Shown in pieces: positions 1 through 32,727 of a stretch of DNA of 32,727 nt (the stretch's first letter is position 1; each line of letters begins with the position of its first letter). Origin of the DNA: Ignavibacteria bacterium (GTDB lineage Bacteria > Bacteroidota > Ignavibacteria > Tepidaquicellales > OLB5); the NCBI GenBank assembly GCA_014879675.1, contig JACSRQ010000162.1, forward strand, positions 1 through 32,727, in the 5' to 3' direction. Both the position numbers and the translations under genes were made by a program. The notes under the pieces are model-generated. The model made no database searches. It saw nothing but the letters and a program-made list of their open reading frames with translations, and was not told the origin of the DNA.

Positions 1-198
1 TTCTTAACAAAATAAAAAATAGTTAATTACGTCTTAATAAGCAGAGCCTGGCTTCCCGCCCCTTCTCTTTTTACGAGAGCCGGGGCAGGGTGTGCTGTAT
101 TTTGCATAATTAATAGACCTATAAACACCGGATTACTATAATTCATACCTTTTTTGGTAAAGTTAAATTAGTTAAAATTGCAGCCTAACAATCCATAA

Positions 199-2001
199 AT
201 GAAATTACTTCTTTCGTATCTCAAAAATTACAGGGGTTTCATAATCGTTGCCCTCGTATTAGCAGCCGTAAACCAGATGTTCTCAATGATGGACCCTCTC
301 ATTGTACGTTACATAATTGATGATTATGCCACAAAATTCGATAAATACACCTCCGAACAGTTCTTCAAGGGTGTTGGCCTGCTGCTGGGGCTGGGTATCG
401 GTGCGGCATTTGTATCCAGAGTAGCCAAAAACTTCCAGGATTACTATATCAACATGATAACCCAGAAGCTTGGGGCACGCATGTACGCCGACGGTATAAA
501 ACACTCACTTGAGCTTCCCTACCAGGTATTTGAAGATAAACGCAGCGGCGAAACATTGGGCGTTCTGCAGAAAGTGCGCACGGATGTTGAGAAACTTATA
601 GGCCTCTCAATAAATATTGTTTACACAACTTTAATAGGGCTGATTTTTGTAACTATATACTCATTTTCAATTCACTGGGTCATTTTCCCCGTGTACGCAA
701 TAACTGCCCCGCTGATAGCATTCATAAGCTCAAAGCTCAGCAAGAAGATAAAGGTTATACAGAAAAAGATCGTTGGCGAAACAACCGCTCTTGCCGGAAC
801 TACCACCGAATCATTAAGGAACATCGAGCTTGTTAAGAGTCTTGGATTAGCCGGACAGGAAATAAACAGGCTTAACTCAACAACAGAAAAAATTCTCGGA
901 CTTGAGCTGAAGAAAGTAAAATTTGTCCGTAGCCTTAGCTTTATACAGGGAACAATTGTAAACTTCCTCAGGACATCAATTCTTTTCCTCATGATGTACC
1001 TGATATTTTCGAGGGTGATCACTGCGGGTGAGTTCTTTTCGCTCTATATATACTCATTCTTTATATTCGGCCCGCTGCAGGAGCTTGGCAACATAATTAA
1101 CGTTTACAGGGAAACAGAAGTATCGCTGAATAATTTTAAGGATATAATTGAAACACCGCTGGAGAAAAAACCTGAAAAACCTGTATCCATTGGCACGATT
1201 GAAACATTCGCATTTGAAGGCGTTACATTCAAACATTTAAGCGCATCTAACCACGCCCTCGAAAACATTACATTCAAAACTACCTTGGGTCAGACGGTGG
1301 CATTTGTCGGTCCTTCGGGTGCTGGAAAAACCACATTGGTTAAGCTGCTTGTTGGATTGTATTCGCCGCAATCAGGCACAATATACTACAATGGCGTGGC
1401 CGGCAAAGAAATAGATTTCGATCTTCTGAGAAATCAAATCGGTTTTGTAACACAGGATACTCAGCTTTTTGCAGGTACAATTAAAGAGAACCTTCTGTTT
1501 GTTAATCCGAACGCTACTGATGACGAGATAATGGATGCGCTGAACAAAGCCGCATGCCAGAATCTGCTGGCGCGTGCGGAAAAAGGTATAGATACCGTTA
1601 TTGGCGAGGGCGGCGTGAAAGTATCCGGCGGCGAGAAGCAGCGGCTTTCGATAGCACGCGCGCTACTGAGGAAACCCAAGCTGCTGGTCTTCGATGAGGC
1701 AACATCCGCGCTGGATTCACTTACCGAAGAAGAGATCGGGCAGACTATCCGAGACGTATCTGCACGGACTGATCACATCACAATACTCATAGCTCACAGG
1801 CTCTCGACCATAATGCATGCCGATAAAATCTTTGTTCTTGAACGCGGACATATAGTTGAAGAAGGCAGGCATGAAGAGCTGCTTGAGATCAAAGGGCTAT
1901 ATTACGCAATGTGGCGCCAGCAGATCGGTGAACGCCACAGGCAAAACGGCAAAGGGATTGCTGAAGATATACGGCCAAGAGAACTGGCGAAGATCAAATA
2001 A
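199..2001 (+). CDS. ABC exporter, fused permease/ATPase (MsbA/multidrug type)
   Basis: This is a 600-residue half-transporter of the exporter type, which normally works as a homodimer in the inner membrane, pumping lipids, drugs or peptides out at the cost of ATP. The first ~310 residues hold about six hydrophobic helices (ABC transmembrane type 1). The rest is a complete nucleotide-binding domain: Walker A GPSGAGKTT at 371-379, Q-loop Gln at about 419, signature VSGGEKQR at about 475, Walker B LLVFDEATSALD at about 495 and the H-loop His at about 533. All catalytic residues are present, so it should be active. It stands alone with no accessory membrane-fusion gene, so the substrate cannot be inferred. 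The start ATG has no clear Shine-Dalgarno sequence, which is common in this group. The family call is firm; MsbA orthology is not. Confidence 0.93.
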   Translation: MKLLLSYLKNYRGFIIVALVLAAVNQMFSMMDPLIVRYIIDDYATKFDKYTSEQFFKGVGLLLGLGIGAAFVSRVAKNFQDYYINMITQKLGARMYADGIKHSLELPYQVFEDKRSGETLGVLQKVRTDVEKLIGLSINIVYTTLIGLIFVTIYSFSIHWVIFPVYAITAPLIAFISSKLSKKIKVIQKKIVGETTALAGTTTESLRNIELVKSLGLAGQEINRLNSTTEKILGLELKKVKFVRSLSFIQGTIVNFLRTSILFLMMYLIFSRVITAGEFFSLYIYSFFIFGPLQELGNIINVYRETEVSLNNFKDIIETPLEKKPEKPVSIGTIETFAFEGVTFKHLSASNHALENITFKTTLGQTVAFVGPSGAGKTTLVKLLVGLYSPQSGTIYYNGVAGKEIDFDLLRNQIGFVTQDTQLFAGTIKENLLFVNPNATDDEIMDALNKAACQNLLARAEKGIDTVIGEGGVKVSGGEKQRLSIARALLRKPKLLVFDEATSALDSLTEEEIGQTIRDVSARTDHITILIAHRLSTIMHADKIFVLERGHIVEEGRHEELLEIKGLYYAMWRQQIGERHRQNGKGIAEDIRPRELAKIK

Positions 2002-2032
2002 CAAATAGCATACAACAAATAGCAAATAGCAG
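2002..2032. repeat. Short tandem CAAATAGCA repeat after the ABC gene
   Basis: CAAATAGCA occurs at 2002-2010 and 2016-2024, with a third partial copy running to about 2032, directly after the stop codon. It is low-complexity intergenic sequence with no hairpin, so it is not an intrinsic terminator. No function can be assigned. Confidence 0.5.
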
Positions 2033-2073
2033 ATTGTACTTTCCAGTGACTCTGCTATTATAATTTTATCAAA

Positions 2074-2118
2074 GCCCCAACGGGGCGATATATGTCAGCG
2101 ATGGGCGCAGCCTATCGG
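2074..2118. repeat. Paired-hairpin REP-like element, copy A
   Basis: GCCCC-aac-GGGGC is followed by GATATATGTCAGCGATGGGC, a short loop and a diverged complement (GCCTATCG). It is nearly the same as the copy at 2440-2483, with the same order of two hairpins. It resembles extragenic palindromic repeats that can be multiplied by REP-associated tyrosine transposases; no such transposase is in this window. Confidence 0.75.
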
Positions 2119-2262
2119 AAAATCATTTCCCCCTGAAAGGGGGAACACAAGGGGGTAATCTGCATACTCTTACATTCATCAAGAGAACTGAAGCGGGCAA
2201 CTAAAACATACATTTCAGATTCTCTGCGTTATTAGGTCTCCGGAAACATGGATAACCTCTAC

Positions 2263-2290
2263 GCAGAGTCCTTCTGCGAAGAGACTCTGC
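2263..2290. repeat. Long hairpin, 12-bp stem with one bulge
   Basis: GCAGAGTC (2263-2270) pairs perfectly with GACTCTGC (2283-2290). Inside it CTTC (2271-2274) pairs with GAAG (2278-2281) around a TGC loop, leaving a single bulged A. No T-run follows on either strand, so this is a repeat or structural element and not a terminator. Confidence 0.6.
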
Positions 2291-2335
2291 TGATACAATA
2301 AACTTCTGCTGATGCTTTAGTCTTGTTCTAATCCA

Positions 2336-2396
2336 GACCTGCCAGGTTTAATCCAACGAATATTCAGGATTCACGATGCTCAAACCTGGCAGGTTT
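2336..2396. repeat. Inverted pair of AAACCTGGCAGGTTT palindromes
   Basis: AAACCTG-g-CAGGTTT is at 2382-2396. An inverted, slightly diverged copy (GACCTG-c-CAGGTTT) is at 2336-2349. Each unit is itself an odd palindrome and the two form a larger inverted repeat of about 60 bp. This palindrome type recurs between genes in many Bacteroidota-type genomes (from memory, not checked). Confidence 0.65.
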
Positions 2397-2439
2397 ATAA
2401 TTCCTCATGCTTTCAGGAATCACTGCGAAATTAAAATCA

Positions 2440-2483
2440 GCCCCGCAGGGGCGATATATGTTAGCGATGGGCGCAGCCCATCG
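2440..2483. repeat. Paired-hairpin REP-like element, copy B
   Basis: GCCCC-gca-GGGGC (2440-2452) is followed by CGATGGGC-gca-GCCCATCG (2465-2483), a perfect 8-bp stem. Both hairpins share the same GCA loop. It matches copy A at 2074-2118 in order, spacing and most bases. Copy B is the better preserved one. A further GCCGC-gaa-GCGGC hairpin follows at 2506-2518. Confidence 0.8.
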
Positions 2484-2673
2484 ACATAAGGTACAATTAT
2501 CAAAAGCCGCGAAGCGGCGCAATACGCTTATATTCACCCTGACTGCTTGCAGTTTGCCTGACTGGTTTCTGCGTTCGCATCCGGCAATAAACTCATTATC
2601 TCACCTTTATCCAAAAATTTTTCACACTTCACAAACCCATTGATTTTATCTGAATATTGTGTTAAAATTACAC

Positions 2674-3087
2674 ATGCAAAACATTACCGCTGTTCACGAA
2701 ATTGGTTCAGATACCGTAACCGAGGGGGTCAGAGTTCAGGTTTTTCCGGAATATATCCCGGAGCAATCAAGCCCCGAAACTAACAGATTTTCATTTACTT
2801 ACAAAGTAGTTATCACCAACGAAAGCGAAGCTAAAGTTAAGCTGCTTTCCAGGCACTGGCTGATAATTAACGCCGAGGGCGACCAGGAGCGTGTTGACGG
2901 TCCGGGTGTTGTTGGCTATACTCCCGAGCTTGAGCCGGGCGAATCGTTTGAGTACTCCAGCCACTGCCCTATTAATACTAATTGGGGAACAATGGAGGGT
3001 ACCTATACCATGATGCGCGATAACGGCCAGAAGTTCGAAGCGAAGATAGAGAGATTTTACCTCGTAAGCAGCGAAGTACTGGCGTAG
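2674..3087 (+). CDS. apaG: ApaG domain protein
   Basis: A 137-residue ApaG family protein (fibronectin-III-like fold). The signature runs through the centre: a Trp-Leu-Ile core (HWLIIN), then VDGPGVVGYTPELEPGE and a WGTMEGTY motif, all at the spacing seen in E. coli ApaG (about 125 aa). The family was linked to Co2+/Mg2+ phenotypes and the domain is also found in F-box proteins; its biochemical role is not settled. I chose the ATG at 2674; a GTG at 2659 would add five residues (MLKLH) not needed for the fold. A strong terminator follows at 3113, so the gene ends its own transcript. There is no clear Shine-Dalgarno sequence. Confidence 0.93.
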   Translation: MQNITAVHEIGSDTVTEGVRVQVFPEYIPEQSSPETNRFSFTYKVVITNESEAKVKLLSRHWLIINAEGDQERVDGPGVVGYTPELEPGESFEYSSHCPINTNWGTMEGTYTMMRDNGQKFEAKIERFYLVSSEVLA

Positions 3088-3112
3088 AACTTTGTACACC
3101 AATAATTCCTAT

Positions 3113-3137
3113 AAGGCAGATCGTATCTGCCTTTTTT
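3113..3137 (+). terminator. Intrinsic terminator of apaG
   Basis: AAGGCAGAT (3113-3121), loop CGT, ATCTGCCTT (3125-3133): a perfect 9-bp stem whose 3' arm runs into six T's. It lies 26 bases after the apaG stop. Confidence 0.9.
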
Positions 3138-3182
3138 GTTTTACCGGCGTTGCACATTTTGAAGTCATAACACAAAAAGAAA

Positions 3183-3677
3183 ATGAAACCAAAACCAATA
3201 ACACCCGGGGCAGGGCAGGAATCAGTGTGGGACTATCCACGCCCGCCAAAGATCGAAGACTTCCCCGGCCACATAACAATTAAATTTGCAGGCGAAATTA
3301 TAGCAGATACCACACGCGCGAAGCGTGTACTGGAGACTTCGCACCCACCGGTTTATTACATTCCGCCAAAGGATGTAAAAATGGAGCTGCTCTCTCCCGC
3401 CGATAACCATTCGTTTTGTGAATGGAAGGGCTCGGCAAATTATTACCATTTGAACGTGGAAGATAAACAGGTACGCTACGCATGCTGGTACTATCCCAAG
3501 CCGGTAGAAGGTTTCAAGGAGCTGAAGGATCATATGGCTTTCTACGCGCAGAAGATGGACGAATGTTATATTGATGATGAACTTGTTACACCCCAGCCGG
3601 GCAAGTTTTATGGCGGATGGATAACCCGGAATATTGTGGGACCATTCAAAGGCGAAGAAGGCTCCGATGGCTGGTAG
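3183..3677 (+). CDS. DUF427 domain protein
   Basis: A 164-residue soluble protein with no signal peptide. It has the DUF427 hallmarks: a β-rich domain with VYYIPPKDVKMELL, then the core motif HSFCEWKGSANYY, then ACWYYPKP and a C-terminal acidic/aromatic segment (GGWITRNIVGPFKG). DUF427 proteins are small β-barrel proteins of unknown biochemical role, often single-domain as here. The gene begins 46 bases after the apaG terminator, so it likely has its own promoter; no clear promoter box is visible. The hairpin repeats at 3702-3780 follow the stop codon. The family call is confident; the function is unknown. Confidence 0.9.
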   Translation: MKPKPITPGAGQESVWDYPRPPKIEDFPGHITIKFAGEIIADTTRAKRVLETSHPPVYYIPPKDVKMELLSPADNHSFCEWKGSANYYHLNVEDKQVRYACWYYPKPVEGFKELKDHMAFYAQKMDECYIDDELVTPQPGKFYGGWITRNIVGPFKGEEGSDGW

Positions 3678-3701
3678 ATTAATCACCTCACCCCCTAGCC
3701 C

Positions 3702-3718
3702 CTCTCCTCGTAGGAGAG
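3702..3718. repeat. CTCTCCT/AGGAGAG hairpin repeat
   Basis: CTCTCCT (3702-3708), loop CGT, AGGAGAG (3712-3718), a perfect 7-bp stem preceded by a C-rich run (CACCCCCTAGCCC). No T-run follows, so it is not a classical terminator. It resembles intergenic 'ccctctcc...ggagaggg' repeats common in environmental genomes. Confidence 0.6.
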
Positions 3719-3734
3719 AGAGAACTGGTCTGTC

Positions 3735-3780
3735 CATTCCCAAACTGGAGTTTGTCCGAAGGACTCCTTCGGAGGGAATG
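3735..3780. repeat. Nested palindromic element (palindrome within palindrome)
   Basis: The outer arms CATTCCC (3735-3741) and GGGAATG (3774-3780) pair perfectly. Between them sit two independent hairpins: AAACTGGAGTTT (3742-3753) and CCGAAGGA-c-TCCTTCGG (3756-3772, perfect 8-bp stem). This makes a compact three-way junction of 46 bases. Removing the second hairpin restores a simple dyad close to CATTCCCAAACTGGAGTTTG plus GGAATG, which suggests that one palindromic repeat was inserted into another. Confidence 0.75.
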
Positions 3781-3830
3781 AGAATCGAAAGAGACAGTGA
3801 GTGAGCTAATTATTAGACAAATTTCAATCT

Positions 3831-4775
3831 ATGAAAGTACTTTTATTATTTGAACCTGAAGGCTACTGGAAAGAAAAGCTTGATGTACTAAAGCTTGAGT
3901 TTCCGGAAGTTGAGTTTACAGTTAACAGTAAGCCAGCGGATAGAATCACAGAACTTAAAACAACGGATGCTGTTATCTGCGGAAGGCTCTCTGCAGATGA
4001 ACTGGCGGAATCAACGCTGCTTAAAGCAGTTATCGTTCCGTTCACGGGACTCAACAACTTCCCCGTTGAAGAACTGAAGCAAAGGAACATTGCCTTATAC
4101 AACACCCATGCAAACGCGCCATATGTTGCAGAACATGCGATTGCCCTGGCACTTGCATTACTTGGAAGGGTGAATGAATTCCACCACGACCTGAAACAAG
4201 GCATATGGAACAGAACCAAGGAAGACCAGGATATGTGGACTACGCTGCGAAACAAACGATGCGGCATAATGGGGTATGGCAATATTGGCAGGTGTATTGC
4301 TGAATATCTCGTTCCTTTTGATTGCAGAGTAACTGGCTTCAGGCGTAATATCACTCTGCATTCAAATGATACAGATATTGAGTTAACAGATGATATTAAC
4401 GATCTGTTTCTGAAATGCGATATAATTTTCAACGTTTTACCACTTACTTCGGAAACAAAACATATAATAAATAATGAAAATATCGCCAATTTAAAGGGAA
4501 AGTTCATAATTTCCGTAGGCCGGGGTGAAACAATTCTTGAGGAGGCGCTGTATAATGCTTTAAAGGATAATATTGTGGCAGGGGCAGCACTTGATGTATG
4601 GTACAAATATCCCGGCAAAGAAACTAAGCCGGTAATGCCGGGCAATTTTCCGTTTTGGGAGCTGCCAAATGTTGTTATGTCACCGCATAAATCAAGCCAC
4701 ACAGCTGAAGCAGTGCAGGCAATGATTGATGATACATGCAATAATATCCGTAAATTTATTTCATCCATCAAATAA
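3831..4775 (+). CDS. D-2-hydroxyacid dehydrogenase family protein
   Basis: A 314-residue NAD(P)-dependent oxidoreductase of the D-isomer-specific 2-hydroxyacid dehydrogenase family (2-oxoacid/2-hydroxyacid interconversion). The Rossmann motif GYGNIG is at 148-153, following the HAIALALALLGR helix; the substrate-binding Arg lies in SVGRGE (R231) and the catalytic His in SPHKSS (H286). The usual catalytic Glu, five residues after the Asp of the 'DVFxxE' motif, appears replaced: DVWYKYP puts Tyr260 there. That variant could define a subfamily with different substrate preference or weaker proton relay. Length is normal for the family. The next gene starts 5 bases after this stop and may be co-transcribed. 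The substrate cannot be deduced. Confidence 0.88.
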   Translation: MKVLLLFEPEGYWKEKLDVLKLEFPEVEFTVNSKPADRITELKTTDAVICGRLSADELAESTLLKAVIVPFTGLNNFPVEELKQRNIALYNTHANAPYVAEHAIALALALLGRVNEFHHDLKQGIWNRTKEDQDMWTTLRNKRCGIMGYGNIGRCIAEYLVPFDCRVTGFRRNITLHSNDTDIELTDDINDLFLKCDIIFNVLPLTSETKHIINNENIANLKGKFIISVGRGETILEEALYNALKDNIVAGAALDVWYKYPGKETKPVMPGNFPFWELPNVVMSPHKSSHTAEAVQAMIDDTCNNIRKFISSIK

Positions 4776-4779
4776 TGTT

Positions 4780-5352
4780 ATGAATAAAATTCTTTTGTTA
4801 ATCTTAATTTTGCCGGCTATGGTACTTTCGCAGAATATAACTGTCAGTTTAACTTCAGATAAAGCGGTTTACCAAAAGATCTACGGCAGAAGCAATGAAA
4901 ATGACCTGATAGAATTAACTTACACAATACACAACAATACGGGTGAACCCGTAAAAGTTAAGTTTGAGCCTTACTTTGATCTTGAATATACAGCAGAAAA
5001 AGTCTTCGGGTATAGCCATTGCTTCAGAATGTATGAACGTATTCCAAAGGAAAACGGTGAAACCAAAGAGTTTAACTATGATGAGTATTCCGCTTTTGCG
5101 GATATTCCCGCCCATGATTCATTAACAAAAACGGGCAAGTTTGAAATAAGCTGGTTATGCAGAGGGGCGCCACCCGTTGGAGACTGGTCATTTAATATCA
5201 AATACCTGAGGGAATTGACACCGGAGGTTAATTTTTATCTTCTGGGAAGCAGGTATACGGATTTTACAAGTAAAGAATTTGTAAAAGCATGGGAAGGTAT
5301 ATTAAATTCAAATACGATTGCTATAAAAATATTAAGAGAGAAGCAGGAATGA
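4780..5352 (+). CDS. Small secreted protein, unknown function
   Basis: A 190-residue protein starting with a clear signal peptide (MNKILLLILILPAMVLSQ, cleavage near residue 17-18). The open frame extends upstream into the dehydrogenase gene, but the ATG at 4780 gives the signal peptide and lies just after the upstream stop. The mature part is β-rich with IELTYTIHNNTGEPVKVKFEP, reminiscent of immunoglobulin-like or intracellular-proteinase-inhibitor-like β-sandwich folds, with two Cys (in SHCFRMY and WLCRGA) that could form a disulfide. I do not recognise a family. It probably sits in the periplasm or on the surface and may share a transcript with the dehydrogenase. Confidence 0.75.
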   Translation: MNKILLLILILPAMVLSQNITVSLTSDKAVYQKIYGRSNENDLIELTYTIHNNTGEPVKVKFEPYFDLEYTAEKVFGYSHCFRMYERIPKENGETKEFNYDEYSAFADIPAHDSLTKTGKFEISWLCRGAPPVGDWSFNIKYLRELTPEVNFYLLGSRYTDFTSKEFVKAWEGILNSNTIAIKILREKQE

Positions 5353-5358
5353 AATATT

Positions 5359-6429
5359 TTATCTGAGAATTATGGAATTATCCCTGTTAACAGAAATAGA
5401 GTATTTTTTTCTGAAGAGAACTTCATAGAGATCCCCGATCTCATTGTTTTTGATAGGCCTAATGCTGTAATCATTGGCTTTGTTATTTGTATTTACAGGA
5501 TATATAACAAAATAATTCCCGCTGCTGTTTATTATTAGTTTTAACATTATCCCAAATGGTTTTGCGCCTGTTGATCTGTACCTTCCGGGAGAGTTAAATA
5601 TGAAGTTACCGATATTATAAAATATCCACTTCCCGTTATATAATTCAACTTCCTGGATAGTATGTGCACCATGCCCTATCACCAAGTCAGCGCCGGCATC
5701 AATAAAATTATGCGCATAAGCCTTTTGCAGTTCATTTGCGGGTTTATAATTACTGCCCCAGTGCGGATAAATTATTATAATTGCGCCGGGATTATCTTTG
5801 CGATATAGCTTGATCTGAGAAGAAAGCCGGATGGTATCTAATTTATTTACACCGGGTTTATTCACACCGGCATAAAAATCATAATGTGTATCATACTTTT
5901 GCCTGTATTCAAACCCGCCGAATATTATTAATTTATTTCCTTTAGTATCCAGGATAAGAGGTTTTGAGGCTCTTAATGAATCATCACCTGCGCCAAAACA
6001 ATTTATCTTACCGCTGATTAATGCATTCACAGTTGAGTTATAACCCATTTGGCCATAGTCAAATACATGGTTATTACCCATCGTTACATTGTTAATATTG
6101 TATTTTTTCAGATATTTCACCACTGAGTCGGGGGTGCCCCAGTGCAAATAAGGTTTCATATATGAAACAGGCAAAGTATTTCGGCCGATGTTTATAAGCG
6201 GTGTTTCCAGATTGCAAAATGTGATATCGAAAGTTAAAAGTATATCTTTTACATTTTCAAAGAAATAATCATAACCATATTCTTCAATTATATTTTCCCC
6301 GTGATTGAATTTAGGGTCGTATTGATAATTTTCACCAAAGTGTGTATCACCAAGAAACAGTACACTTAGTGAATCACAGTAAACACAACTGAGATTGAAC
6401 AGGAGCAGTAACATGGCTTTTTTCAACAC
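5359..6429 (-). CDS. CapA-like metallophosphatase (PGA_cap family), secreted
   Basis: About 356 residues of the CapA/PgsA (PGA_cap) branch of calcineurin-like metallophosphatases, related to poly-gamma-glutamate capsule proteins. Motifs in order: FLGDTHFGE, CNLETPL, MGNNHVFDYG, YPHWGSNY, GHGAHTIQE and FYNIGNFIF, which together build the metal centre. The N-terminus is a signal peptide (LKKAMLLLLFNLSC). I prefer the GTG at 6429: it gives a Lys-rich signal start and lies just past the stop of the upstream gene at 6437. A TTG at 6444 would overlap that gene, and an ATG at 6414 is also possible. No other capsule genes are nearby, so the substrate is open. It is probably co-transcribed with the antiporter upstream. 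Confidence 0.85.
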   Translation of the reverse strand: MLKKAMLLLLFNLSCVYCDSLSVLFLGDTHFGENYQYDPKFNHGENIIEEYGYDYFFENVKDILLTFDITFCNLETPLINIGRNTLPVSYMKPYLHWGTPDSVVKYLKKYNINNVTMGNNHVFDYGQMGYNSTVNALISGKINCFGAGDDSLRASKPLILDTKGNKLIIFGGFEYRQKYDTHYDFYAGVNKPGVNKLDTIRLSSQIKLYRKDNPGAIIIIYPHWGSNYKPANELQKAYAHNFIDAGADLVIGHGAHTIQEVELYNGKWIFYNIGNFIFNSPGRYRSTGAKPFGIMLKLIINSSGNYFVIYPVNTNNKANDYSIRPIKNNEIGDLYEVLFRKKYSISVNRDNSIILR

Positions 6430-6436
6430 AGTGATC

Positions 6437-7534
6437 TCAGACAAATATCAGGAAAACGAAAGTGATAAACAGCATGAAGTGGATGAATCCCTGCAGTGCG
6501 TTGCTTTCTCCATCCTTACAGCTTAGAATACCAACCAGCAGTGATGTTATAACCATTGCAGATTGTATCGGCGTAAGCCCGAGCAGTACATCCTGATTAA
6601 TGATCAATCCAACAATAAGTACAGCCGGAATTGTGAGGCTCACAGTCGAGAGCATTGAGCCGAGCGATATATTTATCACCCGCTGCATATCATCATGCAA
6701 TCCGGCGCGAATAGCTGTGAGCGCTTCCGGCGAAACTATAATGAGAGCAATTATCAGCCCCGCAACAGCAGCCGGCATATGCAGCTTTTCGATGCCGTCA
6801 TCAACATATACTGAGAGGCTTTCGGCAAGGATCGATATTGCTGCAATTGTGGCTAAAAGCATAAAAAAATGATATGCTGAGCTTATCTTAGTTTTCGGCG
6901 GAAGATGTTCGTTTTCATCGTTCAGGTTCTTTTTAGCTCCTTCAAACCTGAAATAATAATTATGCTCTTTTGCCTGCATCCTCAGGAAAAATACATATAG
7001 CAGGATACAGATAATAATAAGGAATGTTTCGAACACTGCGTAGTTTTCTATCGGTATAGCCAGCGGAAGGAAAAGCCCTATGCCAACTATCCCGAATATC
7101 ATGGAGAAAAATGAATTTGTGCTTTTGATGTTATACTTCTGCTCGCCGTATTTGATTCCGCCAATCAGCATAATCAGCCCGGTAAGGCCGTTGAGCAGTA
7201 TCATCAATGTTGAAAATATGGTATCTCTTGCAATGGCCGGATCTGAATCACCATGCGACATCATAGTCGCGATCATGATAATTTCAACTGTAACGGCGGA
7301 TAGTGTTAGTATCATGGTGCCATATGGCTCGCCGAATTTGAACGCAAGCAGCTCGGCATGATGAACAACACCCAGCGCGGCGTAAATTATGACCGCAAAA
7401 ATCAAAAGAAAGAGAATAGATTCTACTATAAGATATTCTCCTATAATAGGGTTCTTTCCGAATAAATGAAGGAGTGAAAGTGTGAGTACAGCCAGCAGAA
7501 ATGAAAGCTCGTTTCTTAAGAACTTTTTTACCAT
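6437..7534 (-). CDS. chaA: ChaA-like Ca2+(Na+)/H+ antiporter
   Basis: A 365-residue inner-membrane cation/proton exchanger of the CaCA superfamily. The two inverted α-repeats are clear: GEPYGTMILTLSAVTVEIIMIATMM in the first half (its conserved Glu in VTVEI) and SPEALTAIRAGLHDD...SLGSMLSTVSLTIPAV in the second. About 11 hydrophobic segments and total length match E. coli ChaA. The short charged loop (EGAKKNLNDENEHLPPK) between the halves is where ChaA has an acidic stretch. I use the ATG at 7534; a TTG at 7549 would add five residues. It would export Ca2+ or Na+ in exchange for protons. The CapA-like gene follows directly. Confidence 0.9.
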   Translation of the reverse strand: MVKKFLRNELSFLLAVLTLSLLHLFGKNPIIGEYLIVESILFLLIFAVIIYAALGVVHHAELLAFKFGEPYGTMILTLSAVTVEIIMIATMMSHGDSDPAIARDTIFSTLMILLNGLTGLIMLIGGIKYGEQKYNIKSTNSFFSMIFGIVGIGLFLPLAIPIENYAVFETFLIIICILLYVFFLRMQAKEHNYYFRFEGAKKNLNDENEHLPPKTKISSAYHFFMLLATIAAISILAESLSVYVDDGIEKLHMPAAVAGLIIALIIVSPEALTAIRAGLHDDMQRVINISLGSMLSTVSLTIPAVLIVGLIINQDVLLGLTPIQSAMVITSLLVGILSCKDGESNALQGFIHFMLFITFVFLIFV

Positions 7535-7584
7535 CCGGTAAAATAGCAATTAATGATTTAAAATAAGAGAACTATTTTAAAACA

Positions 7585-8502
7585 TTAATTGCAGCTTACA
7601 TAACGGACTTTTGCGAAAGATCTTTTTATGGCTTTATGATACTTGTATTTAGGATATCCGAATATCAGGAATATTCCGTCTTTCGAATCCGGGGGTATGC
7701 TGTATTTCGATTTCAGCTTTTTCATCCGCTTCAGGAATGGTGCAATACTTCCGATCATGCAGCACCCAAGCCCCAGCGAATGGGCTGCGATCATTGCATA
7801 TACAGCGGGAATGTATGGGTCGCACGGATCGCAGTAACCGGAATTATAAAAGTACATGGCAACCGGAGCATCATAGAGCAGGTAGTTCTTGTCCTCTTTT
7901 TTTGTCTTATCAAAAAAGTTTATTAAGGGCACAAGGAAACTTTTTGATACCTCGTAATCGGCTTTGCTCATAAAAGGACGCATAAGAGTAAGCATAGGCT
8001 TCGAGAATATCTTTTTCATTTTGGAAAGCCCGGAAATGAAATCAAATGAAAACTCACGGACTCTTTCTTTCCCTTTGAAAACTATTACACCTACATCAGA
8101 AGGCGGTATTCCCATCGGAGCAGTTACCGCAGCGTCAAGGATCATACCGACGAGGTTTTGCGGAATTTCTTCATCACGGAAATCCCTTATGCTTCGTCGT
8201 GATAATAGCAGGTCATACAGCGAGGCATAAGAGGCTCTCATATTTTTAGGCGGAAGCTCAACAAAGTCACCGGAGTGCAGTGTTCTTCCGGCAATTGAAA
8301 TTGCTTCGTGCGGGCATATAGCGGCGCATTGACCGCAGCCAATGCATCCGAAGAGCGGTGTTTTACTGATCTTAACTTTGCCATCCTGCATAATGAGTGT
8401 GAAATCTTTGCAAACTTCAACACAGAGGCCGCAATCGTTGCACTTCTGCTGATTTAAAAAAATATGTGCAGATTCATTTGTTCTGGTGGTTGGTACCGGC
8501 AT
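7585..8502 (-). CDS. Nitroreductase with N-terminal 2x[4Fe-4S] ferredoxin domain
   Basis: A 305-residue flavin-dependent oxidoreductase. Residues 15-75 form a bacterial ferredoxin domain with two CxxCxxCxxxC clusters (C21, C24, C27, C31 and C53, C56, C59, C63). Residues ~90-290 are a nitroreductase fold with the opening FMN motif LLSRRSIRDF and the late HSLGLGCCMIG helix. An unusual Cys cluster, SGYCDPCDPY, lies in the middle of the flavin domain, and CC occurs in GLGCCMIG. Such fusions feed electrons from ferredoxin-type clusters to FMN; the acceptor is unknown. A strong Shine-Dalgarno (AGGAG) sits 7 bases before the ATG. A terminator of the next gene upstream (8565-8597) separates them. Confidence 0.92.
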   Translation of the reverse strand: MPVPTTRTNESAHIFLNQQKCNDCGLCVEVCKDFTLIMQDGKVKISKTPLFGCIGCGQCAAICPHEAISIAGRTLHSGDFVELPPKNMRASYASLYDLLLSRRSIRDFRDEEIPQNLVGMILDAAVTAPMGIPPSDVGVIVFKGKERVREFSFDFISGLSKMKKIFSKPMLTLMRPFMSKADYEVSKSFLVPLINFFDKTKKEDKNYLLYDAPVAMYFYNSGYCDPCDPYIPAVYAMIAAHSLGLGCCMIGSIAPFLKRMKKLKSKYSIPPDSKDGIFLIFGYPKYKYHKAIKRSFAKVRYVSCN

Positions 8503-8564
8503 AAATATCTCCTGTATTCACAAAAATACCATCCTGTGTGAGATATTAATATGATTCCAATCAT

Positions 8565-8597
8565 AAAAAAAGCCGTTTTTTATCAAAAACGGCTTTT
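8565..8597 (-). terminator. Intrinsic terminator after the small secreted gene
   Basis: On the minus strand AAAAGCCGTTTTT and AAAAACGGCTTTT form a perfect 13-bp stem around a 4-base loop, followed by a T-run (A's at 8565-8571 on plus). It lies 44 bases past the stop of the gene at 8641-8997 and upstream of the nitroreductase start. Confidence 0.9.
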
Positions 8598-8640
8598 AAG
8601 CAGTTATTAACCAATATGAAAAACTTTTTTTGCAGATTTT

Positions 8641-8997
8641 TCAGCTTTCGATCTCGGGGCTCATCATCATGAGCACATCCATCTTCCGGCTGTCCAGCCC
8701 GTCCCTGCGGATCTTTACCTCGCACTCCCAACGGTGCTGCTTTTCATCTTTGAACCTGAATACGCTGGTGTACGTTTCATCCGCAGATACATTAGACTCC
8801 ACCTGCCGCCAGTTATGTTTGGTTTTAAGGCGTTCGCAGAATACATCAGAGAACTTCTCGGTATTAAGATCAGTTTCGATCTTGTACTCATACCTTAGTT
8901 TTTGCGGCTCGGTAAAAACCTCGCCGGCATGCAGCATAGACCCGAACAAAAAGCTATGAAGGGCAAATCCGATTAATGCAAAGAGAACTTTTTGCAT
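8641..8997 (-). CDS. Small secreted hypothetical protein
   Basis: A 118-residue protein with an N-terminal signal peptide (MQKVLFALIGFALHSFLFGSMLHA, likely cleaved after HAGEV or nearby). The mature part is a small α/β domain with alternating strands (LRYEYKIETD, YTSVFRFKD, RWECEVKIRRDG) and two Cys (FCERL, WECEV) that could pair. I do not recognise a family. It is a single gene with a strong terminator at 8565-8597. The CBM9-barrel gene lies 53 bases upstream on the same strand, so the two could share a transcript. Confidence 0.7.
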   Translation of the reverse strand: MQKVLFALIGFALHSFLFGSMLHAGEVFTEPQKLRYEYKIETDLNTEKFSDVFCERLKTKHNWRQVESNVSADETYTSVFRFKDEKQHRWECEVKIRRDGLDSRKMDVLMMMSPEIES

Positions 8998-9050
8998 AGC
9001 TGTTCATTTAAATTATTGGAAAAGAATATTAAAATCAAAAACCCTAAGAA

Positions 9051-11141
9051 CTAGAAGTTAAACTCGTAGCTCACCTTGAAATATCTCCTTGTGTATTCAA
9101 GCTTATCGCCATCAAGATTCAATACCAGGTAAACGCTGCTTCCGCCGAAGAACTCATACTGAAGCATTGTATTGAGGAGCGCTCTTTTGTTATATGTATC
9201 ACGCTGGTAGTACGCCCTGAGGAACAGCTTTTCAATTACTTTATAATCAAGCTTTATATTATAAATTGATTGTTCAAAATTATCACCCTGTTTAATATAG
9301 TTATAATTTGCTCCAAGCCTGAATTTGCCAAGAAACGCCAGGTCAATGGATGCATATGGATTTACGAGCTTTTCGCCGAAATACCTGCCGCCATAAACCC
9401 CTGCTGAAAAAGAGTTATTGCCGAACACAACTTTAAAATTATTATCAGCCAGAATGTTTTCCCGCGTAATGATATTATTGTTCTCATCGTAGTCATTGGG
9501 GCGGTCGTAATTAATATTATGTCCGAAACTGAGCCATCCTGTAACTTTGTAATACAGGTTACCAAAGACGCCGTTTTGTTTATTGAAGCCAAACGGCCTG
9601 TCTAAATCGTCGTCAAACTTGTGAGACCTGTAATATCCCGCCGATAAATTTATATTGCTGAAGTATTTGTTGTTATTTACGAACTGGTATCCCGCACTGA
9701 TATTTAACTCATCATAGTTGTTGCCGTAGTTATTAAACAAAGTTGATACAACAAAATTTGAGTCATACCTTGTATACCCGGCATCCATGTAGGGACCACC
9801 GTTACTGTTTTGTTCATAATACAGGTAGCCACTGTACATGTTCGCACCCGAACCGTCATTATTAAAGCTGCGGGCTACCTGGGGAATAAACCTGAACCTT
9901 GAAGGCAGGTTTATCTTTCCGTCAACACTCAGCACCTTTTCAGTGTAGTTACCAAGTGTATCGTGATAATACAGGAATAATCCGCCAATGTTGAAATCCT
10001 GAAAGTTAAAATTCGGCCTCCCAATTGCAAACGTACGCCTGGAACCGCTGAAGTCAGGTACAGTATCTTTTACAAATACTCCGCCCATTTTAAACTTATC
10101 ACTGCGGTAGGTATAGTTGAAGCCATATTGTATCTTTTGTATAGCCCTTGTATAAAACAGGTTCACCGGAGTTCTGTATATATCCAGATCTTTGCTGAAG
10201 AATGGCCTTTTTTCCTGCAGGAATATGGGCCTGCCGTAAAACGCGAAACGGAACGGATCTGCTTCAATAGTTGATTCATCTGTAAACACTGTGCTTTTCA
10301 GCTTGTGTTTATCAAGGCTAACTGCAAACTCTCCGCCAAATTTTACTTTTGCAGTATCAAAGTTAGCATACTGCCCAACCAGGAACGGCGTAAGGCTGAA
10401 TCTCAGGTTAAGCTTTTCGTCAAAGGGTGTGGTCAGATCAAGCTTATATGTACTTTTCAGATTTAACAGCTCACTGTTTGGTGTTAAGGCATACCATGTA
10501 TAGTTGCCATCGGGCGTATATGAAAAAAGCTGCAGGTCAATGCCGATCTGTTTTTTGTTCTTGTTCTGGAGCCTGTCAACCGGGATCTTGATCTCCAGTT
10601 CAACATATCCGGGCTTGCCGTCTTTTGCTTCTTTGTAAATTTTCGACTTGTTTTCCCACTGCCAGTCCCACTCATATGATTGATTGGTTTGGTTATATAC
10701 AACAGCATCCCGCTGGTTATCCAGAAAACTTACAACGAACACATATCCGTTTTTGTTCTTGTTCTCTAGATCGAGCAAAATGAAGAATTCATTTTCTTCA
10801 TCTGTGCTCCTATCCCTTGTTAACGATTGTTTTATTATCTTTCCGCGCGGCCAGTATTTAATAGCGATATAGATAGCATCCCTGGTTTGCCTGATATACG
10901 CAATTGTGCTGTCATAATCTTTCGAGTCTGACTTGGGTATCATCATGTGGAAGTCGCTGAATACTTTGGCATTCGACCACTCTGAGTTATCTATCTTACC
11001 GTCGATCTTTGGAGCGGAATTAATATTGGCAGAGGTTTTATCATCGCCGGCCATTTCATTTCCTGTTTGCGCGCTAAGCTGACACGCAAAGAGCAAAAGA
11101 AAAAGCATTATAACCGGTATTGATAAAGATGATGTTTTCAT
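9051..11141 (-). CDS. CBM9-like domain plus outer-membrane β-barrel protein (DUF5916-like)
   Basis: A 696-residue surface protein. Residues 1-25 are a signal peptide; Cys20 gives a weak lipobox (LFAC), but the barrel argues for normal cleavage after SAQ. Residues ~40-235 match a carbohydrate-binding family 9/DOMON-like domain (PKIDGKIDNSEWSNAKVFSDF, then DAIYIAIKYW and ELEIKIPVDRL). The remaining ~450 residues are alternating aromatic-rich strands typical of an outer-membrane barrel, including PVNLFYTRAIQ, which resembles the LFYSRRIG motif of DUF5916 proteins. The chain ends in ...YEFNF, with the terminal Phe expected of barrel proteins. The domain order fits known CBM9-DUF5916 proteins; the cargo or ligand is unknown. 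A multi-stem element lies 80 bases upstream. Confidence 0.82.
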   Translation of the reverse strand: MKTSSLSIPVIMLFLLLFACQLSAQTGNEMAGDDKTSANINSAPKIDGKIDNSEWSNAKVFSDFHMMIPKSDSKDYDSTIAYIRQTRDAIYIAIKYWPRGKIIKQSLTRDRSTDEENEFFILLDLENKNKNGYVFVVSFLDNQRDAVVYNQTNQSYEWDWQWENKSKIYKEAKDGKPGYVELEIKIPVDRLQNKNKKQIGIDLQLFSYTPDGNYTWYALTPNSELLNLKSTYKLDLTTPFDEKLNLRFSLTPFLVGQYANFDTAKVKFGGEFAVSLDKHKLKSTVFTDESTIEADPFRFAFYGRPIFLQEKRPFFSKDLDIYRTPVNLFYTRAIQKIQYGFNYTYRSDKFKMGGVFVKDTVPDFSGSRRTFAIGRPNFNFQDFNIGGLFLYYHDTLGNYTEKVLSVDGKINLPSRFRFIPQVARSFNNDGSGANMYSGYLYYEQNSNGGPYMDAGYTRYDSNFVVSTLFNNYGNNYDELNISAGYQFVNNNKYFSNINLSAGYYRSHKFDDDLDRPFGFNKQNGVFGNLYYKVTGWLSFGHNINYDRPNDYDENNNIITRENILADNNFKVVFGNNSFSAGVYGGRYFGEKLVNPYASIDLAFLGKFRLGANYNYIKQGDNFEQSIYNIKLDYKVIEKLFLRAYYQRDTYNKRALLNTMLQYEFFGGSSVYLVLNLDGDKLEYTRRYFKVSYEFNF

Positions 11142-11220
11142 TCAATTCAATTTAAAACTAATTAGAGATGTACGCTTATTGAATATTGCTATTTTGTGTC
11201 AAAGAAGAGTAAAAATAAAA

Positions 11221-11364
11221 GAGCGTGTGCGATGCCTGTCTCAAAAAATATTGCCTATGGGTCAAATATAGGTTACAATTTTAGAGACAGGCGGCAGCCT
11301 ACTTTTTTCTAAGCCGCCTACACGCTTGAGCCCTCAAAACAAGCGTCGCCCAATCGCACTGCTC
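11221..11364. repeat. Multi-stem foldback element (structured RNA or mobile DNA)
   Basis: The outer stem is GAGC..GTGCGAT (11221-11224, 11227-11233) with ATCGCAC.GCTC (11353-11359, 11361-11364): 11 pairs with a small bulge. Enclosed are a long hairpin GCCTGTCTC (11234-11242)/GAGACAGGC (11284-11292) whose arms extend with AATATTG/CAATTTT and CCTAT/ATAGG; a stem AGGCGGC (11289-11295)/GCCGCCT (11313-11319) sharing a few bases with it; and ACGCTTG (11322-11328)/CAAGCGT (11340-11346), perfect with an 11-base loop. This makes a closed multi-branch junction of 144 bases. It lies 80 bases upstream of the minus-strand CBM9-barrel gene. The GCCTGTCTC hairpin alone looks like a small MITE end pair (TGTCTCAAAA type). 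Which strand is used, if any, is unknown. Confidence 0.65.
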
Positions 11365-11417
11365 TTTATTCTTTTCCAGAAGGAGAAATTCCGGTTCTGC
11401 GTTTACTTGCTGCGTTT

Positions 11418-11445
11418 CACATGCTGTAATTCACATGCTGCAATT
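11418..11445. repeat. Two-copy 14-bp tandem repeat
   Basis: CACATGCTGTAATT (11418-11431) is followed directly by CACATGCTGCAATT (11432-11445), differing at one base. A third partial CAC follows. No function is evident. Confidence 0.6.
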
Positions 11446-11892
11446 CACCGAACTCTTTTCTTTGATGCACCAGTGTTACAAAAGGTTTAATTTTTTTGAA
11501 GCATTATGTTTTGAATTGAATTGTCTTTCCTGATCCGTGAAGCCGTAAGAGCATGCACGTACTTTTGAAGAGTTAGCTGTACTAAAAGTTATCATAAGTT
11601 TGAACTTTATTCACTTTGATATGGAGTTCTGAACTTCCTGAATTGGAAGCACAATAACTTTTAATATTACAGCACGGCTGCTCGGCTTACTTACAAATCT
11701 AAGCTATACAAAGCTTAAATTATGGACTTAGAACGGACAAATAATGCCAAAAATGAACCTTTTTTGAAACATTGCGCTTCTTTTCTACAAAGATATAAAA
11801 ATTTATATAATATGCAATATAACTACTTATGTATATTTGATAAGATGCCAAAGGGCTCATTAGGGTTTAATTTAACATGTAGAATTCAAAGA

Positions 11893-13674
11893 TTATTTCA
11901 AAAGAACCATCTTTTTTGTCATGCTGAATCTGCCTGAAGTTATTGTATAAAAGTACACCCCGCTTGGATAGTTGGATGCATTAAAATCGAATGTATAACT
12001 TCCTGCACTAAGTGAGCCTGCAAAAATTACTTCAAGCTCTTTACCTAATCCGTCGTAAATCTTAAGTTCAGTATCCCCCGCCTCAGCAAGATCAAAGCTG
12101 AACCTTGTTGAGGGATTGAACGGGTTTGGATAGTTCTGATGCAGGTTAAATCCTTCGGGCACTACATTACCGTTTTGCTGAATGCCAATGATCCCGGTAC
12201 CTTCTATGATCCTTATGATCTGGTTCGAAGCTACAGCGGTATAATTTTCAACCGCGCCCGAAAGCCACTCTACCCTGATAGTATCAATAGTAACTGCATT
12301 TCCTAAACCGAAATGCAGGTCAAGGTTCTGCCCGCAATAACCTGATTGCCCTTCAACTGTGCGCGAAAGCCAAACGGGTGTACCGTTAATAACTGCCCTT
12401 ACTTTAACATTAGACCCAATGGCGGAGCGATTGGTTGCATTTCCTGTTAATTTAATTTCTAACCATTTGTTATTGTTACCGTTATTCAAATAAGCGGAAT
12501 TGTTTTCATTTTCATTAAATGTTCTTGCAGTAAAAATATCAAGGTCACCATCAGCATCCCAATCTGCCCATGCAAAGCCGTATGAGTAGCCAAGGTCATT
12601 AACTACTTCGCCATCTGTGATCTTTTCAAATGAAGCGGTACCGGTTTCCATGAGCTTATTGCGGAACATCAAATTCGGAAGTCTAACACCCGCAGGACCG
12701 TATGCCTGTGTGATGAACATATCAAGGTCACCGTCATTATCATAATCGCCCCAGCCTGAGCTTGCATGGTAGCCGTTATCACTTACTATCGGGTCGCCCA
12801 GAATCCTTGTGAAAGCAAAATTCCCATCATTTCTAAAGAGCAGGTTTTTCTGGTTTTCTGAATTAGCTACAAACAGATCCGGGTCGCCGTCATTATCGTA
12901 ATCACCCCAACTCGAGCTCCATGAACTTCCGGCAGTTGATACCGGGGGAATGCCTGTTACCTTGGTAAAATATCCACCGCCATTATTCTTGTACATATAG
13001 TCTGCAGGACCTGATTCATTGGCAACAAAAATATCAAGGTCACCGTCGTTATCAATATCTATCCAGTTAACGCAGCGCGAAAGGTAGCCCACATCCTGGT
13101 AAATAGCACCGGAATCGATCCTTGCAAAATTTCCGCTGCCCAAATTTTTATAAAGCCTGTTCCTTGAGCCTGAAGATTTGCTGTTACATACAAAAAGATC
13201 CACCAAACCGTCTTTATCATAATCACCCCAGCTGCATGATTCAGAAAAACCGCGGTCGGTTACTATCGGACTTGAGCCCAGAAAAGTAAATGAACCGCTT
13301 CCGTTGTTTTTATACAATACGCTGATCGAATCATACCAAGTGACAGTACACATATCAAGGTTGCCGTCGTTATCAAAATCCGCCCAGCTTGAGCCATCGT
13401 AAGGCAGGCTGTCATTAAAGGGGTTCGTTGCTATCAGCCGGAAAAACTGACCACCATCATTGCGGTACATGAACGGGTATTGACCGAATCTTTTACCGTT
13501 ACTAACGTAGAGATCAAGGTCGCCATCATTATCGTAATCAACAAAGTTTACGCTTCTGGATGCACCGCCATCGTTTACAAAAGAGCCGGTAGTAACAGGC
13601 GTAAAGTTTTGCGCTTCAGCGCGACTTAACAAGCCGGTTAGAGATAGTATCAGAATAATGATAAATAGTTTCAT
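11893..13674 (-). CDS. Secreted FG-GAP/VCBS repeat protein with ASPIC/UnbV and T9SS sorting domain
   Basis: A 593-residue exported protein. Signal peptide at 1-22 (MKLFIIILILSLTGLLSRAEAQ). Seven FG-GAP/VCBS repeats with Ca-binding DxDxDGDxD loops (DYDNDGDLDLYV and variants) form a β-propeller. An ASPIC/UnbV segment follows (WLEIKLTGNATNRSAIGSNV, then RTVEGQSGYCGQNLDLHFGLG). The last ~85 residues are a type A T9SS sorting domain with NYPNPFNPSTRFSF and the ending GRFSMTKKMVLLK. The product is probably exported by T9SS and fixed at, or released from, the surface. I start at the ATG at 13674, which gives a clean signal peptide; the open frame continues 12 codons upstream to an ATG at 13710. It is divergent from a helical-repeat gene at 13892. 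Confidence 0.92.
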   Translation of the reverse strand: MKLFIIILILSLTGLLSRAEAQNFTPVTTGSFVNDGGASRSVNFVDYDNDGDLDLYVSNGKRFGQYPFMYRNDGGQFFRLIATNPFNDSLPYDGSSWADFDNDGNLDMCTVTWYDSISVLYKNNGSGSFTFLGSSPIVTDRGFSESCSWGDYDKDGLVDLFVCNSKSSGSRNRLYKNLGSGNFARIDSGAIYQDVGYLSRCVNWIDIDNDGDLDIFVANESGPADYMYKNNGGGYFTKVTGIPPVSTAGSSWSSSWGDYDNDGDPDLFVANSENQKNLLFRNDGNFAFTRILGDPIVSDNGYHASSGWGDYDNDGDLDMFITQAYGPAGVRLPNLMFRNKLMETGTASFEKITDGEVVNDLGYSYGFAWADWDADGDLDIFTARTFNENENNSAYLNNGNNNKWLEIKLTGNATNRSAIGSNVKVRAVINGTPVWLSRTVEGQSGYCGQNLDLHFGLGNAVTIDTIRVEWLSGAVENYTAVASNQIIRIIEGTGIIGIQQNGNVVPEGFNLHQNYPNPFNPSTRFSFDLAEAGDTELKIYDGLGKELEVIFAGSLSAGSYTFDFNASNYPSGVYFYTITSGRFSMTKKMVLLK

Positions 13675-13891
13675 AATATTGTTTTCAAATTTGATGTTTA
13701 TTGACTTCATCTTAATGATTTGGTTTATTTTTTCTGCTGAATAAGCGATTCATCATAAATATATCTGTTCACCACCAAAGACTCAAAACCCAATTACCCG
13801 AAAATATTAGATTTCTACTGGCTAAACTTTTCGCTAAATGACATAAAAAAGTCCTATTTATATATAAAGGTATTATTTATATTAGATTTCT

Positions 13892-15370
13892 ATGAAACAA
13901 TCAAACGACCTGTTCGAGCTGATAAGCTCAATGAGCAAAAGTGAAAAAAGATACTTTGTATTGCAGTCAAACCTGCATAAGGGGAACAAACAATACATCC
14001 GGCTCTTTAAAGCATTGGAAAAACTAGATAGTTACAATGAAAAGGAATTCCGAAAACTAAATTCAGATAAAAGCTTTGTAAAGAACCTGGCATTCTGTAA
14101 AAACCATCTTTATAAACTTATAATGAAAAGCCTGATCGATTTCAGCTCCGGCCGATCGGCAGATGCTAAGATACACTCACTTATCAGCGAGTGCAAAATA
14201 CTCTTCAGGAAAACTCTTTATCCGCGCTACTTCAGGACAATAGAAAAAGCTAAACAGCTCGCCCTGAAACACGAACGATTCGGTTATGTAATGCAGATCA
14301 TGGAGATGGAAAAAATTATCGTCAGGAAAGAAGAACAGAGCGGAGACAAGATCAATACGCTGCATAATGAGTTTTCCGAAACAGCCGCCAGAATGAAAAA
14401 TGTTTTTGAATACAGCCGCATCGGCGGACTTCTTCTAAGCAGTTTCAGGAAATTCGGCCTCACCCGCGGCGAATTTCAAATAAGTGCAATTGATGAGATA
14501 ATTGATAACAGGCTTATGAGCAGTACAGATAAAGCACTGAGCAACAAAGCATTGGAAGGATACTTCAGGGTAAAGGAGCTTGCTGCAATTGCCAGGGGTG
14601 ACTTTGAAAGCTCCTATCAAGCTCAGCTTAAAAGACTGGAAACAGTAAAAGGAGATCCCTCTCCGTTCCTTGACCAGGTGATTAATTACAGGTCTGATAT
14701 TTTATACTCCCTTTTGGAAACGAGCCTTCAACTGAACCGCCCGGCAGAAGCAGCCCAATACCTTAAAGAGATCAGGGAAATACTTGATAATTCAAAAGAC
14801 TCACTTGACGATTTTGAAATATACCGTAGTTTTGTGTACTTCAGGCGATATCTTGCTGCCGGTGATACCCAAAAAGCCGGAAGACTTATCCCACGGCTGG
14901 AACATGTACTGAAGAAGTATAAAAACAAAATGCTGATCGATACAGAGCTTTCTATATTGTTTTATATAGTGAAGTGCAGGATGATGGAAGGGAAATACCC
15001 TGCAGCATTGAAGGCTGCTAATACTCTGGGCTCGCACCCGCTGCTTGGCAAGCGTGCAGATTACGAAAGTTATCTCAAAATAATGAACCTGGTGATACAC
15101 TTTGAACTTAAGAATTTTGAATTGCTAAGGTACCTGCTGATATCCGCCTACAGGTTCTTATACAAAAGGGAAAAGTTGTTTAAAGTTGAAATGCTTGTAC
15201 TGGAGTTTATCCGGAAGCTGCCGAAGGTAAAAAATGAACATGACCTTTCATTTATTTTCAGCCGGATGCAGAAAGAGCTGACGAAGCTTAAGCAGGTAAA
15301 ATACGAAAAAAATGCATTTGAGTATTTCGATTTTTCAGAATGGATAAATAAGAAAATAACAAAGAAGTAA
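13892..15370 (+). CDS. Helical-repeat protein of the 'LSKSEKRYF' family, unknown function
   Basis: A 492-residue, almost wholly α-helical, cytosolic protein with no signal or membrane segment. It opens with LFELISSMSKSEKRYFVLQS and then LFKALEKLDSYNEKEF, a beginning I recognise from uncharacterised Bacteroidota proteins. The rest reads as TPR-like helical pairs (for example RPAEAAQYLKEIREIL and GDTQKAGRLIPRLEHVLKKYKNK). It is basic and ends KKITKK. The second protein of this build is at 24344-25780. In both cases the gene is divergent from a T9SS-sorted secreted propeller gene, here across 217 bases. A role as scaffold or regulator is only a guess. Confidence 0.75.
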   Translation: MKQSNDLFELISSMSKSEKRYFVLQSNLHKGNKQYIRLFKALEKLDSYNEKEFRKLNSDKSFVKNLAFCKNHLYKLIMKSLIDFSSGRSADAKIHSLISECKILFRKTLYPRYFRTIEKAKQLALKHERFGYVMQIMEMEKIIVRKEEQSGDKINTLHNEFSETAARMKNVFEYSRIGGLLLSSFRKFGLTRGEFQISAIDEIIDNRLMSSTDKALSNKALEGYFRVKELAAIARGDFESSYQAQLKRLETVKGDPSPFLDQVINYRSDILYSLLETSLQLNRPAEAAQYLKEIREILDNSKDSLDDFEIYRSFVYFRRYLAAGDTQKAGRLIPRLEHVLKKYKNKMLIDTELSILFYIVKCRMMEGKYPAALKAANTLGSHPLLGKRADYESYLKIMNLVIHFELKNFELLRYLLISAYRFLYKREKLFKVEMLVLEFIRKLPKVKNEHDLSFIFSRMQKELTKLKQVKYEKNAFEYFDFSEWINKKITKK

Positions 15371-15386
15371 TTCCCTTTGTTTGTTC

Positions 15387-15518
15387 TTAAGGAATAACAG
15401 AGCCGAGATCGAAATGTATTGTTACATTCCCGTCAGGTGAAATGGTTTGGATCTCTTCGGCAATCAGGAGATTTATTGATGCAAATAACTGGAATAATAC
15501 AAGCAGATATGTTTTCAT
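15387..15518 (-). pseudogene. 43-codon secreted ORF, possible GH97-type N-terminal remnant
   Basis: On the minus strand an ATG at 15518 opens 43 codons ending in TAA at 15387. The product begins with a good signal peptide (MKTYLLVLFQLFASINLLIA) followed by EEIQTISPDGNVTIHFDLGS. The 'SPDG-N-V/I-x-FDL' start resembles the N-terminal domain of glycoside hydrolase family 97 and related enzymes, after which the frame stops. It is therefore either a deletion remnant of a secreted enzyme gene or a real micro-protein. Downstream (below 15387) the helical-repeat gene on the other strand leaves no room for the rest. Confidence 0.4.
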
Positions 15519-15633
15519 AAACACAATTTATGAATTTTCTGTGTTGTAAAACCATACAAAAATCTGTGCAAAAAGCCCCTTTTCGTTTCAAAAGTGAACT
15601 CCATTTGCCATTAAAACTCTCGGGAATAGTTAG

Positions 15634-15641
15634 TAACTTTG
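15634..15641 (+). promoter_or_regulatory. Bacteroidota-type -7 box before mtaB
   Basis: TAACTTTG matches the TAnnTTTG consensus exactly and ends 4 bases before the mtaB ATG, so the message would be almost leaderless. A TTTG at 15604-15607 is the only -33 candidate and its 26-base spacing is longer than usual. This is a weak call. Confidence 0.3.
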
Positions 15642-15645
15642 TATT

Positions 15646-16956
15646 ATGCCGAAATCTGTATCATTACATACGCTTGGATGCAAGCTTAACTACTCAGAAA
15701 CCTCCACACTTGCAGGCAAATTCCACAATAACGGATTTGACCTGAAAGAGTACGGGGAGAAGTCTGATATATTCGTGCTCAATACCTGTTCAGTTACAGA
15801 TAATGCTGATAAGGAATGCCGGCAGATCATCCGCAGCGTGCTTGGCAGGAATCCGGATACCTACATAATAGTAACGGGTTGTTATGCCCAGCTTCAGCCG
15901 CATGAAATTGCTGAAATTCACGGTGTTGACCTGGTTCTGGGTGCGAATGAAAAATTCAAACTGTTTGATTATGTTAACGGGTTCGAAAAGAAAGAGCTTT
16001 CGTGCGTGTTTACTTCGCCTATCAATGAAGCCACAGAGTTTGAATACGCGTATTCCTCGGATGTTGAATCAAGAACACGCGCATTTTTGAAGATACAGGA
16101 TGGCTGTGATTACAACTGCTCATTCTGTACTATTCCCTTGGCAAGAGGAGCTTCCAGAAGCCAGGATATAACAAGTGTGATCGAGAATGCGAAGAAACTG
16201 CTTGATGGCGGTTATAAAGAGATCGTTTTGACGGGAGTAAATACCGGCGACTATAATTTCACAGACTCTTCGGGCAAAAACCTGAAGTTGATAGATGTAC
16301 TGCGTGAGCTGGATAAACTGAACATTCCAAGGATCAGGATAAGCTCAATTGAACCCAACCTTTTGACCGATGAGATCATCCAACTGGTAAAGAGCTCAAA
16401 CAGCTTCTGCAGCCATTTCCACATTCCTCTGCAGAGCGGTGACCCGGAAACACTAAAACTGATGAGAAGAAGGTACAACAGGGATTTCTACGAAAATCTG
16501 ATACTCAAAATAAACGAAGAAATTCCCGGCTGCGGAATAGGGGTTGATGTGATTGTAGGCTTCCCCGGCGAAACTGATGAACGTTTTAACAACACCTATT
16601 CGTTCCTTGATACGCTGCCTGTGAGCTACCTGCATGTGTTTACCTATTCAGAAAGAAGAAATACTCACGCTGTAACTATGCCGGGCAGAGTTGGTGTGAA
16701 CATTCGGAAGGAAAGAAGCAGGATACTCAGAGAACTTTCAAACAGGAAGAAACAAAAGTTCTACCAAGATAATGCCGGTAATGTAAACAAAGTGCTTTTT
16801 GAAACTATCCGCGAAGATAACAACATCTACGGCTTCACAGAAAATTATATTAAAGTGCGAACAACAGCAAACGCGTCTCTGGAAAACAACATCTTCCCGT
16901 TTGAAATTACCGTGGCCGATTCATGGAAGTTTGCTGAAGGCAGGATAACAGGATAA
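15646..16956 (+). CDS. mtaB: tRNA t6A37 methylthiotransferase MtaB
   Basis: A 436-residue radical-SAM methylthiotransferase that converts t6A to ms2t6A at position 37 of tRNAs reading ANN codons. The N-terminal UPF0004 domain has the three cluster Cys (C12 in LGCKLNYSET, C48 in NTCSV, C79 in TGCYAQ). The radical-SAM cluster is C154, C158, C161 in GCDYNCSFCTIP. The downstream FHIPLQSGD, RRRYNR and DVIVGFPGETDERF motifs are all present, and the C-terminus has a short TRAM-like part. LGCKLNYSET separates MtaB from MiaB and RimO. All key residues are present. The stop overlaps the next start (TAATG), so sixA is translated from the same message. Confidence 0.95.
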   Translation: MPKSVSLHTLGCKLNYSETSTLAGKFHNNGFDLKEYGEKSDIFVLNTCSVTDNADKECRQIIRSVLGRNPDTYIIVTGCYAQLQPHEIAEIHGVDLVLGANEKFKLFDYVNGFEKKELSCVFTSPINEATEFEYAYSSDVESRTRAFLKIQDGCDYNCSFCTIPLARGASRSQDITSVIENAKKLLDGGYKEIVLTGVNTGDYNFTDSSGKNLKLIDVLRELDKLNIPRIRISSIEPNLLTDEIIQLVKSSNSFCSHFHIPLQSGDPETLKLMRRRYNRDFYENLILKINEEIPGCGIGVDVIVGFPGETDERFNNTYSFLDTLPVSYLHVFTYSERRNTHAVTMPGRVGVNIRKERSRILRELSNRKKQKFYQDNAGNVNKVLFETIREDNNIYGFTENYIKVRTTANASLENNIFPFEITVADSWKFAEGRITG

Positions 16957-17465
16957 TGGATATATATATTGTAAGGCATGGTGTTGCTGCTGATCTTGAT
17001 AATGAAATAGCGGAAGAAAGCTATCGGTATCTAACTATACACGGCAGGAACCACTGCCGAATTGTAGCTCAGCGGCTGAAAGATATGAAGATAGAGCTTG
17101 ATGCCGTTTTTTCGAGTCCGTTGGTAAGAGCACTGCAGACTGCCGAAGTATTTTCTTCCATATTGAAATATAATGATGAGGTACGTACCGCGATAGAGCT
17201 CATCGGCGGAAGTTCATTCAACAGGTTCAAACAGTTTTTAAAAAGGAATTCCAGGTTTGAAAGTATCGCATTATTTGGCCATGCCCCTGACGTAAACATT
17301 TTTTCAACAGGGCTGATCACTGAAAACCCCAGAAATGTATCACACATCAATTTCAAAAATTCCAGTGTCTGCAAAATAGTATATGACCCTGAAACGGAAG
17401 CCGGCAGATTTGCCTGGTTCCTCAATTCTGATAATATGAAGCTTGTAGAAGCCTCAGCAGATTAA
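16956..17465 (+). CDS. sixA: SixA-type phosphohistidine phosphatase
   Basis: A 169-residue single-domain histidine phosphatase. The RHG motif is at the N-terminus (IYIVRHG, nucleophile His8), followed by FSSPLVRALQTAE and the second catalytic His in FGHAPDVN (His109). Lacking the extra lobes of phosphoglycerate mutases, it fits SixA, which removes phosphate from phosphohistidine in phosphorelay or PTS proteins. Its start codon overlaps the mtaB stop by one base, indicating translational coupling, though no functional link to tRNA modification is known to me. It converges on the site-2 protease gene with a 35-base gap and no clear terminator. Confidence 0.88.
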   Translation: MDIYIVRHGVAADLDNEIAEESYRYLTIHGRNHCRIVAQRLKDMKIELDAVFSSPLVRALQTAEVFSSILKYNDEVRTAIELIGGSSFNRFKQFLKRNSRFESIALFGHAPDVNIFSTGLITENPRNVSHINFKNSSVCKIVYDPETEAGRFAWFLNSDNMKLVEASAD

Positions 17466-17500
17466 TCGTTTTTTGATCCTTTATTTCTTTATCACTTAAA

Positions 17501-18499
17501 TTATATATCCGTAAAGGGAACGGGCGTAAATGATGTTATAAACATAAACAGCGCGAATAATCCCAACATTTTCCGTCCAAAGCTCAGCGGTTCGGGGTCG
17601 TAGAACGGCGGATGATCTATTTTAATAACAAAAAATATGAGTACAGCCCATACAAGCCAGTTCAACAATCCGTATTGTGCGAATATTTCAATGCCAATAA
17701 ACGGCAGAAGTCCGATCAATCCCATTCCCAGAATTATCCCAAAAAATATACGCGCTACATATTTGCTTTTACCTTTGAATATCGCATAAACGATATGACC
17801 GCCATCGAGCTGGCCAACAGGCAATAGATTGAGCGCGGTTACCAGTAAGCCGAACCAGCCAACACAGAGGAACGGGTAATGATATATTTCGTTCATTGGC
17901 GGAAGAAAAACTGTTGGCGATGAAGTGAACAGTTTGGCAAAAATTATAAACAGCAGGTTGGGACCGAACGCAAATCCATTGGTCGGTACGCCCGTTGTTT
18001 GGTATTCCGGATGTATATCATAAATGTATTCAAATGGCGGCAGGTGTGTCATGCCGTAAATAAGCATTCCGGCTGCAACTATAAATCCGGCTATGGGACC
18101 CGCTATGCCAATATCAAAAAGCGCTTTGCGTGAGTTTACCTGCTGGCGCATTCTGATAACTGCACCCATCGTACCAAACGGATTGAGTATCATAGGAAAA
18201 GGGATGTAATACGGAAGTGTAACGTCAACCTTATGAATTCGTGCCGCAAAGTAATGACCAAATTCATGAAATGTCAGGAATGTCAATATCAGGATTGCGT
18301 AAGTAAGCCCCAGATGAAAATTTGCTATATCCATAGGATCGCGGTTCAGCCATGCAACCCCTGCCATAGTTGTTGTGATAAAAGTAAGCACAAAAAGAAG
18401 GATGTTAAGCCACGGACCCATTCCCTTTTTAGCCGGTTTTTGCACCGGTTCAAATTGCTGTGTAGTTTCGAAATTTTGGTACGGCTGGTTTTCCTGCAA
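17501..18499 (-). CDS. Site-2 protease family membrane metalloprotease (M50)
   Basis: A 332-residue intramembrane zinc protease. A Gln/Pro-rich cytosolic tail (1-28) precedes the membrane core. The zinc motif HEFGH is at 78-82 within LTFLTFHEFGHYFAARI; the third ligand motif NLLPVGQLDGGH lies near residue 230. About seven to eight hydrophobic segments are seen. The family cuts membrane-bound regulators such as anti-sigma factors or signal-peptide remnants. There is no PDZ domain, unlike RseP. Translation seems to start at TTG (18499): an in-frame stop lies a few codons upstream and the next ATG is residue 27. An ECF sigma factor lies ~1.7 kb away, but no link is shown. Confidence 0.9.
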   Translation of the reverse strand: MQENQPYQNFETTQQFEPVQKPAKKGMGPWLNILLFVLTFITTTMAGVAWLNRDPMDIANFHLGLTYAILILTFLTFHEFGHYFAARIHKVDVTLPYYIPFPMILNPFGTMGAVIRMRQQVNSRKALFDIGIAGPIAGFIVAAGMLIYGMTHLPPFEYIYDIHPEYQTTGVPTNGFAFGPNLLFIIFAKLFTSSPTVFLPPMNEIYHYPFLCVGWFGLLVTALNLLPVGQLDGGHIVYAIFKGKSKYVARIFFGIILGMGLIGLLPFIGIEIFAQYGLLNWLVWAVLIFFVIKIDHPPFYDPEPLSFGRKMLGLFALFMFITSFTPVPFTDI

Positions 18500-18683
18500 A
18501 TTACAATATTAGTTCTAGCAAAATTACCTCCGATATTGGTTTATAAAAAGGATATAATTATTCAGGTAAAAAGTTTTCAATGCTGCCTTTATGCTGTAAT
18601 CCTTAAGCCTAACCCGCTGTGGAATAAAACACTATCGCGCTTCCCTCGCTGCCCTCACCTCCGCGGGGAAAAAGTGAAAGTAC

Positions 18684-18711
18684 AAAAAAAAGGAGCCCCA
18701 TTCGGGACTCC
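18684..18711 (-). terminator. Intrinsic terminator of the YCF48-type gene
   Basis: On the minus strand GGAGTCCC-GAAT-GGGGCTCC forms an 8-bp stem (one G-T pair) with a tetraloop, followed by eight T's (A-run at 18684-18691 on plus). It is 26 bases after the stop of the gene at 18738. Confidence 0.88.
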
Positions 18712-18737
18712 CGTAAAACAATAAATATTGCTTTGGT

Positions 18738-19964
18738 TTATTTAACCAGGATCATCTTTTTTGTTATCCTGAACTCAGGTGATTCAAGCGTATAGAAGTA
18801 AATCCCGCTTGAAAGCTCTGCTGCATTGAAGTCAACTTTGTAAACACCTGCCTGCAGCTTACTGTTAACAAGTGTTGTAACGCTTCTGCCGGATACATCA
18901 AACACAGTCAACTTTACTATTCCGCTTGCCGGAACTGAAAATTCTATGTTTGTAACAGGATTGAACGGATTTGGATAGTTCTGTGTTAATTCAAATCCGG
19001 CAGGTATTGTTGTGCTTATCTGCTGGATACCGATACCGCCATTCACGGTTTTAAGTATCCTTCCGCCATTGCCAACCACATAACCAACGTTAGAATTCAC
19101 CATATAGATACCTCTAAGATATGTAGCTGTATCACCTGATGGCTGCCTTTCCCAGTTTGTACCGCTGTTGGTGGTTCTGCGGATAATTCCTGTAGGTCCA
19201 ACACCATAAACTATTGAGGAAGAAACGGCAGCGAGGTCATTGAGTCCGGATGAATTGCCGGGTGATGTAACAGCCGCCCAGTTCAATCCGCCGTTGGTTG
19301 TCCGGCGTACATCTTCAGTAAGTCCAAGTGTAGTAAAATACCCGTTTGAAGCATCTGCGAAAACTATGCTGCTGATGTAATTGTTTGAACCGGTTATCTG
19401 CAGGTTCCAGTTTGTGCCGCCGTTTGTAGTTTTTAAAATTGTGCCGCTTATACCGCATGCAAAAACGGTATTTACATCAATGGCTTTTATCACAAACAGA
19501 TCTATGACAGAAATATCACTCTTCACCCAGTTCAGCCCGCCATTTGTTGTTTTAGAAATATCACCATCTGCGCCGCAAACATAGCCTGTGTTAGCATCCG
19601 CGAAATCAATATCATTAATACTTGTCATATTGGCTATGCCCATTGATACCCAATTAGCCCCGCCGTTCGATGTTCTGAGAGAAGTATTGAGGCTTCCCAC
19701 TATGTATCCAACGGTAGGTGATACAAACTCTACACTGAAAAGAGTCTGAGTTGTACCTGATGTTTGTGAAACCCAAGCTGTGCCGCCGTTAGTGGTATTA
19801 AGAATTTTGCCGTTAGTTCCAACTATCCAGCCTGTAGTTTCATTTATGAAATATGTAGAGTACAGATTTTCGCTTGTACCGGAGGTCTGCGGCTGCCAGT
19901 CTGCTTTGGAAACGACCGTAATTAGTAATAACATAGATAAAATGGTATGAAGGCGTACTTTCAT
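18738..19964 (-). CDS. Secreted YCF48-like β-propeller with T9SS sorting domain
   Basis: A 408-residue exported protein. Signal peptide at 1-21 (MKVRLHTILSMLLLITVVSKA). Residues ~22-315 hold six to seven YCF48/BNR-type blades, each with GYxVG...I..TTNGG.NW (for example TGWIVGTNGKILNTTNGG). Family members include the photosystem II assembly factor YCF48, but in heterotrophs these are secreted proteins of unknown binding role. The last ~80 residues are a type A T9SS sorting domain: NYPNPFNPVTNIEF ... GIYFYTLESPEFRITKKMILVK. A Shine-Dalgarno AAAGGAG lies about 8 bases before the ATG. The gene has its own terminator and is divergent from the ECF sigma operon across 278 bases. Confidence 0.93.
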   Translation of the reverse strand: MKVRLHTILSMLLLITVVSKADWQPQTSGTSENLYSTYFINETTGWIVGTNGKILNTTNGGTAWVSQTSGTTQTLFSVEFVSPTVGYIVGSLNTSLRTSNGGANWVSMGIANMTSINDIDFADANTGYVCGADGDISKTTNGGLNWVKSDISVIDLFVIKAIDVNTVFACGISGTILKTTNGGTNWNLQITGSNNYISSIVFADASNGYFTTLGLTEDVRRTTNGGLNWAAVTSPGNSSGLNDLAAVSSSIVYGVGPTGIIRRTTNSGTNWERQPSGDTATYLRGIYMVNSNVGYVVGNGGRILKTVNGGIGIQQISTTIPAGFELTQNYPNPFNPVTNIEFSVPASGIVKLTVFDVSGRSVTTLVNSKLQAGVYKVDFNAAELSSGIYFYTLESPEFRITKKMILVK

Positions 19965-20242
19965 TCTTTCTGCTCCTTTAGAATTGTTTGGAATTATTTA
20001 AAAATTCTTACAAGTTAGCAATATCTGCAAACAGAGTCAACAAAAACCTATTATGTGAATCAGGTAATTTAAATCACTAACATTCCTTAGTTTAGCGGAA
20101 CATGTCTATGCAGCTATCTAACAAAAATTGGCGGTTCGGGGTTTTGTATTACAACATATTATTAAATTATAAAATATTATTTTGGCAGAACCGTCTCAAT
20201 CAAAGCAAGGAAAGATGTTAATAAAGAATCCTGTTTTACTTA

Positions 20243-20854
20243 ATGGAAATAGCTGTACAAAGGGAGCTTCCCGAAGATCTTAAGTTGAAAGAGAAACTGG
20301 AAAAACAAAACTCCCGCTTAAAGGAAGTTATCGAAAAAGAGTCGCCGCGGCTGCTTGGTTTTATAAAACGCAGGGTTGCTGTTGAATCTGATGCCGAAGA
20401 TATTCTGCAGGATGTATTCTACCAGTTCACCAAAACTATGCGCGAAGACCCTATTGAAAAAGCCGCATCATGGCTTTTTAAGGCAGCCTCAAACAAGATC
20501 ATTGACTGGTACAGAAAGATCAAACCCGTCTCGCTTGATAAAATGAACGAACATACCTTCGATGATGAGCTGAACACATCTTACAGGATGGAAGACAAAA
20601 CATTCAAAGATACTCAGTCACAGGATGTATTATTCAACAGGCAGGAGTTCTGGCCTATGCTCGAAGAGCTGCTTAACAACCTTCCCGAAAAACAAAGAGA
20701 AGTTTTCATTATGCACGAGCTTGAAGGGAAAAGCTTCAGGGAAATATCTGAAATAACCGGTACCGGAATTAACACCCTGCTTTCGAGAAAAAGATATGCC
20801 GAGCTTTACCTGAGGGAAGAACTGCAGGAGCTTTATGATGAAATAACTTCCTGA
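20243..20854 (+). CDS. ECF-type RNA polymerase sigma factor
   Basis: A 203-residue sigma-70 family factor with only regions 2 and 4. Region 2 (~30-95) has SDAEDILQDVFYQF and ASWLFKAASNKIIDWYRK. After a longer than usual acidic linker (~96-135), region 4 (~140-195) has LPEKQREVFIMHELEGKSFREISEITGTGINTLLSRK, a complete helix-turn-helix. The charged, Lys/Glu-rich N-terminal 30 residues are unusual and may be a coiled coil. The next two genes follow on the same strand (gaps 30 and 40 bases). The first encodes a small membrane protein in the position where an anti-sigma factor is often found, but it has no recognisable anti-sigma domain. No target promoters are known. Confidence 0.92.
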   Translation: MEIAVQRELPEDLKLKEKLEKQNSRLKEVIEKESPRLLGFIKRRVAVESDAEDILQDVFYQFTKTMREDPIEKAASWLFKAASNKIIDWYRKIKPVSLDKMNEHTFDDELNTSYRMEDKTFKDTQSQDVLFNRQEFWPMLEELLNNLPEKQREVFIMHELEGKSFREISEITGTGINTLLSRKRYAELYLREELQELYDEITS

Positions 20855-20884
20855 ACTATTGTAAAAATATAAATACTGAATAAT

Positions 20885-21280
20885 ATGAAACACAAAAAAT
20901 TTGTAAGAGGCCCGCTGTTCCTTTTGAAAATGGTTCTGATACTTGCGGTTACATCGGTGATAGTGATGTTATTGTGGAATGCACTCATTCCGGCAATCTT
21001 CAGCGGCCCGGTAATAAACTACTGGCAGGCTGCGGGGCTGTTACTGCTTTCGAAGATACTTTTCGGCACAATGGGGCGCGGATGCGGCAAAAGGCATCAT
21101 AATTACCCCGATGAAATGTGGAAACACAAGCTGAAAGAAAAATACGAGGCTATGTCACCGGAAGAAAAAGAGAAATTCCGCACAAAGTGCAGCAGCAGGT
21201 TCAGCTTTACGGATGATGATATCTGCCCCGGCAGCGAAAATGAAAATGCGGGCAATACCGGCAATCAGAAAACCCAATAG
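20885..21280 (+). CDS. Small two-helix membrane protein in the ECF sigma operon
   Basis: A 131-residue protein with two membrane helices (~9-32 and ~44-62) joined by a short loop, in a pattern I have seen in small proteins next to sigma factors: VMLLWNALIPAIFSGPVINYWQAAGLLLLSKILFG. A Gly/Cys/His-rich turn (GRGCGKRHHNY) follows, then a soluble tail with WKHKLKEKYEAMSPEEKEKFRTKC and more Cys (KCSSRF, DICPG). The Cys/His set could bind metal or sense redox. It may hold the sigma factor at the membrane, which is inference from position. No classical anti-sigma (zinc-binding ZAS) motif HxxxCxxC is seen. Confidence 0.72.
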   Translation: MKHKKFVRGPLFLLKMVLILAVTSVIVMLLWNALIPAIFSGPVINYWQAAGLLLLSKILFGTMGRGCGKRHHNYPDEMWKHKLKEKYEAMSPEEKEKFRTKCSSRFSFTDDDICPGSENENAGNTGNQKTQ

Positions 21281-21320
21281 CCGGTTGCTATTCACAAAAA
21301 ACAACAGGGAGAATTTAACA

Positions 21321-21536
21321 ATGCAAGTGTATGTTTTCAGAACAGGAGCGGCTAAAGAAGAAGATGTTAAAAAAGTTGCGCCTCACCTTAACTCCATCAA
21401 AGGCGTTCATAGATGGACCTTTGACCTGGAGGATCCTGAAAACATACTTCGTGTTGAGGCAGCGGGAATTTCCGCCGCCGAAATTGAAAAGATCCTTGCT
21501 CTCGAGAACTGCTTTTGCGAAGAGCTTCCTGACTGA
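21321..21536 (+). CDS. HMA-like small protein without the metal-binding Cys pair
   Basis: A 71-residue protein with a ferredoxin-like βαββαβ outline: MQVYVFRTGAAKEEDVKKVAPHLNSIKGVHRWTFDLEDP...ILRVEAAGISAAEIEKILA. This resembles a heavy-metal-associated (HMA/copper chaperone) fold, but the CxxC loop is missing (TGAAKEED there). The only Cys are near the end (NCFCEEL). The start at ATG 21321 is set by AGGGAG at 21306-21311; the longer frame upstream overlaps the preceding gene. It is third in the sigma operon, 40 bases after the membrane protein. It could be a non-metal sensor derivative of HMA proteins; no function is claimed. Confidence 0.65.
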   Translation: MQVYVFRTGAAKEEDVKKVAPHLNSIKGVHRWTFDLEDPENILRVEAAGISAAEIEKILALENCFCEELPD

Positions 21537-21701
21537 ATTCCTCAACCTAACGCCAAATTAACCCTTTCTTATATTTTTTACGCTCCAATGAAGTTGCATT
21601 AGCTTACATTTATTATTAACTTTAGGTAATCCGTTAAATTGAAGTAAAACATTTCCCGCTCCCGCAAGCCGGAAGCATAACGCATAGAAAGGAGTACCAT
21701 C

Positions 21702-22133
21702 ATGAAATCACTTCGTGATATCTGTACCAATAAAAATATGTTCTATGTAAAGACGGGTATGACCGTTTATGAAGTTGTAAACGAGATGGCGAAAAATAAT
21801 ATTGGAGCTGTCCCCGTTCTTGATGACGGCGGTAAGCTGAAGGGTATCTTCTCCGAGCGTGACCTGATGATACGGTGCGCTGCCAGAAAGATCAATATGG
21901 AGATTACCCCGATTGAAGAAGTTATGACAAGGGGTGTTATCCTGATGGAAGCTCATGATTCATACAATGACTGCATGAAGATAATGCAGCAGGAAGGTAT
22001 CAGGCATATGCCCGTTAGAGATGGTGAAAAGCTCATTGGAGTTGTCTCTATGCGGGACCTCATGCAGGAAGATGCCGAAGAGAAGAAACAGGAAATAGAG
22101 AACCTTAACTCGTACATATACTATTATAAGTAG
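21702..22133 (+). CDS. CBS-domain pair protein
   Basis: A 143-residue soluble protein made of two CBS motifs and nothing else. CBS1: MFYVKTGMTVYEVVNEMAKNNIGAVPVLDDGGKLKGIFSERDLM. CBS2: DSYNDCMKIMQQEGIRHMPVRDGEKLIGVVSMRDLM. CBS pairs bind adenine nucleotides (AMP, ATP, SAM) and act as energy sensors; stand-alone versions have few known partners. The Asp of the two RDLM motifs, which usually contacts ribose, is kept. A Shine-Dalgarno AAAGGAG is 10 bases before the ATG, and a strong terminator follows at 22164. It is monocistronic and 165 bases from the sigma operon. Confidence 0.92.
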   Translation: MKSLRDICTNKNMFYVKTGMTVYEVVNEMAKNNIGAVPVLDDGGKLKGIFSERDLMIRCAARKINMEITPIEEVMTRGVILMEAHDSYNDCMKIMQQEGIRHMPVRDGEKLIGVVSMRDLMQEDAEEKKQEIENLNSYIYYYK

Positions 22134-22163
22134 CGGAATTTTTACTTAGTAAATTTAAGAAAG

Positions 22164-22191
22164 AGCCCCGGTATATTGCCGGGGCTTTTTT
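22164..22191 (+). terminator. Intrinsic terminator of the CBS gene
   Basis: AGCCCCGG (22164-22171), 7-base loop, CCGGGGCT (22179-22186), then a T-run to 22191. It could also stop the convergent minus-strand gene at 22208-22375, but the T-run on that side is weaker. Confidence 0.92.
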
Positions 22192-22207
22192 GCATCCAAA
22201 AGGAACA

Positions 22208-22375
22208 TTAAGCTTTTTTGTACCTTATGAATGCGTATAACACCCCGATCAGTATTCCAACACCTGCTGTACCGATGTTCCAGCCAAGTATTTGGGTCAG
22301 AATAATCAGGGGGACAGCTATCACCAGAACAGTAATTATCGACGAAAAAATTGAAGTTTTTGCTGATGTATTCAT
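22208..22375 (-). CDS. 55-residue two-helix membrane protein
   Basis: On minus, ATG at 22375 to TAA at 22208 encodes 55 residues. The sequence begins MNTSAKTSIFSSIITVLVIA; hydrophobic segments are IITVLVIAVPLIILTQILG and TAGVGILIGVLYAFI, ending RYKKA, so two membrane helices with a basic tail are expected. A good Shine-Dalgarno (AAGGAG) lies about 10 bases before the ATG, inside the 14-base gap after the SBBP-repeat gene stop (22390), so it is probably translated from that gene's message. I recognise no family. It is short enough that automatic calling may have missed it. Confidence 0.65.
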   Translation of the reverse strand: MNTSAKTSIFSSIITVLVIAVPLIILTQILGWNIGTAGVGILIGVLYAFIRYKKA

Positions 22376-22389
22376 TTTTATAATCTCCT

Positions 22390-23988
22390 TTATTTAATTA
22401 AAATCATCTTTTTAGTTTCAGCAAAACTGCCTGAAATTAACCTGCAAAAATAAGTACCGCTGGGCAGGTTCGAAGCATCAAAGGTGTATCCATATGATCC
22501 GCTGCTTAAGTATTCATCAACGAGCGATACAACTTCTTTGGCGGATACATCAAATACAGAAAGTTTTACATTTCCGCCTACCGGCAAATTGAAATTTATG
22601 TTTGTTGAAGGATTGAATGGATTCGGATAGTTCTGTGAAAGCTGATAATCTGAAGGAACTCCGCTGTTAACATTTTGTAGTCCGGTTAACTGGCTGTACT
22701 TTATAGTTGCATAATCGGCGAAGCTTGTGCCTGTTACAAAAACATTACCGGAGTTATCGGGTATAACCTTCAAAGCAACATCACTTTGAGATCCGCTGTA
22801 GTTATAAGCGGTCAGCCATCTGAAGTTACCTGCGGGATCATATGAAAGAGTCAGGTAGTCATCTCCGTTTCCGTAAGCGCTCGTTTTACCTGCAAGAAAC
22901 AAGTTTGATGCTGCGTCACGGGAGATACTATATACATTTTCAATTCCGCCTACATTAAGAGTATTCATCCACTGCTGTACCCCGGAAGAGTTGTATCTTA
23001 CTGCAAAAACATCATTACTGTTTGTTCCCTGGGTGCTGCTGCCTGCTGCGAAAACATTCCCTGATGCATCAGTTGTAATGCAGTTCACTTTATCATCATT
23101 GTTTCCTGGCCCAGTGTACCTCTGGAACCACCTGAATCCTCCGGTAGAATTCAGAGAATATACAAAACAATCATTTCCTGTACCGTATGCATTAGTATAG
23201 CCGCCAATATATGCATTTCCTGCTGCATCCAAACCCAGGCTCAGGCCTATTTCCTCCCCGCCCACATTAAACGGGAAAACCCATTGCTGTACACCTGCGG
23301 AACTATATTTTACGGTCATAAAATCGTAGCCGTTTCCGGGCACTGAAGAATAACCTGTCACTACAACATTACCTGAAGCATCAACTGCAAGATCGATGGG
23401 GTAATCATCGTAGTTGGCATGATTGTATCTTTTTGACCATTGGGTAGCGCCGGCAGAATTAAGCTTAAATACCACAAAATCTTTTTGTGTTCCGCTGCCA
23501 GTGCTTGTTCCGCATACATAAATATTTGAGGAAGCATCAAGTACCATCTTGTATGCTTCATCATCAAGCCCGTCCGGTCCGGTAAATCTGTAATCCCATA
23601 CCAATGAGCCCGATGAATTGTATTTTAAAACCATTATGTCCAGTGCAAGACCGGTTCCGCCATAGCTGGTACCGCAAACATACACATTCCCTGAAGCATC
23701 AACCGCAACATTTACGCCATTATCATTATTTCCGCCACCAATACCGGTGTATCTTGCAGTCCATTGTTCAGCTCCGGCTGAATTGTACTTCACGGTTAGT
23801 ATGTCACTAAAGGTTACAGGTACAGTACTTGATCCTGTAACATACACATTTCCGGAAGCATCGATCGTTATATCCCTTACTTCATCTGCCCCATTTGTCG
23901 GCGGGTTGTAACGGGCAGTCCACTGTGAAGAAACCTGTGAGAAAGTAACTGTACAAAGCAGCATTGAAATTAGTGCTATAATTTTCAT
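22390..23988 (-). CDS. Secreted SBBP-repeat β-propeller with T9SS sorting domain
   Basis: A 532-residue exported protein. Signal peptide at 1-17 (MKIIALISMLLCTVTFS). Residues ~22-440 hold seven or so SBBP (seven-bladed propeller) repeats, each with 'DASGNVYVTGSS' followed by a 'F.V.KYNSAG..QW' strand. The last ~80 residues are a T9SS sorting domain: NYPNPFNPSTNINF ... GTYFCRLISGSFAETKKMILIK. A Shine-Dalgarno GAGGAG lies before the ATG. A 55-residue membrane protein gene follows 14 bases downstream. It is divergent from the helical-repeat gene at 24344, the same arrangement as at 11893/13892. The ligand is unknown; related propellers are surface proteins. Confidence 0.92.
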   Translation of the reverse strand: MKIIALISMLLCTVTFSQVSSQWTARYNPPTNGADEVRDITIDASGNVYVTGSSTVPVTFSDILTVKYNSAGAEQWTARYTGIGGGNNDNGVNVAVDASGNVYVCGTSYGGTGLALDIMVLKYNSSGSLVWDYRFTGPDGLDDEAYKMVLDASSNIYVCGTSTGSGTQKDFVVFKLNSAGATQWSKRYNHANYDDYPIDLAVDASGNVVVTGYSSVPGNGYDFMTVKYSSAGVQQWVFPFNVGGEEIGLSLGLDAAGNAYIGGYTNAYGTGNDCFVYSLNSTGGFRWFQRYTGPGNNDDKVNCITTDASGNVFAAGSSTQGTNSNDVFAVRYNSSGVQQWMNTLNVGGIENVYSISRDAASNLFLAGKTSAYGNGDDYLTLSYDPAGNFRWLTAYNYSGSQSDVALKVIPDNSGNVFVTGTSFADYATIKYSQLTGLQNVNSGVPSDYQLSQNYPNPFNPSTNINFNLPVGGNVKLSVFDVSAKEVVSLVDEYLSSGSYGYTFDASNLPSGTYFCRLISGSFAETKKMILIK

Positions 23989-24065
23989 GTATGACTCCTC
24001 TATTATTTATTTTTGAGATTCTTATCCATCAGGAGAGGCACCCTGTTTTTAACAGAATGCCTTCC

Positions 24066-24176
24066 TTAGTTAGCGCATGGTAAAACAGATTTCACCATTG
24101 CGGGACCCTTATCCGCGGGTTTTACATATACCGCGGTAGCTGATACTCTTTTGATTTGTAGTTTGATTGATTTCAT
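24066..24176 (-). CDS. Possible 36-residue leader peptide
   Basis: On minus, ATG at 24176 to TAA at 24066 encodes 36 residues beginning MKSIKLQIKRVSATAVYV and ending PCAN. It lies upstream of the SBBP/T9SS gene (start 23988) on the same strand, about 77 bases before it. No Shine-Dalgarno sequence is visible. It is of interest only because the 12-codon extension upstream of the other T9SS gene also starts MKSI(N/K)(I/L) (13710, MKSINIKFENNI), with similar DNA around the ATG. It may be chance. Confidence 0.22.
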   Translation of the reverse strand: MKSIKLQIKRVSATAVYVKPADKGPAMVKSVLPCAN

Positions 24177-24287
24177 GGTCAATTCTGTTTAATACGCTAA
24201 CGATGCAAAGATATATTTTGGAGTGCGGCATAACAAATATAAATAATCCCGAAAAAATCATTTTCAGACCTCCATTTTAGCGTAATT

Positions 24288-24319
24288 ATTGCAAAAACAA
24301 GAATAATTTACTATTTTTG
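24288..24319 (+). promoter_or_regulatory. Bacteroidota-type promoter before the helical-repeat gene
   Basis: TATTTTTG (24312-24319) matches the TAnnTTTG -7 box. ATTG (24288-24291) is a three-of-four match to the TTTG -33 box at a 20-base spacing, which is in the normal range. Transcription would start near 24326, giving a leader of about 18 bases before the ATG at 24344. Confidence 0.5.
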
Positions 24320-24343
24320 AAGCATCAATAAAATCGCCGAAAT

Positions 24344-25780
24344 ATGAATAAACTCATTCAGTTAATATGCTCTTTCAGCGAAGCCGAGATTTTGAGATTC
24401 GAAGAATTCGCAGCTTCGCCATTTCACAACAAACGCAGGGACATTAAAATTTTTGCCCAATTCCTGAAACAAAATCACCCTTTGAAAGAAATTGATAGAA
24501 AGAAGCTATATGAACTGGTTTACGGAACGGGAATATACAACGAACAGGTTATGATAAACCTGTTCAGCAGGACACTAAACCTGGTGAAAGAATTTCTTAA
24601 ACAGCTTGGACTTGAGAAAGACCCGGTTTCCGGCACCAACGCAATGGCTTACGAACTTGCCCGAAAGGGTCAATTGAAGCTGGTTGAACAGATGATTGAA
24701 AAAGGCATAAGTGATCTGGATGCTGTAAATTACTCGGTAGAATACCTGATGAAATTTTATGAGTATGCAGAAACCCGGGATGCGCTTGTGACAGGATTCA
24801 GAAATAATAATGCAAGGGTAAAAAGCGCTTTTGTAAAAGGAGAAGCTGCTGTAAACTACAACATTCTCAACCTGCTTAGAATTGCAAACGACTTCGTCGT
24901 TTTCGGTTATTTCAATTCCATTATGGATAACGACAGGCTTTTCAACGGATTTTTCAATTATTTTGATTTTGAAAAGTATCTTGAAAATCTCGAGAAGATC
25001 GGCTCACCATATTACGCACTGACTGCTGTTTTTTATTACGGCCTGTTAAGCAAACAAAACGATCCCGCGGGAATATACAGAGAGAAACTTAAGGATGTAG
25101 TGTTTGAAAATCTTGATACTCTAAGGTACCAGGACCAGGCAACATGCTGGACTATGCTGTTTGCTGCATATGTTTTCAACGGTACTCCGGGCCGCGGGGA
25201 TAATTCCTCACAGATCCACTCAATAAATAAAATGTTCGTTGAAAAAGATATCCTCACTAAGGATGAACTGGGATATGTTATGGAAAACAATTTTCATAAC
25301 ATTGCTTTCCAGGCAATTAATGCAGGGGATTTTGAATGGGCCGAAGAATTTCTAAACAAATACAGGGACAAACTGCCTCCTGATTTAGGCGATAACACTT
25401 ACAATTTATGTATGTCCCGTTGTTTCTTCGAAAAAGGTGATTTTGAGGGCAGCCTTGTTTACCTGAGCAGGCTCAAATACTTTAACCCTATCGGCAGATG
25501 CAATACGTCTATCCTGTTCATTAAGTGTTACTATGAACTTGGCTATTATGAGCAGGCGCTTTATGCCGCTGAAGCATTTAAAGCATACATGTATCAAAAC
25601 AAAGAGCTTACCCAAAAAATTAAGCGTCCATTTGAACACTTTGCAAAATATGCTATCTTGCTTACACGGATAAAAGCATCAGGAGCAAAGCTGGATGAAT
25701 CCGTTTTTATCAAAGCACAGAAGCCTGAAGCTTACAGCTCCAGGGTATGGGTAATGAAAAAGATGGAGGAGTTGAGATAA
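24344..25780 (+). CDS. Second helical-repeat protein, unknown function
   Basis: A 478-residue, mostly α-helical cytosolic protein. The beginning, LIQLICSFSEAEILRFEEFAASPFHNKRRD followed by IFAQFLKQNHP, has the same layout as the protein at 13892 (hydrophobic opening, S-x-x-E-x-x-x-F, then a helix with F..FL) and of proteins in Bacteroidota beginning 'LSxxEhxxFxxFLxSPYFNK'. Later parts read as TPR-like helices (GDFEWAEEFLNKYRDKLPPD; GDFEGSLVYLSRLKYFNP; YYELGYYEQALYAAEAFKAYM). Sequence identity to the 13892 protein is low outside the N-terminus. It is divergent from a T9SS cargo gene. No catalytic motif is seen. Confidence 0.75.
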   Translation: MNKLIQLICSFSEAEILRFEEFAASPFHNKRRDIKIFAQFLKQNHPLKEIDRKKLYELVYGTGIYNEQVMINLFSRTLNLVKEFLKQLGLEKDPVSGTNAMAYELARKGQLKLVEQMIEKGISDLDAVNYSVEYLMKFYEYAETRDALVTGFRNNNARVKSAFVKGEAAVNYNILNLLRIANDFVVFGYFNSIMDNDRLFNGFFNYFDFEKYLENLEKIGSPYYALTAVFYYGLLSKQNDPAGIYREKLKDVVFENLDTLRYQDQATCWTMLFAAYVFNGTPGRGDNSSQIHSINKMFVEKDILTKDELGYVMENNFHNIAFQAINAGDFEWAEEFLNKYRDKLPPDLGDNTYNLCMSRCFFEKGDFEGSLVYLSRLKYFNPIGRCNTSILFIKCYYELGYYEQALYAAEAFKAYMYQNKELTQKIKRPFEHFAKYAILLTRIKASGAKLDESVFIKAQKPEAYSSRVWVMKKMEELR

Positions 25781-25868
25781 CGGCAGTATTCTGCCGAAAT
25801 TACATGCTAATCTTCAGTTATACAGGAACAAGCAGTAGATGGAGTTTGTTGCATTATTATATATTATA

Positions 25869-25916
25869 AGCTAATTTTTATGAAGTTGAATTACACAACT
25901 TATTTAGCTAATTTTT
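25869..25916. promoter_or_regulatory. Nested inverted/direct repeat, possible operator
   Basis: AAGTTG (25883-25888), 7 bases, CAACTT (25896-25901) form a perfect dyad. It is flanked by direct repeats of AGCTAATTTTT at 25869-25879 and 25906-25916. It lies 34 bases before the MoxR-type ATPase start, where a regulator site or a 5' leader stem could be. It is equally likely to be AT-rich chance. Confidence 0.35.
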
Positions 25917-25949
25917 CAATTCAAACATAAAGAAAGAACACAATTTTAG

Positions 25950-27503
25950 ATGGGTCAAATACCAAATCATCCAAAGACCTTAGGTGAACTGAAATCATCA
26001 GGTTATAAAGTACTTGCAGTAAAAGATGAGATACGAAAAAACCTGGTCGAAAAGCTCAGGAAAAAAGAAGAAGTATTCCCGGGTATAATCGGCTACGAAA
26101 AAACCGTTATACCGCAGGTAATTAACGCAATTTTGGCAAGGCATGATATAATTTTCCTGGGCTTGCGCGGACAGGGTAAAACAAAAATGGCAAGAATGCT
26201 TGTTGACCTGCTCGATGAATATACTCCCATTATTAAGGGATCAGAAATAAACGATAACCCGTTTTTCCCGATCTCGAAATTCGCAGTGGATGCTGTAAAC
26301 GAACACGGCGATGACACCGAAATTGAATGGATCGGCAGAGAAAGCCGCTTCGGTGAGAAGCTTGCAACGCCCGATGTAACTATAGCAGATCTGATCGGTG
26401 ATATCGATCCGATCAAGGCTGCAACGCAGCGGCTGCATTATTCACATGAAGGCGCTATTCATTTCGGCATTGTTCCGCGAACTAACCGCGGAATTTTCGC
26501 TATCAACGAGCTGCCTGATCTGCAGCCGAGGATACAAGTAGGACTCCTCAATATCATGCAGGAGCGTGATATTCAGATCCGCGGGTTCAATATCCGCTTT
26601 CCTCTGGATGTATTTATAGTATATACTGCGAATCCCGAAGATTACACTAACAGGGGTAACATCATCACTCCGCTTAAAGACAGGATCGACTCACAGATAC
26701 TTACTCATTACCCTAAGAGCATAGAAGACGGCATTAAGATCACTGAATCTCAAAGCTGGATAAAACGCCATCATGATAAGGATGTGATTATTCCCTATTA
26801 CATGAAGGAAATAATCGAAATGGCAGCCCATGAAGCAAGGCGAAGCGAGTTCGTTGAGCAGAAATCAGGCGTAAGCGCAAGGCTAACTATTTCGGCAATG
26901 GAAAACCTTGTAAGTAATGCCGAAAGAAGATCGATAATAAACGGCGAAACCATTATTTTCCCCAGGATTACGGATCTTGGCGCAGCTTTGCCGGGAATGA
27001 CGGGAAAGATCGAGCTTGTATTCGAAGGCGAACAGGAAGGACCCGTTAAAGTAAGCCGCGCGCTGATCGGGAAAAGTGTAAGAGAGGTCTTCAGGAAGTA
27101 TTTCCCCGACCCGTTACAGAAAAAGCCAAGGAAGCAAGCCGAACAGAAAGATCAGCCCGTTGGTGACCCGTATGCTGAAATAGTTAAGTGGTTCGAAGGC
27201 GGCAATTATATCGAACTTAACGATGATATGAAGTTTGAAGAGTATTTTTCTGCCCTGAAAAGAATTGATGGATTGGAAAAGGCTGTAAAAAAACATGTTA
27301 AAACGATTGAAAACGACTACGAACTTGCATCAATGATGGAGTTTATGCTTGAAGGACTGCATAATAACTCCAAAATTGCAAAAGATGAGATGGATGAAGG
27401 TGTTTCGTATAAAGATATGGTGGGCGCGATGCTGTATAATAAGGCAACCCAGAAAGGTTCCCGCTCGTCCTATGATTATGAAAGCGAAGAATGGAATTTT
27501 TAA
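25950..27503 (+). CDS. MoxR/ChlI-type AAA+ ATPase (magnesium-chelatase subunit I family)
   Basis: A 517-residue AAA+ protein of the helix-2-insert clade. Residues ~40-80 hold the entry motif (VFPGIIGYEKTVIPQVINAIL) and Walker A GLRGQGKT at 71-78. Walker B is GIFAINELPDL (about 181-191), with Asn-Glu in place of the usual Asp-Glu. Sensor 1 is in VYTANPEDYTNRGN and an Arg-finger-like DRIDSQI follows. Residues ~290-380 form the lid; a ~130-residue helical C-terminal part (after a KKPRKQAEQKDQP linker) is less conserved. Such ATPases normally work with a von Willebrand A partner to remodel or metallate a target; no VWA gene is in this window. The substrate is open. A possible operator lies upstream at 25869. 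Confidence 0.85.
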   Translation: MGQIPNHPKTLGELKSSGYKVLAVKDEIRKNLVEKLRKKEEVFPGIIGYEKTVIPQVINAILARHDIIFLGLRGQGKTKMARMLVDLLDEYTPIIKGSEINDNPFFPISKFAVDAVNEHGDDTEIEWIGRESRFGEKLATPDVTIADLIGDIDPIKAATQRLHYSHEGAIHFGIVPRTNRGIFAINELPDLQPRIQVGLLNIMQERDIQIRGFNIRFPLDVFIVYTANPEDYTNRGNIITPLKDRIDSQILTHYPKSIEDGIKITESQSWIKRHHDKDVIIPYYMKEIIEMAAHEARRSEFVEQKSGVSARLTISAMENLVSNAERRSIINGETIIFPRITDLGAALPGMTGKIELVFEGEQEGPVKVSRALIGKSVREVFRKYFPDPLQKKPRKQAEQKDQPVGDPYAEIVKWFEGGNYIELNDDMKFEEYFSALKRIDGLEKAVKKHVKTIENDYELASMMEFMLEGLHNNSKIAKDEMDEGVSYKDMVGAMLYNKATQKGSRSSYDYESEEWNF

Positions 27504-27505
27504 AT

Positions 27506-27536
27506 ATTGCGGATTGCGGATTTTTGATTGCGGATT
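27506..27536. repeat. Three copies of ATTGCGGATT
   Basis: ATTGCGGATT occurs at 27506-27515, 27513-27522 (overlapping) and 27527-27536, directly after the ATPase stop. It is an intergenic tandem motif of a kind common in these genomes. No function is evident. Confidence 0.6.
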
Positions 27537-27652
27537 ACAATAAGTATTTTCTATGACAACCTTCAGGAATCTGGTCATTCATTTTTGATTAATAGTATCT
27601 TAAAAGAAACTTTAGACTTTTGAAGTCTTATACCCGGAAGATTAATATTTTT

Positions 27653-27934
27653 ATGCAGCAAACAGAAGAGATTACATCACCAACAGATATTGATACCACT
27701 ACAGAGGGTTTTACGCTCATTCTGTTCAATGATGCCCATCATGAATTTGAAGAGGTAATAAACCAGGTCATGCTGGCTTCCGGTTGCGGATATGATAAGG
27801 CCGAGGCTATTACCATGGAGGCTCACGAAAAAGGGCGCGCTGCAGTTGTATCCGGAGAGCTGGGTAAATGCCTTTCGGCTCAAAGCGTACTTGAAGAAAT
27901 CGCGCTCCGTACCTCAATTGAAGTAAACGCTTGA
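27653..27934 (+). CDS. clpS: ClpS, ClpAP protease adaptor
   Basis: A 93-residue ClpS that hands N-degron substrates (N-terminal Leu, Phe, Tyr, Trp) to ClpAP. A flexible N-terminal tail (MQQTEEITSPTD) needed to engage ClpA precedes the core TLILFNDAHHEFEEVINQVMLASGCGYDKAEAITMEAHEKGRAAV, with the binding-pocket ND...H motif intact. The start is the ATG at 27653; the frame continues upstream to a TTG that is less likely. aat follows 10 bases downstream on the same strand, so the two genes of one N-degron route are together. ClpA is not in this window. Confidence 0.95.
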   Translation: MQQTEEITSPTDIDTTTEGFTLILFNDAHHEFEEVINQVMLASGCGYDKAEAITMEAHEKGRAAVVSGELGKCLSAQSVLEEIALRTSIEVNA

Positions 27935-27944
27935 ACATTAGCCT

Positions 27945-28556
27945 TTGCGCTCAGCAAATTACAAATACAGCGCTTTAAACTGGCAGCAGGTATTGAATGG
28001 TTATGCCATGGGTATCTTTCCTATGGGAGAGGAAGACGGCTCTATTGCATGGTTTGAAGCTTCGCCGCGCGCCATAATGCCAATAAGTTCACCGGAAGCG
28101 GATATAAATGTATCCCGCTCTCTTAAACAGGTAATAAAAAAGAATATCTTTGAAATAAGGATCGATACAGCATTTAATCAGGTGCTGAATTTTTGTGCGG
28201 AACGTGAAAGTACATGGATAAACGACATGATCAAATCAGCATATACAGAACTGCATGAAAAAGGGTACGCACATTCGGTAGAAGCATGGCATGATGGTGA
28301 ACTTGCAGGAGGATTGTACGGTGTAGCCTATAGGGGCGCGTTTTTCGGAGAGTCAATGTTCAGGAAAGTTAACAATGCATCTAAGGTATGTGTGGTTGAA
28401 TTATACCGGATATTGCAGCAGAACAATTACATCCTGTTCGATATACAGATGATGACATCGCACTTTGAACAATTCGGCGCAGTTGAGATTTCGAAGCGAA
28501 GGTACCTGGATCTGCTTGAAAAAGCAATGGAAGAAAGATGCGGATTCCAATACTGA
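27945..28556 (+). CDS. aat: Leucyl/phenylalanyl-tRNA-protein transferase
   Basis: A 203-residue L/F-transferase that adds Leu or Phe from aminoacyl-tRNA to proteins with N-terminal Lys or Arg, making them ClpS substrates. Conserved blocks: NGYAMGIFPMGEEDGSIAWFEASPRAIMP, then HSVEAWHDGELAGGLYGVAYRGAFFGESMF and LFDIQMMTSHFEQFGAVEISKRRYLDLL. The start is a TTG at 27945, because an in-frame TAG lies two codons upstream and the first ATG (28011) is inside the conserved motif. The family-typical length is kept. It sits 10 bases after clpS and almost certainly shares its message. Confidence 0.95.
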   Translation: MRSANYKYSALNWQQVLNGYAMGIFPMGEEDGSIAWFEASPRAIMPISSPEADINVSRSLKQVIKKNIFEIRIDTAFNQVLNFCAERESTWINDMIKSAYTELHEKGYAHSVEAWHDGELAGGLYGVAYRGAFFGESMFRKVNNASKVCVVELYRILQQNNYILFDIQMMTSHFEQFGAVEISKRRYLDLLEKAMEERCGFQY

Positions 28557-28588
28557 TCAGTCAGAAATATAGTGCATATACTCTTAAG

Positions 28589-29038
28589 CTATATGCTGTT
28601 CTTATCTTCAATCTTCTTAACCTTTTCCAGCCTTCTTAAATATCTTTCTTCAGGTTTCAGCTTTGCATTGGCAAACGAATTTATAATTTCCACTGCAAGT
28701 GACTCGCCAACAATACCGCTGCCCAAACACAGAACATTCATATCGTCATCTTCAACACCCTGGTGTGCCGAAAAAACATCATGGCATATTCCGGCGCGTA
28801 TTCCCCTGAATTTATTTGCAGCTACACAAGCGCCAACTCCGCTTCCGCAGATAAGAATTCCTTTACTTGCATTCTTTTTATATATCTCATTGATAACTGC
28901 TTCCGCAATATCGGGATAGTCAACCGAAACATCGGAATCTGTACCTACATCAATAACATTAAAATCAGCGGAAAGTACTTTTTTCAGATTTTCTTTCAGC
29001 CTGAAACCGCGGTGATCTGCACCAATTATTATGTTTTT
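28589..29038 (-). CDS. rpiB: Ribose-5-phosphate isomerase B (RpiB/LacAB), 5' end lost in fusion
   Basis: About 150 residues of RpiB, which interconverts ribose-5-P and ribulose-5-P in the non-oxidative pentose phosphate route. It begins at KNIIIGADHRGFRLKENL and carries the active-site CGSGVGACVAANKFRGIRAGICHD block and DMNVLCLGSGIVGE. Only the extreme N-terminus (normally MK.IAIGAD) is missing: the frame runs straight on from the aminotransferase fragment described at 29021. The His often found in the 'HND' motif is replaced (VEDDDMNVL), as in some family members. It faces aat tail-to-tail. The gene belongs with the left-hand genome by codon style. As printed it would be made only as part of a 472-residue chimera. 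Confidence 0.85.
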   Translation of the reverse strand, partial: KNIIIGADHRGFRLKENLKKVLSADFNVIDVGTDSDVSVDYPDIAEAVINEIYKKNASKGILICGSGVGACVAANKFRGIRAGICHDVFSAHQGVEDDDMNVLCLGSGIVGESLAVEIINSFANAKLKPEERYLRRLEKVKKIEDKNSI

Positions 29039-30007
29039 AGCCTTTAATTTATCAATAAAAATAGACGATTCGATAACCGTATCAGCAACGGCCACTGTAC
29101 GAGAGCGATGTGGCTCGTGTGCTACTGAAGGTTTTAGTAAAACACTTTTCTCTAAGAAATCGTAAATCATTTTGGCCTTTGTATCGGTTTCTTTTCGGAT
29201 AGTTTCGATACCCGTTTTGTTCATGTCTTCGGCCACTTTTCCGAGTAAATAGATACCTAACACATTGGGTGTGGCTGGGGTCTGAAACTGCTTCGATTGT
29301 TTCCAAAGGGTTGGTAAATCGTGATGAGCTCCGATATGGAAATTATCTTTTTCGCTCTTTGAAAGCATAAGCGATTTTTCGAGGCAGGCTTCGTTGGCAA
29401 TCCAAACGCCTAAGCCAGCAGGTAAGCCAAAGGCTTTTTGTACAGAAAAGAAGGCTGTATCAACCACGCTATAATCTAATTCCGGAATTGGAGCCGACGA
29501 AACCATATCAACGGCTATGAGTTTTTTGCTATGGCTACGTTTTAGGCGATGAATATCTGGCTCACGCATTTGTACACCTGTGCTGGTTTCGTTTTGTGTG
29601 GTACAAATAAGCTCCACATACTCCGAAATTTCGGGTTCGTTGTACGCAAAACCTTCGCCAAGTGGCTTCTCTAACTTGTGAGCATACTTTTTTAGGCTTA
29701 TGGCATATTCATAAAATTTTTGTGAAAACGAGCCATTTACTAAATGATACGACTCATGTTCTACTAAATTGAGTAAGATACGCTCCCAGATTTCAGAAGC
29801 CGAACCTGTAAAAAGAATGGCCGCTTCGGCAGGGATATTCAGTAGCTGACGAAGTTGCTCGTCGGTGTGTTGATGTATTTTTTTGTATTGGCCGCTTCGG
29901 TGCGATATTGAGCCAATTTGTTCATCAACAGCTTGTTGTAAAAACTCTTCAAATTTTGGATATAACTCAGCAGGGCCTGCTGTGAAATAGGTTTGTTTGC
30001 GTGCCAT
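29021..30007 (-). pseudogene. Class V PLP-dependent aminotransferase, C-terminus missing, fused in frame to RpiB
   Basis: About 325 residues of a PLP-dependent class V aminotransferase (alanine/serine-glyoxylate or SerC-like branch). N-terminal FTAGPAELYP, then VDMVSSAPIPELDY and the PLP-lysine motif SVQKAFGLPAG (Lys191) are all present. The chain is cut at KLKAKNIIIG, where such enzymes normally continue with a GSGYG-type segment and ~35-60 more residues. There it turns in frame into RpiB (GADHRGF). Codon choice here (TTT-, GGC-rich; TTAG-type leaders) resembles the genes further right, not those to the left. The best reading is a broken gene at an artificial or recombinational join. Its start ATG at 30007 has no obvious Shine-Dalgarno sequence. 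Confidence 0.8.
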
Positions 30008-30384
30008 TTTCTTTGGAGAATATTTGCTTGGTTTGTGCCTCCAAAATTACAAACTTAATTGCTGAGATTATTATTTTTAGAAAAATTGTTTGATATATCT
30101 AAGCCAAATTATTCGTAATGATATAACATATTTCTGCTCTCTTTCGGTTTTTTCACAACTTCTCACTCAAAGGTATTCACTCACTTACCAACTTACTAAG
30201 GGTGTACGAAACTTTGCAGGTAATGTGCGACCTCTCCGAAGTTGGGGAGTTTCATAGGGGACAGACACATTTTACTACTACAAATATTAAACCTCTCTGA
30301 GGTCAATCTGTCTATACTTTTTTCAAATCTGCAATTTTTCGTACCCCCTTTCTAACCTTCTAACTTACTAATAAATAAACAACC
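30008..30384. other. Gene-free stretch holding a MITE-like element
   Basis: No gene is seen in these 377 bases. The leftmost ~190 bases are AT-rich upstream sequence of the aminotransferase. The 30200-30348 part is the putative MITE described separately. The last ~35 bases have AACTTACTAA-type sequence also seen just left of the element. Confidence 0.6.
30200..30348. mobile_element. Putative 149-bp MITE with terminal inverted repeats
   Basis: The left end (30200-30221, GGGTGTACGAAACTTTGCAGGT) and the reverse complement of the right end (30327-30348) agree at 18 of 22 positions, with GTACGAAA and TTGCAG shared. No coding potential lies inside. Internal dyads include ACCTC/GAGGT and GACAGA/TCTGTC. 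AACTTACTAA occurs directly left of the element and again about 20 bases right of it, but no exact target duplication abuts the ends. It resembles a non-autonomous derivative of an insertion sequence; the parent is not in this window. Confidence 0.5.
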
Positions 30385-30939
30385 CTACCGTACAATATTG
30401 AGCCTTACGCCTCCACTAAGCTGCGGATGCGAAAGAAACGGACGTGGAATGAGTTCAACGTAACCACCGCCATCCAGAAAAACAGCGAGGTCGTTGTTAG
30501 GCAGTTTGTATTCGAGGCCGGCTGCTACGGCAGGGCCTACCGAAATTTGGCGAATGGCATTGGATGTTCTGTCAGACTGATACAGCCTTCGAGAGTTTAG
30601 CTGGCCACCAAACCCATACGTTACATGAAGAGCCTCTCGTCTGAAAAGTGCTTTGTGCCAATTATAAAGCCCCTGGAACTGAAATCCTGCACCATCATAA
30701 ACTAATTTTTTATCACCCGAGCTTCGGTCTTTACCGTAATACTTCTGCCGCCCCCAAAAGAATCCATACGTGCCTACATTTATATCAAAGGCTTTTTCGC
30801 CGTCGGCAAAATACTTGCGGATATTAGCCCCCAATGGCTCGCCTGCACGTACGCCTATTGCCCAATTGGAATAATATTCTTGAGCAAAACCACTGGCAGC
30901 AGTACTCAGAAGTAGGGTAATCAGAATAGCTTTTTTCAT
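30385..30939 (-). CDS. Outer-membrane-type secreted protein, unknown function
   Basis: A 184-residue protein with a signal peptide (MKKAILITLLLSTAASGFAQ, cleaved after FAQ). The rest alternates aromatic and glycine residues (SNWAIGVRAGEPLGANIRKYF; HVTYGFGGQLNSRRLYQ; ISVGPAVAAGLEYKLPNNDLAVFLDGGGYVEL), typical of small outer-membrane barrels or surface β-proteins of Bacteroidota. The final strand SGGVRLNIVR is short. The opening IGVRAGEPLGANIRKY is common in such proteins. It has no clear family name. It lies in the right-hand piece, 61 bases from the DUF3299-like gene on the same strand. Confidence 0.72.
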   Translation of the reverse strand: MKKAILITLLLSTAASGFAQEYYSNWAIGVRAGEPLGANIRKYFADGEKAFDINVGTYGFFWGRQKYYGKDRSSGDKKLVYDGAGFQFQGLYNWHKALFRREALHVTYGFGGQLNSRRLYQSDRTSNAIRQISVGPAVAAGLEYKLPNNDLAVFLDGGGYVELIPRPFLSHPQLSGGVRLNIVR

Positions 30940-31000
30940 CTTAAATCTTTGTGTAAACTTTGCGGTTAATTACAAACTCAAATTTATACTTTTTTGATTG

Positions 31001-31447
31001 TTACAAAACAGCTTCGGCATTTTCTAAAATATAATTTAGCTCATTAATATCATCTGCATTCAGACGCAGCGTGCCTTTAATCGTAACACGGTCGTCGGTG
31101 TTGTAGCGTTTAGCTACTTTTTTGAATTTGATGGAGGCAACAGATTCGGGACCCGACTGCCCGCAAAAGAAGCAAGCCGCAAATGGGTTGGCCGATAGTA
31201 CATAATAGTTGGCATCAATATCCACCGGAATCATGTATCCTGTAAGCAATACATCTTTGCCTTTTAAAGCAGAAATTTTAGGGCCAAAACTTGGGTACAA
31301 AATAAACATCCCTTGTGCGGCATCCCATTTTTTCTTGAAAGAAACATCTCGAAGGGTTTCCCAAGTAATTTTTTGTGGAGCATCGGCCACTTTAAACGAC
31401 GATGAAACAATTGCAATAAAAATTAAAATGACAATTCGATTAAGCAT
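31001..31447 (-). CDS. DUF3299-like periplasmic protein
   Basis: A 148-residue exported protein. N-terminal hydrophobic segment (MLNRIVILIFIAIVSSSFKVADA), then ITWETLRDVSFKKKW, LKGKDVLLTGYMIPVD and the hallmark ANPFAACFFCGQSGPES with a CxxC pair, and RVTIKGTLRLN. These match DUF3299 proteins, which often sit beside a FtsX/MacB-type transporter and, in Vibrio cholerae, belong to the Zur-controlled zinc-uptake set zrgABCDE (ZrgD-type). Here the permease gene is 151 bases upstream on the same strand. The CxxC could bind metal. The zinc link is inference; the family call is fairly secure. A low-complexity tract separates it from the permease gene. Confidence 0.72.
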   Translation of the reverse strand: MLNRIVILIFIAIVSSSFKVADAPQKITWETLRDVSFKKKWDAAQGMFILYPSFGPKISALKGKDVLLTGYMIPVDIDANYYVLSANPFAACFFCGQSGPESVASIKFKKVAKRYNTDDRVTIKGTLRLNADDINELNYILENAEAVL

Positions 31448-31453
31448 TTGTTG

Positions 31454-31590
31454 ATAGTTGGTTTATTGGGTAATTGGTTTATTGGGGAATTGGGGAATTG
31501 GTTATTGGTAAATTGGTTTATTCTTTCCTTCATTCCTTCATTCCTTCATTCATTCATTCTTTCATTCACTCACTCACTCCTTCACTCATT
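31454..31590. repeat. Low-complexity intergenic tract
   Basis: Repeats of TTTATTGG/GAATTGG-type units (about 31459-31521) are followed by CATTCCTT/CATTCATT/CACTCACT units (about 31530-31585). It lies between the DUF3299-like and permease genes. Such tracts are common between genes in some Bacteroidota; nothing similar occurs left of 29,030. Confidence 0.7.
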
Positions 31591-31597
31591 AATTCCT

Positions 31598-32727
31598 TTA
31601 CTCCTCTGCCAATGTTTTTGAGATATTTATCCGATAAATATTGATAGAGGGTAAAGCGGCGGCTAATAGGCTTATTCCGATGGCTGCAAGCAAAAGCAGT
31701 AGTTCTTCTTTTTGTAAAATTACTTGCGAAAGCGGCAAATGAAATTTGGCATTTAGTTGATTTGAAATCAGAACAGCCCCCAAACGACTAAAAAGTAGCC
31801 CCAGCACATAGCCAATTGTACCTAAGAAAAGCCCTTCGATAAGTAAAAGAACAAATAGCTGTAAACGACTTGCTCCCATCGAAAGCATAAGTGCCAGCTC
31901 GTATTTACGCTCTTTTAACGAATTATAAAGCGAAACAAATACACTAATGCCCGAAATTATCATGATGGCTATGGCCAAAGCCCGAAGTGTACCAATACCT
32001 ACACCAAGCAGCTCGAACAAGCGATTCACTTCGATTGAAGGTAGAGCGGCCTGCATGGCTGTATTTTCGTTGATTGTTCGGGGGAGGGTCATTAACCCCA
32101 AAGGCGACCGAAACTGTACCAACGCACTCGTAATTTGTTTTTTGTTTTCTTCGTGTGTTTCCTCTTCATGGGCTTCGTGTGAGCCATGTACAGCCCATAC
32201 ACTGCTCAACGACGTAAGCAGAAGGTTGTCAAGAACAGAGTTAGAATAATTCAGTATTCCCACTACTTTATAGGTAAGCTCATTGTGCGACTCGCCGGCT
32301 TCGTCGAGGCCATGAGCACTGGCAAACGTATCGCCTATTTTTAAGCCTAACTGCTGTGCGGCAATTGCTCCAACCGCCACATCGCCATCGTTAATGAATA
32401 GGGTGCCATTTTGTAGGCTAGCTTCAAAATGCTCGATATACAGTTTGTTTGTCCCGACAATTCGGTAGCCTCTGTAATTATCGCCCATCGAAATCGGAAT
32501 TACCTTTTTAATAAGCGGATTACTGGCAAGTGTTTGTACTTCATCCAGCAGAATATTGCCCGTAGGGTTATCAATATGATAAATACTTGATAAAATAAGC
32601 TGCAAAGGGCTACCTTTTGCCCCCACTACCATATCAATGCCTTTTATGTTTTTTGAAAATTTTTCTTGAAACTGATTATTTATCAGAAAAAGCAGCGAAA
32701 TAAGGGCAATGCCCAGCGACATAAGCA
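31598..32727 (-). CDS. FtsX/MacB-type ABC permease, 5' end beyond the window
   Basis: 374 or more residues of a permease of the LolC/MacB/FtsX group. It enters within what should be the first membrane helix (SLGIALISLLFLINNQF), followed by a large extracytoplasmic domain (FSKNIKGIDMVVGAKGSPLQLILSS ... VAVGAIAAQQLGLKIGDTF) and three C-terminal membrane helices (LRALAIAIMIISGISVFVSL; LFVLLLIEGLFLGTIGYVLG; LLLAAIGISLLAAALPSI), the FtsX core. The outer loop has a His/Glu cluster (HGSHEAHEEETHEENKK), which fits metal handling. The N-terminus is cut by the window edge. It may work with the DUF3299-like protein; its ATPase is not in view. Confidence 0.85.
   Translation of the reverse strand, partial: LMSLGIALISLLFLINNQFQEKFSKNIKGIDMVVGAKGSPLQLILSSIYHIDNPTGNILLDEVQTLASNPLIKKVIPISMGDNYRGYRIVGTNKLYIEHFEASLQNGTLFINDGDVAVGAIAAQQLGLKIGDTFASAHGLDEAGESHNELTYKVVGILNYSNSVLDNLLLTSLSSVWAVHGSHEAHEEETHEENKKQITSALVQFRSPLGLMTLPRTINENTAMQAALPSIEVNRLFELLGVGIGTLRALAIAIMIISGISVFVSLYNSLKERKYELALMLSMGASRLQLFVLLLIEGLFLGTIGYVLGLLFSRLGAVLISNQLNAKFHLPLSQVILQKEELLLLLAAIGISLLAAALPSINIYRINISKTLAEE

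What the first reader, a model, noticed from the sequence alone, without database searches (positions are those of the whole stretch)
29015..29060. Join between two genomes inside one reading frame (aminotransferase to RpiB)
An open frame of 472 codons reads as the first ~325 residues of a class V aminotransferase, then at KNIIIG switches to RpiB lacking only its start. Both families have a β-strand ending in 'IIIG' there, so a short identical stretch (AAAAACATAATAATTGGT region, 29021-29038) could have bridged them. Intergenic style and codon choice also change at this point: the palindromic repeats of the left part stop, and a MITE and low-complexity tracts begin. It is probably a metagenome assembly chimera, otherwise a microhomology recombination. 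A natural bifunctional enzyme is unlikely because both domains are cut at the joint.
Basis: partly seen in the sequence, partly recalled or inferred. Interest (0 to 1): 0.7.

Follow-up and report, generated by a model that had tools for sequence, protein, structure and literature searches.

The report
Assembly join of two bacterial genomes
The apparent two-enzyme gene is almost certainly an assembly error that glued the end of one bacterium's contig to a few thousand bases from a different bacterium; it is not a natural fused enzyme.

Summary
The reading frame is real: 28589-30007(-), 472 codons. Residues 1 to about 330 are a class V (SerC-like) aminotransferase cut before its last 33-35 residues. 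From K-N-I-I-I-G on it is an RpiB lacking only its first one to three residues. The halves come from different bacteria. RpiB and the genes to its left (AAA ATPase, clpS, aat) keep the gene order of the contig's own genus. The aminotransferase and three genes to its right (a 3.7-kb tail to the contig end) have their nearest relatives in Cytophagales; in the contig's own family the aminotransferase and permease find only weak matches (30% identity or less). A composition change point falls at 29,057 (28,909-29,099). In six same-genus loci a divergent histidine kinase gene lies just upstream of rpiB, followed in five by a regulator and a 2-oxoglutarate-dehydrogenase-like gene. In this genome those genes sit on another contig (C145), which begins in or near the kinase start, so rpiB's native continuation is very probably there. 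The join lies inside at most 22 bases (29017-29038) that both genes may have shared, as expected of a misjoin at a short k-mer. Raw reads were not available.

The parts
25950..27503 (+). AAA ATPase (Mg-chelatase-like), host genome
   Evidence: 83-88% identical in the six same-genus loci L058-L063, in the same order with clpS, aat and rpiB; weak Mg_chelatase/AAA Pfam matches
27620..27934 (+). clpS, host genome
   Evidence: Pfam ClpS E 3.6e-12; syntenic in genus
27945..28556 (+). aat (leucyl/phenylalanyl-tRNA--protein transferase), host genome
   Evidence: TIGR00667 above cut-off; syntenic in genus
28589..29032 (-). rpiB of the host genome, lacking only its first one to three residues with the start codon
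   Evidence: PF02502 profile 1-138 of 138; 63-80% identical to rpiB of 13 of 14 other same-family genomes, single copy in G000
29017..29038 (-). joint: longest stretch (22 nt) that both source genes may have shared; ATAATTGGTGCAG (13 nt of it) is also present in the closest aminotransferase relative L039
29039..30007 (-). foreign class V aminotransferase (SerC-like), C-terminal 33-35 residues missing
   Evidence: 72-80% identical to Emticicia, Jiulongibacter and Spirosomataceae MAG_35, 73% over its length to the top-scoring of 222 genomes of one Cytophagales family; Aminotran_5; no match above 29% in the other 14 same-family genomes
30200..30350 (.). MITE-like element with imperfect ~20-bp terminal inverted repeats, in the foreign tail
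   Evidence: sequence; the only other match in G000 is a 21-nt stretch
30385..30939 (-). 184-aa protein without a Pfam match, foreign tail
   Evidence: 43-54% identical beside the next two genes in at least 13 of 20 Cytophagales loci
31001..31447 (-). 148-aa protein without a Pfam match, foreign tail
   Evidence: 54-71% identical beside the permease gene in 19 of 20 Cytophagales loci; no other match in G000
31598..32727 (-). FtsX/MacB-type permease, cut by the contig end, foreign tail
   Evidence: Pfam FtsX and MacB_PCD; up to 66% identical in the Cytophagales family of G204; only partial matches of 22-30% in the 14 other genomes of the host family

Best explanation
The window is the whole of contig C23 of a 255-contig assembly. 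Its first ~29,017 bases belong to the binned species. Its last ~3.7 kb (29039-32727) come from a Cytophagales bacterium. Most likely the assembler joined them at a short identical k-mer (at most 22 nt, AAAAACATAATAATTGGTGCAG on the minus strand), where an aminotransferase strand (KN.I[IV]GA-GYG) and the start of rpiB (M..IIIGA-DHRG) read alike. The frame stayed open by chance, so a 472-codon hybrid appears. Shown: two origins, place of the change, truncation of both genes, and on another contig the genes that flank rpiB upstream in its genus. Inferred: that C145 is the native continuation, that the data are a metagenome, and that the join was made by software at a shared k-mer rather than in a cell or during library preparation.
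For: RpiB half matches 13 of 14 other same-family genomes at 63-80% in separate frames of 149-159 aa, with AAA-clpS-aat-rpiB gene order in the six larger genus loci. The aminotransferase half has no match above 29% there but 72-80% in Emticicia, Jiulongibacter and Spirosomataceae MAG_35. The permease is up to 66% identical in G204's family (189 of 222 genomes have a match) against partial matches of 22-30% in 14 of 14 other host-family genomes. The permease-148aa-184aa order is conserved in that family. Tetranucleotide distance of the tail is 0.300 against 0.175 +/- 0.019 (max 0.219) for 51 left windows, 0 of 51 reaching it. Change point 29,057 (28,909-29,099) with two Markov orders. In 6 of 6 genus loci fetched a divergent kinase starts 188-257 bp upstream of rpiB, in 5 of 6 followed by the 488/489-aa regulator and the 2-oxoglutarate-dehydrogenase-like gene (in the sixth, L061, the fetched stretch ends inside the kinase). 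In G000 these three genes lie in that order on C145, which begins in or at the start of the kinase.
Against: No reads, coverage or assembly graph were available. C145 and C23 share no overlap (longest common piece a scattered 17-nt stretch with one mismatch), and the intergenic element conserved upstream of rpiB in the genus was not found in G000 with up to 3 mismatches, so the true link is inferred from gene order rather than bridged. The aminotransferase is not next to the permease cluster in the four relatives checked, so the foreign tail as a whole has no syntenic counterpart. The tail's tetranucleotide correlation with eight Cytophagales loci is 0.17-0.58; for two of them (L022, L084) it is no higher than with host sequences (0.14-0.26). 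The Markov models were trained on loci that include homologues of the genes tested. The exact shared stretch in the true source strains is unknown: 2 of 13 rpiB loci share 15 nt with the joint and 1 of 12 aminotransferase loci shares 13 nt there; the others share only 9-11 nt, mostly elsewhere.
Confidence: 0.95

Rival explanations
1. Real horizontal transfer or illegitimate (microhomology) recombination put Cytophagales DNA in front of rpiB and created a transcribed aminotransferase-RpiB fusion.
For: The frame is open through the joint, and a short homology suits microhomology-mediated joining as well as k-mer collapse.
Against: The genes that flank rpiB upstream in the genus are retained, and C145 begins in or near the kinase start with no foreign DNA in front. 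None of the seven proteins around the joint scanned with Pfam is a mobile-element protein. The tail runs to the contig end. Both genes are cut. No other same-family genome shows it, nor any row listed.
Confidence: 0.03
2. A natural bifunctional enzyme: an old fusion of aminotransferase and RpiB.
For: A single open frame.
Against: The aminotransferase lacks its conserved C-terminal 33-35 residues. No match spans both halves in the rows listed for 14 other same-family genomes and 222 Cytophagales genomes (list cut). In the aminotransferase-only search of 395 phylum genomes (list cut) the matches of 45% identity or more lie in frames of 359-419 aa. Halves track different lineages.
Confidence: 0.005
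3. Chimera made in the laboratory (ligation or PCR template switching at the short homology during library preparation), then assembled.
For: Gives the same sequence outcome; no call separates it from an assembler misjoin.
Against: Single chimeric molecules rarely reach assembly depth (general knowledge, not tested).
Confidence: 0.015

Closest known systems
Interspecies chimeric contigs in metagenome assembly (described in passages seen of PMC8201837 and PMC8171044)
   Same: Fragments of two organisms in one contig, with a candidate stretch of common sequence at the join; small foreign part at a contig end
   Different: The join falls within a reading frame and happens to keep it open, so it looks like a gene fusion
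Ribose-5-phosphate isomerase B (RpiB, PF02502)
   Same: All 138 profile positions present, ordinary genus member
   Different: First one to three residues with the start codon replaced by the foreign sequence
SerC-like class V aminotransferase (PF00266) of Cytophagales
   Same: Residues 1 to about 330 at 72-80% identity to the closest relatives
   Different: C-terminal 33-35 residues missing

Membership tests
Interspecies assembly chimera | Two sides have nearest relatives in different lineages | tested here: met
Interspecies assembly chimera | Composition breaks at the joint | tested here: met
   0 of 51 left windows as far off as the tail; change point 29,057
Interspecies assembly chimera | Native continuation of the host side exists elsewhere in the same assembly | tested here: met
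   by gene order only: kinase, regulator and 2-oxoglutarate-dehydrogenase-like genes on C145, which starts in or at the kinase start; no sequence overlap bridges C145 and C23
Interspecies assembly chimera | Short sequence common to both sources at the joint | tested here: inconclusive
   at most 22 nt; 13 nt seen in L039 and 15 nt (ATTGGTGCAGATCAC) in rpiB loci L005 and L009; the true source strains were not available
Interspecies assembly chimera | No read support across the joint, or unequal coverage on its two sides | not testable with these tools
   no reads held
Natural aminotransferase-RpiB fusion enzyme | Same fusion in other genomes | tested here: not met
   rpiB in a separate frame of 149-159 aa in 13 of 13 other same-family genomes where it was found; no spanning match in the rows listed
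Natural aminotransferase-RpiB fusion enzyme | Both domains complete | tested here: not met
   aminotransferase lacks its C-terminal 33-35 residues; RpiB profile complete
RpiB (PF02502) | Full-length profile match above the curated cut-off | tested here: met
   1-138 of 138, 156.8 bits against a cut-off of 24.7

The most novel reading that the evidence does not exclude
A genuine recent microhomology recombination between a Cytophagales bacterium and an unrelated lineage of the same phylum that placed a truncated aminotransferase in frame before rpiB and is carried by part of the population.
Probability: 0.03. Interest if true: 0.35.

Novelty: not a real feature. Interest (0 to 1): 0.06.

Why it matters
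It matters for data quality. An in-frame chimera can enter protein databases as a false bifunctional enzyme and as false horizontal transfer. This one lies in a genome rated 0.26% contaminated, so that rating did not reveal it. Bases 29039-32727 of the contig should be trimmed and assigned to another organism.

Tried and rejected
Considered a natural fusion, horizontal transfer and a library chimera (see rivals). Considered a join at the 11-nt TTTTATTGATA that the window shares with the upstream region of several rpiB loci. Rejected: the residues after it (DKLKAKNIIIG) still align with aminotransferase relatives and no start codon remains in frame between it and RpiB, so the join lies downstream of the lost rpiB start. 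Considered a second join inside the tail at the 21-nt exact match to contig C37. Rejected: in C37 the match lies inside a gene that reads as a short-chain dehydrogenase (PF00106, residues 7-187) on both sides of it, and in the window it lies between the two terminal repeats of one element. Third-position GC was uninformative. The search for the rpiB upstream element in G000 found nothing. The search for the missing aminotransferase end in G000 found only C23 itself and a 22% paralogue.

Full report
What is there. The window is the whole of contig C23 (32,727 bp) of a 255-contig, 3.79-Mb genome, 94.66% complete and 0.26% contaminated. One reading frame on the minus strand, 28589-30007, has 472 codons. 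Pfam finds Aminotran_5 at residues 126-330 (profile 135-337 of 371) and a full-length LacAB_rpiB at 326-463. NCBIfam matches phosphoserine transaminase models in the first part, well below their cut-offs, and RpiB models in the second, PRK05571.1 and rpiB_lacA_lacB above their cut-offs.

Where the halves come from. With the whole hybrid as query, 13 of 14 other genomes of the same family give an RpiB at 63-80% identity starting at query residue 318-325, in separate frames of 149-159 aa. One genome (G009, 64% complete) gave only a weak aminotransferase match. None of the 14 has an aminotransferase match above 29% identity. G000 itself has one rpiB, this one. The aminotransferase part alone finds 23 loci in named genomes, mostly Cytophagales: Emticicia sp. 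CRIBPO 73%, Jiulongibacter Ww143 74%, Spirosomataceae MAG_35 80% over residues 97-322, Runella 66-68%, one record named Flavobacterium sp. SUN052 at 64%, down to 45% in the last. NCBI puts Emticicia and Jiulongibacter in Leadbetterellaceae and Runella in Spirosomataceae, all Cytophagales. Among 395 genomes drawn from the phylum the best are G204, G263 and G383 at 64-68%, one family (f45), of the same phylum but not the same class as G000. G204's contig C10 has the length of a named Runella aurantiaca contig, which is why I used G204 as the handle for that family. There 222 of 222 genomes match the hybrid; in the rows listed, none spans RpiB: the alignments to the aminotransferase half end between query residues 332 and 359 (the list is cut).

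The rest of the tail. The permease at 31598-32725 matches 189 of 222 genomes of f45, best 66%, but only partially and at 22-30% identity in the 14 other genomes of the host family. The 148-aa and 184-aa genes stand beside it in the same order in 19 of 20 and at least 13 of 20 of the loci fetched (output cut at 60 lines). The 148-aa gene has no other match in G000. The aminotransferase is not within ~4.5 kb of this cluster in the four relatives checked (L084-L087); in those genomes it lies on another contig or about 125 kb or more away. That adjacency in the tail is therefore particular to the source strain, or a second join that I did not test further.

The left side. AAA ATPase, clpS, aat and rpiB keep their order in the six larger genus loci. 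In all six (L058-L063) a divergent kinase frame of 1426-1693 aa (L061's is cut by the end of its stretch) starts 188-257 bp upstream of rpiB; in 5 of 6 it is followed by a 488/489-aa regulator and a 2-oxoglutarate-dehydrogenase-like gene. In G000 the regulator (71% identical) is on contig C145 at 4509-5978. C145 opens two bases before the first codon of the kinase frame and carries regulator and dehydrogenase-like gene in the same order. Pfam confirms them: PAS, GAF, HisKA_2 and HATPase_c domains; Response_reg with HisKA_3; and E1_dh with 2-oxoacid_dh. Relatives' kinases have about 118-158 further N-terminal residues (from the alignments). The gap to rpiB is thus roughly 0.2 kb if this kinase is short, or 0.5-0.7 kb if its start is missing (my estimate). 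The first bases of C145 are already kinase frame, and it has no overlap with C23. This genome therefore very probably has the normal genus order, and the C23 tail is not its continuation.

Composition. The tail's tetranucleotide L1 distance to the left part is 0.300, against 0.175 +/- 0.019 (maximum 0.219) for 51 overlapping left windows of equal length. A two-model Markov change point falls at 29,057 (28,909-29,099 within 3 log units) for orders 3 and 4. Every 1-kb block from 20,001 to 29,000 favours the host model and every block after 29,001 the other. Caveat: the training loci include homologues of tail genes and host genes. Tetranucleotide correlations of the tail with eight Cytophagales loci vary from 0.17 to 0.58, and for L022 and L084 are no higher than with host sequences (0.14-0.26). 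Third-position GC shows no clear step.

The joint. The closest aminotransferases read ...LK.K[ND]LI[IV]G[AS]GYG..., with 33-35 residues from GYG to the end (counted in L022, L023 and L039). The 11 same-genus rpiB loci read M[EDK][NK][IV]I[IL]GADHRG. The window reads AAAAACATAATAATTGGTGCAG, then ATCAC. The closest aminotransferase, L039, shares ATAATTGGTGCAG (13 nt) and then diverges (GGTACGG). Two of 13 rpiB loci (L005, L009) share ATTGGTGCAGATCAC (15 nt); the others share 9-11 nt, mostly at another place. The shared stretch in the real source strains is unknown but at most 22 nt (29017-29038). That allows k = 21, a common smallest k of metagenome assemblers (recalled, not from a call). By my arithmetic two unrelated genomes of about 4 and 6 Mb share on the order of ten 21-mers by chance, so such nodes are expected. 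The 20-mer inside the joint occurs once in G000, allowing 3 mismatches.

Literature. From passages seen, GUNC (PMC8201837) defines misassembly as fragments from several sources assembled into chimeric contigs and calls misassemblies relatively rare, mis-binning being the larger source of error. MetaVelvet-DL (PMC8171044), also from passages, describes graph nodes made of a stretch of nucleotides common to two species. On its low-complexity test it gives chimeric-contig length ratios of 0.516 (metaSPAdes), 0.279 (Megahit) and, as the lowest, 0.194.

Verdict. It is an assembly chimera with an accidentally open frame. Reads were not available, so a rare real recombination keeps about 3%.

Noticed in passing
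30200-30350: MITE-like element of ~150 bp with imperfect terminal inverted repeats (GGGTGTACGAAACTTTGCAG / GGGGGTACGAAAAATTGCAG), flanked by a direct repeat ending CTTACTAA (30180-30199 and 30352-30371); no other copy in G000.
   Followed up: partly
30222-30242 and locus L095 1501-1521 (G000 contig C37:17026-17046): A 21-nt exact match (E 9.4e-4) between the foreign tail and a short-chain-dehydrogenase gene of the host genome; no join visible at either place.
   Followed up: partly
L003-L009, L011-L013, just upstream of rpiB: Conserved intergenic element (ctacaaactaac..ctttattttattgata, with variants) upstream of rpiB in 10 of 13 rpiB loci, perhaps a promoter or regulatory site; not found in G000 with up to 3 mismatches.
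   Followed up: partly
30008-30384: In the four Cytophagales relatives checked the aminotransferase is not next to the permease cluster, so this junction in the tail may be strain-specific or a second join.
   Followed up: partly
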